From Saprospirales bacterium GYS_P2D (lineage in GTDB: Bacteria; Bacteroidota; Bacteroidia; Chitinophagales; Saprospiraceae): DNA of 64,000 nt. Made by a program: the position numbers and the translations under genes. Positions 1 to 64,000 of this stretch are shown piece by piece. The notes below the pieces were generated by a model. That model saw nothing but the letters and a program-made list of their open reading frames with translations. It was not told the DNA's origin and ran no database searches. How positions within the stretch are numbered: the stretch's first letter is position 1; every line of letters starts with the position of its first letter. The stretch spans positions 1 through 64,000 of the forward strand of contig WUUP01000013.1 in assembly GCA_009833045.1 (NCBI GenBank), read 5' to 3'.

Positions 1-867
1 GCCGGAAATTCTGTAGCGACACTCGTATTATCTCCGATCAGGTTATGACCTCCATCAATTATGGAGCCACTAACTCTATATATATCCGGTCCTGATCCAT
101 CATCAGTATTCTTTGCGACAACACTATTGGTCAGCGTCAACGTGCCGGGGGTGGAGTTGAAGATCCCCCCCCCGAATTGAGCGGAATTGCCACTCACCGT
201 ACTATTGGTCAGCGTCAACGTGCCGGGGGTGGAGTTGAAGATCCCCCCCCCGTCGCCGAAGGAAGCGGAATTGCCACTCACCGTACTATTGGTCAGCGTC
301 AACGTGCCGAAGTTGTAAATCCCCCCCCCCGTCTCTGGAAGCGGAATTGCCACTCACCGTACTATTGGTCAGCGTCAACGTGCCGAAGTTGTAGATCCCC
401 CCCCCCGCTCTTGAAGCGGAATTGCCACTCACCGTACTATTGGTCAGCGTCAACGTGCCTTGATTATATATTGCCCCTCCAGAAGTTCCCGAAAAAGGTT
501 GATTTGGCGATGCCCCATTACCTCCTTGCATCTTGATGCTGGAGATGGATATGGTATGTCCTGTCGGGATGTAGAAGATACGAGAGGTATTCATACCGTC
601 GATGATGGTGTTGGTGGTGTCATTGCCGAGGATGACGAGGTTTTTGTTGAGGGTGATCTCGGTGGTGAGCATTATAGGCATACCATCGATAGTGGTGGAG
701 AAGGTGATGGTATCGCCACTGGTGGCATCAAGGACGGCCTGTCGTAGCGAGCCTGGGCCGGTATCGTTAGTATTAGTGATCTCGATAGTGGCAGCATAGG
801 ATAAGTATGGGAGCACCATCATAAGGTATAAAATGATATATCGAGCGTGGTAGGATATAGTTGTCAT
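1..867 (-). CDS. Secreted repeat protein (polymorphic outer membrane / choice-of-anchor type), frameshifted, 3' end outside window
   Basis: The start chosen is the ATG at 865-867, followed by a signal peptide ending near SYAA; an in-frame ATG at 912 would put 15 polar residues ahead of it. The mature part begins with a motif (NDTGPGSLRQAV) common to beta-helical CSLREA/choice-of-anchor proteins. It then has 26-residue repeats of the type GGGIYNFGTLTLTNSTVSGN, as in chlamydial-type polymorphic outer membrane proteins. Each GGG is encoded by a run of 9-10 G. In the run at 321-330 there is one G too many, so the reading frame shifts and ends at 286. Past that run the original frame is open again to base 1 (SGPDIY, DGGHNLIGDN). 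Either the gene switches by slipped-strand change or the base is an error. Likely a cell-surface protein; ligand unknown. Confidence 0.75.
165..406 (-). repeat. Four 76-78 bp coding repeats, each with a 9-10 base G tract
   Basis: C runs on the plus strand lie at 165-173 (9), 243-251 (9), 321-330 (10) and 397-406 (10), spaced 78, 78 and 76 bases. Each follows a conserved segment encoding TLTLTNSTVSGNSA. The 10-base run at 397-406 is in frame because its first G belongs to a GCG codon. The one at 321-330 follows GAC and is out of frame. Confidence 0.9.
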
Positions 868-932
868 AGTATTGGGTGTATTAGTATCGGTGATGTGGAT
901 GATGGCTTTCAATGTGGTGTAGTCTATTATTT

Positions 933-1184
933 TTATTGTGCAGGTAGAGATAGGTATCCTAACTCAAAGGCTCGCCGTACGAGGCCTGCCGTATTTTTGA
1001 CGCTAAATTTTCTCATCAGATTTTTTCGATGAGTGATAGCGGTATGTTTACTGATATACAGCAGCTGTGCGATCTGCTTGGCCGTATACTCATAGGCGAT
1101 GAGATGTAGCACTTCTTGCTCTCTGGTGGAGATAGTCGACAGGAGCTGAGTATCTGCCATTTTTGCAGATGACTTACTATTCAT
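933..1184 (-). CDS. Stand-alone LuxR-type HTH protein
   Basis: This 83-residue protein consists almost only of a GerE/LuxR DNA-binding domain. TREQEVLHLIA forms the first helix, TAKQIAQLLYISKHTAITHR the helix-turn-helix, and the last helix is KNTAGLVRRAFELGYL. There is no receiver or sensing domain, so it may act as a transcription factor without phosphorylation control or as a partner of a larger regulator. It lies 66 bases upstream of the repeat-protein gene on the same strand and may control or be co-transcribed with it; that link is inferred. A second ATG at codon 9 is a possible start. Confidence 0.75.
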   Translation of the reverse strand: MNSKSSAKMADTQLLSTISTREQEVLHLIAYEYTAKQIAQLLYISKHTAITHRKNLMRKFSVKNTAGLVRRAFELGYLSLPAQ

Positions 1185-1555
1185 TTTTTTGATTTATTCT
1201 ATGGTGTCAATACTCCATCTCTATCTTACTTCCACCACTCTGATTAGCAGCTTTTGCTGATCGGATGTGGAGATGACAGTAATGGTGATGGAGATACTCA
1301 TGATGGCTTTTCAGAGGATGAATGTCGATCATCAGAAAAGGCCAAAATGATACATTCATAAAGTAAAGAGAACCGCAGCTGTAGTGATTGGTATATTGTC
1401 TCAAATGCTGCGTTTATTGTTGCATCTGTGGTTTATTGTTGCATCTGTGGTCTATTGTCTTGTTTTTGCTCCTATAGAGCCTCTCATGACACCTTTTAAA
1501 TCATCATTAGCGATAAGCGATAATCAAAATATATAGATGGAAAAGCGATAATAAA
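1185..1555. other. Gene-free stretch with a short tandem repeat
   Basis: No convincing gene is seen; a 65-codon minus-strand ORF here (1207-1404) has no recognisable domain. A 19-base unit (gtttattgttgcatctgtg) occurs twice in direct succession at 1412-1430 and 1431-1449, followed by the first ten bases of a third, imperfect copy. Confidence 0.6.
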
Positions 1556-3313
1556 TTAGCTCACCTGATGAAGTACTTCTACGACTGTGGGATGAGATCT
1601 GAATAGATCCCAATGTGGCTCTGAGATGATATGCTTGAGCCCAAAATCTCGCTCCTCATAGGCCTGTGCCAAGTATTGGATAGCTTGAGCTTCATGACCT
1701 AAGTGAAAATTAATCAATGCCAAAATCGTGGGTTGGATCCACTTCTCAGATTGCAGCTTTTCTAAATGATCGAGTAGCAGGGGTAGTAGATTTTTGTCAC
1801 CATGATAGTAGTGAAAAATATATCTACCCACCGTCCATATACTGACTCTGAGAGGTAGTGCTTGCTGATTAGAAAAAGTCAGGCGAGCTTTTAGCAGATC
1901 TCCTTTGTGGTAGTAGCTGAGGGCTAATATTTCATTGAGGAGTGCATTATCTGGAAATTTTGGAATGAGTGGCAAAAAAAGGTCTATAGCCTTATCATAT
2001 TGAGCCGCTCGACGATAGATATCTGCGAGGCTAAACCAAGCATTGTATCCCAATGGGTCTAATGAGTATGCTTTCTCCGCTAAGGGGATCGCCCGATCAT
2101 AGTCTCCATGAAATGCATAAAAATAGGCCTTGATCCTATATGCATCCATAGCCATAGGGTCATAGTGTATCGCCTGATCAAATGCTCCTATGGCTGCATC
2201 AAAATCATAGTCGAAGTAAAATTTTAACCAAGCATTAATGATATATCCTTCTGCGGCAGTTGGTTGGAGTTTGACAGCCTGTTCGTAGGAGGTCTGGATC
2301 TTGTCGAGAGCATCCATTGGGCGACAGCCTGCAAAAATACATTTGTACAGCATGGCATAAGCCATCCCAAAGTAAGCATGTACAAAACTGGGATCAAGCT
2401 TAGTCGCTTCTTCGAAAAAATACATGCTGAGGTCTAAGTCACTACGCAGCTCAAACTGCAATCTCCCCTTGAGATATAAGTCATAGGCTCGTATGCTTTT
2501 TGTTTTTGGCTTTACTATGAGTGATTCATTCTCTTTTTGTAGTAATGTGATGCTCAGTTTTTGGACGATTTTTCTGGCGATATCTTCCTGCATCTGAAAA
2601 ATATCTTCTAATTCTCGATCGTACTTTTCTGTCCAGACCTGATATCCATCAGATGTCGTGTAGAGTGTGACTATGACTCGCACCTTCTGATCACTGATGC
2701 GTATGGTGCCGGTCAGTACATGAGCTACACGTAGCTTTCGTCCGATGAGGACGATATCTTCCTGAGAGTTTTTAAAATAAAACGAAGATGCCCTGCCAGC
2801 TACATTGAGATTGTCCAGCTGTGATAGGCTATATAGTATCTCTTCTGCCATGCCATCACTGAAGTGAGTCTCCGCAGTGTGACTGACAAAGGGTAATATG
2901 GCAATAGAGGATTGCTGAGTGCTTGAGAGATTTTCAGGAGAGGCATTGGTAGCCTTTGAATTAGCTCTTGCTTGTCTGATAGCTTCTGTCCTATACTCAG
3001 TGGGAGATAGTTGATATTCTTGTTGGAAGTATTTGCTGAGGTTTTGTGGGCTGGGTATCCCGACTTCGTATGCTATCTCAGAGATGTTCTGATCGGTAGT
3101 AGCGAGTAGCCTCTTGGCATAGGCCATTCTTTTTTTTCGCAGATAGAGAGCGGTAGAGAGTCCTGTGAGAGATTTTAGTTTTCGGTGGAGATGAGATCGG
3201 CTGATCCTCAGCTGGAGACAAATACTATCGATCGAGAGTTCCTTGTTTTTCATCAGGTGATCTATAGATGAATCCACTAATCCTAAAAACCCACTCTGCT
3301 GTATCTGCTCCAT
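1556..3313 (-). CDS. AraC-family HTH regulator fused to TolB-like and TPR domains
   Basis: The first ~105 residues are an AraC-type double helix-turn-helix (LQLRISRSHLHRKLKSLTG, then ISEIAYEVGI...NLSKYFQQEY). Residues ~135-260 form a TolB/FlgO-like domain (SIAILPFVSH, FSDGMAEEILYSLSQ, VLTGTIRISDQKVRV) that in many bacteria links cyclase or HTH outputs to TPRs. The remainder (~275-585) is a chain of tetratricopeptide repeats with the A/G/Y pattern. No membrane segment is evident, so it is probably a cytosolic DNA-binding protein whose TPR part senses a partner. The architecture is common in Bacteroidota, but its signal is unknown. It is divergent from the patatin gene with ~180 bases between them. 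Confidence 0.85.
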   Translation of the reverse strand: MEQIQQSGFLGLVDSSIDHLMKNKELSIDSICLQLRISRSHLHRKLKSLTGLSTALYLRKKRMAYAKRLLATTDQNISEIAYEVGIPSPQNLSKYFQQEYQLSPTEYRTEAIRQARANSKATNASPENLSSTQQSSIAILPFVSHTAETHFSDGMAEEILYSLSQLDNLNVAGRASSFYFKNSQEDIVLIGRKLRVAHVLTGTIRISDQKVRVIVTLYTTSDGYQVWTEKYDRELEDIFQMQEDIARKIVQKLSITLLQKENESLIVKPKTKSIRAYDLYLKGRLQFELRSDLDLSMYFFEEATKLDPSFVHAYFGMAYAMLYKCIFAGCRPMDALDKIQTSYEQAVKLQPTAAEGYIINAWLKFYFDYDFDAAIGAFDQAIHYDPMAMDAYRIKAYFYAFHGDYDRAIPLAEKAYSLDPLGYNAWFSLADIYRRAAQYDKAIDLFLPLIPKFPDNALLNEILALSYYHKGDLLKARLTFSNQQALPLRVSIWTVGRYIFHYYHGDKNLLPLLLDHLEKLQSEKWIQPTILALINFHLGHEAQAIQYLAQAYEERDFGLKHIISEPHWDLFRSHPTVVEVLHQVS

Positions 3314-3490
3314 ATAGTGGATGTAAAATAGCTAAACTACTCCATACGAAATCGAGTGAGAAGTATGAATATGAAAAACAGGTAGAAATAGGTAGGAGTG
3401 ATGAGATGACAAATAAGAATATGAAGACAAATAGTCTCAATATTAGCTTTTGGTGGAATCAAAATCCCCCCTCAAGCTGTTTATTCTATA

Positions 3491-4282
3491 ATGAAGCATC
3501 GATCGCATTTAGCATTAGTTTTTTCTGGAGGTGGCGCCCGAGGATCCTATCAGGTAGGAGCCTGGAGGGCTATGTCCGAGACTGGACTCGCCGGACGTAT
3601 AGGTGGTGTTTATGGGACCTCTGTAGGAGCTATCAATGCTGCTGCTTTTGCTCAGGGTGACTATCGCCTCGCTGAGGATATCTGGCGTGAGATCAATTAT
3701 GAAAAGGTATTCGCTGATCTCTCTGATCAAAAGATTGATAAGTTAACTCGCTCCGAATATGTACGCTTATTCAGGAGTATCGTACAGCAGGGAGGCCTGC
3801 AGGTTGAGCCACTGAAAAAGCTATTGCGAGAAGCGCTCTCAGAAGAAAAAATACGGCAGTCGGCTGTTGATTTTGGCTTAGTCGTCTATGATCTCACACA
3901 TCGTAAGCCGCTCTATCTACGTAAGAAGGATATCCCTGAAGGACAGCTCATCGAGTATGTGATCGCCAGTGCTACCTTCCCATTATTTCAGCCTCACAAG
4001 ATAGATGATACACTCTTTTGGGATGGAGGCATCAGTGACAATCGGCCCATGCGTCTACTCAATGATAAGAAGTCCGTCGAAAAAGTGATCTGTGTAGATG
4101 TGACGATCGCTCGACACTTCTGGAAGAACAAAAGGCCAAATAATGATGCTGAGGTATTCTATCTCCGGCCATCAAAGCTACTCGGTAGTCCTATGGCATT
4201 CAAAAATCAAAGAATACGCAAAAATATGCGGTTGGGCTATGTCGATACTATCGCACAGCTACGAGAGGGTGATGTTATTTAG
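3491..4282 (+). CDS. Patatin-like phospholipase
   Basis: The 263-residue protein has all patatin motifs. The glycine-rich oxyanion loop GGGARGSYQVG is at 13-23. The nucleophile elbow GTSVG gives Ser44, and the dyad partner is Asp178 in DGG. A Pro-rich core (ASATFPLFQP) precedes Asp178. The short length and absence of a signal peptide suggest a cytosolic or membrane-associated lipid acyl hydrolase rather than a secreted toxin. It overlaps by four bases, convergently, with the methyltransferase gene. Confidence 0.9.
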   Translation: MKHRSHLALVFSGGGARGSYQVGAWRAMSETGLAGRIGGVYGTSVGAINAAAFAQGDYRLAEDIWREINYEKVFADLSDQKIDKLTRSEYVRLFRSIVQQGGLQVEPLKKLLREALSEEKIRQSAVDFGLVVYDLTHRKPLYLRKKDIPEGQLIEYVIASATFPLFQPHKIDDTLFWDGGISDNRPMRLLNDKKSVEKVICVDVTIARHFWKNKRPNNDAEVFYLRPSKLLGSPMAFKNQRIRKNMRLGYVDTIAQLREGDVI

Positions 4283-4869
4283 CTGATCTTTTTCTGGGCT
4301 ATAAAAAACAGCTCCGAGCCCTGTCGGGGCTCTATAGAGTTATAGCTATCCTCCATGGTCTTGATATCGAAATAAGGCTCAAAAAGAGTCAGGTAGTCCG
4401 CTCTACAGCCTCCATAGGGTGGATGATCCTCTCTCATCGGCACTCCGAATAAAAGACCAGCTAACTTACCTCCAGGCTTTAATATGCGATGCATATGCTG
4501 GACATAGTCAGCTCTCAGAGCTGGGTCAAGTGCACAAAAGAAGGTCTGCTCGATGATCAAGTCATACTGCCCCGTATGCTCAAAGAAATTTTGGAGATGA
4601 AGATGATCTTTAGGGAATGTAGGTAAACGCTCCGATAGACTCTGAATGGCCAAGGGAGCTATGTCCACAACGTGCACCTCTGAGTATCCTTGCTTATGGA
4701 GATACTCTGCTTCATAGGCATTGCCAGCTCCTGGGATGAGTATTTTTAGATCTTTGGTCGTGAGCTGGTCGATATATTCTTTCAGCGGAGTAGAGACATG
4801 ACCGATATCCCAGCCGGTCTCTTGATTCTCATACTTGCTATTCCAAAAATCTTGGTTTAATTCTATCAT
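4279..4869 (-). CDS. TPMT-family SAM-dependent methyltransferase
   Basis: The opening (NQDFWNSKYENQETGWDIG) is the thiopurine S-methyltransferase family signature. GAGNAYEAEYL is the SAM-binding motif I, VVDIAP the acidic loop, and EQTFFCALDP the post-II motif. The start at 4869 is preferred over an ATG at 4911, since that one lies inside the upstream DsrE-like gene and the family N-terminus begins here; AAGGAAG precedes the ATG closely. Bacterial members methylate thiol, halide or metalloid substrates; substrate unknown. It is the last gene of an SDR/DsrE/TPMT series. Confidence 0.85.
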   Translation of the reverse strand: MIELNQDFWNSKYENQETGWDIGHVSTPLKEYIDQLTTKDLKILIPGAGNAYEAEYLHKQGYSEVHVVDIAPLAIQSLSERLPTFPKDHLHLQNFFEHTGQYDLIIEQTFFCALDPALRADYVQHMHRILKPGGKLAGLLFGVPMREDHPPYGGCRADYLTLFEPYFDIKTMEDSYNSIEPRQGSELFFIAQKKIS

Positions 4870-4876
4870 CTTCCTT

Positions 4877-5407
4877 TTAAAATTTGATGACTGTATAGCC
4901 CTCATTACCAAACTCTACCAAAACAGTCATCGCTGAGAGGGATAGCTCTATCCCGTCGATAATCTGGTCCTTTGGGATGTCTCGGGAGCGAGATGACTGT
5001 CCGCAGAAATAGAGCTGTACCCCATTATCCAGTAGCTGATTGATGAGTGGGCGATTAGGGTTGTCAGTACCATATTTAGCTTTGTAATACTCATCTCGGA
5101 GTATCTCTGTGCTGGCTTTATTATGTATGACTGCAGCGACATGCAGCTGATCAGCTGGCACTCCTGCCTGCGCATGCATATTGAGAAATCTCGCTATGGT
5201 ATTTAGCTGAACGTTGACCTGATCATGTACATCATCGCTGCCGTATATGTCAAATATTACTCGATACTCTCGCTCTGTATCCGTCTGGTAGTCGACGTCA
5301 TCTATTGCCCAGACCTGTCCATAGCCCTCGATGATGGGCCCATCAGATTTTTGTGCACTGAGCTCTGCCACCATGAGGAGGCAGAGCAAATAGAATAATT
5401 GTTTCAT
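4877..5407 (-). CDS. Exported DsrE/DsrF-like protein
   Basis: A signal peptide (MKQLFYLLCLLMVAELSAQ) precedes a DsrE-like alpha/beta domain. The domain shows RVIFDIYG, the Ala-rich helix and a cysteine in LYFCGQS at the position used by the family for sulfur handling. Homologues of this exported subgroup are widespread in marine Bacteroidota and usually called DsrE-family proteins without defined function. The stop lies 8 bases upstream of the methyltransferase start and the SDR stop is 6 bases upstream of this start, so the three are probably one operon. Confidence 0.8.
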   Translation of the reverse strand: MKQLFYLLCLLMVAELSAQKSDGPIIEGYGQVWAIDDVDYQTDTEREYRVIFDIYGSDDVHDQVNVQLNTIARFLNMHAQAGVPADQLHVAAVIHNKASTEILRDEYYKAKYGTDNPNRPLINQLLDNGVQLYFCGQSSRSRDIPKDQIIDGIELSLSAMTVLVEFGNEGYTVIKF

Positions 5408-5412
5408 ATCGA

Positions 5413-6126
5413 TTATCCTTTTTTAGGAGGCATCGTAGGGCGTACTTCGATCTTAGATGGGAGCGTACGAGGATTCATTTTGAGTAGATCTATGACCAGT
5501 TCGCCGATATCTTCTGGCTGAATCTTCCACTCATCTTCTTTGTTGGGCACATGATTATTGAAGTAGGTAGCTACTGATCCTGGCATGATAGTACTGACCT
5601 TGATACCATACTGACGTAGATCGAGCATCACTGCCTGAGTGAATCCCACCACACCAAATTTACTCGCATTGTAGGCAGAGCCATTAGCAAAGAAATTAGT
5701 CCCTGCGAGGCTGGCGATGGTGATGAAATAGCCTTCGGTTTTCTTGAGTGGCTCTATGGATGACTTGATGGTATTGTATACTCCAGTCAGATTGATATCT
5801 ATGACCTCATGCCACTGCTGCGGAGTGAGATCCTCGATAGATGCGAAGTGTCCGACCCCGGCATTAGCTATGACGATATCGATCTGGCCCCATACGTCGA
5901 GTGCTTTTTTGACCATAGCCTCTTGATCCTCCATCTGGCGTACATCGGCTTGGAGACCTATACATTTTCCTTTGCCGATGGCCGTGAGTTTTGCGGCACT
6001 TTCTTCTGCTTTTTCCAGACTTCTACTGGTCACGATGACATTGACACCTTCAGCGATGAGGCATTCTGCGATGCCATATCCGATTCCTTTAGATCCTCCT
6101 GTGACGAGTGCTACTTTTCCAGTCAT
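5413..6126 (-). CDS. Short-chain dehydrogenase/reductase
   Basis: Classical SDR of 237 residues. TGGSKGIG (9-16) is the dinucleotide-binding motif, NAGVG the NAG motif, and a Ser (TIASLAG) with YNASK near residue 150 forms the catalytic set. Ser/Arg residues after the second strand (TSRSLEKA) favour NADP(H). The substrate cannot be deduced. It is the first gene of the minus-strand series with the DsrE-like and methyltransferase genes. Confidence 0.9.
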   Translation of the reverse strand: MTGKVALVTGGSKGIGYGIAECLIAEGVNVIVTSRSLEKAEESAAKLTAIGKGKCIGLQADVRQMEDQEAMVKKALDVWGQIDIVIANAGVGHFASIEDLTPQQWHEVIDINLTGVYNTIKSSIEPLKKTEGYFITIASLAGTNFFANGSAYNASKFGVVGFTQAVMLDLRQYGIKVSTIMPGSVATYFNNHVPNKEDEWKIQPEDIGELVIDLLKMNPRTLPSKIEVRPTMPPKKG

Positions 6127-6278
6127 TCTTTGTCTACTTTCTATTGTTAGTTAAATCTTTTAGTTGAAATATAGAATGTATAACTCAGACTGACAGGCAA
6201 AGTTTTTTAGCCCCATTTCATTTTTGGGATTTAATGGGGTGGAGATCACACAGTCCAGTGCTAATAATCGTCTTTTCT

Positions 6279-6662
6279 TTACTCTGGATAGTTGTTCTGT
6301 ATCCAGCAGGTGATGATCTCGAGCTGGATATCACTCAGGTCGTCTTGTAGTGATTCTGGATATACACTTTGATTAGGTGGCATACCAGTAGTAGGGTTAT
6401 TGCGACGATCGATGACTCGCTCTACGAAGCTACCATCATTGAGAAAACGCTCGAGCCCCTCATATGAAGTCAGGTCTCCAGGTACTCCACCAGTGAATCC
6501 ATCATGACAGCCACTGTAGGCGCAGGTCTGGTCGATGATGTCTTTGACATTAGTACTGTAGGCGGTACCCTCGTCGCAGGTAGCTGCAGGCTCTACTTGG
6601 TCTTTGGAGCAGGCGAGAATAGTGATCAGGACAGCGGATAGTGTGAGACTTTTTATTTTCAT
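6279..6662 (-). CDS. Cytochrome c-like lipoprotein with CX4CH motif
   Basis: The N-terminus is a lipoprotein signal with Cys18 (ITILACS). Residues 47-53 read CAYSGCH, a CX4CH variant of the haem-attachment site CXXCH, and TGMPP near residue 94 offers a methionine ligand, as in small cytochrome c domains. Similar proteins in Bacteroidota and Planctomycetes are annotated as cytochrome c-type. A role in periplasmic electron transfer is inferred. The gene lies 9 bases downstream of the nucleotidyltransferase gene. Confidence 0.65.
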   Translation of the reverse strand: MKIKSLTLSAVLITILACSKDQVEPAATCDEGTAYSTNVKDIIDQTCAYSGCHDGFTGGVPGDLTSYEGLERFLNDGSFVERVIDRRNNPTTGMPPNQSVYPESLQDDLSDIQLEIITCWIQNNYPE

Positions 6663-6671
6663 AGATATAGA

Positions 6672-7286
6672 TCAGTTTTCTAAAAATCTAACGAGGCGCT
6701 GGTAGTCCATCATATTGTCCACATCAAAGAAATGGTTAATGCTATTGACTTCTACTTCGGTGTAGTTTTCCTTATTATTCTGAATGACTACACGTGCATC
6801 AGCGTCAGCAGGTAGCTGTAGGATCTGCTGCTTGTAGGCACTATGAAATATCACAGGGTGTCCTATGCTCCCCTTATAGATCGGCCTGACGATTGGGTAG
6901 TCTATAGATGATAGCATATCACTATAGGCCTTGATTATTTCATTGTAGTCCTCTGATGTGATCATAGGCATATCTCCCAGACATATCATGAATCCCTCGG
7001 CATCTGCCGATAGCTGACTCATAGCAGATTTGATGCTGAATGATTGCCCTCTTTTGTGAGCAGAATTGTAGATGAACTGGACACCCTCTATATCTCCCAG
7101 TGCATCGATGACCTGATCATGCTCATGTCCTACTACTACGATGACCCTCTGTGCCTCACTGGCACTCACTGCTGATACCACTCGATGTATCATCGTGGTA
7201 TCTCCGGTCTTTAGTAAGAGCTTATTTTCTTTAGGCATCCTACGGGAGCTCCCCGCAGCTAATACTATGGCATCAATCTTCCTCAA
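6672..7286 (-). CDS. MobA-like NTP transferase (MocA type)
   Basis: The protein begins with the nucleotidyltransferase signature AAGSSRRMPKENKLLL (10-25) and has CLGDMPMI (~103-110), the metal-binding aspartate loop. GHPVIF near residue 160 is typical of molybdenum-cofactor cytidylyl/guanylyltransferases and of related sugar-type enzymes. No molybdoenzyme or cofactor gene lies next to it, so the precise acceptor is uncertain. It would be cytosolic. Confidence 0.75.
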   Translation of the reverse strand: MRKIDAIVLAAGSSRRMPKENKLLLKTGDTTMIHRVVSAVSASEAQRVIVVVGHEHDQVIDALGDIEGVQFIYNSAHKRGQSFSIKSAMSQLSADAEGFMICLGDMPMITSEDYNEIIKAYSDMLSSIDYPIVRPIYKGSIGHPVIFHSAYKQQILQLPADADARVVIQNNKENYTEVEVNSINHFFDVDNMMDYQRLVRFLEN

Positions 7287-7622
7287 TCTTCCAGATCCTT
7301 TATTAAATATTCTGTATGTTCAACAAATAACGTATCGATTACGTTATCCTATCTTCTTTGGGCATGCACCCTGTTCAAAACTTCAAAATTAGCTTTTTGG
7401 TCTAAGTGCTACCGCATTTTTAATCTATGAAAAATGATAAATACATAGCAACTACTGTATATCATAGATCATAAAGGACTTAGGATAAACCTTTGTTAAT
7501 GAAAATAAGAATGCTGCTGTACCCCTTTTAAATTGATAATTTTGTGGATCATGGATTATAGGAAGTATGCATGAACTCATGTGCTATTTCTTTTTCGCCA
7601 TCATTTTTTTAGACATTAATAC
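7287..7622. other. Divergent intergenic region with a possible promoter
   Basis: There is no gene between the nucleotidyltransferase and the ABC exporter. A TAATTTTG at 7537-7544 fits the Bacteroidota -7 element TAnnTTTG for the exporter gene, but no good TTTG lies 19 bases upstream. Confidence 0.4.
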
Positions 7623-9386
7623 GTGAGTCAAGAGACTAATAAAAAGTTTGATATAGAGTTATTCGGCCGAATAATAGCCTTGGCTCGACCGTACAGGTAT
7701 TTATTCATCAGTACGATTCTATTAGCCGTGGTATTGGCACCTATAGCTATGCTTCGGCCCTTTTTAGTCTCAGTGATGGTAGATGACTACATACTGTACA
7801 ATGATCTTGACGGACTCTTTAGTATGTCATTCTGGTTCATCGGAGTGGTAGTGCTTACCGCAATACTTCGCTATTTTCTGATCTATAATAGCTCACTACT
7901 GGGGCAGTATGTCATCAGAAATCTGCGCAACAAGGTATTCTCACATATACTTTCTCTGAGACTACGATTTTTTGATCAGACACCTATTGGTCGAGTCACT
8001 ACTCGGACTATCAATGATATCGAGACGATCAATACCGTATTCACTCAAGGTATCATCACGATGGTGGCAGACCTACTCAGCATATTTGCGGTGGTCGGTA
8101 TCATGCTATATACGAGCTGGGAGTTGACTCTATTAGTTTTGGTGACATTACCCTTGCTTTTGGGCGCTACCTATATATTCAAGGAAAAAGTAAAAGTAGC
8201 CTTTCAGAAGGTGCGCACTCAGCTGTCTAATATGAATGCCTTTCTACAGGAGCGTATCACTGGGATGAGTATCATCCAGATATTCAATGCGGAAAAGCAG
8301 GAGATGGAAAAATTTAAAGGGATCAATCGAAAGTACACACAGGCTAACCTTGATGCGATCAATTACTATGCTATCTTCTTTCCTACGGTCGAGTTCATCA
8401 ATTATCTGGCCTTATCGATCTTAGTCTACATCGGAGCACGCTATGTGATAAATGATAGTGTGAGTATTGGAGCTTTGTTAGCCTTTCCTTGGTATATTGA
8501 GTTGCTCTTCAGACCGGTCAGGATGTTAGCGGACAAATTCAACACGCTACAGATGGGCATGGTAGCAGCTGATAGAGTGTTTGATGTACTCGATAGTAGA
8601 GAGCAGATCACTAACAATGGATACCTCAAACCCGATAATCTAAAGGGCGATGTCAAGTTTGAAAATGTGAGATTTGCCTATGATGGCAAAAATGAAGTCA
8701 TTAAGGACGTGTCGTTTCATCTGGAGCATGGCAAAACACTGGCTATCGTGGGCAGTACGGGATCGGGTAAGACTACTATCATCAATCTGATCACGAGATT
8801 TTATGATATTAATAAGGGGAATATCCTCATCGATGATAAGAACATCAAAGAGTATGATCTCGATGCACTGAGATCACAGATGGCGATAGTCCTGCAGGAT
8901 GTATTCTTATTCTACGGGACGATCTATGAAAATATCACGCTCAAGGATCCCAATATCACCGAGGAGGAAGTGCTTGAGGCTGCTAAGGTCATCGGAGCAC
9001 ATGAGTACATCATGGAGCTCAGAGATGGGTATGACTACATGGTCATGGAGCGAGGGGCTAATCTCTCCATGGGGCAGCGCCAGTTGATTTCGTTTGTCCG
9101 GGCATTAGTCTTTGATCCGAGCATCCTAATACTGGATGAGGCCACCTCGTCGATCGATACAGAGACAGAAGAGGTCATCCAGCATGCCATAGAAAAGCTC
9201 ATCGCTAAGCGTAGCTCGATCATCATCGCACATAGGCTCTCTACCATCCAGCATGCTGACTATATCATGGTCATGGACAAGGGGGAGTTAATAGAGTTTG
9301 GTCATCATGACGAGCTCTTGCTCAATGAAGATGGACGGTATAGAGAGCTCTACGAGATGCAGTTTGGTGAGGAGATGGCTGTCTGA
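7623..9386 (+). CDS. ABC exporter half-transporter (permease-ATPase fusion)
   Basis: The 587-residue protein has six membrane segments in residues ~25-310, then a nucleotide-binding domain. Walker A is GSTGSGKTT (~377-385), the signature LSMGQRQ (~480), Walker B ILILDEATSS (~500) and the H-loop AHRLST. It belongs to the MsbA/MdlB multidrug and lipid exporter group and would function as a homo- or heterodimer in the inner membrane. Start is GTG. No partner subunit is adjacent and the substrate is unknown. Confidence 0.9.
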   Translation: MSQETNKKFDIELFGRIIALARPYRYLFISTILLAVVLAPIAMLRPFLVSVMVDDYILYNDLDGLFSMSFWFIGVVVLTAILRYFLIYNSSLLGQYVIRNLRNKVFSHILSLRLRFFDQTPIGRVTTRTINDIETINTVFTQGIITMVADLLSIFAVVGIMLYTSWELTLLVLVTLPLLLGATYIFKEKVKVAFQKVRTQLSNMNAFLQERITGMSIIQIFNAEKQEMEKFKGINRKYTQANLDAINYYAIFFPTVEFINYLALSILVYIGARYVINDSVSIGALLAFPWYIELLFRPVRMLADKFNTLQMGMVAADRVFDVLDSREQITNNGYLKPDNLKGDVKFENVRFAYDGKNEVIKDVSFHLEHGKTLAIVGSTGSGKTTIINLITRFYDINKGNILIDDKNIKEYDLDALRSQMAIVLQDVFLFYGTIYENITLKDPNITEEEVLEAAKVIGAHEYIMELRDGYDYMVMERGANLSMGQRQLISFVRALVFDPSILILDEATSSIDTETEEVIQHAIEKLIAKRSSIIIAHRLSTIQHADYIMVMDKGELIEFGHHDELLLNEDGRYRELYEMQFGEEMAV

Positions 9387-9492
9387 CCAGCATTAGTCTG
9401 ATACTCTGCTACATTTATCGATGTATAGAACTATGCCCGACATGAGTTCGTTATATTCATAGATTCATATTGATAACAGAATATTACAAGTC

Positions 9493-9945
9493 ATGTCACA
9501 ATATAAATTCAGCACAGGAAAATTTAACCCGATAGTTGGCCTGCTCATGGGTGTGCTATTTATGGTTGGCCTATTCTGGTTAGCTAAGGGGATCTTTACC
9601 ATTTTATCATGGGCATTTCCCGTGATGATCATCGCCACTGCCATTATTAACTATCGAGTGATTTTGGGTTTTGGTAAGTGGGTGCTCAATGCACTCAAGA
9701 TCAATCCAATGATCGGGATTGTGATTGTTTTGTTTTCATTCTTGGCATATCCGCTCGTAGGGATGTTCTTACTATTCAAAGCACTCGCATCGAGAGGTAG
9801 CGGTAGGGAGCAGGTGATCGCAGAAGAAGTACAGGGCGAATACATCAATTATGAGGAGGTCGAAGTAGAAGAAGACTTCTTGAGCCTTGATGATATCAAG
9901 AAAGAAAAAGAAGCTGTCCAGGATAAGTATAGTGATCTATTTTAA
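9493..9945 (+). CDS. Small integral membrane protein of unknown function
   Basis: Of 150 residues, roughly 12-95 are hydrophobic and form three or four membrane segments. The C-terminal ~45 residues are strongly acidic (YEEVEVEEDFLSLDDIKKEKE). I do not recognise the family; similar small proteins with a charged tail occur in Bacteroidota. It stands between the ABC exporter and a glycosyltransferase on the same strand. Confidence 0.65.
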   Translation: MSQYKFSTGKFNPIVGLLMGVLFMVGLFWLAKGIFTILSWAFPVMIIATAIINYRVILGFGKWVLNALKINPMIGIVIVLFSFLAYPLVGMFLLFKALASRGSGREQVIAEEVQGEYINYEEVEVEEDFLSLDDIKKEKEAVQDKYSDLF

Positions 9946-10002
9946 TTAGCTCTCTGAGCACATAGCCATATCGGACTCAGTCTCATAGTCATATTAGTAT
10001 CC

Positions 10003-11121
10003 ATGGTGTCAGCGGCAATGTATGTGCTGCTCATCGTGTGGTATCGCTACCACTGGATGCAGTCAGATACTCCCACTTCATCCGGGGCGTCGCAGCTATC
10101 GTCACTATGTGTCGTCATCATAGCACGAGATGAGGAGGATCATATTGCTACCACTCTCAAAAGCGTACTCAGGAATCAGACGCAAATCCCTTTTCAAATC
10201 ATAGTGGTAGACGATTACTCTACGGATAAGACTATAGACGAGATCAGCGCTCTCAGAGATGACCGGATCACCGTACTGGAGCTAAGTGATTTTGAGGGTC
10301 GAGCCCAATATGGATATGCTTTCAAAAAAGCAGGTATCCACTATGCTTTGGAGTATACTACCGCAGAGTATATCCTCATGACGGATGCAGATTGTGTAGT
10401 CGGCCCAGACTGGATAGACACGATGGTAGGGACCTTAGCCGGCGGTGAGGATGTAGTCACCGGACCTGTCAAACTGACTAATCGAAAGGGAGTGTTAAGA
10501 AGATTTCAGCAGATAGAGATGATGGGGACGATGGCTGGGACATTAGCCGGTATAGCCAGCGGTAGCTATCACAGTGCTAATGCTGCTAATCTACTGTTCA
10601 GGCGGGATGACTATTTGAGATTTCTCAGCTCTACTGAGAAGCATCTGGCAACTGGTGATGATGTGTTTTTCGTGCAGTACATGGCCGATCTTGAGGCCAA
10701 GATTGCATTTTGTAAATCGAAAGAAGCCATAGTTGAGACAGCCACATTGGCTAACTTTAGTGACTTCTATCAGCAACGGGTGCGATGGGCGAGCAAGACT
10801 ACCGCATACTCAACATTTGGCTTGACTGGACTCATGGCATTTGTGTTTCTCTTTCATTTGTTGATGATAGTCTTACCCATATACGGTATGTTAAGCTGGC
10901 AGATGCTATTCATAGCGTTGGGCCTGACCCTTTATATCTCTAAGATCTTAGCTGATTACTATCTCCTGAGAGAGACAGCGTCGTTTTTTAGTGTCGGACT
11001 CTCTTTTTTCAGTTTGATAGCTATGGTTATACTACACGCAGTCTATGTCGTTTGCATAGGTACTGTGAGCTTAATTGCCCAACAGTATCAATGGAAGGGG
11101 CGAAAAATCAGTACTCGCTGA
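10003..11121 (+). CDS. Membrane-bound family 2 glycosyltransferase
   Basis: Residues ~33-260 are a GT2 fold: VVIIARDEEDHI, VVDDYSTDKT, the metal-binding TDADC, an acidic GDDVF and the QRVRWASK motif of processive/ceramide-type GT2 enzymes. Three membrane segments follow at the C-terminus, plus one at the extreme N-terminus. The frame is open for 15 hydrophobic codons upstream of the ATG but without another usual start. It probably adds sugars to a lipid acceptor at the inner membrane. It ends one base from the convergent ATPase gene. Confidence 0.85.
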   Translation: MVSAAMYVLLIVWYRYHWMQSDTPTSSGASQLSSLCVVIIARDEEDHIATTLKSVLRNQTQIPFQIIVVDDYSTDKTIDEISALRDDRITVLELSDFEGRAQYGYAFKKAGIHYALEYTTAEYILMTDADCVVGPDWIDTMVGTLAGGEDVVTGPVKLTNRKGVLRRFQQIEMMGTMAGTLAGIASGSYHSANAANLLFRRDDYLRFLSSTEKHLATGDDVFFVQYMADLEAKIAFCKSKEAIVETATLANFSDFYQQRVRWASKTTAYSTFGLTGLMAFVFLFHLLMIVLPIYGMLSWQMLFIALGLTLYISKILADYYLLRETASFFSVGLSFFSLIAMVILHAVYVVCIGTVSLIAQQYQWKGRKISTR

Positions 11122-11122
11122 T

Positions 11123-11878
11123 TTATTTTTCCAGGGTGTCTATCATGCCGACTTCCTGTAGTATCTGCATCTGCGGAGCGTAGGTACGGGCGATATTTTC
11201 TCGAGTAAATACCTCAGTCGTATCTCCATAGGTCAGCAGTCGCTGATTGAGCAGGATCACTTTATTGAAATAATCATCTACCGTAGCCAGATCGTGATGT
11301 ACTACGAGAATGGTCTTGTCTTCGGCAGCCAATTCTTTGAGGATTTCGATGATCTTGTGTTCAGTAGTCATATCCACTCCTACGAAGGGCTCATCTAAGA
11401 AGAATAAATCCGCCTCTTGACAGATCGCCCGAGCTATGAAGACTCGCTGCTGCTGACCACCTGAAAGTGCTCCTATCTGTCGATCTCGGAGATCGAGGAT
11501 ACCGAGTTTTTCGAGTGCTTGCTCCGCTATCCGATGATCATTTTTATCCAGCCTTTGGAGCATTTTCTTGTGTGGATATCGACCCATCAGTACGATGTCT
11601 ATCACCGTAGCCGGAAAACTCCAATCTACCTCATCCTTCTGTGGTACATAGGCTACTCGTTTTCTTACTTCTTCTACCTCTTTATCAAATACTTTGATCG
11701 CTCCAGTATTGATATTGATGATACCCAAGATAGACTTAAAGAGTGTTGATTTACCTGCACCATTGGGTCCTATGACACCATATACATTTCCGCTTTCTAT
11801 CTTGAGGAAGATATTAGAGAGTACTCTTTTGCGCTCGTAGGAGACAGAGAGGCCTTTGACATCAATGACTGTGCTCAT
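11123..11878 (-). CDS. Manganese/zinc ABC transporter ATPase (MntB/ZnuC type)
   Basis: This is a typical 251-residue ATPase of the metal-uptake cluster 9 family: GPNGAGKSTLFK Walker A (~37-48), LSGGQQQRVFIAR signature, LFFLDEPFVGVD Walker B, VVHHD switch. It follows the binding-protein gene after 5 bases. The permease normally encoded next is absent: the following gene is a convergent glycosyltransferase. Likely the energy subunit of Mn2+ uptake, judged from its neighbours. Confidence 0.88.
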   Translation of the reverse strand: MSTVIDVKGLSVSYERKRVLSNIFLKIESGNVYGVIGPNGAGKSTLFKSILGIININTGAIKVFDKEVEEVRKRVAYVPQKDEVDWSFPATVIDIVLMGRYPHKKMLQRLDKNDHRIAEQALEKLGILDLRDRQIGALSGGQQQRVFIARAICQEADLFFLDEPFVGVDMTTEHKIIEILKELAAEDKTILVVHHDLATVDDYFNKVILLNQRLLTYGDTTEVFTRENIARTYAPQMQILQEVGMIDTLEK

Positions 11879-11883
11879 AGTGC

Positions 11884-12876
11884 TTAGTTATTCATTTTAT
11901 AGACTAATAGTCCGAGCGCTAATAGCAGCCCTATACCTAATATCCAAAGAAAAGTATAGTTAGTCTCAGACTTCTCATGATCCTCAGTATCGGACTGTGT
12001 CGACTGTGAAAGTGCAGCTACTATCGTATCAGTATTATACCGGAGCATATCGATATAGGTACTTGCAGGACTCTTGATATCTCCGAGAGAGTCGGCGTAG
12101 AGTTTACCTCCGATTTTGATTTTATTATCGCTGGCGAGCTGCTTGATCAGTTTTGGATTAATCGTGCTCTCGACGAATACCGCTGGCACCTTATTTTCTT
12201 TGATCACCTTGTTGACCCGTATGATGTCAGAGGTCTGTGCCTCCGCCTCTGTAGATATGCCCATGATCGCCTCGAGCTGTATGCCGTAGCGCTTACCATA
12301 GTATTGAAATGCATCATGACTCGTGATGAGTATACGCTGCTGAGCAGGGATGGACTGTATGGCTTTGCTTATGTAGCTGTCTAATTCTTGAAGCTCTGTG
12401 CTGTAACTTTCTAATCTCTCGCTATAGTACTCGGTATGCTCAGGGTCTATACTGGATAGTGCCTTAGCGATATTTTGAGCGTAGATGATACCATTGGAGG
12501 CATCCATCCACGCATGTGGATCGGCAGAGTTTTTATAGGTCTGGCTGGTAAGTACATCTATACCCTCTGTGACGGTGATGGTCTGAGCCTTGGTCCCTGA
12601 GTTGTCGATGAGCTCCGTGATCCACCCTTCGAATGTTAGTCCATTCACCAAAATCAAATCACCTCTGGCGACTAATCGTACATCTCCAGGAGTGGGCTCA
12701 TGTAGATGAGGGTCACCCCCTATGGGGACGATCATCTCGACATCGATATAGGCCCCACCTATCTGCTCGGCTATGTCTGCGAGCATAGATGCAGAGGCGA
12801 CCACGAGAGGTTTTTTTTGTGATAGGAGAGGGCTTGTCGCCAATAGGATAATACTCAATGTTAGATAGAGTCGCAT
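11884..12876 (-). CDS. Manganese-type metal-binding lipoprotein-like protein with C-terminal membrane anchor
   Basis: An N-terminal signal peptide (SIILLATSPLLSQ) precedes a ZnuA/PsaA-type fold. The metal ligands visible are His in GDPHLHEP, His in DPHAWMD, Glu in VFVESTINP and Asp in YADSLGD. A glutamate at the third site is the Mn2+ pattern (as in PsaA), where zinc binders have histidine. Unusually, the C-terminus carries a single membrane segment (WILGIGLLLALGLLVYK), so it is anchored rather than freely soluble. Start and MntR stop overlap as TAATG, implying translational coupling. Confidence 0.85.
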   Translation of the reverse strand: MRLYLTLSIILLATSPLLSQKKPLVVASASMLADIAEQIGGAYIDVEMIVPIGGDPHLHEPTPGDVRLVARGDLILVNGLTFEGWITELIDNSGTKAQTITVTEGIDVLTSQTYKNSADPHAWMDASNGIIYAQNIAKALSSIDPEHTEYYSERLESYSTELQELDSYISKAIQSIPAQQRILITSHDAFQYYGKRYGIQLEAIMGISTEAEAQTSDIIRVNKVIKENKVPAVFVESTINPKLIKQLASDNKIKIGGKLYADSLGDIKSPASTYIDMLRYNTDTIVAALSQSTQSDTEDHEKSETNYTFLWILGIGLLLALGLLVYKMNN

Positions 12877-13544
12877 TAGTTTTGATTTGTCTTTTTGAGA
12901 AATAAGTTTCGGCTGACTTTCTCCGTCAGTAGCACTGGACCCTGATCATCTATTTTGACTTTGATCGACTTGTCATACATGACCTTATCTATGATCTCGA
13001 GCTTCGTTCCGAGTCCTATCTTGAGATCATTGAGATAGGAGAGAAATTGATCATCATGGTTTTTGACCCCAATGAGCACTCCCTTATCTCCTTTGTACAG
13101 TTGATTGAGAGCGATTTGTTCTCTGAGTGTATATTTCCCTTCCGCATTGGGTATGGGATCACCATGTGGATCATATTTTGGCCGGTCAAGATAGTCATCG
13201 AGACGCTCTATGAGTTTGTCGGAGTCGATGTGCTCGAGCTGCTCGGCTATGATATGGACCTCTTCCCATGAGAAATCCAGCTTTTCTACTAAGAATGTTT
13301 CCCAGAGTCTGTGTTTTCTGATGAGTGTAGTAGCGATCTGGTGACCCGTTGGGCTGAGTCGTGTTCCTTTGTATTTTTCGTAGATGACAAGGTTTTTAGC
13401 GGCCAGCTTTTTCATCATATCGGTGACAGATGCTGCAGTGGTGCTCATGCGCTCAGCTATGGCATTGGTGCTGGCTACATCCTTCTCTTTTTCATAGATT
13501 TTATAGATGGCTTTGAGATAGTTTTCTTCGGTGAAGCTGAGCAT
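12876..13544 (-). CDS. DtxR/MntR-family metal-dependent repressor
   Basis: Residues 1-70 form the winged helix (TEENYLKAIYKI, STTAASVTDMMKKLA), followed by the metal-binding dimerisation domain (HRLWETFLVEKLDFSWEEVH, HIDSDKL). A C-terminal FeoA/SH3-like domain occupies ~150-222. As first gene of the series it probably senses Mn2+ (or Fe2+) and represses its own operon. It is divergent from the pyrophosphatase gene. Confidence 0.88.
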   Translation of the reverse strand: MLSFTEENYLKAIYKIYEKEKDVASTNAIAERMSTTAASVTDMMKKLAAKNLVIYEKYKGTRLSPTGHQIATTLIRKHRLWETFLVEKLDFSWEEVHIIAEQLEHIDSDKLIERLDDYLDRPKYDPHGDPIPNAEGKYTLREQIALNQLYKGDKGVLIGVKNHDDQFLSYLNDLKIGLGTKLEIIDKVMYDKSIKVKIDDQGPVLLTEKVSRNLFLKKTNQN

Positions 13545-13653
13545 TCTTAATTTTTAGATTCAAATATAAAATGAATTTTGATTAGCCTAAAAATTCTCAT
13601 CTGGGAATGGACAAAATTCAATACAACTTCTATGTGTCGATGTGACAGTTGCT

Positions 13654-13686
13654 ATTGGGTGAAATTTCAAAATAACAGTACATTTG
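13654..13686 (+). promoter_or_regulatory. Bacteroidota-type promoter upstream of the pyrophosphatase gene
   Basis: TACATTTG at 13679-13686 matches the -7 element TAnnTTTG; ATTG at 13654-13657 lies 21 bases upstream as the -33 element. The predicted start leaves a leader of about 40 bases before the ATG at 13734. Confidence 0.6.
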
Positions 13687-13733
13687 CACATCTTTTTATA
13701 GAACAAATTTGAAAAGCTAAATAACTTAACCAA

Positions 13734-15932
13734 ATGGCACAAACGCTTACTTATATCATCCCTGTGTTTGGAGTACTTGCTCTCCTTTACACGATGTGGA
13801 AATCTTCTTGGGTAGGAAAACAAGAAGTAGGAACCGACAAAATGGCGGTTATCGCAAAAAATATTGCTGATGGAGCTATGTCTTTCTTAAAGGCTGAATA
13901 TCGCATCCTTGCTATTTTTGTAGTCGCTGTAGCAATTCTTTTAGGTATCAGCAGTGGTTCTCCAGACTCTTCTCCATTAGTAGCACTTTCTTTCATCTTA
14001 GGAGCTATATGTTCGGCTCTTGCGGGATTCATCGGTATGAAGGTAGCTACTAAGGCTAATGTCCGTACCACGAATGCTGCCCGTACAGGCTTAGGAAAGG
14101 CTTTAGAAGTAGCATTTGCAGGTGGAGCTGTGATGGGATTAGGTGTAGTAGGATTAGGTGTTTTAGGACTTGGTGCTCTATTCTTACTTTACTCACAGAT
14201 GTTTGGTACTGAGAGTCAGGATGCAGTAGTAAGAGTCATCACTGTCTTGACAGGATTTTCTTTTGGAGCTTCATCCATCGCCTTATTTGCGAGAGTAGGT
14301 GGAGGTATCTATACTAAGGCTGCCGATGTGGGAGCTGATCTCGTAGGTAAAGTAGAAGCTGGTATCCCTGAAGATCACCCGCTCAACCCTGCTACTATCG
14401 CTGACAATGTGGGTGATAACGTAGGAGATGTAGCTGGTATGGGAGCTGATTTATTTGAGTCATATGTAGGATCTATCATCGGTACGATGGTGATTGGAGC
14501 GACTTTTATTGGTGTTGCAGGATTCGATACATCTAATGAGCTCGGAGGGCTCAATGCTGTATTCCTACCATTATTATTGGCTTGTCTTGGTATCGTGACA
14601 TCTATTATAGGTACATTCTTCGTCAAGGTAAAGGAAGGGGGAGATCCTCAAAAAGCACTAAACACTGGAGAGTTTATCGCTGCGGGACTTATGCTCATAG
14701 GTACCTTCTTGATCGTACAGCAGTTCTTACCTTCTTCTTGGACTGATGTTTCAGGATTTGAGTATAGTTCGATGGGCGTATTCTACGCCGTACTCTTTGG
14801 ATTGGCTGCAGGATTATTGATAGGTATTATTACTGAGTTTTATACAGGTACTGGTACTAAGCCGGTGAAGTCTATCGTAGAGCAGTCACTCACAGGATCT
14901 GCGACTAATGTCATAGCAGGTCTTGGTGTAGGTATGCAGTCTACGGCTCTTCCTATCTTAGTTTTAGCTGTAGCTATCATAGGTGCTCACCACTTCGCAG
15001 GATTATACGGTATCGCTATCGCAGCGGTAGGTATGCTTTCTAATACTGGTATCCAGCTTGCAGTAGATGCATACGGTCCGATCGCTGATAATGCTGGAGG
15101 TATCGCAGAGATGGCAGAACTACCTAAAGAAGTAAGACAGAGAACAGATAAACTCGATGCAGTGGGTAACACTACAGCAGCTATCGGTAAAGGATTTGCT
15201 ATTGGATCAGCAGCACTTACAGCTTTGGCCCTATTTGCAGCATTCATCACTGCATACAATGTAGCTCATCCAGATGATATACTCACAGGTATAGATATCA
15301 CTACGCCGAAGACAATGGCTGCCTTATTCATCGGTGGTATGCTTCCATTCTTATTCTCTGCACTCTCTATGAATGCAGTAGGCCGTGCGGCTATGGATAT
15401 GATCCAAGAGGTGAGAAGACAGTTCAAGGATATTCCAGAACTAAAAGCAGCTCTCAATGTGATGAATAAAAATGAAGGCATAGAGATGAAGGATTGGAGT
15501 GCAGCAGATATCAAGACATTCGAGAGTGCAGAAGGAAAAGCAGAGTACGGTAAGTGTGTAGATATCTCTACGAAGGCGTCTATCCGTGAGATGATACTTC
15601 CTGGTGTCATAGCAGTTGTGACTCCAGTGATCTTTGGATTCCTCGGTGGTGCTGAGATGCTCGGTGGGCTACTCGCAGGTGTGACTGTATGTGGTGTATT
15701 GATGGCTATCTTCCAATCAAATGCTGGTGGAGCATGGGATAATGCCAAGAAAATGTTTGAAGAAGGTGTAGAGATCAAAGGTAAGATGTACTACAAAGGA
15801 TCAGAACCTCACAAAGCAACTGTAGTAGGTGATACGGTAGGAGATCCATTTAAAGATACTTCAGGACCATCACTTAATATCCTTCTTAAATTGATGACAG
15901 TGGTAGCGCTTGTGATCGCACCATTCATCTAA
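13734..15932 (+). CDS. hppA: Membrane-bound ion-pumping pyrophosphatase
   Basis: The 732-residue protein has the multiple membrane helices and the three acidic substrate motifs of the family. These include [20 protein letters not shown] and [20 protein letters not shown], and the matching [17 protein letters not shown] near the C-terminus. [10 protein letters not shown] (~477-487) carries the alanine typical of K+-dependent enzymes, where K+-independent ones have lysine. It hydrolyses PPi and pumps H+ and/or Na+ across the inner membrane; which ion cannot be read from the sequence with certainty. A strong terminator follows. Confidence 0.95.
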
Positions 15933-15991
15933 GAGTAAATATGACATAAAGATGGAATAACTATTATTTCGTTATTCATCTGTTAAATACC

Positions 15992-16024
15992 AAGTGCCCG
16001 TCGAATATCGATGGGCACTTTTGG
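15992..16024 (+). terminator. Rho-independent terminator after hppA
   Basis: Stem aagtgcccgtcga/tcgatgggcactt (15992-16004 with 16008-16020, one G-U pair), loop ata, followed by a short T run. Confidence 0.85.
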
Positions 16025-16174
16025 TATAATGTATGTATATTGATCTATATCGATGATCACTGAGGGTAGTAATATGTCTTTCCTTTTATTTTACGGTACT
16101 TCACTGATAGGTCGATATAATCTTTTTAATAGTCTAAGTGTTATTGATACCAATTGGTGTCAGATAAAGTATAA

Positions 16175-18310
16175 ATGAAAAATATGATCAGATTAGTAGT
16201 TGTCGCCTTGATAGGAATGTTCAGTTTCTTTTTCGGAGGATTTCAGGGAGGTGAAGAGGTCAATGTCGATCGAGAGAAAATGATCCAAAATGCACTTATT
16301 GGAGTGTTAGATCAGGCGCACTTTGATCCCAAGGATTTTAATGATGAGCTATCTACGCAGGTATTTGAGGAGTTTTTACTTTCTGTAGATGGACGTAAGC
16401 GATTTTTCACTCAGGAGGATATCGCAGCGCTCCGAGTACATGAGTATGATCTTGATGATCAGCTGAAAATGGGTGATTTGACCTTCTTTGAGGAAGCTAA
16501 CACGATGCTCGAGGCGAGAATAGCTCAGGCAGAGACTCTTTATAAAGAGGTATTAGAGCAGCCATTTGATTTCACCCTTGATGAGTCATATGAGTTTGAT
16601 CCAGAGAAAAAAGAATATCCAGCCGATGATGCTGATATGAAGGATAGATGGAGAAAGTCGCTCAAGTATGATGTCATGACTAAGCTCGAAAAAAAGCTCG
16701 ATGCACAAGAAAAGGATGAAGACGCTGAGCAAAAAAGCTACGCTGAGCTCGAAGAAGAAGCTCGGGAGCAGGTCAGAGAAAACTATGACGACTGGTACAA
16801 GTCATTCAAGAAAGTAAGAAGATCGGATAGATTTGAGGCATATCTCAATTCATTTGCACATCTTTTTGATCCGCATACTGACTATTTCAATCCTAAGGAA
16901 AAGCAAGATTTTGATATCAATATGGGCGGTAAGCTCGAAGGTATCGGAGCCCGTCTCAGATCAGAGGACGACCTGACTATCGTAGCATCTATAGTCCCAG
17001 GTGGACCCGCATGGAAAGGTAAAGAGCTCGAAGTAGAAGATGCTATCCTCAAGGTCACTCAAGAAGAAGAAGAGCCTGTAGATGTAATAGGTATGCGACT
17101 GGATGATGTCGTCTCTAAAATCAGAGGTGATAAAGGGACGATCGTAGGACTCACCATCCAAAAGCCAGACGGTACTATCCAAGATATCACTATCGAAAGA
17201 GATGTAGTAGAGATAGAAGAGACATATGCCCGATCCGTTAAGATGGATCTGGACGGAGTCATTGATAATATTGGATACATCCACTTACCTAAGTTTTATA
17301 GCAGCTTTGAGGGGCCAGATGGCACCAGCTGTGCTGCTGATGTAGCTAAGGAAATAGAAAAGCTAAAAGCTGAGAATGTAAATGGCATCATCCTCGATCT
17401 GAGAAATAATGGAGGAGGATCACTTCGTGACGTGGTAAATATGTCTGGCCTATTCATAGATGAAGGGCCTATTGTCCAGGTCAAGCCAAGAGATAGAAAA
17501 GCATATGTGTACAAAGATGAAGATGAGTCAGTACTCTATGATGGCCCACTGATCGTCATGGTCAATTCGTTCAGTGCCTCAGCATCTGAGATTTTGGCAG
17601 CAGCCCTCCAAGATTATAACAGAGCTGTGATCGTCGGAGCTCAAACATTTGGTAAAGGAACTGTGCAGCGATTCATAGATCTCGATAGAGCGGTGAGAGG
17701 ACATACTGAGCTGAAGCCGCTGGGAGAGCTCAAGGTCACTATGCAGAAGTTTTATCGTATAGATGGTGGATCTACTCAGCAGAGAGGAGTGACTCCGGAC
17801 ATCAGTTTCCCTGATAGATACTCGCAGATAGAAGTAGGTGAGAGAGAATATCCTAACTCTATGGAGTGGTCAGAGATAGCAGGTCTGGAGTATGATCAGG
17901 ATATCTATCAAGTAGAAAATAAGAGTCTGCTTATGGCTAATAGCCAAAATAGAATCGCTAAAAATGAGGATTTCAAATTAATCCAAGAACAAGCAGCTCT
18001 ACTCAAAAAGAATAGAGATATAAGTGCCTACTCGCTCAATATCGAAGAGTACAAAGCCTATCTCGCTCAAAAAGAGGAAGAAAACGATAAGTTTGATGGT
18101 CTTTTTGATGAAGATGTAGAAAATCTGGTCATCAGTAATCTGACAGTAGATGAAGAGAAAATCAACTTTGACGAGAGTACTAAAGCCAGAAGAGATGATT
18201 GGGTAGACGGGCTTCAAAAAGATATCTACATCCAAGAGACATTAGCTATCATGAATGATATGATCAATGGTCCTGCATACACTAATCATGAGGATGAAGA
18301 CAAAGAGTAG
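16175..18310 (+). CDS. prc: Carboxy-terminal processing protease (S41A, Prc/Tsp-like)
   Basis: After an N-terminal membrane/signal segment (VVVALIGMFSFFFGG) come a helical Prc N-domain (RKRFFTQEDI), a PDZ domain near 245-335 (GIGARLR, GGPAWKGKELEVEDAILKV) and the peptidase domain. The catalytic Ser-Lys pair lies in NSFSASASEI (~466) and TFGKGTVQ (~491). The long charged C-terminus matches the full-length Tsp family rather than short CtpA types. It would degrade or trim periplasmic proteins. Confidence 0.92.
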   Translation: MKNMIRLVVVALIGMFSFFFGGFQGGEEVNVDREKMIQNALIGVLDQAHFDPKDFNDELSTQVFEEFLLSVDGRKRFFTQEDIAALRVHEYDLDDQLKMGDLTFFEEANTMLEARIAQAETLYKEVLEQPFDFTLDESYEFDPEKKEYPADDADMKDRWRKSLKYDVMTKLEKKLDAQEKDEDAEQKSYAELEEEAREQVRENYDDWYKSFKKVRRSDRFEAYLNSFAHLFDPHTDYFNPKEKQDFDINMGGKLEGIGARLRSEDDLTIVASIVPGGPAWKGKELEVEDAILKVTQEEEEPVDVIGMRLDDVVSKIRGDKGTIVGLTIQKPDGTIQDITIERDVVEIEETYARSVKMDLDGVIDNIGYIHLPKFYSSFEGPDGTSCAADVAKEIEKLKAENVNGIILDLRNNGGGSLRDVVNMSGLFIDEGPIVQVKPRDRKAYVYKDEDESVLYDGPLIVMVNSFSASASEILAAALQDYNRAVIVGAQTFGKGTVQRFIDLDRAVRGHTELKPLGELKVTMQKFYRIDGGSTQQRGVTPDISFPDRYSQIEVGEREYPNSMEWSEIAGLEYDQDIYQVENKSLLMANSQNRIAKNEDFKLIQEQAALLKKNRDISAYSLNIEEYKAYLAQKEEENDKFDGLFDEDVENLVISNLTVDEEKINFDESTKARRDDWVDGLQKDIYIQETLAIMNDMINGPAYTNHEDEDKE

Positions 18311-18339
18311 GAATAATAACAATAACAATTAATAGGATG

Positions 18340-18376
18340 AAGCCTTTTCTCAGCTACTGAGGAAAGGCTTTTTCTT
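18340..18376 (+). terminator. Rho-independent terminator after prc
   Basis: Stem aagccttttctcag/ctgaggaaaggctt (18340-18353 with 18357-18370, one G-U pair), loop cta, then TTTCTTT. Confidence 0.88.
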
Positions 18377-18414
18377 TATTCATCGTAATATAGCCACCAG
18401 AAAGTAGTGAGCCC

Positions 18415-20289
18415 ATGGAGTACCTGAAGTTAGAGAATGTATCAAAGAGTTTTGGAGAGAAAGAACTATTCAAGGATCTATCTCTGACGATCAGTAAGGG
18501 GGAGCGTATCGCTATCATAGCCAAGAATGGATCGGGTAAAACTACACTCCTGAAAGTAATCGCAGGTGTCGAAGCGCCAGAAGGAGAAAGATCAAAGGTA
18601 TTACTGAGTAAAGCTATTAAGACGGCTTTCTTACCTCAGGAGCCAGAGTTTGATCCGATGCGATCAGTCATCGAGGTCATTAGAGCCACAGATCATCCTA
18701 AGATCAATGCCATCCGACAGTATGAAGAGGCATTAGAAAGTGGTGATGAAGCTAAGATCCAAGAGGCTCTCGTCAAGATGGACGATATGAAAGCATGGGA
18801 CACCGAGGCGCAGATGAAAGAAATCCTCTTTAGACTGAAGCTCGATGATATGGATCAGCTCGTGAGCACTCTATCTGGGGGGCAGCGTAAGCGATTAGCA
18901 CTGGCCAAAATTATACTCGATGAGCCAGACTTCTTAGTACTGGATGAGCCGACTAACCACCTTGATATCGAAATGATCGAGTGGCTGGAGCAGTATCTGC
19001 AGTCGTCTAATTTAACCCTGTTTATGGTGACACACGATAGATATTTCCTCGAGCGTGTGTGCAATCAGATCATCGAGCTGGATAAAGGAAGGCTATTTAT
19101 ATATCGTGGCAACTACTCTGCCTATCTCGAAAAAAAAGCGCTCCGAAGCCATACAGAATCAGTCAATATTGATAAATCTAAAAAGCTCCTACAAAAAGAA
19201 CTCGAGTGGGTCAGACGTCAGCCCAAGGCTCGTGGAACTAAGGCGAAATCTCGAGTCGATGCTTATCATAAGCTGGATGATCATGTGAGCAGTATCAAAT
19301 ATGATCAGGTATTTGAGATAGACATAGATGCAGAGCGACTGGGTAAAAAGATTGTAGAGTTTTATGATGCCTCTAAGTCTTTTGGAGATAAGGTACTACT
19401 CAAAGAGTTTTGGTATAAATTCAAAAAAGGAGAACGAGTCGGGATCAGTGGTGTCAATGGATCAGGTAAGTCGACCTTCATCAAACTCATAGTAGGTGAT
19501 GAAAATCTGACCAGTGGAAAACGAGTAATAGGTGAGACGGTGGCATTCGGGCACTATCAGCAGGATGGGATCCAGCTAAAAGAAGACAAGAAGGTAATAG
19601 AAGTCATAAGAGATATAGCTGAGTATATACCGCTCAAAAAAGGACTCAAGTTATCAGCAGCCAAGCTGCTCGAGACATTCATGTTTAGCAGAGATCAGCA
19701 GCAGGTATACGTCAGTCAGCTCAGTGGTGGTGAGCGTAAGCGACTGCACCTACTATCCGTCCTCATCAAAAACCCAAACTTCCTCATACTCGATGAGCCT
19801 ACAAATGATCTGGATGTATTGACGCTCAATGTATTAGAAGAGTATCTCATGAAATTTCCAGGATGTCTGGTAATAGTGAGTCACGATAGATTTTTCATGG
19901 ATAAGCTGGTGGATCACATGTTTATCTTCAAAGGTGATGGCGAGATAGAAGATTTTAACGGTACCTATAGTGAATGGAAAGCACAGCAAAAGCCAGGATC
20001 TAATAGTAGCGGACAAAGCGCTGTATCACCTACGATAGAAACCGCCAAAGAAGAAGTTGTCGCTGAGCCGGAGCGAAAGCTGAGCTATAAAGAGAAAATG
20101 GAAATGCAGAAAATCGAAAAGCGTCTTGATGAGATCCAAAAACGTAAGAAGGAGATCGAGCAGGCTTTCCTTGATATGAATATGGACTCCAGTGAGATAG
20201 AGCGTTTATCCAAAGAGCTGGGACAACTCAATAATGAAGCAGATGAAATAGAAATGCGCTGGCTGGAGCTGGCAGAGTATGCTTCGTAA
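18415..20289 (+). CDS. uup: ABC-F family ATPase (Uup-like)
   Basis: Two ATPase domains without membrane segments: AKNGSGKTT Walker A (~36-44) with LSGGQRKRLALA and DEPTNHLD, and GVNGSGKST (~347-355) with LSGGERKRL and DEPTNDLD. A charged linker separates them and a C-terminal coiled coil (KMEMQKIEKRLDEIQKRKKE onward) matches the Uup DNA/ribosome-binding tail. ABC-F proteins act on ribosomes; Uup-type assignment rests on the C-terminal extension. Flanked by terminators on both sides, so transcribed alone. Confidence 0.88.
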   Translation: MEYLKLENVSKSFGEKELFKDLSLTISKGERIAIIAKNGSGKTTLLKVIAGVEAPEGERSKVLLSKAIKTAFLPQEPEFDPMRSVIEVIRATDHPKINAIRQYEEALESGDEAKIQEALVKMDDMKAWDTEAQMKEILFRLKLDDMDQLVSTLSGGQRKRLALAKIILDEPDFLVLDEPTNHLDIEMIEWLEQYLQSSNLTLFMVTHDRYFLERVCNQIIELDKGRLFIYRGNYSAYLEKKALRSHTESVNIDKSKKLLQKELEWVRRQPKARGTKAKSRVDAYHKLDDHVSSIKYDQVFEIDIDAERLGKKIVEFYDASKSFGDKVLLKEFWYKFKKGERVGISGVNGSGKSTFIKLIVGDENLTSGKRVIGETVAFGHYQQDGIQLKEDKKVIEVIRDIAEYIPLKKGLKLSAAKLLETFMFSRDQQQVYVSQLSGGERKRLHLLSVLIKNPNFLILDEPTNDLDVLTLNVLEEYLMKFPGCLVIVSHDRFFMDKLVDHMFIFKGDGEIEDFNGTYSEWKAQQKPGSNSSGQSAVSPTIETAKEEVVAEPERKLSYKEKMEMQKIEKRLDEIQKRKKEIEQAFLDMNMDSSEIERLSKELGQLNNEADEIEMRWLELAEYAS

Positions 20290-20295
20290 AAAAGA

Positions 20296-20325
20296 AAAAG
20301 CCCTGATTAAAGGGCTTTTATTTTT
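20296..20325. terminator. Bidirectional terminator between convergent uup and tlpA-like genes
   Basis: Stem aaaagccc/gggctttt with A run before and T run after, so it can stop transcription from either side. It overlaps the last codons of the thioredoxin-like gene. Confidence 0.8.
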
Positions 20326-20792
20326 GCTTCTAATTCTTTTTCATATCCAGGAAAGTAGCCCGTCTGAACAGATCTAATGGTACCATCTCCATCGACTAAT
20401 ATGGAGTAAGGGATACCAGTAAGCCCCAGCTTTTTCATGAGCTCTTTTTGGTCATCGTGGAGAAAAGTATAGTCCCATCCGTTGGACTCAAACATTGATT
20501 TAGCCCGCTTGAGCATAGGCCCATTATCCACGGTCACTGCTATGATTTCGATATTGTATTTTTCTTTCCAGTCTGGATATACTTTGTGCAGGGCTGATAG
20601 CTCCATGCGGCAAGGGCCACACCATGTCGCCCAGAGGCTGATTATTTTAGGAGTGCCGTCTGCTACGTAGTCGTGCAGTGCTATAGGTTTACCATCTATG
20701 TCACTTACTGTCGCAGTAGGCAGCTTGTCTTGGCCAATGGCGAGCGATAGTGACGTCAATAGCGTAATTATTACCAGAAGATGATTCTTCAT
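20307..20792 (-). CDS. TlpA-like exported thioredoxin-fold protein
   Basis: The signal peptide (HLLVIITLLTSLSLAIG) is followed by an AhpC/TSA-type thioredoxin fold with the redox motif ATWCGPCRMEL (CxxC at ~54-57) and a cis-proline loop GIPYSILVD. The pattern is that of TlpA/ResA periplasmic thiol-disulfide oxidoreductases, which keep cytochrome or other cysteines reduced. No cytochrome maturation genes are next to it. Confidence 0.88.
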   Translation of the reverse strand: MKNHLLVIITLLTSLSLAIGQDKLPTATVSDIDGKPIALHDYVADGTPKIISLWATWCGPCRMELSALHKVYPDWKEKYNIEIIAVTVDNGPMLKRAKSMFESNGWDYTFLHDDQKELMKKLGLTGIPYSILVDGDGTIRSVQTGYFPGYEKELEAKIKAL

Positions 20793-20907
20793 TTGAGTTG
20801 GATTTTTAGTAAGTAAGTACGATGAAAAAACGCCGTCTAGAAAAAATTAATTCTCGATGTGTTAATATTAACGATTCTTTTTGATCCGTAGATACTCGTA
20901 CTTACCC

Positions 20908-22371
20908 CTAAAATCTCCTCTCTATGACAGTTTCTTCGTTTTGTTTTGAGTATATGGTATAGTCGAGACTGTCAAAATCAACTATTAATTTTTCTTCTTG
21001 ATCACCTTTTGTCCAGGCCAGCTCGAGTGTCTGACCAGATACTACTGATGAAAACTCTCCGTCAAAGGACTCAGCCTGATTTCGATATTGGATGAGGGAG
21101 ATCAGTCGCTGTACTACGGGTCTATCTACAGCTGCCACAGCCTCATCATGTGAGAAGTAGTGACGATTGATGTCTCTACCTACGTTAGATTTAGCGAGTA
21201 GATCCATGTCATTGACTTCTGCGAGCATACCGATGTAGTATACCTGTGGGATGCCTGGTGCAAAAAACTGAATAGCTCGAGCCAATATATATAAATCATC
21301 CTCACGTCCCAATGTGTCATAGTAGGTACTATTGACCTGGTAGAGGTCGAGATTGGACGCTGCGGCGCCTGTGGCCTGACGAGACTGCCCACCGGTGCGC
21401 TCATGCATCTCCTCGACGAGACGATCCACTTCTGCATCAGGGATGAGCCCTTTTTTACTTTTATCCTTCGCATGTGGTCCTACATCTATCACTCCTATGC
21501 CGTCATGAGTATCCAGCACAGTGATGGCATTGCGAGGGCTGATCTGTAGCCATTTATTGAGATATTCTCCAGTCTGTGTATAGATGGCATGTAGTATGAG
21601 TGGAGGTAGTGCAAAATCATATACGTAGTCCACCTTTTGAGCGATGGCGATTTGCTCTTTATAGTAGGAGTGAATCTCTACTAATACTTCCATGCCGAGC
21701 TCGTGAGCTCGCTGTGTGAGCGTGTGGATGAAGTCAAAAGTCTCTGGTAGCATGAAGCATGACGTACCAGGTTTTTTTACAGCATATCCTGCTGCATCGA
21801 GACGGATGAGTTTTATTCCATTTTCGGCGAAAGCCTGAAGAATCGACTCTAAGTATCGCTGCCCAGCATCGCTGAATACATCGATGTCTATCTGCTTAGC
21901 AGTGAATGTAGTCCAGAGATGCTTAGTCTCTCCTGCTACTTCATATGGGGTGAAAGGAGATCCTGGCCTTGGTCGATAAATAGCGGCCATCTCAGCATCT
22001 GTGATGCCCTCAGGGAATATTTTATCCTCCGTCAGGAATAGCTCCGCATATTCACTTTTATCTCCTTTTCGGAGGTAATCCTGAAACATCTCAGAGTCTG
22101 CAGAGACATGATTCACGATGAGGTCTGCGGTCAGTTCTACTGATTGGCTCAGCTCCTTGACATCACTCCAGTCACCTATCTGTGGATCTACGATAGTATG
22201 ATCGATAGGATCAAAGCCCGCATCAGCTCCATCTATAGGATAGAAAAAAGGTAGAAGGTGTGCTCCACCAAATACATCTTTAAGCGGACCCGTGATGAGT
22301 CGGTTGAGATCTTGCACTCCACCGCCAGACATGCGATCCACGTAGGTGATTAGGTTTACTTTATTCTTCAT
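20908..22371 (-). CDS. sucP: Sucrose phosphorylase (GH13_18)
   Basis: The 487-residue protein closely follows bifidobacterial sucrose phosphorylase throughout: LITYVDRMSGGG at the start, LPFFYPIDGADAGFDPIDHT, VNHVSADS, IYRPRPGSPFT, the nucleophile Asp in IRLDAAGY, acid/base Glu in VLVEIHSYY, the third Asp in VLDTHDGIGV, then AAASNLDLYQVNSTYY. It converts sucrose and phosphate to glucose 1-phosphate and fructose in the cytosol. No sucrose transporter, regulator or fructokinase gene adjoins it, so uptake must be encoded elsewhere. Close relatives act on other glucosides, so the substrate is likely but not proven. Confidence 0.88.
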   Translation of the reverse strand: MKNKVNLITYVDRMSGGGVQDLNRLITGPLKDVFGGAHLLPFFYPIDGADAGFDPIDHTIVDPQIGDWSDVKELSQSVELTADLIVNHVSADSEMFQDYLRKGDKSEYAELFLTEDKIFPEGITDAEMAAIYRPRPGSPFTPYEVAGETKHLWTTFTAKQIDIDVFSDAGQRYLESILQAFAENGIKLIRLDAAGYAVKKPGTSCFMLPETFDFIHTLTQRAHELGMEVLVEIHSYYKEQIAIAQKVDYVYDFALPPLILHAIYTQTGEYLNKWLQISPRNAITVLDTHDGIGVIDVGPHAKDKSKKGLIPDAEVDRLVEEMHERTGGQSRQATGAAASNLDLYQVNSTYYDTLGREDDLYILARAIQFFAPGIPQVYYIGMLAEVNDMDLLAKSNVGRDINRHYFSHDEAVAAVDRPVVQRLISLIQYRNQAESFDGEFSSVVSGQTLELAWTKGDQEEKLIVDFDSLDYTIYSKQNEETVIERRF

Positions 22372-22423
22372 AGTATCGACTGTACTACAAAAGAATAAAA
22401 AAGCAGAGTGTGATATAAGTGTT

Positions 22424-23308
22424 CTATTCGTACAATTTTAGCAACTTTTCACCGACAACGATTCCGCAATCCATTAAGTTTTCAGAGGGTGGCAGAGGAC
22501 ATGTAGCATGAGGGGTGAAAACACAGGGAGGATTGATAGATTGGTTAAAGTCCAATATCGTTTCTCCTTGACTATCAGCTACTTTAGGGTAGAGATATCG
22601 CCCTCCTCCATAGGTGTCAATCCCCGTAGTGGCATCTGAGAATATGACCATATAGGTCTCCTCATCATTATATAGGGCAGCAAGTCTATGGGACTCTCCG
22701 TGCAGCTGAAAATCCAGATAACCAGCAAAAGGTGTATCGAACTTCATCCCAAGGATATTATCATATTGGATAGTCTGGCTACTATCTACTGGCGTGAATT
22801 TCGCCTTGACCCGATAGGTCTCATCATAGGGATAGTATGGGATATCTGTAGCTAAAAGCGCCTGGCGATAGCTACTCAGTGAGTCCTTGACTCTGAGGTA
22901 AGCCTTATCTTGACGCTCTATGATATGCCATTGTAGACTTCGCCAAGAAGCTATGGTCGGACCACCTTCTTCTTTGTCGGTGAGCATCCTCACTTTAGTA
23001 GCGTTGAGCCCATTAACCTTGACCTTGAGACTGGAGTAGGCGTCCAGATAGTAGGCAGAGTCGATCTCCACTATCCGACCCATGCTCGTAGCTGCAGTTT
23101 GAGGTAGAATAAAATCATTATTCTCTTTACTGCCAAAGTAAGCCATTGAGTTTTTGATCCAGAAAAGTCCTACCACTGAGGGCCATCCGTATGGATCAGT
23201 CAGAGCTACTCGTCTTTCTTCTTTCCATTGATTCCATTCTCTTTTTTCGGGGGCTTGACATGATTGTAGAGTCCAAGCTAAAATCCCAATAAAAACTATC
23301 CATCTCAT
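22424..23308 (-). CDS. DUF1684 lipoprotein
   Basis: The ATG at 23308 gives a lipoprotein signal with Cys17 (LAWTLQSC); an upstream ATG at 23347 would add 13 polar residues. The mature domain shows the DUF1684 hallmarks EWRKERR-like EWNQWKEERR, PYGWPSVVGLFW, FTPVDSSQ, DATTGIDTYGGGRYLY and NQSINPPCVFTPHATCPLPP. The family has no established biochemical role. It would be anchored in the envelope. It is divergent from the NHEJ operon with ~50 bases between starts. Confidence 0.85.
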   Translation of the reverse strand: MRWIVFIGILAWTLQSCQAPEKREWNQWKEERRVALTDPYGWPSVVGLFWIKNSMAYFGSKENNDFILPQTAATSMGRIVEIDSAYYLDAYSSLKVKVNGLNATKVRMLTDKEEGGPTIASWRSLQWHIIERQDKAYLRVKDSLSSYRQALLATDIPYYPYDETYRVKAKFTPVDSSQTIQYDNILGMKFDTPFAGYLDFQLHGESHRLAALYNDEETYMVIFSDATTGIDTYGGGRYLYPKVADSQGETILDFNQSINPPCVFTPHATCPLPPSENLMDCGIVVGEKLLKLYE

Positions 23309-23356
23309 GTTTGGAGCATTTCTTGTATTTGCTATTCTAATCATCAAATCTAAACA

Positions 23357-25651
23357 GTGTCCTCAAAGATAGTACATACCGAAGTAGATGGTAGACGACT
23401 GAAGCTGTCTAATCTGGACAAGGTGCTGTACCCATCGGTAGGAATCACTAAGGCGGAGGTCATCCAGTACTATCTGGGCAATGCGAAGATGATCTTGCCC
23501 TATCTTGCTGAGCGAGCATTGACAGTGATTCGATTTCCAGATGGAGTGGGAGGTAAGAGCTTTTACAGCAAGGATAAACCAGACTGGACTCCTGAGTGGC
23601 TACCCAGCATCCTCATCGAGCACGATGAAAAGACTATCGACTATCTGTATGTCAAGTCGCAGCCTGAACTGACTTGGCTGGCTAATCTGGCGGCTCTGGA
23701 GTTGCACCCTATGCAGTTTAGAGTGCATGATCGAGACCGGCATCCTGATTTATTCATTTTTGATCTGGATCCGGATGAGAGTATCACATTTGATCAAGTC
23801 AAAGAGGCTGCCTGGCGACTCAAGGCGTTTTTAGAGAGTTTAGACTATACGCCATTCATTAAGACCTCGGGGGGTAAAGGGCTGCATTTGGTCGTGCCTA
23901 TTTTGCCCAATTGGGATTTTGAGACGCTCATAGATAGCGTCAAGAAGATGACCAAAGCTTTCATCGCTCAATATCCCAGACTCTACACCCTACAAGTCCA
24001 TAAAGAAAAACGAAAGGGCAAAATCCTCATCGATATCTATCGCAATCATTTATCTAATACGACCGTAGCTCCCTACAGTCTCCGTGGACGCAAGGGAGCA
24101 CCGATTTCTTGGCCGATAGCCTGGGAACAGCTTGATGATATCCACTCTGGTGGGGATATCCATATGGGCAACTACAAGAACTATCTTAAAGACTCTGGTG
24201 AGCCATGGGCTGACTGGAGACAGCATGCCTCCGAGCTACATGACCAGCGTATACAGGTGGCTATGGCGGCTGGTGCGATAGATGATAGACTCCTCAGCTA
24301 TGTGGATAAGCGAGAGCTCGCCACGACTCCTGAGCCCTATCCCGATGTCACTGCTCGATACACCGATCAGTATGTAGTGCAGCTACATGATGCGTCTAAT
24401 CTCCACTATGATCTCCGTCTCGAGGATAATGGGGTGCTCTGGTCATGGGCTATACCAAAAGGCCTGCCATTCCGCAAAGGACAAAAGCGTCTCGCTATCC
24501 GGACTGAGGATCATCCTGTCAAGTACCTACACTTTGAAGGGCTAATACCTAAAGGAGCCTATGGCGCTGGTGAGATGTGGGTCGTACATGGTGGACATAC
24601 CATATGGCATAAAAAGGAAGAAAGATCGCTCTCATTCACGATAGATCAGAGGAGGTACAAACTCTATCAAACCAAGAATAAAGACCAATGGCTCATCGAG
24701 ACGGATAGTGATCATACATATATCAATCAGGATCGTGGGGTGTCTCCGATGCTGGCTGAGGCCTCGGATGTCATATTAGCTGGAGCTGAATGGGGATATG
24801 AAGTCAAATGGGATGGTATACGGGTATTGATCTATGTGGAGGATGACGAGATACGGATCATCAGTCGCAATGGAAATGATCTAACTGGGAAGTTTCCTGA
24901 ACTGCAGGACATGGATAGATTTGATCTGGAGCAAGGTGTATTTGATGGAGAGATAGTCGTTTTGGATGATCAGGGCAGACCGATATTTCATGATGTCATC
25001 AGTCGAATGCACACGGGATCAGCTGTCGCCATAGAGAGACTTGCTCGAGATAAGCCTGTGGTCTGTTATTTATTTGATATGCTGACGATGGATGGTCGGG
25101 ACATCATAGATGAACCGCTACATCGTCGTAGAGCCTGGCTAAAGACGGTGGTGAGATACAATAATACCTATCGCTTTAGCGAAACTTTTGCAGATGGACA
25201 GTCTCTCTATGGTGCTATTGAGGCTAAAGGGATGGAAGGTATAATGCTCAAAGATCAAAACAGTCGATATGCCCATGACAGCCGCTCTCGATCATGGCTG
25301 AAGGTCAAGGTCCGAAACTTGGATCAATCTTTGATCATTGGATATACTGAGGGAAAGGGCGATCGTGCGGGCTTATTTGGAGCGCTGCACCTCGCTAAGG
25401 AGACAGACGAGGGCCTGATATATATGGGTAAAGTAGGTACGGGCTACGATCATAAAAAGCTCAAAGAGCTCAACAAAATCGTAAGCTCAATACCTGAAAT
25501 CACTAAGCCTATAGACGATCAAATCTCGGAGGAGAGTCGTACTCACTGGATACAACCAAAGTTAAAATGCGAAATACAATATGCCTCGATGAGTGCCAAT
25601 GATACCTATCGAGAGCCTGTTTTTATACGATTAATAAACGAAGAATCATGA
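23357..25651 (+). CDS. ligD: NHEJ DNA ligase D (polymerase-phosphoesterase-ligase)
   Basis: Start is GTG. Order of domains: primase-polymerase (1-~285; catalytic Asp136/Asp138 in FDLDPDES), 3'-phosphoesterase (~325-430; His344, His350, Asp352, Arg354 in HDASNLHYDLR), ATP-dependent ligase (~455-764; AMP-accepting Lys484 in EVKWDGIR). This is the mycobacterial order, whereas Pseudomonas has PE-LIG-POL. It extends, trims and seals double-strand breaks with Ku. It overlaps ku by four bases (ATGA). Confidence 0.95.
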   Translation: MSSKIVHTEVDGRRLKLSNLDKVLYPSVGITKAEVIQYYLGNAKMILPYLAERALTVIRFPDGVGGKSFYSKDKPDWTPEWLPSILIEHDEKTIDYLYVKSQPELTWLANLAALELHPMQFRVHDRDRHPDLFIFDLDPDESITFDQVKEAAWRLKAFLESLDYTPFIKTSGGKGLHLVVPILPNWDFETLIDSVKKMTKAFIAQYPRLYTLQVHKEKRKGKILIDIYRNHLSNTTVAPYSLRGRKGAPISWPIAWEQLDDIHSGGDIHMGNYKNYLKDSGEPWADWRQHASELHDQRIQVAMAAGAIDDRLLSYVDKRELATTPEPYPDVTARYTDQYVVQLHDASNLHYDLRLEDNGVLWSWAIPKGLPFRKGQKRLAIRTEDHPVKYLHFEGLIPKGAYGAGEMWVVHGGHTIWHKKEERSLSFTIDQRRYKLYQTKNKDQWLIETDSDHTYINQDRGVSPMLAEASDVILAGAEWGYEVKWDGIRVLIYVEDDEIRIISRNGNDLTGKFPELQDMDRFDLEQGVFDGEIVVLDDQGRPIFHDVISRMHTGSAVAIERLARDKPVVCYLFDMLTMDGRDIIDEPLHRRRAWLKTVVRYNNTYRFSETFADGQSLYGAIEAKGMEGIMLKDQNSRYAHDSRSRSWLKVKVRNLDQSLIIGYTEGKGDRAGLFGALHLAKETDEGLIYMGKVGTGYDHKKLKELNKIVSSIPEITKPIDDQISEESRTHWIQPKLKCEIQYASMSANDTYREPVFIRLINEES

Positions 25652-26439
25652 GATCCATTTGGAAAGGCCATATCCGGTTTTCTTTAGTCACGATACCGAT
25701 ACAGATATTTAATGCGATGAATACTAGCTCTGAAATCAGTTTTAATCAACTGCACAAGGAGGATCATGGCCGCATATCGTATAAACGAGTCTGTAAAAGC
25801 TGCAACAAGACTGTAGCCTATAAGGATATCGTCAAAGGCTATGAATATACTGATGATCAGTATGTAGTACTCGAGCCACATGAGCTCGATGCGATCAAGC
25901 TCAAGAGCACTCGAGCTATTGATATTGAGGCATTCGTAGAGCTCTCAGAGGTGCATCCTTCGAGATTTGAGGCGGTCTACTATGTAGGTCCTAATGGTGA
26001 TGTGGCCAAAAAGACTTTCGGACTATTCGTCAATGTTCTGAAAAAATCGGGTAAGGCAGGCGTCGGTCGGATCATACTTCGAGACAAGGAAGATGTCGTC
26101 CTGCTCACCGCTCAGGATGATGGCATGATCATGTACAAACTCCGCTATCCAAGGGAAGTAAGAGATATCAACGATGTACCAGACCTTGAGCCTGTGGAGG
26201 TCGACGAAAAGCAGATGGCCTTAGCAGAGACATTAGTAGATTCATTAGCCACGACATTTGATGAGATAGATTTTGAAGATAGATATCGAGCGGCTCTACT
26301 CGACTTAGTTAATGAGAAGATTGAAGGAAAAGAGATCGTGAGTGTTGTAGAAGAAACCTCAGAGGCTCCAGTCGTAGACATCATGGATGCACTCAAAGCG
26401 AGTATAGAAGAGGCTAAGAAAATGAAGAAAGGCGCATGA
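25648..26439 (+). CDS. ku: Bacterial Ku end-binding protein
   Basis: The start SIWKGHIRFSLVTIPIQIF and the segment FNQLHKEDHGRISYKRVC are standard for bacterial Ku. The 263-residue length corresponds to the Ku core plus a short Lys-rich tail (EEAKKMKKGA). It binds DNA ends as homodimer and recruits LigD. It overlaps both neighbours by four bases, so ligD, ku and the nuclease-like gene are translationally coupled. Confidence 0.95.
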   Translation: MRSIWKGHIRFSLVTIPIQIFNAMNTSSEISFNQLHKEDHGRISYKRVCKSCNKTVAYKDIVKGYEYTDDQYVVLEPHELDAIKLKSTRAIDIEAFVELSEVHPSRFEAVYYVGPNGDVAKKTFGLFVNVLKKSGKAGVGRIILRDKEDVVLLTAQDDGMIMYKLRYPREVRDINDVPDLEPVEVDEKQMALAETLVDSLATTFDEIDFEDRYRAALLDLVNEKIEGKEIVSVVEETSEAPVVDIMDALKASIEEAKKMKKGA

Positions 26440-27125
26440 TCAAGGTGCTCTCTTGGAATATCCAACAGGGTGGTGGATCTCGTATCCATAAGATCATGTC
26501 AGCTCTCGGCAAAATCAAAGCGCAGGTCGTAGTCCTATCCGAGTATCGAAATAATAGTAACGGACAAAAGCTGAGAGGACTACTCCTAGCAGCGGGCTAT
26601 CGATATCAAGCAGTATCAGCGGCAACTGCCCAAGTGAATTCTGTTATCATAGCCAGTACTTTTCCATTTAATACACAGCTATTTCCACACTCTGATACTG
26701 AATATGGGCATAGTGTTATCAAAGCTGAGTTTGATGCATTTTCTGTGTACGGCATGTACTTGCCACATAAAAAGAGACATCGATTATTTGATTTGCTCCT
26801 TTCTGAAATATCAGCTGAGAAGCCCATGATCCTCTGTGGAGATATGAATACAGGAGTCAACTATGTAGATCAAAAAGGTAATAGTTTTTGGTACGCTGAT
26901 GAGTTCGTAGAGATCCAAGAAAATGGCTGTAAGGATGCCTTCAGATATCTACATCATGATATCAGAGAATACTCCTGGTATAGCCATCAGGGCAATGGGT
27001 ATCGCTATGATCATACACTAGTGCATGAAGATCTACTACCTATAGTGACAGGGTGTGAATATTTGCATATTTATCGAGAGACCAAATGTGCCGACCATTC
27101 TCCTATGCTTTTGCAAATAGGTTAA
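26436..27125 (+). CDS. Endonuclease/exonuclease/phosphatase family protein in NHEJ operon
   Basis: All catalytic motifs of the EEP (DNase I/ExoIII-like) fold are present: Asn8 in WNIQQGGG, Glu36 in SEYR, GDMN (~134-137), YDHTLVH, and Asp220-His221 in CADHSP. There is no signal peptide, so it acts in the cytosol. The four-base overlap with ku makes a function in trimming or repairing broken DNA ends likely, but the substrate could also be RNA or a phosphoester. The tight coupling is the main evidence for a repair role. Confidence 0.85.
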   Translation: MIKVLSWNIQQGGGSRIHKIMSALGKIKAQVVVLSEYRNNSNGQKLRGLLLAAGYRYQAVSAATAQVNSVIIASTFPFNTQLFPHSDTEYGHSVIKAEFDAFSVYGMYLPHKKRHRLFDLLLSEISAEKPMILCGDMNTGVNYVDQKGNSFWYADEFVEIQENGCKDAFRYLHHDIREYSWYSHQGNGYRYDHTLVHEDLLPIVTGCEYLHIYRETKCADHSPMLLQIG

Positions 27126-27128
27126 GTT

Positions 27129-27320
27129 TTACTTTAGCAGTGTTTTGGCTTTATCGGTATCTTCTTCATTGATATAGAGCTCTATTTCACCAAAAGTGAG
27201 GTAAGAAGAGTCTTTCTTATTCAAAATCCAAGAAACAATACCGCTCTCTTCGAGCTTGAGTTTAGCTACTTTAGCTTCTATCTCGGATGCGAAAGTTTTG
27301 ATAATTACTTTTCCTTCCAT
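27129..27320 (-). CDS. DUF2007 small protein
   Basis: The 63 residues match the 'putative signal transducing' DUF2007 family: IKTFASEIEAKVAKLKLEESGI then LYINEEDTDKAKTLL, a ferredoxin-like fold related to PII. Function unknown; cytosolic. Convergent with the nuclease-like gene, 3 bases apart. Confidence 0.8.
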   Translation of the reverse strand: MEGKVIIKTFASEIEAKVAKLKLEESGIVSWILNKKDSSYLTFGEIELYINEEDTDKAKTLLK

Positions 27321-27407
27321 GCTATTGGTGATTATTAGTTAGATTGTTTGAATAAAACGCCAATTAATCAAAATTAGTTCGGTCAAGGCTGCACAAGAGA
27401 ATGAAAT

Positions 27408-28151
27408 ATGAAAATGCGAATCGATAAAAAATATAACGGGCCTCCCCATAGTGGAAATGGAGGATATGTATGTGGACTGATGTCAGAGTCGATTGAAGAA
27501 GTTGGGCCATTGGAGATTACACTACTTGCTCCACCACCTCTTGAGAAAGATATGGAGTTGATATCAGATGGAGATCAAAGCTGGTCACTCATTGATGAGG
27601 ATCGGGTCATAGCTAAAGCTAAGACTAAGGGGCTCGATATCGCAGTACCTTATCATCCTACTATGAAAGAGGCAGAAGCATGTGCGGAGACATATCCAGG
27701 TCACGATCGGCATGTTTTTCCGACCTGCTTTGTTTGTGGTCCTGCGAGGAGTGAGGGCGATGGATTGAGACTATTCACTGGACGATCAGAGACAGGGACT
27801 TATGTAGCTGCTCCATTTCGCATCTATGCTGATTGGGTAGATGAAGCGCAGATGCTCAGAGAGCGATTTGTATGGGCGGCATTGGACTGTCCGGGCGCAT
27901 ATGCTATCTCTCAGCTACATGAGGACAAGCCCTTAGTGTTAGGGCGTTTTGAGGTTATTATGGATCACCATATTTCAGTCAGCCAGGATGAAAGTATGAT
28001 AGCTGTGGCATGGTTTCTTGGTGCTGAAGGAAAGAAGCACTACGCAGGCTCAGCGCTGATTGATGATCAAGGTAAGGTCTATGCCCGAGCAATGGCTACA
28101 TGGATTGCTATCGATCCAGAGAAATTTTTAGCTAATCAAAATGCAGGGTAA
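27408..28151 (+). CDS. Hotdog-fold thioesterase-like protein
   Basis: The first part (GPPHSGNGGYVCGLMSE) and the second (FVWAALDCPGAYAI...VLGRFEV) resemble the two halves of a double-hotdog acyl-CoA thioesterase-like protein. FPTCFVCGPAR is a characteristic cysteine motif of this group, which is common in actinobacteria and proteobacteria but not functionally assigned. The acyl substrate is unknown. Its last codons overlap the next glycosyltransferase gene by 11 bases. Confidence 0.7.
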   Translation: MKMRIDKKYNGPPHSGNGGYVCGLMSESIEEVGPLEITLLAPPPLEKDMELISDGDQSWSLIDEDRVIAKAKTKGLDIAVPYHPTMKEAEACAETYPGHDRHVFPTCFVCGPARSEGDGLRLFTGRSETGTYVAAPFRIYADWVDEAQMLRERFVWAALDCPGAYAISQLHEDKPLVLGRFEVIMDHHISVSQDESMIAVAWFLGAEGKKHYAGSALIDDQGKVYARAMATWIAIDPEKFLANQNAG

Positions 28152-29199
28152 ATTGAAGGTAGTATTTATAGCAGACTGTCTGACTACTCAGCGGGCAGGG
28201 ATCCATTACTATGCTCGCCAGTTCATCCCGAGAGTCATAGCTCAATATCCGGATCATGAATATTATCATATCACATCTCAGCCCTATGAGCTATCTGCAT
28301 CAGAGAATATCGTGGTCCCCATCACTACTAAGATCCCGATGCACTATAGAATTAGGTACTTCACAGCTATCCCTAAAGCTATAAAAAAAGTAGGAGCGAA
28401 TGTCGCTATTGAGTTGGCGCATTTTGGTCCATTCAGACTGCCAAAAAACATAAAACGATATACTGTCATCCACGATCTTACTCCGATTTTGTATTCTCAA
28501 TATCATGATCGACCATCTGTGCTATGGCATAGATTTCGTCTGCGGCCTTTGCTCCGTTCGGTAGATGGTATCATTACTAATTCTCATACAACTCGTCAAG
28601 ATATCCATAACCATCTGAGTATCGATCTACATAAGATAGAAGTAGCCTATCCCGCAGTTCAGACGTCTAAAAGAATCTTGCGATCAGTAGCCAGACAAGA
28701 TCGTGTCATAAAGCTTTTGACGGTAGGCACTATAGAGCCTCGGAAGAATCATATCGAAATACTGCGGGCGTTGGAGCAGGCAGTAGATCAAGGTTTTGGT
28801 CCCTTTGAATGGTATATCGCTGGAGGAGAAGGGTGGGACTATCGCCAGATCAATCGTGCCATGTCGGAGAGTCCTATAGCTGATAGGATCAGAAAATATG
28901 GTTATGTCTCTGATGCAGATCTTCAAAGACTATATCAGCAGGCTGATTATTTGGTCTATGCATCTCGTTATGAGGGCTTTGGCCTTCCGATCAGTGAGGC
29001 AATGGGGCATGGCCTAGGATTGATACTATCAGATATCCCAGTGCACAGAGAGGTGGCAGAGGATACGGCTCTGTATTTTGCGGATAGAGATACTCTCGTA
29101 GGCCTACTCATGGACCTTGAAAAGAATGTAGCAAGCAGCAGAGACTATACTGTACCATTGACGAAACTGAATGATTTTCGTCTTAGAATATTAGAATAA
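28141..29199 (+). CDS. GT4-type glycosyltransferase
   Basis: The GT-B C-terminal half carries TVGTIEPRKNH, the nucleotide-sugar site EGFGLPISEAM and the preceding YQQADYLVYASRYEG. The N-terminal half begins with VVFIADCLTTQRAGIHYYARQ. A cytosolic retaining transferase, probably building a surface glycan with the convergent cluster that follows. The donor sugar is unknown. Confidence 0.85.
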   Translation: MQGKLKVVFIADCLTTQRAGIHYYARQFIPRVIAQYPDHEYYHITSQPYELSASENIVVPITTKIPMHYRIRYFTAIPKAIKKVGANVAIELAHFGPFRLPKNIKRYTVIHDLTPILYSQYHDRPSVLWHRFRLRPLLRSVDGIITNSHTTRQDIHNHLSIDLHKIEVAYPAVQTSKRILRSVARQDRVIKLLTVGTIEPRKNHIEILRALEQAVDQGFGPFEWYIAGGEGWDYRQINRAMSESPIADRIRKYGYVSDADLQRLYQQADYLVYASRYEGFGLPISEAMGHGLGLILSDIPVHREVAEDTALYFADRDTLVGLLMDLEKNVASSRDYTVPLTKLNDFRLRILE

Positions 29200-29206
29200 C
29201 TGAGCA

Positions 29207-29905
29207 CTACGAGAAAGGTGAGAGGATGCGACTGACCATTCTAAGACCAGAGGCGAGATTTTGGCCTTTTTTCATTGTGTCGGCGGAATAAGTTACATCT
29301 ATTGGGATCTCTTGTATTTTGAATCCAGAAGAGTTGGCTTGTTTGACGATCTCCATGCAAAATTCAAACCCATCATAGTTTAGATTGATATGACTGGCTA
29401 ATCGAAGAGTCATTGCTTTGAGTCCACTTTGACTATCAGTTAAATACTTGCCAGTAAGGGCTAAGTTGATGACGTTCCCTACTTTATTATAGAGTACTCT
29501 TTTCTTGGGTATATTATTATTTTTTAGAAATCTTGAGCCAATGACTAAATCACAATTATTAGCTCTTAGGTGAGTGATAAGTCTGAGCAGATCTTTGGGG
29601 TTATGTTGGAGATCCGCATCAATAGTTGTGATTATCTCAGTATGGCTACGAGCTGCATAGGCGATACCGGTTTGAGTCGCAGCACCAGCCCCGAGATTGA
29701 TGACGTGATCCAGTATAGTCACGGTGTTATATTTTTCGGCTATCTCTCGAGTCTTATCGGAGCTATTATCATTGACTAATATTATGTTGGTCAGTCCCAA
29801 CTCGAGCAATTGCGATATTAAGTCACCTATAAATTTTTGCTCGTCCTTGGCAGGGATAATTACAGCCACATTGGATAGATCAAGTACGTCTGATGTTTTC
29901 ATCAT
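29207..29905 (-). CDS. GT2 glycosyltransferase, polyprenyl-phosphate sugar synthase type
   Basis: Sequence motifs VIIPAKDEQKFI, VNDNSSDKT, TIDADLQHNP (DXD) and SQSGLKAM match dolichyl/polyprenyl-phosphate mannose or glucose synthases. No membrane segment is present. Such enzymes charge the lipid carrier for GT-C transferases, which fits the two membrane proteins encoded just upstream; start and previous stop overlap as TAATG. Confidence 0.85.
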   Translation of the reverse strand: MMKTSDVLDLSNVAVIIPAKDEQKFIGDLISQLLELGLTNIILVNDNSSDKTREIAEKYNTVTILDHVINLGAGAATQTGIAYAARSHTEIITTIDADLQHNPKDLLRLITHLRANNCDLVIGSRFLKNNNIPKKRVLYNKVGNVINLALTGKYLTDSQSGLKAMTLRLASHINLNYDGFEFCMEIVKQANSSGFKIQEIPIDVTYSADTMKKGQNLASGLRMVSRILSPFS

Positions 29906-31263
29906 TATAGGATCTTATAAACTGCATAACTGCCAAAGTTCTTAATTTTCGTGCCGAATACATTCGCAATTTCTTGTGTGTTACCATTCACATCTTGAAA
30001 CTCCACAATCCGATCTGTCGCTATCAAGCTCACCTTAGGATTTTGATAAAGTACCGCTAAAACTTGCCTAAATTTATTAGTAAGACTTTTTTCAGGAGTG
30101 TTGTCCAGCGTCGGGGTATGGAGGTCTACAATAATATACTTCATATCCGAAGCTTTCATCACATCTATTAATTCTGTCTTATCCTCATATTGTTGATTCA
30201 GCCAATAAAAGGTCGTCAACAAATTGTCCTGAAAGATTCGATTTACATTGTTTTTGATGTTGAATGAAAAGCTTGTCCCTATCATATAGATTAGACCATT
30301 ATTGCTATTCATATCATTTATAGCTTTCGCCAAATTAGGACTGGTAAGATTGAGAGTTCCCTCTTCGTCAAGAAGGCCCATAGAATATGGGAAAACAGTT
30401 CCATTGACTATAGTCTTACCATAATGTTCTGGGTGACTACGCATAGTCAGATCGATATTCGACACTCGACTGATCAGACTGAACAAGGCAGAGAATACTA
30501 ATACTCCGGTAAATAAAACCTTGGAGTACATCGAAAACACCGTTTTCTCTTTTTCAGATTTTCCGCTCCCATAGTAATACCCAATCACCAATAGCATCAA
30601 TGGAACAATTAAAAAACCATACCACAAGATTCCAGCAGAAAACATGGTGAATAAAAATCCAAACCCTGCTAATGTGATAAGTAAGACGTTCCTGAGATTC
30701 CGCTGAGCTTTGAATAGAAGAGGCAAAAGAATAAGCACAAATGACCCAAAAAGAATGAGATAAGTGAATTCATTTGATTCTTCAGATAGATCCGGCACTA
30801 TAGATTGTGCTTTTTGAAAGATGGAGGATAAAAGGCTATCCGAAAGATTATTTGATTCTTGAGCTCTTGTCCAGTTGTCCTGTGAATTGCTTAATCCATT
30901 TGGCGTGATAATATTTGAATTTGCAAAACATATAGTAATATATGCTATCAAGATGACAGCGTATAAATAAAATAGCCACCCTAGTCTTCGAAGCCGGTAT
31001 AGTAGCAATAGAGGAAATAAAAGCAATAAATGAAGACCTACTTCCACAAATTTGCCCTGCTGATTGACATTTTGATTGATATCATAAGGTAGTGTGAGAT
31101 ATCTGTATGTCAGATCTTCATATCCAAAGTATCTTTGTATTTCTTCTCTTTTGGGATCGGCGTCTATTTGTTCTTCTCGAATTTCCTGCTCTGTCTGGCC
31201 CAAAGATATGAATGCTACAGCCTGAAAAAGTATCAGCAGCACAAACTGGATTTTACTTTTCAT
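29905..31263 (-). CDS. Multi-pass membrane protein, probable C-terminal half or partner of GT-C enzyme
   Basis: A signal-like segment (IQFVLLILFQAVAFISLGQ) is followed by EEIQRYFGYEDL, several membrane helices (~75-250) and a soluble C-terminal domain (~290-452; YIIVDLHTPTLDN). I do not recognise a named family. In many Bacteroidota a comparable segment follows the GT-C core in one long protein. Here it starts in another frame and overlaps the preceding gene by 11 bases. Role in lipid-linked sugar transfer is inferred from context. Confidence 0.6.
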   Translation of the reverse strand: MKSKIQFVLLILFQAVAFISLGQTEQEIREEQIDADPKREEIQRYFGYEDLTYRYLTLPYDINQNVNQQGKFVEVGLHLLLLFPLLLLYRLRRLGWLFYLYAVILIAYITICFANSNIITPNGLSNSQDNWTRAQESNNLSDSLLSSIFQKAQSIVPDLSEESNEFTYLILFGSFVLILLPLLFKAQRNLRNVLLITLAGFGFLFTMFSAGILWYGFLIVPLMLLVIGYYYGSGKSEKEKTVFSMYSKVLFTGVLVFSALFSLISRVSNIDLTMRSHPEHYGKTIVNGTVFPYSMGLLDEEGTLNLTSPNLAKAINDMNSNNGLIYMIGTSFSFNIKNNVNRIFQDNLLTTFYWLNQQYEDKTELIDVMKASDMKYIIVDLHTPTLDNTPEKSLTNKFRQVLAVLYQNPKVSLIATDRIVEFQDVNGNTQEIANVFGTKIKNFGSYAVYKIL

Positions 31264-32866
31264 TAGCTGCTTTTTTTGAGGCTTTATAATTATCGTTGAA
31301 CTGGAATATACTCATCTCAAGTTGAGGATTAGTACCGGTTACTATTTGCTGGAGACTACCTCCAGTTATTTCTTTGTAGTTCTTCATTCCCCATGGCACA
31401 AAAGGTAGAATACTCAGAAAGACCAGAATAGCTGTAGCTACGAGATTTTCTTTAATTTTATTTCCTTCTTGAAGCATTGATATCAATAGAATAGATATTG
31501 ACGCAAGTAAAATCATGATGGCTTCTTGATGGGGCTTGATATGGTATACCCTCAATCCGCTAATGTCATCGACATGAGCCATGATGAGAAATCCAAAACC
31601 GAAAAAAGCAATGAAGAAGGCGCCTATACGATTGTAATTGTACCACCAGAGTCCCACAAATAACCCAAAAGTCAAGAAGATACTTAGCACCTTAATACTA
31701 AGTGCAAATCCCATCAGCAGACCCAAGACAATGACTATTTGCCAATCAAATCGGTCTGCGATCAATGATTCTGTTTTGAGATCTGATTTTTTCTCTGTGA
31801 GCCAGTAGAAAGTCAGGCAGAGGATACTTATCTGTACAAATAGGAGCGCTAAGTCAACTTTATACTCAATGATCCAATGATTGTTGATCGCTGGAGTGCT
31901 GAGGAATAAGAACACTGCCAATAGGACATAATTAGCGTCAAGCTTGAGGTATCTCACTCCCAGCTCATAGATACCCCAAAAGCTCATAAAGCCTCCAATA
32001 GTCGCTAAAAACATCGTGACCTCAGGACTGAAGAAAGCGATATACCCTACTGACTCCATTAGGCTCCAAGCATATGGCTGAAACCCTTTGACCAAGCTAC
32101 CCTGATCGGCTAAAAGCTGCGCAATGTTGACATAATAGTTTCTTGCATCAAAGCCTAATGGGAAAGGAGACTGAGTATATAGAAAGTTGATACTACTATA
32201 GATCAATGTGATAAATGCCACTAAATACCCCCAGAAGTTCCAACTTGATGGAAACTCAAACTTATTCCAAAAGAAATTTTTACTATACGAGATTGTGCGT
32301 TTATAGTTGATCAATGGAAATGCGAGCAATAGTATCAATACAGGGATCTGAGTCAAAATACTCACACTCCCCATAGCGAATAGCGACATTACCAATACTA
32401 AAAACCCAGTGCCCGTCTTCACCAAAAAAGACGTATTGCCGCCAATCTTTGCCATCTGAGTAGTCCTACTGATGATCAAGTCTCCAGCAGAGTAGGCAGA
32501 TAAAAGGACAATATAGCTGCAGATTAATGTATAACTGGATCGCTCGATGAGATGCCAGTAATTACCCAGATCAAGATCGGCTTGCAGATATTGATTAAAA
32601 CAAAAAGCCGTTAGTATTATCGTGAACAAAAAAGCTCCGAATACTACTAAACCATTGATAGGAAACTTAGGGATCTTGAATTTCTCGGTCTGCGAAAATC
32701 CAAATGCTACTCCGATCAACCCTAATATCGCAGTCCATCCCCAATACTTGTAATGAGTCAGAGAAAGCCAGTAGATTGGATGCTTGTCCCAGTAGTCAAT
32801 GAAAAGTATTCCCACCCAAAAAAGGGAGAAAACAATAAAAAAACCTTCCTTAAAACTTAGTTTCAT
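31253..32866 (-). CDS. GT-C-like membrane glycosyltransferase
   Basis: About 13 membrane segments are visible. PFPLGFDARNYYVN (~233-246) holds an Asp in the first external loop position where GT39/GT83-type transferases place the catalytic residue, and the end contains PWGMKNYKEIT, like the PW.RN motif of that group. It would use polyprenyl-phosphate sugar made by the GT2 enzyme downstream. Exact acceptor unknown. Confidence 0.65.
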   Translation of the reverse strand: MKLSFKEGFFIVFSLFWVGILFIDYWDKHPIYWLSLTHYKYWGWTAILGLIGVAFGFSQTEKFKIPKFPINGLVVFGAFLFTIILTAFCFNQYLQADLDLGNYWHLIERSSYTLICSYIVLLSAYSAGDLIISRTTQMAKIGGNTSFLVKTGTGFLVLVMSLFAMGSVSILTQIPVLILLLAFPLINYKRTISYSKNFFWNKFEFPSSWNFWGYLVAFITLIYSSINFLYTQSPFPLGFDARNYYVNIAQLLADQGSLVKGFQPYAWSLMESVGYIAFFSPEVTMFLATIGGFMSFWGIYELGVRYLKLDANYVLLAVFLFLSTPAINNHWIIEYKVDLALLFVQISILCLTFYWLTEKKSDLKTESLIADRFDWQIVIVLGLLMGFALSIKVLSIFLTFGLFVGLWWYNYNRIGAFFIAFFGFGFLIMAHVDDISGLRVYHIKPHQEAIMILLASISILLISMLQEGNKIKENLVATAILVFLSILPFVPWGMKNYKEITGGSLQQIVTGTNPQLEMSIFQFNDNYKASKKAANEK

Positions 32867-33019
32867 ATTCGTTTCTAATCTCGGAGGTGAGTGGAGATCT
32901 ACTGAATAGTGATCAGACTTCGACCGATTTTATCCATCTCATCCATCTTAATACACTAATGGTTATATCTTCGCAGCTTGGTGTTTTATACCATTTAACT
33001 ACTAATGTATTAGTTTATT

Positions 33020-33505
33020 ATGACAATAAGTTTCTATACGAGAATCTTCATATCGATTAGCATGATAGTCCTCATGTCTGCATGTGGTCCAGGAGGAGCC
33101 AGTTATCCTGAGCTCGACCTAATGAGTCATGGACTCCCGATCAAAATCAATGCTCCCCAAGATGCAGAAGTAGCTGTAGATGATCTGGGTATAATGAAAG
33201 ATGTAACAGTCAAAGGGACTGATAACTACAGCGTTCAGATTTTTTCTTCAGAGGCGGAGTCGCTGGATGTTGCTAAACTCATAGCAGGGCTTAAGAGTGA
33301 TATCGAGGCCTCAGCTTTCTTCAGTAAGATAATCAGCGAAGATGAGTCAGGATTCATCTATGAGAAGGTGATTGACGAAGATTTTGTGAATTATGATTTC
33401 AGAAGTGTCAAAATCCAGGGAGATACTAAGTATGTTTTTCAAGCTGGATTTGGTGGAAAGTATACACAGGCTGAGATCGAAAAAATCTATAACTCCATAA
33501 AGTAA
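33020..33505 (+). CDS. Lipoprotein of unknown function
   Basis: A signal peptide with lipobox LMSAC (Cys22) precedes a small soluble domain without recognised motif (LPIKINAPQDAEV, YSVQIFSSEAES). Length 161. The SH3-domain protein starts one base after its stop, so the two are likely co-expressed. Confidence 0.7.
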   Translation: MTISFYTRIFISISMIVLMSACGPGGASYPELDLMSHGLPIKINAPQDAEVAVDDLGIMKDVTVKGTDNYSVQIFSSEAESLDVAKLIAGLKSDIEASAFFSKIISEDESGFIYEKVIDEDFVNYDFRSVKIQGDTKYVFQAGFGGKYTQAEIEKIYNSIK

Positions 33506-33506
33506 T

Positions 33507-34007
33507 ATGAGGAATAAAAAGAAGCAAAGTGCGATGCCCAAAGTATGGGCATGGATTAGCTTTATAATTTTTGGATTTATCATCGCTTTATTAGGTACGT
33601 CTTTGTTTAAGCAGGAGAGCCCTGCTCAGGTCTTGCGGTCATGGTTCACTCGATCAGTAGAAGAGGGTGATCTCAGCACATATGATAAGGAAGACTTGGT
33701 GAAGATCATAGAGACTCAGAGAAAGAGAATTGATTCTCTCGATCAGCAGTTGGATCGCTATATCCGACATTTTGGAATACGTAGTGCTCTCATAGAGGTA
33801 GAAGGCGAGACCCTCAATCTCCGCTCTGAGCCAACCATCACCAGTGATATCATAGACAAAATACCTAATAATACCATCATCGGTATCATCCGGTGTCAAG
33901 AGGAGACAGTCTTCTTGGACGGGGCAGATGGCAGCTGGTGTCGTATCAAGTATGCCGGCCAAGAAGGTTGGGTATGGGGCAATTATCTGAAAGAAATCGA
34001 CTTTTAA
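33507..34007 (+). CDS. Membrane-anchored SH3b-domain protein
   Basis: One N-terminal membrane helix (AWISFIIFGFIIALLG), a short coiled coil (KIIETQRKRIDSLDQQLDRY) and a C-terminal bacterial SH3 domain (~100-166; ETLNLRSEP, GSWCRIKYAGQEGWVWGNYL). SH3b domains often bind peptidoglycan or proteins in the periplasm. It overlaps the acyl-CoA oxidase-like gene by four bases, convergently. Confidence 0.8.
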   Translation: MRNKKKQSAMPKVWAWISFIIFGFIIALLGTSLFKQESPAQVLRSWFTRSVEEGDLSTYDKEDLVKIIETQRKRIDSLDQQLDRYIRHFGIRSALIEVEGETLNLRSEPTITSDIIDKIPNNTIIGIIRCQEETVFLDGADGSWCRIKYAGQEGWVWGNYLKEIDF

Positions 34008-36325
34008 GAAAACTCTCGATCTGCTATCGGCGCATTGACGATGGCATCGGGGATAGCAAATGCATCAACCCATATATTTACTCGCTCTCTATTGTCCAGT
34101 AGCTTCTTGTTTCTGATACGTCGCAGCGCCTTGGCTTGACTACCTTCCATGAAGTCTTTCTCGAGATACCAGTCTTTATTGTCTATGATGACCTCGAGAG
34201 CATATTGCTGTATTATGTTGCTTAGCTCATCTTTGAGTGCAGGGTTTTTGATTTGCTCTTTTTTAGAGAGCAGAGAGCTCAGGCAAACTGTATCAATATA
34301 GGCATCGGCCAGATCTACCATATGCAGTTGCGTCCTGAGAAAAGCTTGATAGGGGTCCATTCTCCTGCTGAGATATTTACGCATGCGCTCACTCAGACTG
34401 ATAAGTGTCTTTTGATATCTGAGTTCAAACAAAGCGCTGAAATAGTCATCGCTGGTCAGATATTGAGAGTCAGTACTGCGCTTGTTGATTGGATTGTAGG
34501 ATTTGAGTGTATGCTTCATCTTGCGAAGAACATATCCGATGACTGCTTTGATACCATCATCGTGAAAAGACTGTCGAAACTCTGTCAATAGCCCCTTCGC
34601 TACCAGCTGCATCAGTACGGTATTGTCCCCTTCAAAAGTGGTGAAGATGTCACTGTCGGCTTTGAGCATTCCGATTTGATTTTCGATCAGGTAGCCTTTG
34701 CCTCCGCATGCCTCTCGACATATTTGTATAGTTTTGGTCGCATGCCATGAGGCTTTTGACTTGAGCCCCGCAGCGAGCGTCTCGATCTGACGAGTGTCAT
34801 CTCCCTCGTCATTGACATAGCGATCAGCTACATCTCGCAGAGCGAAATAATATGCATATGTCTTTGCGACATTTGGTATCAGCCTCGCCTGATGAGTAGG
34901 GTAGTCCATGATAAGTGTCTCTTTCGCTCCATCCTTGGAGGCGAACTGTCGACGCATGAGAGCATATTTGGTAGCGATGTGGAGGGCTTTCTTTGTCGCA
35001 TTGACTGAGGCAAGTCCGACGCAGATACGACCGACGACGAGTGCTCCGAGCATAGTGAAAAATCGCTTGGACGGCTTTTCTATGATACTCTCATATTGAC
35101 CAGTAGCGGTGATAGTCCCATATTTATCGAGGAGGTTATCTACTGGCACTTTGACATTGTCAAACCAAATACGACCATTGTCTACACCATTGAGTCCGAT
35201 CTTGTAGCCGCAGTCTTCGATTTTGACTCCTTTTAGCACTTTTCCTTCTTTTCTGATCGGGACGAGTACAGCGTGGACACCATGATTTTCACCATTGACG
35301 ATGAGCTGAGCGAATACTGCAGCCATCTCACTATGTAGTGCATTACCGATGTATTCTTTGCCAGCATCATAGGAAGGTGAGTGCACCGTGATTGATCGAG
35401 ACTCGTGGTCATATGTGGCGGTAGTCTTGAGGCCTTTTACATCGGAGCCATGGCCCGTCTCAGTCATGGCAAAACAGCCTAAGAGCTCTGCTCGGTGCAT
35501 TGCCTCGAGATACTGTCTATGATGACGCTCCGTCCCTAGTAAAAATACTGCTCCACCAAAAAGACCAAACTGTACCCCAAACTTCACAGTCAAACTCAGA
35601 TCGCTATACGATAGCTCCTCGAACACTACTATATGATCTCCTTTTTGCTCGCCTCCACCGTATTTTTTAGGAAATGAGAAAGCACTGACCCCCTGATCAG
35701 CCAGTGCTTTGACACGACGCAGGGTAAGCTGTCGATACGACTCCTTCTCAGGATAATAGTCTGTCTTGAATAATGGATCGCTGAGTAGATTTCGCAGTTT
35801 GGTACGTAGCTCAGCATAGTCGCCATCGAGCAGCCCTTTTAGAGCGCTGACCAGCTCGGCATCTGAGTCTGTGGCATCTTCATCGGTGAGTCCGAGCTGA
35901 TCCATGAGTATCCTACCACTATGAGTGTTATTGACCCCGAGGGCTTTGCTGACTTCTCGCAGTGATGACTGCGTGGCTTCATCTGACCATACATTTTGTT
36001 GGTAAGACTGATGAGCTACTCGAGCGATATCAGCACCGAGTTGGGCTACATTCTTATAGCTTTTTTCGGGTAGTGATGGGGTGATTTCCTCTATGGCTTT
36101 TAGCCAAGATCTGAATGTTTCCTCACTGGGTGGAGACTTTGGATCGGAGTACTTGATGAGATATTCTTTTTCTTTGGCCTCGAGCCAGTCAGCCTTCTTG
36201 ATGAGGCTATGGATGTAGTCGATCTCGGTGGGACTCAGGACACTGTCAGACCAGCCTACATAAAATATCGGGAGCATGCTTAAGACTCCGGGAGTCAATT
36301 TTTCTTCAGTAAGGATAGAACTCAT
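34004..36325 (-). CDS. Acyl-CoA oxidase/dehydrogenase-like flavoprotein
   Basis: The core (~185-600) shows SFPKKYGGG, CFAMTETGHGSDVKGLKTTA and FTTFEGDNTVLMQLVAKGLL, the last being typical of acyl-CoA oxidases with the catalytic Glu. A C-terminal ACOX-like helical domain follows. The N-terminal ~90 residues (MLPIFYVGWSDSVLSPTEID) look like a TerB-type helical module not found in ordinary dehydrogenases. The total of 773 residues exceeds the usual ~660-700. It would oxidise fatty acyl-CoA. Divergent from fabG with 51 bases between starts. Confidence 0.85.
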   Translation of the reverse strand: MSSILTEEKLTPGVLSMLPIFYVGWSDSVLSPTEIDYIHSLIKKADWLEAKEKEYLIKYSDPKSPPSEETFRSWLKAIEEITPSLPEKSYKNVAQLGADIARVAHQSYQQNVWSDEATQSSLREVSKALGVNNTHSGRILMDQLGLTDEDATDSDAELVSALKGLLDGDYAELRTKLRNLLSDPLFKTDYYPEKESYRQLTLRRVKALADQGVSAFSFPKKYGGGEQKGDHIVVFEELSYSDLSLTVKFGVQFGLFGGAVFLLGTERHHRQYLEAMHRAELLGCFAMTETGHGSDVKGLKTTATYDHESRSITVHSPSYDAGKEYIGNALHSEMAAVFAQLIVNGENHGVHAVLVPIRKEGKVLKGVKIEDCGYKIGLNGVDNGRIWFDNVKVPVDNLLDKYGTITATGQYESIIEKPSKRFFTMLGALVVGRICVGLASVNATKKALHIATKYALMRRQFASKDGAKETLIMDYPTHQARLIPNVAKTYAYYFALRDVADRYVNDEGDDTRQIETLAAGLKSKASWHATKTIQICREACGGKGYLIENQIGMLKADSDIFTTFEGDNTVLMQLVAKGLLTEFRQSFHDDGIKAVIGYVLRKMKHTLKSYNPINKRSTDSQYLTSDDYFSALFELRYQKTLISLSERMRKYLSRRMDPYQAFLRTQLHMVDLADAYIDTVCLSSLLSKKEQIKNPALKDELSNIIQQYALEVIIDNKDWYLEKDFMEGSQAKALRRIRNKKLLDNRERVNIWVDAFAIPDAIVNAPIADREFS

Positions 36326-36376
36326 ATCTTGTGATTACTTACATATTCTAATTATAAATTAAGAAGAAAAGTTGAT

Positions 36377-37117
36377 ATGGCATTGTTAAATGGTAAAGTG
36401 GCGATAATAACAGGTGGAACGAGAGGTATCGGAAAGGGTATCGTAGAGCGATTTCATAGAGAGGGAGCCAAGGTGGTGTTTTCCTATAGGTCATCAGAAG
36501 AAGCAGCGAATGCGCTGATCTCTCATCTGGGAGGTGATGATATCATCGCAGTCAAGTCCGATGCGGCTGAGATGGAGGATGCTCAGGCACTGATTAAGAC
36601 TGCTGTGGATGCCTATGGTCGTATCGATATCCTCATCAACAATGCTGGTATCACTCAGGATAATCTCATGCTACGCATGAGCGAAGAGCAGTGGGACAAT
36701 GTCATCCGAGTTAATCTCAAATCAGTGTTTAATCTCACCAAGTCGGTCCTACGCACTATGCTCAAGCAGCGCTCAGGGTCTATCATCAATATGAGCTCAG
36801 TGGTAGGTGTATTCGGTAATGCTGGTCAGGCTAACTATGCCGCATCAAAAGCTGGTGTTATTGGTTTCACCAAGTCTATCGCTAAGGAGGTCGGCTCCAG
36901 AGGTATCCGATGCAACGCTATCACTCCAGGATTCATCCAGACAGAGATGACTGACGAACTGGACGAAAAAACTAAGGATAGCTATATCAGCAATATTCCG
37001 CTTAACTCTTTTGGAAACGTCAATGATGTCGCTGAGGCCTGCCTCTATCTATCAGCTGATGGATCGAGATATGTCACAGGTCAGGTCCTCAGCGTATGTG
37101 GCGGTTTGAATATTTAG
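36377..37117 (+). CDS. fabG: 3-oxoacyl-ACP reductase
   Basis: A 246-residue SDR with TGGTRGIGKG at the N-terminus, NNAGIT, the catalytic Ser (INMSS), YAASKAG and the C-terminal YVTGQVLSVCGGL. This fits FabG of type II fatty acid synthesis or a close paralogue. It stands apart from other fab genes. Confidence 0.88.
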   Translation: MALLNGKVAIITGGTRGIGKGIVERFHREGAKVVFSYRSSEEAANALISHLGGDDIIAVKSDAAEMEDAQALIKTAVDAYGRIDILINNAGITQDNLMLRMSEEQWDNVIRVNLKSVFNLTKSVLRTMLKQRSGSIINMSSVVGVFGNAGQANYAASKAGVIGFTKSIAKEVGSRGIRCNAITPGFIQTEMTDELDEKTKDSYISNIPLNSFGNVNDVAEACLYLSADGSRYVTGQVLSVCGGLNI

Positions 37118-38262
37118 GTCTCGGACTACTTCTATTTTTTGCTTGTCGTTCCATCTCATATGTAGAGCTGGATGATGAGCGATGGGTGGAGATCCCCTAT
37201 GATGATATTCAGATCGCAGCAGAGGCTGTCGATAGTGAGCTTTATGCTGAGCTGGCAGTCCAGAGGGTCGTGCGGACTCAGTTTCATGTGATACATACGG
37301 CGGGACTTTCGTCCAATTATGTAATAGAGGATGCGGAGGTCATAGTCAGAGATTTATTGGCTGCAGCCAATGAAAGACTACGTACCAATGCACCGATGTC
37401 TCTCTATGATGGAGAGCCTCCGGCAGTATATGATAGTCATATACAGATCGCTACAGTATCTCCTGCCATAGTACATCACGAGCTATCTGAGCAGTCTTAC
37501 TTCATTAAAAAAGGTCCTAAAGCTAATCGCTATGATCGTAAGACCTTGCAGAAGTACACTGCAGGTCAGGATAGCGTACTACATGTATTTTTGATGGCCT
37601 TTGACCCCGATGAGCTCACATCTGGTCGTCAGAAGAAAGAAACGACTGGTATCGCCTTTGGCAATATCATCAAACTGGCTGGGCTCTACGAGTCGGGACA
37701 GCCCGGATGGGCACATGCTGGCCTGCTCAATCATGAGATCGGACATGCCCTCGGCCTCAAGCATAGCTGGAATCGCAGTGACGGCTGCGACGACACCCCG
37801 AGACATCCTAACTGCTGGGTGCCGACAGCAGATGGGCCTTGCTCAGCTCCTACGTCTAATAATCTCATGGACTACAATGCTCATCAAGCAGCTATAACTC
37901 CCTGTCAGATAGCTACCATGCATCGCAGTATGCTGCAGCGTGCTACAGTAGGGAGCCAGATAGTGGAGCCTATGCGCTGTGATGAGGCGGATGAAGGAGA
38001 ACCCCTAAAAATCATGACTGAGTCAGCCCTCGATGGACCTTTAGTGTTGAGTCGTGATATCATCATCGAGTCGGATGCTACTCTACATATCAGAGGTGAT
38101 ATCATCCGACGAGCCGATCGTCATATCACTGTCAAAAAAGGAGCAACAATAATCTGGCACTGGGGAGAGTCGATCGACCATTGCAACATGCTCAGTCCCG
38201 TCATCCGAGCTCAGAAAGGTGGAGTGTTAATCAAGAGAGAAAAGAGCCAATGGAGCTTGTGA
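37096..38262 (+). CDS. Zinc metalloprotease-like lipoprotein (metzincin)
   Basis: The gene begins inside the last 22 bases of fabG. A lipoprotein signal with Cys17 (LGLLLFFAC) leads to a domain with HEIGHALGLKH (213-223; His213, Glu214, His217, His223) and a downstream Met-turn-like LMDYNAH, the layout of pappalysin-type M43 or related metzincins. TPRHPNCW and CSAPTSNNLMDY also resemble M43 proteins. A beta-rich tail follows (~300-388). Envelope or surface protease; substrate unknown. Confidence 0.8.
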   Translation: MWRFEYLGLGLLLFFACRSISYVELDDERWVEIPYDDIQIAAEAVDSELYAELAVQRVVRTQFHVIHTAGLSSNYVIEDAEVIVRDLLAAANERLRTNAPMSLYDGEPPAVYDSHIQIATVSPAIVHHELSEQSYFIKKGPKANRYDRKTLQKYTAGQDSVLHVFLMAFDPDELTSGRQKKETTGIAFGNIIKLAGLYESGQPGWAHAGLLNHEIGHALGLKHSWNRSDGCDDTPRHPNCWVPTADGPCSAPTSNNLMDYNAHQAAITPCQIATMHRSMLQRATVGSQIVEPMRCDEADEGEPLKIMTESALDGPLVLSRDIIIESDATLHIRGDIIRRADRHITVKKGATIIWHWGESIDHCNMLSPVIRAQKGGVLIKREKSQWSL

Positions 38263-38308
38263 TCACTCCATCGGACCTCTTGATAATTAATTGAATTGGT
38301 ATAGTGGA

Positions 38309-39007
38309 TTAGCTTTTAGAGACAGAGCCTCCAGAGCTTTTATCTATGTCTTTGTTCGTCGGATTGCCGTGGTAGCTGATGCTGGCCCCAGAGTTTGCCC
38401 GAGCTATTATTTTCTCTTTTACAGTGATCTTGAGATTAGCTCCGGAGCTGGCTTTGAGGTTAGCCTCATTAGTCACGAGATCATAGGCACGACATGAGGA
38501 GCCCGAGCTGACTTTGATCGTAGCGTAGTCACTCTCACCAGCGATGCTCATAGATGCGCCAGAGCTGACTTTGGCGGTGAGTTCATTAGCTTCTATCTCG
38601 ATGTCCATATTGGATCCAGATGATGAGATGAGCTCGAGCGACTCGGACTCTACGATATCGTCAGAGTGTACTCTTGACCCAGAGGTGGACTTGATGCCTT
38701 CGAGCTCCTCTGAGTAGTAGATGACGACTTCGACCTTGCGTTTGCTGTTCCATCCAGAAAACCAACTTTTGGTTTCGACCTTCACTTTGAGATGATCGCC
38801 ATCTATCTCCGTAGACACTTGATCGAGATCTATGCCATCTACAGTGATGTCTATTTTATTGGTGGATGATTTCACGAGCTCTGCGGTGATGCCTGAGGAG
38901 ACTGTGATCTCGTCAAAAGACCCGAGTGTGCGAGTCTCTGTATCAGAAAAAGCGAAGATAGCTACAGCTATAAGCGAAAATGCAGAGCTTAGGATTAATT
39001 TTTTCAT
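38309..39007 (-). CDS. DUF2807 (head GIN domain) exported protein
   Basis: A signal peptide (LILSSAFSLIAVAIFAFS) is followed by FDEITVSSGITAELV and repeated SSGS/SSGA turns (STSGSRV, SSSGSNM, SSGASM, SSGSSC, SSGANL, NSGASIS). This is the right-handed beta-helix pattern of DUF2807 adhesin-like proteins frequent in Bacteroidota. Function unknown. Confidence 0.85.
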   Translation of the reverse strand: MKKLILSSAFSLIAVAIFAFSDTETRTLGSFDEITVSSGITAELVKSSTNKIDITVDGIDLDQVSTEIDGDHLKVKVETKSWFSGWNSKRKVEVVIYYSEELEGIKSTSGSRVHSDDIVESESLELISSSGSNMDIEIEANELTAKVSSGASMSIAGESDYATIKVSSGSSCRAYDLVTNEANLKASSGANLKITVKEKIIARANSGASISYHGNPTNKDIDKSSGGSVSKS

Positions 39008-39132
39008 GGTAGTGTTTTGATTTAAGTATAGTATGATAGACGTTTCTATTTTTTGGATGGTTGCATGACACCAATGTAGACTCTTAGCAGACTATCATGT
39101 TTGATTTTTCGATGAATGCTTGGGATCTATGG

Positions 39133-39810
39133 CTATAGATAAGGAGCGAGACTATTGAGATATTGATCTATATACAGATTTTTGGTCTTTAGCTTATACT
39201 GCATGACCCAGCGTGGATGAGGGAGAGGGAGCACTTTCTCGACTATGTTGTGCTGTTTGTTGAGGGCTTTCAGGTATTTATAGTTTTTCCCTTTTCCGAT
39301 AGAGTAGATCACTTTTTGGCTACAGCCAAAGGACAGCTGCGCTCGGATATTGCGCAGGATCATGGGTTCTACTGCTTCTTGGAGCTTGCGGTCATCATAG
39401 TAGTTGCAGTTGATCCCTGTATCTGTGACGAATCCCAAGGGACAAACAGAGGCTATATAAAAACGGCTATAGAAGACCTCAAATCCTCCTATTGCATTGA
39501 TCATATCTGTGATGAATATCGAAGATAGCTCCCGCTTCATGTCAAAGCTATGCTCTATGCCTATCTGATCCGTCAGCACTACAGGATCCGTGAATCCTAT
39601 ACCTGTGATACCCGCTCCGAGTCGACCCGGATTGATGCCCATGAGTAGTATACGCTCCTCCTCATCGCTAAAGTAACGCTCATAAAATGCTCTGAATACT
39701 CGAATCGTCTCCGTCTGCTCAAAGGGATATAAAAAAGAATACTGATCGGGTATCTCTACTGGCTGCAGTGATAGGTGATAGTCGATGACTCGATCAGCAA
39801 AAGTAGACAT
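39133..39810 (-). CDS. SMUG-like uracil-DNA glycosylase family protein (DUF4918)
   Basis: GINPGRLGAGITGIGF resembles motif 1 of SMUG glycosylases (GMNPGPFGMAQTG), and LPHPRWVMQYK corresponds to motif 2 with its histidine. Bacterial SMUG2-type proteins of Bacteroidota excise uracil or oxidised pyrimidines from DNA; that role is inferred by similarity. Cytosolic, 225 residues. It sits 8 bases downstream of the TIM-barrel gene. Confidence 0.7.
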   Translation of the reverse strand: MSTFADRVIDYHLSLQPVEIPDQYSFLYPFEQTETIRVFRAFYERYFSDEEERILLMGINPGRLGAGITGIGFTDPVVLTDQIGIEHSFDMKRELSSIFITDMINAIGGFEVFYSRFYIASVCPLGFVTDTGINCNYYDDRKLQEAVEPMILRNIRAQLSFGCSQKVIYSIGKGKNYKYLKALNKQHNIVEKVLPLPHPRWVMQYKLKTKNLYIDQYLNSLAPYL

Positions 39811-39818
39811 GCCGCTAT

Positions 39819-40712
39819 CTATACATCGCAGATTAAGACTGCCTGGCGGAGGGCCTCCAAACGCTCCTCATCTGTTTCGCCCGACGGGACGAACTCCTGA
39901 CCTATGAAGCCCGTATAGCCTGTCTTTTTGATCTCCTCCATGATATATCGATAGTTGAGCTCATTAGTCTCATCGATCTCGTGGCGGCCAGGGACACCAG
40001 CAGTATGATAATGAGAGATGTAGTCAGCGTACTTTCGGATAGTAGCGACGACGTCCCCCTCCATGATCTGAGCGTGGTAGATGTCATACAGTATTTTGAA
40101 GTTAGGCGAGTCGATCATCTCGCACAGTGCGACACCCCATTCCATATTATCAAACTGATGGTCTGGATGATTCACCTTAGAGTTGAGATACTCCATGGAG
40201 ATAGTGATGCCATTATCCTCGGCTAATCCTATGATCCTATTGATTCCGTTTTTGCAGTTGATCAGATTTTGATAGTCGGTTCTACCTTGGCGCTTGCCAG
40301 AGAGTACGATGAGATTATCTACTCCTGCTTTGACTGCTTTTGGGATGAGTGCTTTGAAGTATTCTTCCAGCTTGTCATGATTATCTGGATTTGAATAAAA
40401 ATTGTCCAGAGAGACACCCTCTGGATATTTATCCCAGCCGATGGCGCAGGTCAGCCCATAGTCTTTCATGATCTCCCACTCATCTGGTCCTGTCAGCTCG
40501 ATGGAGTGCATACCATATGATTGGACCGCTTCACAGAGTTGCTCGAGAGGCAGCTTACCATAGCACCAGCGAGATACTGAGTGTTTGAATGTTCCTTTGA
40601 GGCCTTGATCAGTGGCGACGGCAGCCGTAGCGGCCTTGCAGGCTGTAGCTGATGATAGTACGAGTCCACCAGCTGCGAGAGACGATGCTTTGATAGCTTT
40701 TCTACGATCCAT
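39819..40712 (-). CDS. Exported xylose-isomerase-like TIM-barrel protein (hydroxypyruvate isomerase type)
   Basis: The N-terminus is Tat-like (DRRKAIKASSLAAGGLVL) with a possible lipobox Cys25. The rest is an AP-endonuclease-2-type TIM barrel with metal-ligand residues in ISMEYLNSK, ILYDIYHAQ, ISHYHTAGVPGRHE and FIGQEFVP. This is the hydroxypyruvate isomerase subgroup. An exported isomerase/epimerase acting on sugar acids is likely, but substrate is unknown. Confidence 0.8.
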   Translation of the reverse strand: MDRRKAIKASSLAAGGLVLSSATACKAATAAVATDQGLKGTFKHSVSRWCYGKLPLEQLCEAVQSYGMHSIELTGPDEWEIMKDYGLTCAIGWDKYPEGVSLDNFYSNPDNHDKLEEYFKALIPKAVKAGVDNLIVLSGKRQGRTDYQNLINCKNGINRIIGLAEDNGITISMEYLNSKVNHPDHQFDNMEWGVALCEMIDSPNFKILYDIYHAQIMEGDVVATIRKYADYISHYHTAGVPGRHEIDETNELNYRYIMEEIKKTGYTGFIGQEFVPSGETDEERLEALRQAVLICDV

Positions 40713-40962
40713 GAGTGAGATAGTTTTATTGTTATGTCAGAAAAATAAGATTTTTCAGTCTTAGGCGGTAGGGATTTTGGGTACTTATCTTATGATGAAG
40801 TGTTTTTAGTACACGTTTTGCTGATGAATACTTGTATTTCCAGCAATGATGTGGAGCTAAGTGTCAGAGCAATGCTTAGATGGATTTTATATTTCTAAAT
40901 TGAGAATATTGATTTATTATTGCAGTCCCAATTTTACAACACTGGAAATGTCCAGCATATCG

Positions 40963-41037
40963 GGGTCATTAGCTCAGTTGGTTTAGAGCGCTGCCTTGAC
41001 AGGGCAGAGGTCACTGGTTCGAGTCCAGTATGACCCA
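40963..41037 (+). tRNA. tRNA-Val (GAC)
   Basis: Acceptor stem GGGTCAT/ATGACCC, D arm with AGCTCAGTTGG, anticodon stem ctgcc/ggcag with loop TTGACAG (anticodon GAC), T arm GGTTCGAGTCC. CCA is not encoded. Confidence 0.95.
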
Positions 41038-41440
41038 CATTTTTCCCCTTCTTATTGTTTTTCTGAATATCGAAAGACCCTCACGAGACCTCGTGTGGGG
41101 CTATCTCACTGGTTTTCAAGCAACTTTGCTCTAAATGAGCTATCTTTGCAAACTAATTCGGGAAAGTTCTCATCCGAGATTGGAACTTTTTTGATTAAAG
41201 AATCTGTTGTAATAGTTGCATGACAGCAAAAAAAGATAAAAAGCTTACCCACCTATTGATCACCAAGTCAGGATATCTACTCATCTCCTTAGTTTTCCAA
41301 GTTTGGTCATTTTTTAGTCCGAGACCGGTGTTATTACCACTCAGAGTGAATAGTTTTTGTCAAAATACTACTGAATCCAAACTATCAAGAAATCTAAGGT
41401 GACAAGAGATCACCATTTATTAATAAAATAAGAAAGCACA
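41038..41440. other. Intergenic stretch before rpsU
   Basis: No supported gene. A 60-codon ORF at 41220-41402 has no recognisable features. TATCTTTG at 41141-41148 fits the -7 element TAnnTTTG and could drive the rpsU series, but a -33 element at the right distance is missing. Confidence 0.4.
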
Positions 41441-41623
41441 TTGCTAATAATTAACGTAAAAGACGACGAGTCAATAGAAAGAGCTCTAAAACGATACAAG
41501 AGAAAACACAGAAATGTAAGACTCATCAAAGAACTCCGTAAAAGACAGCACTTCACAAAACCATCTGTCGAAAGGAGAAATGAAATTCTTAATGCTGAGT
41601 ATAGAAATATGAAATTTAATTGA
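41441..41623 (+). CDS. rpsU: Ribosomal protein bS21
   Basis: The 60 residues (LIINVKDDESIERALKRYKR, then RQHFTKPSVERRNEI) are clearly bS21. The only possible start is TTG at 41441, because an in-frame stop lies four codons upstream. No strong Shine-Dalgarno sequence is seen. bS21 binds the 30S platform near the anti-Shine-Dalgarno end, and in Bacteroidota it takes part in hiding that sequence. Two small genes follow on the same strand and may be co-transcribed. Confidence 0.93.
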   Translation: MLIINVKDDESIERALKRYKRKHRNVRLIKELRKRQHFTKPSVERRNEILNAEYRNMKFN

Positions 41624-41637
41624 TTTAAATAGATATT

Positions 41638-41880
41638 ATGGCTAGAAGAAAGACAAAGAAATTCGATTTCGGAAAGGGAATTTATTACTTCGAAATCAAG
41701 AAAGGTTTTAATAATAATATCACGATCAAACGAACGACGCTCAAAAAAGCTCTCGAAGCGTATAATATGTATCTCCGTACACAAAAAGATAACTGTCAAT
41801 GGTTAGGTAAGTGGGATGGCAAAAAGTTCGTAGAGGAAGACGTGAATGCTCTCTTTGAGCAAGAGGCAATGACAGCTTAA
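41638..41880 (+). CDS. Small conserved-looking basic protein
   Basis: An 80-residue protein with a Lys/Arg-rich N-terminus (ARRKTKKFDFGKGIYYFEIK) and an acidic end. It is placed 14 bases after rpsU and 16 before the cold-shock gene. The position and basic start suggest a nucleic-acid-binding role, but I do not recognise the family. Confidence 0.7.
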   Translation: MARRKTKKFDFGKGIYYFEIKKGFNNNITIKRTTLKKALEAYNMYLRTQKDNCQWLGKWDGKKFVEEDVNALFEQEAMTA

Positions 41881-41896
41881 GTAAATACAGACTACA

Positions 41897-42199
41897 ATGG
41901 GATTTTTAACAAAACTAAAATCAATCTTCGGCGGCAGTGATGCAGGCGCTACGACTACTACTACAGTACCATCAAGAGCTACAGCACAGAATGGTAAAGA
42001 CAATAAGTACGTAGGCAAAATCACACACTTTAATTATAAAAAAGGTTACGGATTCGTAGAGGTGCCTCAGATGGAGAATAGAGTTTTTCTCCACGTATCT
42101 GAGCTATCTGGCAAAGCACGAAAAGGTAAGCAAGTGGAATTCGTATTGGAGGCCACTGATAAAGGAGTGAAGGCTACCGAAGCAGTAATCCTAAATTAA
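41897..42199 (+). CDS. Cold-shock domain protein with N-terminal extension
   Basis: After a ~40-residue Thr/Ala-rich extension comes a cold-shock fold with RNP1 (KKGYGFVEV) and RNP2 (RVFLHVSEL). It ends KGVKATEAVILN. It probably binds single-stranded RNA. A strong terminator closes the rpsU/small protein/CSD group. Confidence 0.88.
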   Translation: MGFLTKLKSIFGGSDAGATTTTTVPSRATAQNGKDNKYVGKITHFNYKKGYGFVEVPQMENRVFLHVSELSGKARKGKQVEFVLEATDKGVKATEAVILN

Positions 42200-42273
42200 C
42201 AAAAGTATCCACACAGAGGTCGATCTAATAGCAGGACGACGATCGTGGATTATCTTTTTAGGAAAAATTACAC

Positions 42274-42309
42274 AAAGGTATTCAGCGACATGCTGGATAC
42301 CTTTTTTTA
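42274..42309 (+). terminator. Terminator of the rpsU series
   Basis: Stem aaggtattcagc/gctggatacctt followed by seven T. Confidence 0.88.
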
Positions 42310-42337
42310 TGAATACTATCACAGGCTACTACTGGGC

Positions 42338-42398
42338 ATAAAAAAGCCATCCTTCAAACTCGATAGATATAATTTCTTATCAAGTATGAAGAATGGCT
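42338..42398 (-). terminator. Terminator of the histidine kinase gene
   Basis: On the minus strand agccattcttca (42398-42387) pairs with tgaaggatggct (42356-42345, one mismatch/G-U), with a long loop, followed by TTTTTT. Confidence 0.6.
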
Positions 42399-42563
42399 AA
42401 AATCACCTTGGCTGAATTGTTTTGATCACCTCAACTTTTTGAGATGTTGATGGAGTGATTAGACTCCATCTATTCTTTTATCAAATTATTTTAAGAAGTC
42501 TTTCCTTCCTTATTAATTGATAATGTAAAGATATGGGCGTCTAAAACGCTTGCAGTGATGGTA

Positions 42564-44387
42564 TTAACCCATTTTGACCATAGGGTTTTCACTTATCTCC
42601 TCTTTGATGAAGTCAGATAGAGGGATATGTACAGTGACCGATGTGCCTCGCTGAGGGGCGGAGTCAATATCCATTTCTCCCTTGAGTAGGCTGACTCTTG
42701 ATTGGAGATTGTCCAGGCCGAGTCCTTTATTGATCTCATCTATGACGAATCCTGTACCGTTGTCCTCTACCATGACGAATATCTCTTTGTCATTCTTATT
42801 GACCTGTACATCTATCTCGGAGGCATGTGCATGTTTCAGTGCATTATTCAGCAGCTCCTGAATGATCCGATACACATGGAGCTTAGCATCATCATTGAGA
42901 TACCCATCTATATCGTTGACATGGAGTGATATCTCGAGTACTCCTCTGATGCTATATCTATTGACCAGATCCCTGAGCGCAGCGCTGAGTCCGAGATTCT
43001 CGAGAGCATTGGGTTTTAGGTTTCTGGCTATATCTCGTACATCCTTGCAGGCCAGGTCGATCAGGTCCATTATCTTTTCATAGTCGGGATCATGGCTGAG
43101 CTGGTCGTGATCTACCTGTAGGGAGTCATACTGTAGCTTGAGCGTAGAGAGCATACCTCCGAGACTATCGTGGAGCTCTGTAGCTATGCGAGTCCGCTCA
43201 GCTTCTTGTCCATTGACCATGGCCTCGAGATTTTTGATCTTCAGAGAGTTTTCGAGATCAGTGATTTTCTGGCGTGATATCTCTTCTTGTTGTTCTGCGA
43301 TGAGATTTTTAGTAGCGAGCTTCTGTCGCTGTAGTCTATAGAGGTAGAGCGCCAGTCCTGCGAGTAGTAGCAGTATCGATCCTAATATTAAAAACAGTCT
43401 CGTCCTTTGCGTCAGGCGAAACTCTTTGAGCTCATTATCCTGTACGAGCTCTCTGATCTCTCGCTCTTTCTCATAGGTCTGATATTTGACAGCGAGCTGA
43501 TTAGCCAGTGCATATTTTTCTTGATTGTAGAGATATGACTTGATACGGTCTGCCTCCACGAGCGACTCGTAGGCAGCATCCATGTTTCCATCAGAGTTAT
43601 ACAGTACTGCGAGCAGCTCATAGATGTTTTGGTTGAGCTGATTGTCAGTAGACGCCATATCCCGAGCAGCTTCAGCATTTAGTAGAGCTTTATCTGTCTG
43701 GCCATCTTTATTGAGATAGGTCGCCATGATATAGAGGATGGCAGGATCATAGTCATAGATGTCATAGGCCTCGGAGAGCTCGAGCGTATAGCGGCCTTGC
43801 TCGAGCACTCGCTCTACATTGCCCAGCTTGCCAAAGAGCTCTATGATAGTCAGTCGTATATCGAGCTCGGCAGCATGGTCCTCTATCTCGATACTACCAG
43901 AGAGCGCCTGCTCTACATAGGGGATCGCTTTTTCGTATTCCTGTTTCTTATGATAGATCTGGCCGAGCTGCTTAGTAGCAGCGATGACTTTCTGTTTGAT
44001 TCCTTTCTCTTTATAAAATCTAAAGGCCTCTGCTGTGAGCTCCAGTGCCTCGTCGAGGAAGATCTCTTCTAAGATATAAAACTCAGCCAGCGCCAGTCGA
44101 GCATTATAAAATCCCAGGTCATCCTTTAGATATTTATAGTAGCGAGCACTCTCTATGAGGTCACCTATGATGTCTTGATTTCGGAGAGGCACGTCAAAAT
44201 TGTGCAACGCACGATCGTAGTATGCCTTAGCTAATCCCTCATAGTTTTTACTTAGGCTGTTTTCCTCGATCTGATCATTGATCTGCTGGAGTCGCTCTAC
44301 ATAATTACTATCCAGTGGATTAAAAATCGCAAAAGAAGTAATGGTATACCATAATATTAGCAGGACCGTACAGGTTAATTTTCTCAT
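42564..44387 (-). CDS. TPR-containing sensor histidine kinase (HisKA_3)
   Basis: A signal peptide, a periplasmic TPR region (~50-320), one membrane helix (LFLILGSILLLLAGLALYLY), a coiled coil, then HisKA_3 with phospho-acceptor His406 in ATELHDSLGGMLSTLK. The HATPase domain shows IIQELLNNALKHAHA (N box), VEDNGTGF and GLGLDNLQSR. This NarX/LytS-type architecture is common in Bacteroidota, usually paired with a LuxR-type regulator. Such a regulator is divergently encoded 96 bases away. Confidence 0.93.
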   Translation of the reverse strand: MRKLTCTVLLILWYTITSFAIFNPLDSNYVERLQQINDQIEENSLSKNYEGLAKAYYDRALHNFDVPLRNQDIIGDLIESARYYKYLKDDLGFYNARLALAEFYILEEIFLDEALELTAEAFRFYKEKGIKQKVIAATKQLGQIYHKKQEYEKAIPYVEQALSGSIEIEDHAAELDIRLTIIELFGKLGNVERVLEQGRYTLELSEAYDIYDYDPAILYIMATYLNKDGQTDKALLNAEAARDMASTDNQLNQNIYELLAVLYNSDGNMDAAYESLVEADRIKSYLYNQEKYALANQLAVKYQTYEKEREIRELVQDNELKEFRLTQRTRLFLILGSILLLLAGLALYLYRLQRQKLATKNLIAEQQEEISRQKITDLENSLKIKNLEAMVNGQEAERTRIATELHDSLGGMLSTLKLQYDSLQVDHDQLSHDPDYEKIMDLIDLACKDVRDIARNLKPNALENLGLSAALRDLVNRYSIRGVLEISLHVNDIDGYLNDDAKLHVYRIIQELLNNALKHAHASEIDVQVNKNDKEIFVMVEDNGTGFVIDEINKGLGLDNLQSRVSLLKGEMDIDSAPQRGTSVTVHIPLSDFIKEEISENPMVKMG

Positions 44388-44420
44388 AAATCTAAACTCA
44401 GGCTAATCGAAAATGCAAGT

Positions 44421-44438
44421 ATTAGGGTATGCCCTAAT
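44421..44438. promoter_or_regulatory. Palindromic operator candidate between kinase and regulator genes
   Basis: ATTAGGGTATGCCCTAAT has two perfect 7-base arms around TATG. It lies in the 96-base divergent gap, 33 bases upstream of the kinase start and 45 upstream of the regulator start, a fitting position for autoregulation by the LuxR-type dimer. Confidence 0.5.
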
Positions 44439-44483
44439 TTTCGCTGACTGTGCCTGCCTTAATTTGAAATCAAATTATAGAAT

Positions 44484-45128
44484 ATGATAAAGATATTGAT
44501 TGTTGATGATCATAAGATGTTCGTAGAGGGATTAGAGTTTATCCTAAGTAAGGAGGAAGACATCGAGATCGTCCACAGATGCTATGAGGGTAAAGAGGTA
44601 TTCAACAAAGAACTACTCGAAAAAATAGATATCATCCTACTCGACATAAATCTACCTGATATGACAGGGATCGAGGTCAGTGAGCGTATCCTCAAGATGA
44701 ACCAAAATGTAAAAATACTCGTGCTCTCAATGCATGATGAAGAGAGCTATATCACAGAGGTGCTCAAAAGTGGTGCTCTCGGATATGTCCTCAAAAACAC
44801 TGGCCGCAAGGAGCTCGTGACGGCTATCCGTACCGTGGCAAGTGGACGGACCTATTTCTCTGAGGCTATCACAAATACTATCATGAACGGTCTCATGAAC
44901 AATAGTAAAAAGGCTAAACCGATAGAGAAAGATGTACCTAAAATCACTCGCCGTGAAAAAGAGGTCCTCGACCTGATCCTTGATGAAAACACGAACCAAG
45001 AAATAGCGGGCAAGCTATTCATCAGCCTCAAGACGGTAGAGGCACACAGGAGTAATCTCCTCTCAAAGCTAAATGCCAGAAATACAGCGGGGCTCGTCAA
45101 AAAGGCCATGGAGCTCAATCTGGTATAG
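44484..45128 (+). CDS. NarL/LuxR-family response regulator
   Basis: Receiver domain (1-~120) with Asp8-Asp9, phospho-acceptor Asp54 in LLDINLPD, Ser/Thr in VLSMHDEE and Lys in VLKNTGRKE. LuxR HTH at ~148-210 (ITRREKEVLDLILDENTNQE, SLKTVEAHRSNLLSKL). Probably the partner of the divergent TPR kinase. Confidence 0.95.
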   Translation: MIKILIVDDHKMFVEGLEFILSKEEDIEIVHRCYEGKEVFNKELLEKIDIILLDINLPDMTGIEVSERILKMNQNVKILVLSMHDEESYITEVLKSGALGYVLKNTGRKELVTAIRTVASGRTYFSEAITNTIMNGLMNNSKKAKPIEKDVPKITRREKEVLDLILDENTNQEIAGKLFISLKTVEAHRSNLLSKLNARNTAGLVKKAMELNLV

Positions 45129-45164
45129 CGAGCACCATCAGCAAACAAAATCAAACCACATATT

Positions 45165-45200
45165 AATAAGCGGTGTCAGGATCTGGCATCGCTTATTTTA
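45165..45200 (+). terminator. Terminator of the response regulator gene
   Basis: Stem aataagcggtgtca/tggcatcgcttatt (45165-45178 with 45184-45197, two G-U pairs) followed by TTA TTTT-type residues. Confidence 0.75.
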
Positions 45201-45213
45201 GTTTCGGGAGAAA

Positions 45214-45291
45214 AGTCCTGAAAGGACGACATTATGATAGCTCGGGATGTGTGATATCGGCGAGCCCTGAAGGGGCGAAATAATAGAAAGC
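45214..45291 (+). repeat. Two copies of a ~28-base interspersed-type repeat
   Basis: Units at 45214-45241 (agtcctgaaaggacgacatt...) and 45263-45291 (agccctgaaggggcgaaata...). They share the pattern cctgaaRggRcga followed by an AT-rich end and aagct/agct; each holds a small hairpin. The form resembles short dispersed repeats seen in many Bacteroidota genomes. Confidence 0.6.
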
Positions 45292-45321
45292 TTAAAATGG
45301 TAGAAAACTGGCTAATGGGCA

Positions 45322-45525
45322 CAAAAAAGGCTGCCTGAGAAGGCAGCCCCGATTTTCTTGGTCATTATTACCTCTCTCAGGTAGAAAAAAGAAAATGACC
45401 AATATGGATCTAATGATGAAAACGTACGCCAAAGAAAGAAGTAATGTCAAACATATCCAAGAAAATTGTGATCTGTTTTCAGCATTTTTTTGAGCAGAGC
45501 GCCCAGCCTACGGCTGCTGGGCGCT
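45322..45525. other. Gene-free stretch with three hairpins
   Basis: A terminator-like hairpin ggctgcct/aggcagcc (45329-45348) has a T run on the minus strand. A second stem ggtcatt/aatgacc encloses acct/aggt (45360-45399). A perfect 10-base stem agcgcccagc/gctgggcgct (45498-45525) lies just before the tRNA promoter. No coding potential seen. Confidence 0.55.
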
Positions 45526-45569
45526 TCAGAAGATGACTAAAAAAAATCTTTCATTATTTTATTCTGCTA

Positions 45570-45600
45570 TTTGCAGAGTTATGAGGAATACATATCTTTG
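45570..45600 (+). promoter_or_regulatory. Bacteroidota consensus promoter of the tRNA-Ser/tRNA-Pro unit
   Basis: TTTG at 45570-45573, a 19-base spacer, and TATCTTTG at 45593-45600: an exact match to TTTG-N19-TAnnTTTG, 44 bases before tRNA-Ser. Confidence 0.8.
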
Positions 45601-45644
45601 CACCCGCTCAGAAGGAGCCAACAAATACTGTGTATAGACACAAA

Positions 45645-45734
45645 GGAGAGGTGGCTGAGTGGCTGAAAGCGGCACCCTGCTAAGGTGTTATACTGGTAAC
45701 GGTATCGGGGGTTCGAATCCCCCTCTCTCCGCCA
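45645..45734 (+). tRNA. tRNA-Ser (GCT)
   Basis: Acceptor GGAGAGG/TCTCTCC, long variable arm typical of serine tRNAs, anticodon loop CTGCTAA (anticodon GCT), T arm GGTTCGAATCC, CCA encoded. Confidence 0.95.
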
Positions 45735-45756
45735 CTATTTTGAGTGAAGATTTTTT

Positions 45757-45831
45757 CGGGGCGTAGCGCAGTCCGGTTAGCGCACCTGGTTTGGGACCAG
45801 GGGGTCGCAGGTTCGAATCCTGCCGCCCCGA
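45757..45831 (+). tRNA. tRNA-Pro (TGG)
   Basis: Acceptor CGGGGCG/CGCCCCG, anticodon stem cctgg/ccagg with loop TTTGGGA (anticodon TGG), T arm GGTTCGAATCC. CCA not encoded. Confidence 0.95.
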
Positions 45832-45842
45832 CACTGATAATC

Positions 45843-45880
45843 AAGGAGTTATGTTTTTTTTCATAGCTCCTTTTTCTTTT
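45843..45880 (+). terminator. Terminator of the tRNA unit
   Basis: Stem aaggagttatg/catagctcctt (one G-U) with a T-rich loop, then TTTTTCTTTT. Confidence 0.85.
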
Positions 45881-46319
45881 TATGCTTTCTGGGTTCAACA
45901 TAGGTAAAACATTTTCGGGTGATAATCTTCACAGACTTTTGTCTACGTACAAAGGTTAAGAAAACCACAACCACATTTTAATACAAAAAAACTCCCAAGA
46001 AATACCTTGGGAGTGCACAATGCTTGTACAGAAAACAGTATAGCACACAGTATAGCATTTATATCATTAAGCATTTTGGCTCTTTTGTCAACAGTTTATT
46101 TAAAAAAGTCAGTTAAAATTATTCAGAATACTAATCTTTTTCGTTTATAGTAATGAACTACGTAAAAGGAAAATAACAGAAGATTCATCAAGCTCATCCT
46201 TAAAATTGGATCGAGCAATAGCATCTCATACAGCATATATTAATAATAACCTCAAAATACTTGCTGATAAGGCATGAATAAAGAAAGGCATTAGCATGCA
46301 TATGCCCTTCCCATTAAGC
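45881..46319. other. Island edge: gene-free stretch with an orphan minus-strand terminator
   Basis: Actcccaag/cttgggagt (45991-46014) followed on the minus strand by seven T is a good terminator, yet no minus-strand gene ends before it. A short plus-strand reading frame near 46100-46277 (ending LKILADKA) has no start. The site beside tRNA-Pro could be the scar of a lost integrase or element. Confidence 0.5.
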
Positions 46320-47190
46320 TAACAATCTAAAATAAAATCAAATCCTCAAATAATCTCTTAGCGACCAGCCCATTGATAATGGAAGATCTGTTAAGGTTGT
46401 CAGCTGTGAGGCTGACATTCATTTCAACATTTACGGATCTGTTAGCATCAATACTTTTGCTAATAGAATATTTGAATGCCACCGGACTATTATAACCTAA
46501 TGATGTATGTGGGTGTCTGATTAATACTTTCAAATAAACAAGCGTCAAGCACTTCTTCTCTGAAGTTTCTGTTGAATCGCTCGATTTATCCATCCTGGTT
46601 TTGGTTTACCTGGTTGTATATACTTGGCTTTTATGCCATTAGCTTCACACCATTGTGTAAAGTTTTTCGATGTGAACTCTGGGCCATTATCCGTCCTTAT
46701 CTCTTTTGGTTTACCTTTTAGCTCTATGACTTGTTCTATGATTCTAATCACCCGATCCGAACTCAGACTGATACCTGCTGTAATGTTTAAGCACTCTCGA
46801 TTGTGATCATCTATGATATTAAGCACTCTTAACTTCCTGCTATCCTTTAAAGAGTCACTCATAAAAGTTCATACTCCAAGTGACATTTGGCAGTATTGGC
46901 TGGCCCAATCCTTGGGTATAGGGTCGATGGAGTCTCCATTTATGTCTACGCCTATGCTTCAATCCTAAAGCCAAAGCTTGTTTTGCATACATCCGTTTTA
47001 GCTTGGCATTCTTTGCTTCTAACTACTTCAGTCTCTTTAATTGCGATACTACCATCCCTGAGAACCGCTTGCGCCAGTTGTAAAAATAGCCTGGATTTAT
47101 CCCCAGTTCTCGACTGATATCTTCCACATTACGTCCAGATTCGTTCTCCTTGATAGCCTTAATGATCTGTGACTCTGTAAACATTTTCAT
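46320..47190 (-). mobile_element. Degenerate IS3-family element (IS407/IS2-like group)
   Basis: From 47190 the minus strand encodes an IS3 OrfA helix-turn-helix (FTESQIIKAIKENESGRN, DISRELGINPGYFYNWRKRF) that stops at codon 56. Then KHRRRHKWRLHRPYTQGLGQ leads into an OrfB integrase core at 46862-46545 (RVLNIIDDHNRE, EIRTDNGPEFTSKNF). A frameshift follows and the end lies at 46593-46327 (LGYNSPVAF). The N-terminal part of OrfB is deleted and several stops occur, so it cannot transpose. Terminal repeats were not found. Confidence 0.8.
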
Positions 47191-47244
47191 GTTACAAAAT
47201 TCAAATTTTTAAATATTTATTGGATGCATTTTTCGGGATGGCTT

Positions 47245-47410
47245 AACCAAGATTTGTGTCAAATAGCAGCTTAATAGAATGTTATCAACAAATTTTTGTG
47301 AATAAAAGAAAGAAAAAGTAGCAAATAGAAAGAAAACCTTATTATGATTATGACATCCATAAACTTAATTTTGAATTAAGCCAACCTCATATTCGGGGTA
47401 GACTCCAACA
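47245..47410 (+). mobile_element. Remnant of the 3' end of the second IS3 element plus flank
   Basis: This stretch resembles 51940-52085 over about 150 bases. Shared are cagcttaataga.. gttatcaaca, aaaagaaagaaaaagtagca, gaaagaaaacctta and the flanking end of a minus-strand gene (...STPN). It is therefore a second, truncated copy of the IS3 tail together with host flank. Confidence 0.75.
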
Positions 47411-47617
47411 GTAATACCCTCTTAATATCTCCAAAATAATTGTAGCATCTTATTAGATCCATTTTCATTGATTAATTAAAACCTTTTTCGAATAGAATCT
47501 TATTAGATCTAAGAGCCATCCCTTGATAGCACTTAGATCGCATGTTGATAGGGCTATCATTAAATAATAAAAAGGATAATAGAGGTTCTCATATTTTGTG
47601 AGACTAATCATAGCGGT

Positions 47618-47992
47618 CTAACGCATGATTGATGAATCCGAGAAATATGGAGTATCTATAGATTTGGGATAAACTTTAATCAAACTTTCGTATTTCGTTG
47701 CCTCAATATGATCCTTGGGAGTTATGAGATCTGATAAAAGACAAACCCTTGCAGTTGATTTTTTCTCTTGAAAGTAAATTTCATAAACTTTTATGAAGTC
47801 CCATCCCGTCATGAATGGCATGTTTTTATCACAGAAAATGATGTCAATCATAATAGATTTCGAGTTGATTCTTTTAATAACGTCTCGAGCATCATTAAAG
47901 CATAAAACAGATACCGTCAATAGGTTTTCCTTCAATTTTACCTCATGATAAATATTTGTAGCAGGGTCATCGTCAATCAAAACGATATTCAT
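47618..47992 (-). CDS. Single-domain receiver protein (copy A)
   Basis: 124-residue CheY-like receiver: IDDDP (6-10), phospho-acceptor Asp55 in FCDKNMPF, Ser in CLLSD and Lys in YPKSID. It has no output domain. It is paralogous to 52520-52888 (both have CDKNMPFM/TDKNMPFM and GWxFI). Could act as phosphate sink or by protein contact in the nearby kinase/LytTR module. Confidence 0.8.
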   Translation of the reverse strand: MNIVLIDDDPATNIYHEVKLKENLLTVSVLCFNDARDVIKRINSKSIMIDIIFCDKNMPFMTGWDFIKVYEIYFQEKKSTARVCLLSDLITPKDHIEATKYESLIKVYPKSIDTPYFSDSSIMR

Positions 47993-48482
47993 ATTTTAAT
48001 AGTGTAAGCTTTGTAATTTGTTCAATTGCATATTCTTTGTAAAGGAGTAAACAGGCGATATAGATACAGCACGTTTCTCATACTAATATATTGTTTATAG
48101 TAATTTGCGTTTTTTATGATAGGAAGTAGCACTGTGTAAAAGAAGCCTGCTCCACAGCAGGCTTCTATACAGTCCAATAGCCCTCTTTAGGTATGAGACT
48201 ATACATGAGAACATGAATATCACATATTTCACGAGATGTAATCCTCTTTTGTCCAATCATGTACGAATTTGGATAATTATTAGGGATATTTTGTTAAGAG
48301 ACTTAAGTACAGATTAAATTTTCATCATGCTCCTATAACAGAGGAACATATTAAGGCTTCTTCCAACTACAATGTTGGCTAATTACCAAAAGAAGGTATT
48401 CAACATGGAATACCTTCTACATAGTCAACAAGGTTAGGGAAAAATAATTGAATTATTGAATCATGACTCAACACACATTTAT
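47993..48482. other. Intergenic stretch with two minus-strand terminator hairpins
   Basis: agaaggtattc/gaataccttct (48391-48418) and agaagcctgct/agcaggcttct (48141-48166) are perfect 11-base stems, each followed on the minus strand by TTTT. The first would end the secreted-protein transcript. The second has no gene upstream, so a short RNA between them is possible. Confidence 0.6.
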
Positions 48483-49049
48483 CTATTTGTTATTTTTTCG
48501 ATACATTATGTGTGGGTTCGTAAAAGCAACTCTTTTCCGTTTAGCACAAGTAAATACGCTTTCAGAATTATCACTCTTAAGGTCTGTACTATTCATGCAC
48601 TGAGGAGGCTGCAGGTTAGCAATGAAACCCATTTTGTTCTCTGGACAACTAATAAATGACATGGGTCTGAAATCTATAAGAATCGTACCTCCATCATTAT
48701 TAGCTAAAGGTTGATTTTGTACACCTATTAGACATCCAGCAGAATTGAGTGACCAAGTAAACTTTGGAGCTATAGTTCCGTAAATGGCATTCAGACTGTC
48801 TATGGGTTCAATATTTGCAAAGCAAATTGATATTTCAAGTGGCTTAGACGTATAATCATTGTATTCCCTTCCCCCATGATTGTAAGTAAATTGGAGGGTG
48901 CCGTTTTGGTTTTCCATTAACGGAGCTGGACTTATATTTCCAGCTTGCAGTGATGGATTGTTTAGACAGTCAGACTGACTGAACAGCTGCGGTTGCAACT
49001 TTATCATGACAACCATTATCCAAAGGATGTTTAAAAATGGAATTTTCAT
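48483..49049 (-). CDS. Secreted protein, truncated paralogue (copy A)
   Basis: The ATG at 49049 gives a signal peptide; an ATG at 49073 adds 8 residues ahead of it. The domain SDCLNNPSLQAGNISPAPL, FTYNHGGREYNDY, ISICFANIEP, CLIGVQNQ, GFIANLQPPQCMNSTDLKSD parallels residues ~20-165 of the protein at 53450-54421. After FTC the sequences diverge and this copy ends in a short basic tail, lacking the Calx-beta and membrane/sorting parts. It would be released rather than anchored. Confidence 0.75.
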   Translation of the reverse strand: MKIPFLNILWIMVVMIKLQPQLFSQSDCLNNPSLQAGNISPAPLMENQNGTLQFTYNHGGREYNDYTSKPLEISICFANIEPIDSLNAIYGTIAPKFTWSLNSAGCLIGVQNQPLANNDGGTILIDFRPMSFISCPENKMGFIANLQPPQCMNSTDLKSDNSESVFTCAKRKRVAFTNPHIMYRKNNK

Positions 49050-49059
49050 GGCTATACAG

Positions 49060-49326
49060 TTATATGAGATCAACTTCGTGCCGTCCTAAAAGAAACGCCA
49101 TTATTTTACGGCTGTCTATTTGTTCAAGCTGATGTTTTTTGGTAGTTGATATTGATGAATTTATTCGATTACAAATAACCTCAAATCCATATGGACTACG
49201 GCGGTTAGTTATAATCTGCACTATACCTTCACAATTTCGTTTCATCCCCTTGGCGATTGAACTCTCAGTCACAGTTAAAGGATATAGTAAAGGTCCAGCG
49301 GACGTTATCATGTATGCTGCTTTCAT
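49060..49326 (-). CDS. Fragment resembling the C-terminus of the second secreted protein (copy A)
   Basis: The 88-residue reading frame contains CEGIVQIITNRRSPYGFEV, which resembles ECMRKIITNRHVAFKIRF at the end of the protein at 54851-55237, and it occupies the same place in the gene order. No signal peptide is present, so it is likely a decayed remnant rather than a working gene. Confidence 0.4.
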   Translation of the reverse strand: MKAAYMITSAGPLLYPLTVTESSIAKGMKRNCEGIVQIITNRRSPYGFEVICNRINSSISTTKKHQLEQIDSRKIMAFLLGRHEVDLI

Positions 49327-50075
49327 ACTGCGAATAAGCAGAAAGAACTACATGTCATGTGGATCAATGATTGAATTTGGTAACATTAATTATCTATCAG
49401 TGATATTTCAGTAGGAATCTGTGAATTAATGGGAGAGTTCACATTGTATATATACCTAATCAGGTTTTAGATTTATATAAAAATGGAGAGAAGAATGTCT
49501 ATTGACACACTTCTCTTACCATCGTAGGTCATTGAAAGTGTGTTTATAAAAACGCTATTAAACTTTGTTCATATAGAATACAATTTCTATAAATTTTTTA
49601 TTATATATTTTTTTCATTTCGAATGGCCATATTTGGTTGACAATTAATATTTCCAGTGTGTTCTCTAATTTAGAATGTATAGATACAATTCAAAACAAAC
49701 TTAATTTGAAAAAGTAGGGACAAACCCCTTACGCTGCCCCTACCCACATTGATTCTTAGGTTACTAAGATTACAAATAATTAATGCACTCCCATCACGAA
49801 GCGCAGTGCAAACATATGTTTGGTGCGCAGGTGATGTTAGATTCTATACAAATTCAGTAATTATGATGATGTAATAGGTTCGATTATGGGGGAATTCAGA
49901 ATATTAGGGTTTTATTAATAGATGAAGGGCAATAGAGGTGGGTTTTCCTGAATTCATGCTTATAAACATGAATCTTGAACCTGTCAATAATTAATTCAGC
50001 ATTGACTTATGTGCACTGTTAGGATATTACTATCGTATTTACCATCCGCTTACGTATGAGATAAAATTTAATTTC
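49327..50075. other. Intergenic stretch upstream of LytTR gene A
   Basis: AT-rich and without a supported gene. It contains accccttacgct at 49725-49736 followed by gcccctaccca. A nearly identical block lies at 55307-55329 at the corresponding place of copy B. Confidence 0.55.
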
Positions 50076-50803
50076 ATGTTACTTGAAGATTTAAAAATTG
50101 CTGTTTTAGATGATGATCTTATTCATATTGACATGCTCATGTACAAATTAAAAGATATAGGCATTAAGGACATTGTTCCATTCACCCAAACTGATCAACT
50201 GATTGGCGCCTTATCTACCAATAATAATTTTGATTTATTGATATCAGACTTTTTTTGGATAATGGATATGAATTCAATATTTTTTATAGTAGAAATAGTC
50301 AATATTTCAATTTACCTATAATTGTATTAAGTAGTTTTTATGAGGATAGGGTTCTTGATAAATTGATAGATATAGGTTCAATCAGCTTCATTTCAAAAGG
50401 CAGTAGTGCCTTTGAACTCAAAAAGACTATACTCCTTGCTCTAAACGAAAAGAATGTCCCGAAGCTAAGAGTAAAAAGTTTGAAATTTTTGGATTCGATC
50501 TTTGTAAGGTCCGGGCACAAGCTGAAAAAAGTAAAAGTTGCTGAAATCCAAATCGTTAGAGTATCTAACAATTATTTAGAGTTGATCACAGATGATTTCA
50601 AGACAGTTGTTCGAAGCACGCTAGTAACTTTTTCTAAATCATTACCTGATTATTTCGTAAAAAGCAGTCAGAGTGAGCTGGTTAATATGAAATACATTAA
50701 TGAAATTGATTTGAAGAACAGCTGCATAATATTGAATAGTGGAGAAGTTCTCGCTCTATCACGAAACTATAGAAAGGAGTTCATTGATAGATTTGAGTTA
50801 TAG
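50076..50803 (+). pseudogene. LytTR response regulator, copy A, frameshifted in receiver
   Basis: Residues AVLDDDLIHIDMLMYKLKD and LLISDFF start a receiver. At the T7 run 50250-50256 one base is missing: adding a T restores FLDNGYEFNIFYSRN and joins the frame of 50255-50803. That frame continues with LPIIVLSSFYEDRVLDKL and a LytTR domain (IFVRSGHKLKKVKVAEIQIV, RVSNNYLELI, SELVNMKYINEIDLK, LSRNYRKEF). The paralogue at 55707 is intact. A deletion, sequencing error or slippage could explain the break. Confidence 0.85.
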
Positions 50804-50866
50804 ACAGGGTTCACGCCCCAAATCGGGCAGTGAGTTTGGTTTGAATTTAGCAGACAACTTACTGAT

Positions 50867-52017
50867 ATGATAGGGAAAAAATTTACATCGATATTTAAGA
50901 CACAGGTAGTGCTGGATGCATTGTGGGAGCGCTACAGTTTATCACAATTAGCTGAGAAGCATTAACTTTATCCGAATCAGATATCAAGCTGGAAACTAGA
51001 GTTTCTGTCTGGAGCGGAATCAGTATTTGGCCAAGGCAAGATAAGCCCGAAGAATCAAGCTGAAGAGGAGAGAGCTAAATTGCTAAAAACGATAGGTCAA
51101 CTGAAAGTGGAGAATGATTTTTTAAAGGAGGCCTTGCGGTAAGAGGATTACAGGAGAGAATAAAGATGATAAGCAAGGATCATCCCAAATTGAGCATCTA
51201 CCGACAATGCAAATTGCTGGGGATACACCGATCAAGTCTATATTATAGACCCAAGACAGAGAGTGCCTTAAATCTGGAATTGATGAGATTAATGGATGAG
51301 CATTATTTACATCACACATACAAAGGTAGCCTACGCATGTATAAATGGCTAAAGAGAAAATGCTATAAGATCAATCATAAGCGGGTTGCGGCACTTGTAT
51401 TATCGAGTTATGGGATAATGTCTGGCAAGCACACCTCAAGACGCTGAATGGCGCATAAGGTATTCCCTTATCTGCTTAGGCACCTGAAGGTAGAAAGAGT
51501 CAATCAGGTCTGGGCTACAATCAGTACCTACATACCCATGGAAAAGGGCTTTATGTATCTGACAGCAATTATTGATTTACACTCCAGATATGTGGTCAAT
51601 TGGTTCATCAGTAACTCCATGGATGCCAAATGGGTCATCGAAGTAATGCAAGAGGCTATAGACGAATATAGTCCTCCTGAGATTGTCAATACGGATCAGG
51701 GCAGTCAATATACCTCAGAAGAATTTGTATCTGTAGTGCTCAAAGAACCACAGCGTACTAAGCTATCCATGGATGGCAAAGGCAGAGCCACAGATAATGC
51801 ATTCATCGAGAGCTTGTGGAAGAGCATTAAGTATGAGAAGATATACCTCAGTCCTCCCATAGATAGAGTAGATCTGTATCAAAAAGTAGCAGAATATTTT
51901 GATTACTATAATTGTCAAAGACAGCATTGGATAAAACACCTAGGATTTGTATCAAACGGCAGCTTAATAGACAGTTATCAACATTTTTTTGTGAATTCTA
52001 AAAGAAAGAAAAAGTAG
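50867..52017 (+). mobile_element. Defective IS3-family element (IS3/IS150 group)
   Basis: OrfA 50867-51142 (KFTSIFKTQVVLDALWERYS, then WKLEFLSGAESVFGQG) has an in-frame TAA at 50963. OrfB 51166-52017 (SKDHPKLSIYRQCKLLGIHR, SLYYRPKTE, VNTDQGSQYTSEEF, SMDGKGRATDNAFIESLWKS) has a TGA at 51445. The first catalytic Asp is lost (WATISTYIP where active elements have WATDITYIP). The element is inactive. Terminal inverted repeats were not identified. Confidence 0.85.
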
Positions 52018-52071
52018 CAAAAAGAAAGAAAACCTTATGATAATTATGACATTTATAAACTTAGTTTTGAA

Positions 52072-52467
52072 CTAAACCTTTCCTTCATTTGGGGTAGAAT
52101 CCGCATAATATTTATTTTTCTTTCGTTCCCTTAGTAAATTTAATCTTTCCTTGAGTTTTTTAAGATCGGCCTTGTTGCGAGTACTTATATGATCCTCTAT
52201 GAAGATAAATTCTATATGTGCAGAGTCTTCGGCAAACATGAAACTATTTAGTTCACAAATGTTCGCCTTAAAAAGATCTAAACTTTGAAATATTATAGCG
52301 CTGATTGATGCCTTTTGATAAGATAATTGGATTAATAGATCTTTGAATAATTTGGGATTAGCCCTCTTTAGTTCAAATGTTTTGTCGCATCCGTATTTTA
52401 TGAAGTGCAATTTTTGTTTATTTAATTTCTTGTCAGTGATATGAAATTTAGCTATTCCTACTTTCAT
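52072..52467 (-). CDS. Unknown small protein
   Basis: 131 residues, Lys-rich, ending YYADSTPNEGKV. I do not recognise a family. The same ending is found decayed near 47400, next to copy A of the duplicated unit. It lies 52 bases downstream of the receiver gene and may be co-transcribed with it. Confidence 0.55.
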   Translation of the reverse strand: MKVGIAKFHITDKKLNKQKLHFIKYGCDKTFELKRANPKLFKDLLIQLSYQKASISAIIFQSLDLFKANICELNSFMFAEDSAHIEFIFIEDHISTRNKADLKKLKERLNLLRERKKNKYYADSTPNEGKV

Positions 52468-52519
52468 TACTTAGTACACAAGGCTTGAGTCAATCATAAT
52501 ATTTGATAATTGGGTATAC

Positions 52520-52888
52520 TTATTTAATTAGATTCAGATAAGGAGCTTCTTGGGACTTGAGGCTCATATGAATCGGTCTTTTCAGAGTTTGGATTCTCTT
52601 GTAATCTTCACTATCCAAATGATCAGATATTAAGCACACTGTAGGATTCCATGTTTGGCTTTGAATTAATTTTTCTAGTTTAGATATAAATTCCCAACCA
52701 TTCATAAATGGCATATTTTTATCAGTCAAGATCAGATTCGCCTTAGGAAGTAGACTGGATTTTATATCAGAGATTACATTGAGGGCATTTTCATAACTAT
52801 ATACACTGATTTCTGGATAAATATCTTTCAATAGAATACTATGATATTCGTTCGTGAACGGATCATCATCTATTAGTACAGCTATCAT
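52520..52888 (-). CDS. Single-domain receiver protein (copy B)
   Basis: 122 residues with IDDDP (6-10), Asp56 in LTDKNMPFMNGWEF, Ser in CLISDH and Lys in SLKSQE. Paralogue of 47618-47992. No output domain. Likely a phospho-relay or phosphate-sink partner of the local kinase, by context. Confidence 0.8.
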   Translation of the reverse strand: MIAVLIDDDPFTNEYHSILLKDIYPEISVYSYENALNVISDIKSSLLPKANLILTDKNMPFMNGWEFISKLEKLIQSQTWNPTVCLISDHLDSEDYKRIQTLKRPIHMSLKSQEAPYLNLIK

Positions 52889-53449
52889 TTTGGTCTTTTT
52901 TGTAGGAAAGCCCTTACATCATATGGGCCTTCTTTAATTTAATAGGTTGGGACCATTAGGTCTCACGATATCAATATCAGAGTTATGGTTGATTCATCAA
53001 ATGGTAAGGCTTAGTAATGATGCTATGATGTCCCTTTTATGTTATATGAAGTTTGTTAATGTCCTTATCTGTAATGTAGGTTTCATTGTTCTTCCACAAG
53101 GAGTACGCTCAGTCAAACTAATGGAAGTCTGTAATGTCATTTTATTGCGGCCATGTATGATGCTGTCAAATTTGTTCTTCTATACTCACAGAAGTGTTAG
53201 TGTTTAAAATCGATGAATATAATTTGTGGAGATTTGGGCCCACTTTCATCTAAATAGCGTGAACTATCTGTTTGGTAACGATATTGCTTTGACCATTCAG
53301 ATATATGTCAAGCCATTTGAGTAAGTGTTATATTATGGCTGGTTCCGATATGTAGGGTTTAGGTATCAATAAGTAAGGACGTGATATTAAATACTCATCC
53401 TGTAGTTAGGGAAACAAAACTGACTGTTAGAATTTATCTTAGTACATAT
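52889..53449. other. Intergenic stretch
   Basis: AT-rich; an 86-codon plus-strand ORF (52947-53207) lacks recognisable features and has no counterpart in copy A. No hairpin as strong as those at 48141 or 48391 was seen. Confidence 0.4.
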
Positions 53450-54421
53450 TTAAATTTGCGACGAATATTTAGAATTTCTATTTGTCTGACTCAGATATAA
53501 TGTGCCCAATATTAGTAAACTTATGATTAATAGGATTAGGCCCCACTCTCCTAATGTAGGAATTGAATTTGGGTCTTCAATAGTGACTATGCCTACACCG
53601 AAATCTGTATTGATGGTAGCATTATCGGCATTGATAAGGGTAAGTGTGAATGTTTCACTTCTCTCTATCTCGTCGTCAGTATATGTAGGTATGACCACCG
53701 ATATGCACTGTGTTCCTGCCGGTATGCTAATGCTGATATCCTGGTGATTATAATCGTTTACACCAGCTGAACCTGTTCCTATTTCGAGATCTGCTGTAAT
53801 ATCATTACTTACAATTTGGTCGAGGCAGATAGATACGGTAGCATCCTGCCCTTCAATGACTCGTGCGTCTGATATACTTATAACGGGCACGTTCTCGCCC
53901 TCGTCCGGTAGTGTGTCATCATCCGTGACACAGGTGAATGAGCGCTCCGAATTGTCTCCTTTAAGATCAGTAGCATTCATACATTGGGGGGGGTGTATGT
54001 TAGCTGTAAAACCCATCTGATTCGCTGGACAGGCAATTGGATTAGTTTGTACAAAATCCACTGTGATTATACCTCCATCATTATTGACAAAAGTTTGATT
54101 TTGCATCCCTACTAAACAGCCAGAGCCATTAATTGACCAGTCAAATCGATCATCAAATGTACCACCTAAAGATGATACGCCTGTGGCTGGAGCAATATTG
54201 GCAAAGCAAATAACTATCTCCATTGGATCACTTGCAAAATCAGCATATTCTTGCCCTCCATGACTATAGGTTAATTTAAATACTCCAGAAGATCCTGGAG
54301 AGAGAGGTGCGGGGTCAATATCGCCCGCTTGTATAGATGGATTATTAAGACAGGTGGATTGCGCTACCATTTGGCTGCCGAGAAGCATCAAGGCAATTAA
54401 ATTCAATAGTGTAGTTTTCAT
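53450..54421 (-). CDS. Surface adhesin-like protein with Calx-beta domain and IPTL-CTERM anchor (copy B)
   Basis: Signal peptide (LLNLIALMLLGSQMVAQ), an N-terminal domain shared with 48483-49049 (CLNNPSIQAGDIDPAPL, CLVGMQNQ, PPQCMNATDLKGDN), a Calx-beta domain (~178-285; VPVISISDARVIEGQDATVS, ERSETFTLTLINADNA). It ends with NSIPTLGEWGLILLIISLLI, the IPTL-CTERM sorting signal recognised by exosortase-like systems, then basic residues. Predicted to be sorted to or anchored at the surface. Divergent from the LytTR regulator gene. Confidence 0.85.
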   Translation of the reverse strand: MKTTLLNLIALMLLGSQMVAQSTCLNNPSIQAGDIDPAPLSPGSSGVFKLTYSHGGQEYADFASDPMEIVICFANIAPATGVSSLGGTFDDRFDWSINGSGCLVGMQNQTFVNNDGGIITVDFVQTNPIACPANQMGFTANIHPPQCMNATDLKGDNSERSFTCVTDDDTLPDEGENVPVISISDARVIEGQDATVSICLDQIVSNDITADLEIGTGSAGVNDYNHQDISISIPAGTQCISVVIPTYTDDEIERSETFTLTLINADNATINTDFGVGIVTIEDPNSIPTLGEWGLILLIISLLILGTLYLSQTNRNSKYSSQI

Positions 54422-54850
54422 TTTTAATATCCTTTGTTAGTGAATTATAGGCTCTTTATAATTCTCGATGGTGATAGCAAAGATCGTGTGGGAAATATAC
54501 ATATTAAATTTGTTCATAATGTGTAGGGGCAAATAGTCATATAATGATGCTAAGAAGTTAATATTATTATGAATATGCTAATAATCAGTTTTTATATGCC
54601 TTAGTTAGCTGAATAGGTTTATGAAATGGCCAAATAGATTTGAAATTATTCAAAATGAATATTCATGCGGTGATGTAGTTTTTACGAAGTAGACCCCGCA
54701 ATATTGACTACCAGCATTTACACTCATTTTGAGATATCTAACAGGGAAAATAAACTAATAGCGCAGCACGATTATGGTAGGAGTAGCAATCCTTTATTCT
54801 TAATTTTTTAAGTAGCTTATTGCTCGGTCTTTAGCTATCAACGTGGGATG
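54422..54850. other. Intergenic stretch
   Basis: No gene or clear signal seen between the two secreted-protein genes; in copy A the corresponding gap is only about 10 bases. Confidence 0.4.
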
Positions 54851-55237
54851 TTAATTATTAAAACGAATCTTGAACGCCACATGGCGATTCGTAATGATCT
54901 TTCTCATACATTCCCCATTAAAAACCTTTATAGCTGTCACGGCATTGCCTTCATCAGCATAACAGTTATATAGAGTGTCTTTAAAGGTTGCGTAATAAGT
55001 GCCAATAGGTAAATTGCTAATATCCGTTAATTCATTGACCGCAGAAGCTGGAGTCCCTGTATGAAAGCTCAATATTACACCAGAATTTAGAACACTCGAA
55101 TCTATTAAGCTCAATGCAGAATTGAGGTTAATTCTTTTTGTTGAGCAATTAGTTTCTATTTGAATTGAGTCTTGAGAAAAACTACTTGTTTGTATTGCTA
55201 CCATTGTTAATAATATTACACAAATTCGTACAGACAT
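54851..55237 (-). CDS. Small secreted protein with Ig-like domain
   Basis: The ATG at 55237 yields a signal peptide (SVRICVILLTMVAIQTSSFS); the frame is open to 55351 but that part (LGGGSVRGYASS) covers a repeated DNA block and is probably untranslated. The core LSFHTGTPASAVNELT and IGTYYATFKDTLYNCYADEG is very like the repeats LTYHTGLPVSTANQV and YYTAFYDAANDCFSDE in the giant adhesin at 61446. It ends CMRKIITNRHVAFKIRF. Function probably surface-related. Confidence 0.65.
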   Translation of the reverse strand: MSVRICVILLTMVAIQTSSFSQDSIQIETNCSTKRINLNSALSLIDSSVLNSGVILSFHTGTPASAVNELTDISNLPIGTYYATFKDTLYNCYADEGNAVTAIKVFNGECMRKIITNRHVAFKIRFNN

Positions 55238-55706
55238 TAGTCTGGTGCTTGGCATCTCTAAAATCTTTTTAGCCCTTGACGGCCTTAAAACAAGAGAGGA
55301 AGCATAACCCCTTACGCTACCCCCTCCCAACAGTATAACCTCAAAAAACATGAGATTATTAAGCTACCCGTCACGATGGCTAGCATTAAAGAAAATAGCT
55401 TTGCCTTTGAGTAAGGTTGAGTATGAGGTTGTGCGAATTAAACAGCTTAATATTCAGTCGTAATTTGTTGCTGAACGGCAGGTCGTTACTGTAATTTTGG
55501 AGTAATGCAGGTTTGTTTAAGTAATAATACAGGATGTATCCATGAATTGACACTTTACACCGCCTATATCAATTATAGATAACTACTCTGGCTAATATAT
55601 ATTATCAAATATTTTGACTATAGACAAAATAATGGCATCTTTCCACCGCCCCTTATGCATGTGAAAGAGCATCGACCTATTAAGTTGTTTATTCAAATAA
55701 TTTTAC
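55238..55706. promoter_or_regulatory. Divergent control region of copy B
   Basis: Between the secreted-protein gene and the LytTR gene. It contains the block taaccccttacgct accccctccca (55305-55329) shared with 49722-49746. A site for the LytTR regulator is plausible here but not proven. Confidence 0.4.
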
Positions 55707-56435
55707 ATGGATATAACCAAATGTTCTGTTGCTCTAATTGACGATGATCCTATACATTTAGAGATTATTGGAGCTAAATTACGGAACGTAGGAGTAACTA
55801 ACCTGCAAACATTCAGTGAGCCTAAGGATGTATTGACAGCATTTGAAGAATCCCACTTTGATTTACTTTTTAGTGATTTTTATTTAGGTGGCAACTTTAC
55901 TTTTGCAGACTTATTTAATAATAGTTTGTTTATCTCCAATACGCCTACTATTATCATATCGAGCTTCTATGATCAGTCCGTGTTAGACCAGATTTTACAA
56001 ATTAAACCTTTACAATTTCTTTCAAAAACCTGCTCGGAGTTTGAAATGACCAAGGCCATAGCCATGGCTATGCAGCAACAATCTCATAATATCATCAGAC
56101 AGTCAAAGGAGAAACACAGTGCAATTTTTGTTAGGTCTGGTTCGAAGCTCAAGAGAGTTATAATCAGTGAGATATGGCATATTAAAGTATCTAATAACTA
56201 TCTCGAAATAATATATTCTAACAGATCCAAAGTCGCCATCAGAAGTACCCTGAACGATTTCCTCAAAAAATTACCTGATAATTTCATTAAAGCTAACCAA
56301 AGCGAGGCAGTAAATATGTATCAGATTAAAGAGATCGATATCAAAAATAGTCTTGTTGTTCTTTTGAATGATACAGAAATAGCATTATCACGTAATTTTA
56401 GACGCTTATTCATAGATAAATTTCAATTTAAGTAA
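55707..56435 (+). CDS. LytTR-family response regulator (copy B, intact)
   Basis: Receiver (1-~125) with Asp12-Asp14, phospho-acceptor Asp57 in LLFSDFYLGG, Ser in IIISSFYD and Lys in FLSKTC; LytTR DNA-binding domain ~140-242 (IFVRSGSKLKRVIISEIWHI, KVSNNYLEI, ANQSEAVNMYQIKEIDIK). Paralogue of the frameshifted gene at 50076. It precedes a histidine kinase gene and is divergent from secreted-protein genes, so it probably controls them. Confidence 0.92.
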   Translation: MDITKCSVALIDDDPIHLEIIGAKLRNVGVTNLQTFSEPKDVLTAFEESHFDLLFSDFYLGGNFTFADLFNNSLFISNTPTIIISSFYDQSVLDQILQIKPLQFLSKTCSEFEMTKAIAMAMQQQSHNIIRQSKEKHSAIFVRSGSKLKRVIISEIWHIKVSNNYLEIIYSNRSKVAIRSTLNDFLKKLPDNFIKANQSEAVNMYQIKEIDIKNSLVVLLNDTEIALSRNFRRLFIDKFQFK

Positions 56436-56519
56436 AATGGAAAATTTAAGACCGTATAAGAATTGAATAACGCTTTGATGGAAACGTGGTGCCCAATTTG
56501 AAAGATTTGATGATCAGAA

Positions 56520-56879
56520 TCTGCAGTGCCTTTGAACTTAAAAAGTCTGCGCTCCTTGCTCTAAACGAAAAGAATGCAACGAAACCATGAGTGAAAGGTT
56601 TCAAATTATGGATTCGATCTTAATAAGGTCTGGGCACAAGCAACACTTATCTCGAGTTGATCACAGATAATTTCGAGACAGTTGTTCAAAGTATGCTAAT
56701 AACTATTTCTAATTCATTACCTGACTATTTTATGAAAAGTAGGCAGAGTGAGCTGGTTAACATGAATTACTTTAACGAAAATGACTTGAAAGAACAGCTA
56801 CATAATATTGAATAGTGGAGCAATTCTGACTCCAATCACGAAACTATAGAAGGGAGTTCATTGATAGATTTGAGTTATA
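56520..56879 (+). pseudogene. Third, decayed LytTR fragment (copy C)
   Basis: The DNA follows 50402-50803 closely (tgcctttgaactYaaaaag, ctccttgctctaaacgaaaag, gagttgatcacagat, cattacctgaYtat, gagttcattgatagatttga). An internal part is missing after gggcacaagc, and frameshifts and stops abound. It is nearer to copy A than to the adjacent copy B. Confidence 0.85.
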
Positions 56880-56918
56880 AACGACCATTCAAATCTCTCA
56901 TCATTAAATTTATACCAT

Positions 56919-58892
56919 ATGCCAGTTTTTAGACTATCCAACAAATCATTTGTTCAATTGTACTTGTACTTATTGGCTCTTATAGGTGTATCGTTCACCC
57001 TACAAATAAACAAGATATACGCAAGTAATACCGACTGTGTTAAGGTATTGAACAGAATAATTATAGAAGATTCACTTGATGATCTTGATAGTGTGATGAC
57101 ATGCTGGCAAAATATTGACTTTTTGGACTCCATAATTCACATATCGCGAAATTTTTATGAAAAGAAAGATACTCGTCATATCTATTTGGACAGCTTAATT
57201 AACATATATGATAATAGAGTTGAATCTAAATTGATTGCGATGGATAGGCTAGTGTCTCACTTTATTCTGCTCAATAAGTTTGACGTACCCGATAATTATA
57301 TAAATCAGTTAGAATTTTATACTACATCAGAGTCACCAGATATTCAGTTAAAAGCCTATAACATATTAGTATATTTTTACTACAGCCAGAATTTGTATGT
57401 TAAACAATGGCAAGCTGCTCATAGAGGCGAAACCATAGCAAATAACATTGGAGATAAAACTATGGTTCTTTATTTCCAGGATTACAGGAAACGTATTTTT
57501 AGTAGATTTTCAGCACATAAAATTTATCTGGACTTAGTACTAAATCAACATCATCAGGTATTAGAATCCGGGAATGATGAGCTGATTATTGGTTCTTATT
57601 ATAACATCATGGATGCCTATTTTAATTTGCGTATGGAAGATGAGCTTAGAGATGTTGTGAATGAGTTTAGAAAGTTATTTGGGCATAATACATCATTATT
57701 ATACACAGGCTATGTCAACTGTTTGATCGGTGAAAGTTATCTCCGTCAGTATTGCTACGATGAGGCGAAAGAGGAATTCAGTGAAGGTATTGCGATTTCA
57801 AAGGAGAGGGAAGAATTTTACGAACTTGCCCTGAATTATAACGGATTATCGATGTTGTACTACGCACAAGATGACATTCAGAATTCACTAAATTATTTAG
57901 ACTCAGCTAAGAAATATGTAGTTAATAGTCAATCCGAGAATCATTTCATAAAGCACGAGATTAATCTCTATCGTTCTATGGGCGAAGACTCCTTATTGTT
58001 AGACGCCTATGAAAGGAGTTTTCAACTGCAAACCGAGAAAGGCAATTTATTATCGCAAGAAGGAGACTTATTATCGGCTATAATTAATGAATACTCTGAT
58101 CAGAATATTGAACTAGAAAAAAGCTATCAGAAAAAAATAAGGAATGGGATTGTAGCTATATGTGGAATATTAATGGTTATCCTGATTATAAGAATAATAA
58201 TGTATAGGCATAAGGCTATACGTAAGATTAAAACTCTTAAAGCGAACAAAGAACAATTAGAAGTACTAAGTAAAGAATTTGAAATACTCAATGTCTTCTT
58301 ACTTCATGATCTTAATTCTTCGATACTATCTCTGAAACATCTGACATCAGAAGACATGAATGGCAGTTCCTCATATCAATCAAATAATGAGATACTTCAA
58401 GATATTTTGGATTCAATGCTTAATCTGACTAAATCTGTATTTGATTTCAGAACCAGCCAACCAATATTATCTCCCGTACAGTTTACTGAGATGATTCAAT
58501 CTATCTCTGGTCGAGATGGTCTGAAGAATGTAGAACGCCCACTAAAATCCAGAATAGAACTGTCTCAAGAATACAAGTATAAAACTGCTTTTTATATAAA
58601 TGTCATTATCAGAAATACTATAGATAATATAGTCAAGCATACGTCTGCTCAGGATATACATCTCACATTGACTGATTCGCCTGAGTCTCTATACATATAT
58701 GTATCCTATGACGGTTCGCCAATGTCGGACGATATCATCCAGATATATCGAGGGCAGAGGATGACTCACGCTCGTAGGAAAGGAATCACACTAATCAGAA
58801 CTTGTCTGGACAAATTATCTAGTTCTATTGACATAACATATTCACAGCGTATGAACCATATACATATATCTATACCCTTAGGACATACTTGA
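56919..58892 (+). CDS. TPR sensor histidine kinase, divergent catalytic domain
   Basis: Signal/membrane start (LYLLALIGVSFTLQI), helical TPR-like region (~50-395), membrane helix (GIVAICGILMVILIIRIIMY), then a kinase core with likely phospho-acceptor His463 in FLLHDLNSSILSLKHL and an N box IIRNTIDNIVKHTSAQDIHL. The G boxes are weak: YDGSPMSDD in place of DNG.G and RRKGITLIRTCLDKL as the second. It may still bind ATP, or act as a pseudokinase/phosphatase. Likely partner of the LytTR regulator upstream. Confidence 0.8.
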   Translation: MPVFRLSNKSFVQLYLYLLALIGVSFTLQINKIYASNTDCVKVLNRIIIEDSLDDLDSVMTCWQNIDFLDSIIHISRNFYEKKDTRHIYLDSLINIYDNRVESKLIAMDRLVSHFILLNKFDVPDNYINQLEFYTTSESPDIQLKAYNILVYFYYSQNLYVKQWQAAHRGETIANNIGDKTMVLYFQDYRKRIFSRFSAHKIYLDLVLNQHHQVLESGNDELIIGSYYNIMDAYFNLRMEDELRDVVNEFRKLFGHNTSLLYTGYVNCLIGESYLRQYCYDEAKEEFSEGIAISKEREEFYELALNYNGLSMLYYAQDDIQNSLNYLDSAKKYVVNSQSENHFIKHEINLYRSMGEDSLLLDAYERSFQLQTEKGNLLSQEGDLLSAIINEYSDQNIELEKSYQKKIRNGIVAICGILMVILIIRIIMYRHKAIRKIKTLKANKEQLEVLSKEFEILNVFLLHDLNSSILSLKHLTSEDMNGSSSYQSNNEILQDILDSMLNLTKSVFDFRTSQPILSPVQFTEMIQSISGRDGLKNVERPLKSRIELSQEYKYKTAFYINVIIRNTIDNIVKHTSAQDIHLTLTDSPESLYIYVSYDGSPMSDDIIQIYRGQRMTHARRKGITLIRTCLDKLSSSIDITYSQRMNHIHISIPLGHT

Positions 58893-58918
58893 CCCATCTA
58901 ATGAGATATCGACAGATG

Positions 58919-58950
58919 CATGATGTATGATTTTTCTATCATACATCATG
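58919..58950. terminator. Perfect hairpin after the kinase gene
   Basis: catgatgtatgat/atcatacatcatg, a 13-base stem with a 6-base loop, 27 bases after the stop; no T run follows, so termination strength is uncertain. Confidence 0.6.
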
Positions 58951-60050
58951 TCCTATATACGTTGAGTTGCCTAATCATGTGACTCATCAGAATAGTACTA
59001 TTATGTAATGGTATCTATCGCTTAGCTTAGTCGCCCACATCATGTGGGTCAAAAAAATGTGAATTGCTGAATATTGGTATCTTATATATTACAAATATTT
59101 ATAATATGTCTTATCTTTACGGTGTAGACCTCCTTTTTTTGGACGGCAATGCTAGTAAGCTGACAATAATTGACTGGAGATGTTGATAAATGATGTTGAC
59201 TTTTTTTGATTTTTGTAGTCTAATTGTAGAGAGTCCATAGGGGGGCAGGATCATTTTTGTTGTCTCGTCCATGGAACCTCGATAGTTCTAACCTCTTTAA
59301 TACCAATAATCGAATCTCAGATCCCATCACATTTATCTGAGTTCAGGATGTGGCTGTGCTTTGGTACAGTTACATGTTGATAGTCCTAACCCCTTAGAAG
59401 TTCTTATTTGTTATTTCAGATTGGTACGATTGATTGATTGTTTCACACATTCATGATACAGTATGGTTATGGGTTTATATGAATAGACGTTGGTACTATG
59501 CTATCTCATCTACATCCTATACGATCCTGTAGTGAATTGTTGCTTCATCAATTCAATTGGCCTATCTCATTTGATTTCTGTTTATGATTAACACCGGATC
59601 AATGGTGTTGATTCATAGCTAGGTATATTTTTTTATTGTCACTCTTTTTGAGATATGATACACTCATTACACCCTCATTCGATGAGAGCTACATTATGGT
59701 TCATTGCTATGGCTAATTGCGCAATTTGTGCAATGGGTTTATACCTATACTCTCAGTTGATAGATGAAATGACAATATCCTTTTCTTGCAATCATATGAT
59801 GGATGCTATGATGATCTGTGGTATGATCTACGCTGTAAAACATTCAATTAAACATAAATATTTCTTAACCGCTCCCACAACGGTTTTGACGCCCGTTTTG
59901 AGATGTCCTGACAATAGACCCTTATCGTCCGCTGTCAGCAAAAAAATTGTACAACTTAAAAACAACACCGTACAACGGACATGTCTGACAGCTATTGTCG
60001 AAAAGGGATCGTCAGTAACCCAAAATCGGAGCAACAAATTTTTTTTGAAC
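58951..60050. other. Long stretch without a supported gene, structured leader at the end
   Basis: Small hairpin cccaca/tgtggg at 59032-59046. The frame of the next gene is open from 59655, but the signal peptide at 60051 marks the real start. Bases 59906-60010 hold ctgaca.../...tgtcag and related inverted pieces plus gtacaac twice, suggesting a folded leader RNA. Confidence 0.45.
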
Positions 60051-61391
60051 ATGAAGAAATTCTTTTCATTTTTTGCCTTTGCAATATTGTGCTACTTTAA
60101 TACTCTACAAGTACAGGCACAGACCATCACAGTTTGTCATACAGACGGCTTTGACTACGGTTATTCCCTCGATGGAACTTATAGAGACTATTCCATTCTT
60201 AAATTGAATAATCCTAATAACTTCGGACCTGCAGGAGCCTGCCCTTACGATATTAATGTTGTACCCTTGAACGATATCTCTGCAACAGGCATCGCTGCAG
60301 CTGGATGTAATATTATTGATATGGGTGTACCTTGGGCGGCGTCAGGTTATGATGTGTCAAATTACACTGAAGCTCAACTACAAGCTTTAAAGACATGGTC
60401 AGATGCCAGCATCAACAACGTCATTATTGCTTATCAAGGTGGTATAGATCCATTGTCTGATGCTACTTATGACAGTGGTAATTATGGTAATGTTAATCCA
60501 AATGGCTTTACGCCATTTGGGGAGAGTATTTTTCTTAATGGTAATTTTGGATCTACCGGCTCCTTTAATCAAGGAGGTAGTTATCAAGGATATTTTTGGC
60601 AATTTGATCCAAATGATGGAGTCATTGTTCAAGATGGCGATGGAAACCCTACTGGCATTTTGGATTGTAGCAATGGGAATGTTTACTTCGCCGATGTAGA
60701 TTTGGTAACCGAAAATGGTGGTTTAACTTCTAGTAGTTCCATTACGTCAAATACAGATATTTTTTGGGCGAATCTTATGTGTGGATTATCCGATTTGGTA
60801 ACATACGGAACGGCAGCAACAGATGCTTGTAGTTTCAACTTTTCTTGTGATTTCGCTGATGCCACTGCCGACTGTGATGGCGATGGAGTACCAAATGGTA
60901 CAGATAGCGATCCAGGTGACCCTTGTTTACCAGCACAATTAGAAGGTTATACAGGCTTTGATGCCAGTAATATGACGTGGGCTAGTGTCGATTGTGATGG
61001 TGATGGCGACACCAATGGAGCCGAAGTGACAGCAGGTTCAGATCCTTATTGTGCTACAAGTACTGTAGCTAATCCTATTTCTTGTGACCCTTGTGTTCCT
61101 GACCCAAATGCCTTAGCCTGTCCTACAGGCGACTTCGATGGCGATGGCGTAGCCAATGATACAGACACTGACCCAAGCGATCCATGTATCCCGGTGCAGA
61201 CAGAAGGTTATACAGGTTTTGACATTAGTAATGCGATATGGACAGCTGCGGATTGTGATGGTGATGGTGACACCAACGGAGCCGAAGTGACAGCAGGTTC
61301 TTCTCCATATTGTGACCAAAGTACGGTAAGCAATCCAAGTGGCACTTGTCTTTGTAATGCAGGTAGTGCTGCCCCACAGTTTGGTAATTAA
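60051..61391 (+). CDS. Secreted protein with thrombospondin-3-like calcium-binding repeats
   Basis: The ATG at 60051 is chosen since it starts a clear signal peptide (KKFFSFFAFAILCYFNTLQV QAQ region); upstream in-frame codons to 59655 do not look like it. Residues ~25-275 are a Cys-containing domain I cannot name (VCHTDGFDYGYS, NNVIIAYQGG). Residues ~278-425 hold DCDGDGVPNGTDSDPGDPC and DFDGDGVANDTD repeats and two copies of GYTGFD...DCDGDGDTNGAEVTAG, as in TSP type 3 calcium sites. No anchor is seen. It precedes the giant adhesin gene by 54 bases. Confidence 0.8.
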   Translation: MKKFFSFFAFAILCYFNTLQVQAQTITVCHTDGFDYGYSLDGTYRDYSILKLNNPNNFGPAGACPYDINVVPLNDISATGIAAAGCNIIDMGVPWAASGYDVSNYTEAQLQALKTWSDASINNVIIAYQGGIDPLSDATYDSGNYGNVNPNGFTPFGESIFLNGNFGSTGSFNQGGSYQGYFWQFDPNDGVIVQDGDGNPTGILDCSNGNVYFADVDLVTENGGLTSSSSITSNTDIFWANLMCGLSDLVTYGTAATDACSFNFSCDFADATADCDGDGVPNGTDSDPGDPCLPAQLEGYTGFDASNMTWASVDCDGDGDTNGAEVTAGSDPYCATSTVANPISCDPCVPDPNALACPTGDFDGDGVANDTDTDPSDPCIPVQTEGYTGFDISNAIWTAADCDGDGDTNGAEVTAGSSPYCDQSTVSNPSGTCLCNAGSAAPQFGN

Positions 61392-61393
61392 TC

Positions 61394-61439
61394 TGCTTAT
61401 TCTTTTGACAAGCTATTTCAAAAATTCAAAAAATAAGCA
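61394..61439 (+). terminator. Inverted repeat between the two secreted-protein genes
   Basis: tgcttattcttttga pairs with tcaaaaaataagca (one bulge), loop of 17 bases, ending 6 bases before the next start codon; it could attenuate or control translation of the giant gene. Confidence 0.45.
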
Positions 61440-61445
61440 TTAATA

Positions 61446-64000
61446 ATGAAGAAATTATATCAATATATTTCGTTCTGTTGTTTTTTGTTGAGCTTGGGTG
61501 TAGCTCCGCAAATGCAGGCACAGACCATAGATATTAGCGGGCTGAGTCCCCTTAATACACCAGCAGGTACGTCCTTGACCTACCATACTGCCGAGCCGCC
61601 TACTTCGGCCAATCAAATAGACCCGACCACGGCACAAGCAGGTACTACCTACTTTGCCTACTTTTTCGATGCAGCGAATAGCTGTTATTCTGATGAAGGA
61701 TTAGCCATTCACGTAGTTTGTGAAGGTACGAGCTTAACTGCAAATAATGCACCTGCTGATCCTAATGTGTCGTTGACATACCATACAGGTCTGCCCGTAT
61801 CTACGGCTAATCAGGTGACACCTACTTCAGGATTTTATTATACTGCTTTTTATGATGCAGCTAATGATTGTTTTTCGGACGAAGTGAGTGGGGTGTTCTT
61901 TGGTAATTGCTGCACCGCTGATGCAGGAACTTTAACTGCCGATAATACACAAGTATGTCCTGGTGGTACGCTTTCAGCGACACCCAACGGTGACATTGTA
62001 GTTCCTACGGACTATGAAGTGACCTATGTACTCACCAGCGGAGCGGGCTTAGTAATAGAGCAAGCGGGAGCATCACCTTCTTTTACAGTGACGACTCCTG
62101 GAGATTACACGATACACACCTTAGTAGCGGAAACCAGCGACAATACGAGTCCTGACTTTTTGGACTTGGGTACCATTGTCTTCGGTACGACTACCGGTTT
62201 CGATGTAAATGGTTTATTGCAGCAAGGCGGTGGTAGTATTTGTGGTAGCTTAGATGTAGCAGGGGCACCTGTAACGGTGCTTGATCCTACTGATCCGGCT
62301 TGCCAGCCTACCTGTGCGGACGCAGGAACTACTGCATTTGCTACGTACGTAGCTACTTATCCTACAACTGCGATTGCTTTAGCAGATTGTGACGGCGATG
62401 GCTTGACGAATGTAGCCGAAGTAGATCCAGATGGAGACGGCACCGCAGGCCCAGATGGTACGGACCCAAGCAATCCAGATACGGATGGAGATGGTCTTAC
62501 CGATGGCGAAGAGGTGACAGGAGTAGACGATCCAAGTACCCCAGCCGATCCAGCAGGTAATACAACAGATCCAAACGATCCAGATACCGATGGCGACGGT
62601 GTGACCGATGGTACAGAAGCAGTGGACATGACCAATCCAAATGACAATTGCTCGTTGGTATTGGCCAGTCAGACCGAGACACCAGATGCAGCGTGGTTGG
62701 CAGCCGACTGTGATACAGATGGCTTGACCAATGAAGAAGAGACTACGGCAGGTGTAGATGGTGTGATCACTGATCCATTAGATGCGGACACAGATGGTGA
62801 CGGTAATCCAGATAATACAGATCCGAACCCGACGGTTCCAACAGCGGTAGATGACATAGCGACTGCCCCGACAGGCGTAGCGACTACGGTAGATATCTTA
62901 GCTAATGACGATTACTTGCCTAACAATGATCCAAACAATGCAGGTACCACCACGATTACCGATGCAGGTACAGGTACGGCAGGAGGTACGATCGTAGTCG
63001 ATCCTACAGATGGGACATTAGACTACACGCCATTACCAGGTGAAGCTGGAACAGATGTAACGGTAGTGTATGAAGTATGTAATGACGAGAGCGGAGCTCC
63101 AGTATGTGAGCAAGCGACAGTAACGATTACAGTAGGCGAGCCTACCTGTGCGGATGCGGGCACAGCATTCTTTGCTGACTATGTAGCGGCGAATCCAAGC
63201 TCAGCGATTGCCTTAGCAGATTGTGACGGCGATGGCCTGACGAATGTAGCCGAAGTAGATCCAGATGGAGACGGCACCGCAGGCCCGGATGGTACTGACC
63301 CAAGCAATCCAGATACGGATGGTGACGGTCTTACGGATGGCGAAGAAGTGACAGGTGTAGACGATCCAAGTACCCCAGCCGATCCAGCAGGTAATACAAC
63401 GGATCCAACAGATCCTGATACCGATGGCGACGGTGTGACAGATGGTACAGAAGCAGTGGACATGACCAATCCAAATGACAATTGCTCGTTGGTATTGGCG
63501 AGTCAGACAGAGACACCAGATGCAGCGTGGTTAGCAGCTGACTGTGATACAGATGGCTTGACCAATGAAGAAGAGACTACGGCAGGTGTAGATGGTGTGA
63601 TCACTGATCCATTAGATGCGGACACAGATGGTGACGGTAATCCAGATAATACAGATCCGAACCCGACTTCGCCAACAGCGGTAGCTGACGTAGCGACTGC
63701 CCCAACAGGCGTAGCGACTACGGTAGATATATTAGCAAACGACGATTACTTGCCTAACAATGATCCAAACAATGCGGGTACCACCACGATTACCGATGCA
63801 GGTACAGGTACGGCAGGAGGAACGATCGTATTCGATCCTACAGACGGGACATTAGACTACACCCCACTACCAGGTGAAGCTGGTACTGACGTAACAGTAG
63901 TGTACGAAGTATGTAATGACGAGAGCGGAGCTCCAGTATGTGAGCAAGCGACAGTAACGATCACGGTAGGTGAGCCTACCTGTGCGGATGCAGGCACGGC
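61446..64000 (+). CDS. Giant secreted adhesin with 278-residue tandem repeats, 3' end outside window
   Basis: ATG at 61446 starts a signal peptide (SFCCFLLSLGVAPQMQAQ). The frame stays open for over 850 codons to the window end. Two Ig-like units (LTYHTAEPPTSANQ, LTYHTGLPVSTANQV) and a beta domain (~155-285) come first. From 62310 there is a 278-residue unit repeated in tandem. Each has DCDGDGLTNVAEVDPDGDG-type calcium-binding loops, a spacer with NDNCSLVLASQ, and an Ig-like tandem-95 domain (ATTVDILANDDYLPNNDPNN, GTLDYTPLPGEAG). Probably a fibrillar surface adhesin, calcium-stabilised, perhaps exported by type IX secretion; the C-terminus is not visible. Confidence 0.9.
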   Translation, partial: MKKLYQYISFCCFLLSLGVAPQMQAQTIDISGLSPLNTPAGTSLTYHTAEPPTSANQIDPTTAQAGTTYFAYFFDAANSCYSDEGLAIHVVCEGTSLTANNAPADPNVSLTYHTGLPVSTANQVTPTSGFYYTAFYDAANDCFSDEVSGVFFGNCCTADAGTLTADNTQVCPGGTLSATPNGDIVVPTDYEVTYVLTSGAGLVIEQAGASPSFTVTTPGDYTIHTLVAETSDNTSPDFLDLGTIVFGTTTGFDVNGLLQQGGGSICGSLDVAGAPVTVLDPTDPACQPTCADAGTTAFATYVATYPTTAIALADCDGDGLTNVAEVDPDGDGTAGPDGTDPSNPDTDGDGLTDGEEVTGVDDPSTPADPAGNTTDPNDPDTDGDGVTDGTEAVDMTNPNDNCSLVLASQTETPDAAWLAADCDTDGLTNEEETTAGVDGVITDPLDADTDGDGNPDNTDPNPTVPTAVDDIATAPTGVATTVDILANDDYLPNNDPNNAGTTTITDAGTGTAGGTIVVDPTDGTLDYTPLPGEAGTDVTVVYEVCNDESGAPVCEQATVTITVGEPTCADAGTAFFADYVAANPSSAIALADCDGDGLTNVAEVDPDGDGTAGPDGTDPSNPDTDGDGLTDGEEVTGVDDPSTPADPAGNTTDPTDPDTDGDGVTDGTEAVDMTNPNDNCSLVLASQTETPDAAWLAADCDTDGLTNEEETTAGVDGVITDPLDADTDGDGNPDNTDPNPTSPTAVADVATAPTGVATTVDILANDDYLPNNDPNNAGTTTITDAGTGTAGGTIVFDPTDGTLDYTPLPGEAGTDVTVVYEVCNDESGAPVCEQATVTITVGEPTCADAGT
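62310..64000 (+). repeat. 834-bp in-frame tandem repeat
   Basis: Unit 1 62310-63143 and unit 2 63144-63977 are nearly identical at DNA level and exactly the same length; unit 3 begins at 63978. Differences are mainly synonymous, plus AVDDIA versus AVADVA. Confidence 0.95.

Follow-up and report, generated by a model that had tools for sequence, protein, structure and literature searches.

A probable old duplication of a receiver, secreted-protein and LytTR arm at a Saprospiraceae surface-protein locus

Introduction

The IPTL-CTERM sequence is linked to sorting by exosortase H, a link that is also named in the NCBIfam model midcut-by-XrtH. In the locus described here, one secreted protein may have a similar ending: it closes with IPTLGEWG and a hydrophobic stretch and scores above the cut-off of Pfam PF18203 (22.8 bits; cut-off 20.8), but it stays below the cut-offs of NCBIfam TIGR04174 and NF033207 (NCBIfam score 15.6; cut-off 20.5). 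Published accounts describe adhesin operons of Bacteroidota whose products are SprB-like, are secreted by the type IX secretion system (T9SS) and carry C-terminal domains of types A, B or C (PMC10202324, PMC12618676). Our locus resembles the operons portrayed there in having giant repeat proteins, a regulator nearby and a type-A-like tail (in the protein at contig position 67444, where it scores below the cut-off), whereas its other C-terminal ends differ, and Pfam detected no type A or B domain in the other proteins scanned from the window and from L028. The contig stops inside its last giant, before any partner gene becomes visible. Like LytTR two-component systems, the locus has a regulator (LytTR-B) that passes the Pfam cut-offs for both the receiver and the LytTR domain and is separated by 483 bp from the probable kinase gene that follows it. 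Unlike them, it has a weakly matched kinase, adds a divergent lone receiver and two secreted proteins, and contains three LytTR sequences, two of which are broken.

The window, that is, the whole stretch analysed, comprises 64,000 nucleotides (positions 1-64,000, forward strand, of contig WUUP01000013.1) from Saprospirales bacterium GYS_P2D (Saprospiraceae; GCA_009833045.1). The original prediction proposed that the region contains a segmentally duplicated, mobile or amplifying surface-regulation module with an insertion sequence (IS) at its joint.

Results

Two tRNA genes mark the left edge of an AT-rich stretch, with a drop in GC content at 46 kb from 0.42 to 0.34 (Table 1). A probable broken IS remnant follows; it includes a transposase-like fragment (46545-46862), and positions 46817-46605 give a weak translated match to the transposase at 51568-51780 (E 7.8e-5).

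Table 1. Features of the region, in window positions
Feature	Unit	Position	Strand	Remarks
tRNA-Ser(gct) and tRNA-Pro(tgg)		45645-45832	+	ARAGORN; left edge of AT-rich stretch
Probable broken second IS remnant		46327-47190 (approximate limits)	-	Short open frames
IS right-end remnant, same kind as IS at ~50806-52100		47251-47406	+	83% to 51944-52102
Receiver 1, single-domain response regulator	1	47618-47992	-	Pfam Response_reg 4.4e-7, 30.5 bits (cut-off 30.2)
Secreted protein 1	1	48483-49049 (start, ATG at 49049)	-	Open frame; probable signal peptide, shared N-domain
Place of putative small secreted gene 1 (eroded) and the region upstream of it	1	49060-49750	-	Position, weak DNA alignment
24-nt element, copy 1	1	49723-49746		88% identical to copy 2
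LytTR-A, frame-shifted response regulator	1	50076-50803 (frames 50076-50321, 50255-50803)	+	LytTR 2.4e-15
Defective IS, split rve transposase		50806-52100 (left limit approximate)	+	Pfam rve 4.3e-19
Small gene		52072-52467	-	Last codons inside IS end; similar to the N-terminal portion of a resolvase-like protein
Receiver 2, single-domain response regulator	2	52520-52888	-	Response_reg 9.1e-7, 29.5 bits, slightly below cut-off 30.2
Secreted protein 2	2	53450-54421	-	Shared N-domain, Calx-beta-like domain, IPTL-CTERM-like end
Small secreted protein 2	2	54851-55351 (true start probably later than 55351)	-	Intact; ends ...CMRKIITNRHVAFKIRFNN
24-nt element, copy 2	2	55306-55329		Shared with 49723-49746
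LytTR-B, intact receiver and LytTR DNA-binding regulator	2	55707-56435	+	Pfam LytTR 1.9e-12, Response_reg 9.2e-10
LytTR-C, broken fragment		56525-56882	+	86% to LytTR-A
Probable membrane sensor kinase, TPR-like input		56919-58892	+	HATPase_c 1.3e-4, 22.8 bits (below cut-off 26.4); TPR weak
Secreted protein with TSP3-like repeats		59655-61391 (true start probably later)	+	TSP3_bac 20.8 bits (below cut-off 25)
Giant, 1978 aa, Big_9 and TSP3-like repeats		61446-64000, continuing to contig position 67382 (L028)	+	Start within window

Two copies each of a receiver, a secreted protein and a divergent LytTR regulator are present, and the two sets agree in gene order and strand. The two predicted units of equal order hold for these three elements by protein comparison; the small secreted gene corresponds only by position and a weak DNA alignment, since a comparison of copies 1 and 2 at the protein level gave no support (Z 0.4), and copy 1 might at most be an eroded remnant. 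The receivers share 46 of 118 residues (39%; Z 35 against shuffles), the secreted proteins 85 of 157 (54%; Z 76) and the C-terminal parts of LytTR-A and LytTR-B 80 of 180 (44%; Z 50), all above the 35% protein identity that had been proposed as the line between duplication and independent genes. The receiver half of LytTR-A falls below that line (21 of 69 residues, 30%; Z 14); small gene 1 gave no match. The description of one unit as eroded applies to LytTR-A, which is split into two frames, but not to receiver 1 and secreted protein 1, which are open frames.

Phylogeny placed LytTR-A and LytTR-B as sisters in a 19-row tree (support 100/98) and the two receivers as sisters in a 29-row tree (99/92), with a long branch for receiver 2. 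Secreted protein 2 is closer to a paralogue at contig position 68272 than to secreted protein 1; its N-domain is 83% identical to that of this paralogue, and secreted protein 2 compared with its paralogue outside the units gives dS 1.46 and dN 0.07. The shared non-coding DNA that had been expected under duplication was found most clearly as a single element of 24 nucleotides, whose 16-base core pattern has just two exact sites in the 4.95-Mb genome; the other intergenic DNA aligns poorly. Divergence across the block is not uniform, with identities of 83-86% at the edges and 49-59% in the interior (codon alignments). Synonymous sites have diverged almost to saturation between units 1 and 2 (pS 0.79-0.92, codon alignments), so the duplication is old and not a recent segmental one. 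The shared order and strands, the identities, the trees and the 24-nt element support duplication, and not independent genes, as the probable origin of units 1 and 2, which appear to be old, partly decayed copies and neither a fresh nor a mobile duplication.

The edges tell a different story from the interior. A defective IS does lie between the units, as predicted; its transposase frame is broken by an in-frame stop at 51445-51447. No target-site duplication was seen by eye, and its terminal inverted repeats are weak, with a score that 101 of 1000 shuffles also attain. The right end of this IS is fixed by three copies, the third of which, at C26:274016-274255, stops at the same point next to an unrelated flank. 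The shared IS tail and small-gene end, which the original prediction had counted as part of the duplicated unit, thus lose their value as evidence, because the IS ends match each other as IS ends. The product of the small gene at 52072-52467 resembles a protein at L125 10346-10927 (25% over 96 aa) and had no Pfam match at 0.1 and no structure match at E 1. The sole young repeat in the region is that of LytTR-A with LytTR-C (307 of 356 nucleotides, 86%, versus 216 of 397, 54%, for LytTR-A with LytTR-B). LytTR-C was missing from the gene list of the original prediction.

The secreted N-domain is common to four paralogues, close in three and distant in the protein at contig position 67444; their C-terminal ends all differ: a TNPHIMY tag, an IPTL-CTERM-like end, a T9SS type-A-like end and APMVIIGNN. 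Secreted protein 1 ends ...AFTNPHIMYRKNNK, that is, in TNPHIMY and a basic tail. In secreted protein 2, Pfam Calx-beta reaches 23.2 bits (below the cut-off of 27). The T9SS type A model PF18962 matched neither secreted protein 1 nor 2; it gives 24.9 bits (Por_Secre_tail; cut-off 27) in the 67444 protein and 43.4 bits, above the cut-off, in the counterpart of that protein in G342, a genome of another genus. Within the host genome the secreted domain is confined to this contig, and among 198 genomes of the order the N-domain was found in the host's own only; a collection-wide contig scan for its peptide pattern returned 24 matching stretches, none of which encodes a relative. AlphaFold, run on three sequences of the domain, gave a beta-rich model with a mean pLDDT of 57, in our judgement not good enough to search for similar folds. 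Small secreted protein 2 is related to the N-terminal region of the giant encoded from 61446 (36% over 77 aa, Z 13).

To the right of the kinase, the first gene encodes the protein with TSP3-like repeats. In G342 (L040), LytTR (9267-9986) and kinase (10059-10850) genes are followed by genes for a secreted protein with a T9SS tail, a 1741-aa giant and a Calx-beta protein. In repetitive sequence, the giants of the two genomes align at 41% identity over 634 columns and at 46% over 435, the Calx-beta proteins are 53% identical over 103 columns with similar tails, and the kinases are weakly alike (24% over 103 aa); a further giant in G342, past the Calx-beta protein, is weakly like ours (short segments at 25-28%; best E 0.004). 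Since LytTR, kinase, giant and Calx-beta genes stand in the same order in another genus, the conserved unit is the two-component pair with the surface operon to its right. G342 contains neither the secreted N-domain nor a divergent receiver/secreted half. Giants of at least 1400 aa lie close to LytTR and kinase genes in 4 of 16 neighbourhoods of LytTR relatives (L040, L041, L080, L091), L090 has an 1832-aa frame beside LytTR, and L078 has one of 1639 aa at a distance of 4.5 kb, which suggests that this pairing may be recurrent. A kinase relative at E<=1e-15 was found in one of three genomes of the genus, the host's own; one of the others is 58% complete. In the sister genome G310, the contig ends at the flank of the locus.

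The five-gene set, whose recurrence had been named as support for a module, was found nowhere else. None of the 16 neighbourhoods of LytTR relatives outside C4 and none of seven receiver neighbourhoods (six in the host genome, one in G388) brings receiver, secreted domain and LytTR together, and the stretches read around the six further subfamily receivers of the host hold no relative of LytTR-B or of the secreted domain at E<=1e-3. In G388 (L130), one small gene separates a LytTR regulator from two divergent subfamily receivers, and the secreted domain is missing; this arrangement may loosely parallel the divergent arm.

The TNPHIMY motif closes eight secreted proteins, with five unrelated upstream contexts, from four genomes or records; the tagged genomes are partly metagenome-assembled, and some may be close kin. 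The motif was first spotted by eye, and the scan of a large genome collection served as an independent test. That scan gave two matches, both at the C-termini of Saprospiraceae giants; about 5.6 would be expected by chance with uniform bases, and the weight therefore lies in the place of the matches and not in their number. The strict pattern occurs in 2 of 396 genomes of the order, the second match (G166) lying inside another protein, which we take to be peptidase-like, and being probably due to chance. A looser pattern occurs in 3 of 199 genomes of the family, including G429, where just 12 residues precede the motif and chance is again probable. NCBIfam placed no model over the tail in the five of the eight tagged proteins that were scanned (secreted protein 1, L124, L138 8352-11315 and both from L139), nor did Pfam in secreted protein 1, the single tagged protein scanned.

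Discussion

What arrangement could have produced such a region? In the reading that we consider probable, it serves as the regulatory front end of a locus for surface proteins, with an anciently duplicated divergent arm and LytTR gene. The kinase and LytTR-B genes precede a series of secreted repeat proteins that extends from 59655 to where the contig ends, and a second arm, divergent from LytTR, comprises the small secreted protein, the secreted protein and the single-domain receiver. This arm and its LytTR gene would have been duplicated long ago; later, the type-A LytTR may have been copied again beside the kinase (fragment C), both type-A copies may then have broken, and IS copies may have come to flank unit 1. 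The kinase may sense an envelope cue and phosphorylate LytTR-B, which would switch the surface genes as well as the divergent arm; the lone receiver, acting as a connector or a phosphate sink, might tune the signal. Because the N-domain was found neither in the other genomes of the 198-genome set nor by the collection scan, and G342 lacks it, the divergent arm as a functional unit has little support outside this locus. In the open literature searched, no paper mentions LytTR and adhesin together with Saprospiraceae, and none combines that family with type IX secretion and the term C-terminal.

We consider it unlikely that the region is a mobile surface-regulation module that moves whole via IS or by tRNA-targeted integration. 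Such a module would fit the position of the AT-rich stretch beside tRNA-Ser and tRNA-Pro and the absence of a kinase relative (E<=1e-15) from two other species of the genus, but among 10 proteins scanned the sole integrase-type match is the IS transposase, whose frame is interrupted. Neither IS flanking unit 1 has the intact transposase that a composite transposon would need, the left one being an end remnant. No target-site duplication was seen, synonymous change is near saturation, the secreted domain was found in no other genome of the 198, and the stretches read around the six further receivers hold no relative of LytTR-B or of the secreted domain; a mobile or amplifying module is not supported.

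Recent segmental duplication by recombination between IS copies, leaving an IS-bounded amplified cassette eroded by neutral decay, would account for the same-orientation IS copies that bracket unit 1 and for the likeness of LytTR-A to LytTR-C. We regard it as still less likely: the interior genes have diverged far beyond the edges, similarity comes with the IS end itself, as the C26 copy shows, and LytTR-A pairs with LytTR-C and not with LytTR-B. Unequal divergence and the third IS end were our grounds for rejecting it. The least likely origin, in our estimation, is independent recruitment of common families that fell into the same order by chance. Receivers and LytTR regulators are plentiful in the order (receiver matches at E<=1e-12 in 85 of 396 genomes), and in phmmer searches receiver 1 scored higher with two receivers elsewhere in the same genome (C23, 83.6 bits; C5, 76.9) than with receiver 2 (72.7). 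Against this, the best non-self match of receiver 2 is receiver 1, both the receivers (despite the long branch of receiver 2) and LytTR-A and LytTR-B are sisters in the trees, the secreted domain is confined to this contig within the genome, and order, strands and a rare 24-nt element are common to both units. An old duplication of the divergent arm and LytTR thus remains our preferred reading, and it can now be told apart from the IS ends that had seemed to prove duplication.

Under an old duplication, the copies may also have diversified the sorting of one kind of domain. More tentatively, and at slightly less than even confidence, we propose that surface proteins of Saprospiraceae bear an undescribed C-terminal sorting tag, the end of about 16 residues that reads C-x(4-8)-TNPH[IV]M[YF] and closes in a mostly basic tail, and that this tag is attached to unrelated upstream domains; 'TNPHIMY' was absent from the open literature searched. 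The paralogous surface proteins of this locus would have swapped the tag for ends of the IPTL-CTERM-like, type-A-like or C..AP..N kind. A single two-component system might then govern N-domains of one kind that are directed to different places on the surface.

The logic of the locus is that of a two-component pair heading a row of surface genes, an arrangement also preserved in another genus. Of greater importance is the C-terminal motif. If the motif is a sorting signal, this family of environmental Bacteroidota would have a secretion or anchoring route missed by the models scanned, and giant surface proteins that lack a recognised signal would become assignable to that route.

Duplicated units and insertion sequence

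Does this region hold a duplicated unit, as the original prediction supposed? The window spans positions 1-64000 of contig C4 (75,841 bp; the 4.95 Mb genome has 28 contigs). We followed this contig to its end and compared its DNA with itself over 44-75.8 kb. The list of matches was short: secreted 1 and secreted 2 were 63% identical over 429 columns, LytTR-A and LytTR-B 61% over 311, and receivers 1 and 2 66% over 105; LytTR-A (50405-50805) matched fragment C, a broken LytTR gene, at 76% with gaps, and the unit edges (47251-47406 and 51944-52102) matched at 83%. At the protein level, identities were well over those of shuffled sequences for the receivers (46/118 residues), the secreted proteins (85/157), and the C-terminal parts (80/180) and receiver halves (21/69) of the LytTR regulators, and the similarity of the small gene 1 fragment did not rise above shuffles (Z 0.4). 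LytTR-A and LytTR-B were sisters in a tree of 19 relatives (support 100/98), as were the two receivers in a tree of 29 rows (99/92), where receiver 2 formed a long branch. The phmmer scores of receiver 1 count against the latter placement, however, because it scored the receivers on contigs C23 (83.6 bits) and C5 (76.9 bits) above receiver 2 (72.7 bits); the top non-self match of receiver 2 was receiver 1 (71.7 bits).

The age of the duplication was estimated by counting synonymous and non-synonymous differences, whose proportions (pS and pN) were 0.79 and 0.30 for the secreted proteins, 0.90 and 0.41 for the receivers, 0.92 and 0.30 for LytTR-A and LytTR-B, and 0.64 and 0.07 for secreted 2 and its paralogue at contig position 68272. 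These values show an old unit duplication and a secreted domain that has evolved under constraint. The type-A LytTR copies, LytTR-A and fragment C, are both broken; they are identical at 307 of 356 positions (86%), against 216/397 for LytTR-A and LytTR-B and 187/353 for LytTR-B and fragment C, so a second, younger event put a type-A copy beside the kinase. The proposed duplication is thus real, but old and partly decayed, and the ends of an insertion sequence (IS) had wrongly been counted as part of its units.

This IS, a putative IS3 member according to the original prediction, encodes an rve transposase (4.3e-19) with an in-frame stop at 51445-51447. A genome search found its right end again at 47251-47406 and C26:274016-274255 and, less strongly, on C11. 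Alignment of the three right ends holds through ...GGGGTAnAnTC and breaks down beyond it, which places the end of the small gene at 52072 within IS DNA; the common tail and small-gene end, once cited as evidence for the unit, are the IS right end, with a third copy on C26, and their similarity is therefore uninformative on the genes between them. Inverted repeats at the IS termini score poorly (101 of 1000 shuffles did as well), and no target-site duplication was seen there; the idea of a mobile or amplifying module is unsupported. The product of the small gene 52072-52467 is similar to the N-terminal region of a resolvase-like protein (25% over 96 aa), whose gene also has, close by on C5, a receiver of the same subfamily as receivers 1 and 2.

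Each small secreted gene has upstream of it a 24-nt stretch, AACCCCTTACGCT[G/A]CCCC.... Exact copies of its 16-base core occur genome-wide at these two places alone, and two further sites differ from the core at two positions; the reversed core pattern, run as a control, matched once. Because the unit 2 copy is readable as codons of an upstream extension, the stretch may be coding or a candidate operator.

Coordinates of features (C, contigs of this genome; L, fetched loci, L028 being the right-hand part of C4)
Feature	Position	Remark
Receiver 1	47618-47992 (-)	unit 1
Secreted 1	48483-49049 (-)	unit 1
Small gene 1, possible remnant with upstream region	49060-49750 (-)	unit 1
LytTR-A	50076-50803 (+)	unit 1
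IS	about 50806-52100	
Receiver 2	52520-52888 (-)	unit 2
Secreted 2	53450-54421 (-)	unit 2
Small secreted 2	54851-55351 (-)	unit 2
LytTR-B	55707-56435 (+)	unit 2
Fragment C	56525-56882 (+)	
Kinase	56919-58892 (+)	
24-nt stretch	49723-49746; 55306-55329	
TSP3-like repeat secreted protein	59655	right of kinase
Giant, 1978 aa		next after TSP3-like protein
Secreted protein, type-A-like T9SS tail, distant N-domain copy (28%)		after 1978-aa giant
Calx-beta protein, N-domain of secreted 1 and 2		after type-A-like-tail protein
Further giant, HYR domain		last on C4, extends beyond contig end
Resolvase-like gene	L125 10346-10927	listed together with L125 9394-9795
Another TPR kinase and LytTR pair	L091 7086-19376	C2
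G388 receivers and regulator	L130 9053-11217	
TNPH[IV]M[YF] with mostly basic tail after Cys	window 48483-48521; L124 6768-8915; L138 1565-8122, 8352-11315; L139 1-4335, 5414-6916; L140 1625-6013; L142	8 proteins
Tail group 1		secreted 1
Tail group 2		C23
Tail group 3		C25a, C25b, second CALDEM gene
Tail group 4		first CALDEM gene, G485
Tail group 5		JAJCYJ gene
C...AP.[IVF]...N ends	L028 10272-11825, 1655-3391; L040 17853-18854	
Weak IPTL-CTERM-like matches	C22:297922, C21:234244, C11:537696, C26:11282, C2:149760, C11:1105654, C25:253891	

Wider surface locus

The units lie in an AT-rich stretch (46000-60000; GC 0.33-0.36, compared with 0.38-0.47 for the part of the window on its left) that begins just past tRNA-Ser and tRNA-Pro; a 73-aa frame at 45680-45901, on the opposite strand to the two tRNA genes that it overlaps, is probably spurious. 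From gene order and families, the probable kinase and LytTR-B would form a two-component pair, and the lone receiver would serve as a phosphate sink or connector. The position of LytTR-B would make the 355-bp divergent region 55352-55706, together with the genes to the right of LytTR-B, its targets. Another pair of a TPR kinase and a LytTR regulator, elsewhere in this genome, adjoins a giant of 2935 aa that carries Laminin_G domains.

A genome of another genus of the same family (G342) carries, on one strand, a LytTR gene, a kinase, a secreted protein with a T9SS tail, a 1741-aa giant, a Calx-beta protein and a further giant. Its LytTR protein is 35% identical to LytTR-B, and the kinases share 24% over 103 aa. 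Between the giants, repetitive sequence aligns at 41% over 634 columns and at 46% over 435; the Calx-beta proteins, whose ends are alike, match at 53% over 103, and the last giants at only 25-28% in short pieces. The divergent arm, consisting of the receiver and the secreted domain, is absent from the G342 locus. At E<=1e-22, LytTR-B had relatives in 4 genomes, this one counted, out of 396 from the order; the secreted domain turned up in a single genome out of 198. G388 offers a loose parallel to the divergent arm, with a LytTR regulator and a small gene facing away from two receivers of the subfamily.

A shared C-terminal motif

Secreted 1 ends in ...CAKRKRVAFTNPHIMYRKNNK, and a 715-aa secreted protein on C23, which adjoins the receiver scoring best against receiver 1, ends in ...CQRAMTNPHIMYYGARHR. 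Among 396 genomes, the TNPHIMY pattern occurred at four places in this genome, where 0.0009 matches would be expected by chance with uniform bases and the reversed control gave none, and at one place elsewhere, inside another protein; at the two additional places here, the pattern forms the C-terminus of a secreted protein encoded on C25, one of 2185 aa and the other of 987 aa. Against genome_contigs (described as covering 84,980 species), A-x-TNPHIM[YF] matched two stretches, both in giants of Saprospiraceae MAGs; the available DNA begins inside these giants or right at their starts, so that signal peptides are not visible. With uniform bases, chance would yield about 5.6 matches, so the number by itself is unremarkable; what is remarkable is that both are in frame and terminal, with the same spacing after a Cys. 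The next gene beside one of these giants ends in ...CKTTLTNPHVMFFRRY, and a looser pattern in 199 genomes of the family added G485 (...CGIMVTNPHVMYFRKN) and one probable chance match. When up to 150 residues upstream were compared, the eight tagged tails fell into five unrelated groups (top between-group Z 1.6). The end of small secreted 2, ...CMRKIITNRHVAFKIRFNN, is possibly a variant of the motif.

Surface proteins of the same loci also bear a second type of end, C...AP.[IVF]...N (APMVIIGNN, AAPQFGN, APIISGN). Among 333 open-frame tails of the fetched loci, a sample biased to these loci, a loose tail expression matched 11, of which 10 were proteins of this type or with TNPHIMY. The end of secreted 2 (53450-53560) is IPTL-CTERM-like, with weak matches at seven other places in the genome.

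No NCBIfam model covered the tail in the five tagged proteins scanned of the eight, and the TNPHIMY string was not found in the open literature searched. According to PMC10202324 and PMC12618676, known T9SS signals are of types A, B and C, with about 100 residues in type A and 150-235 in type B. Against these lengths, the 16-residue end would be either a candidate tag in its own right or the final part of some domain not yet recognised. The more surprising result of this locus is the end of one gene, secreted 1, rather than the duplication.
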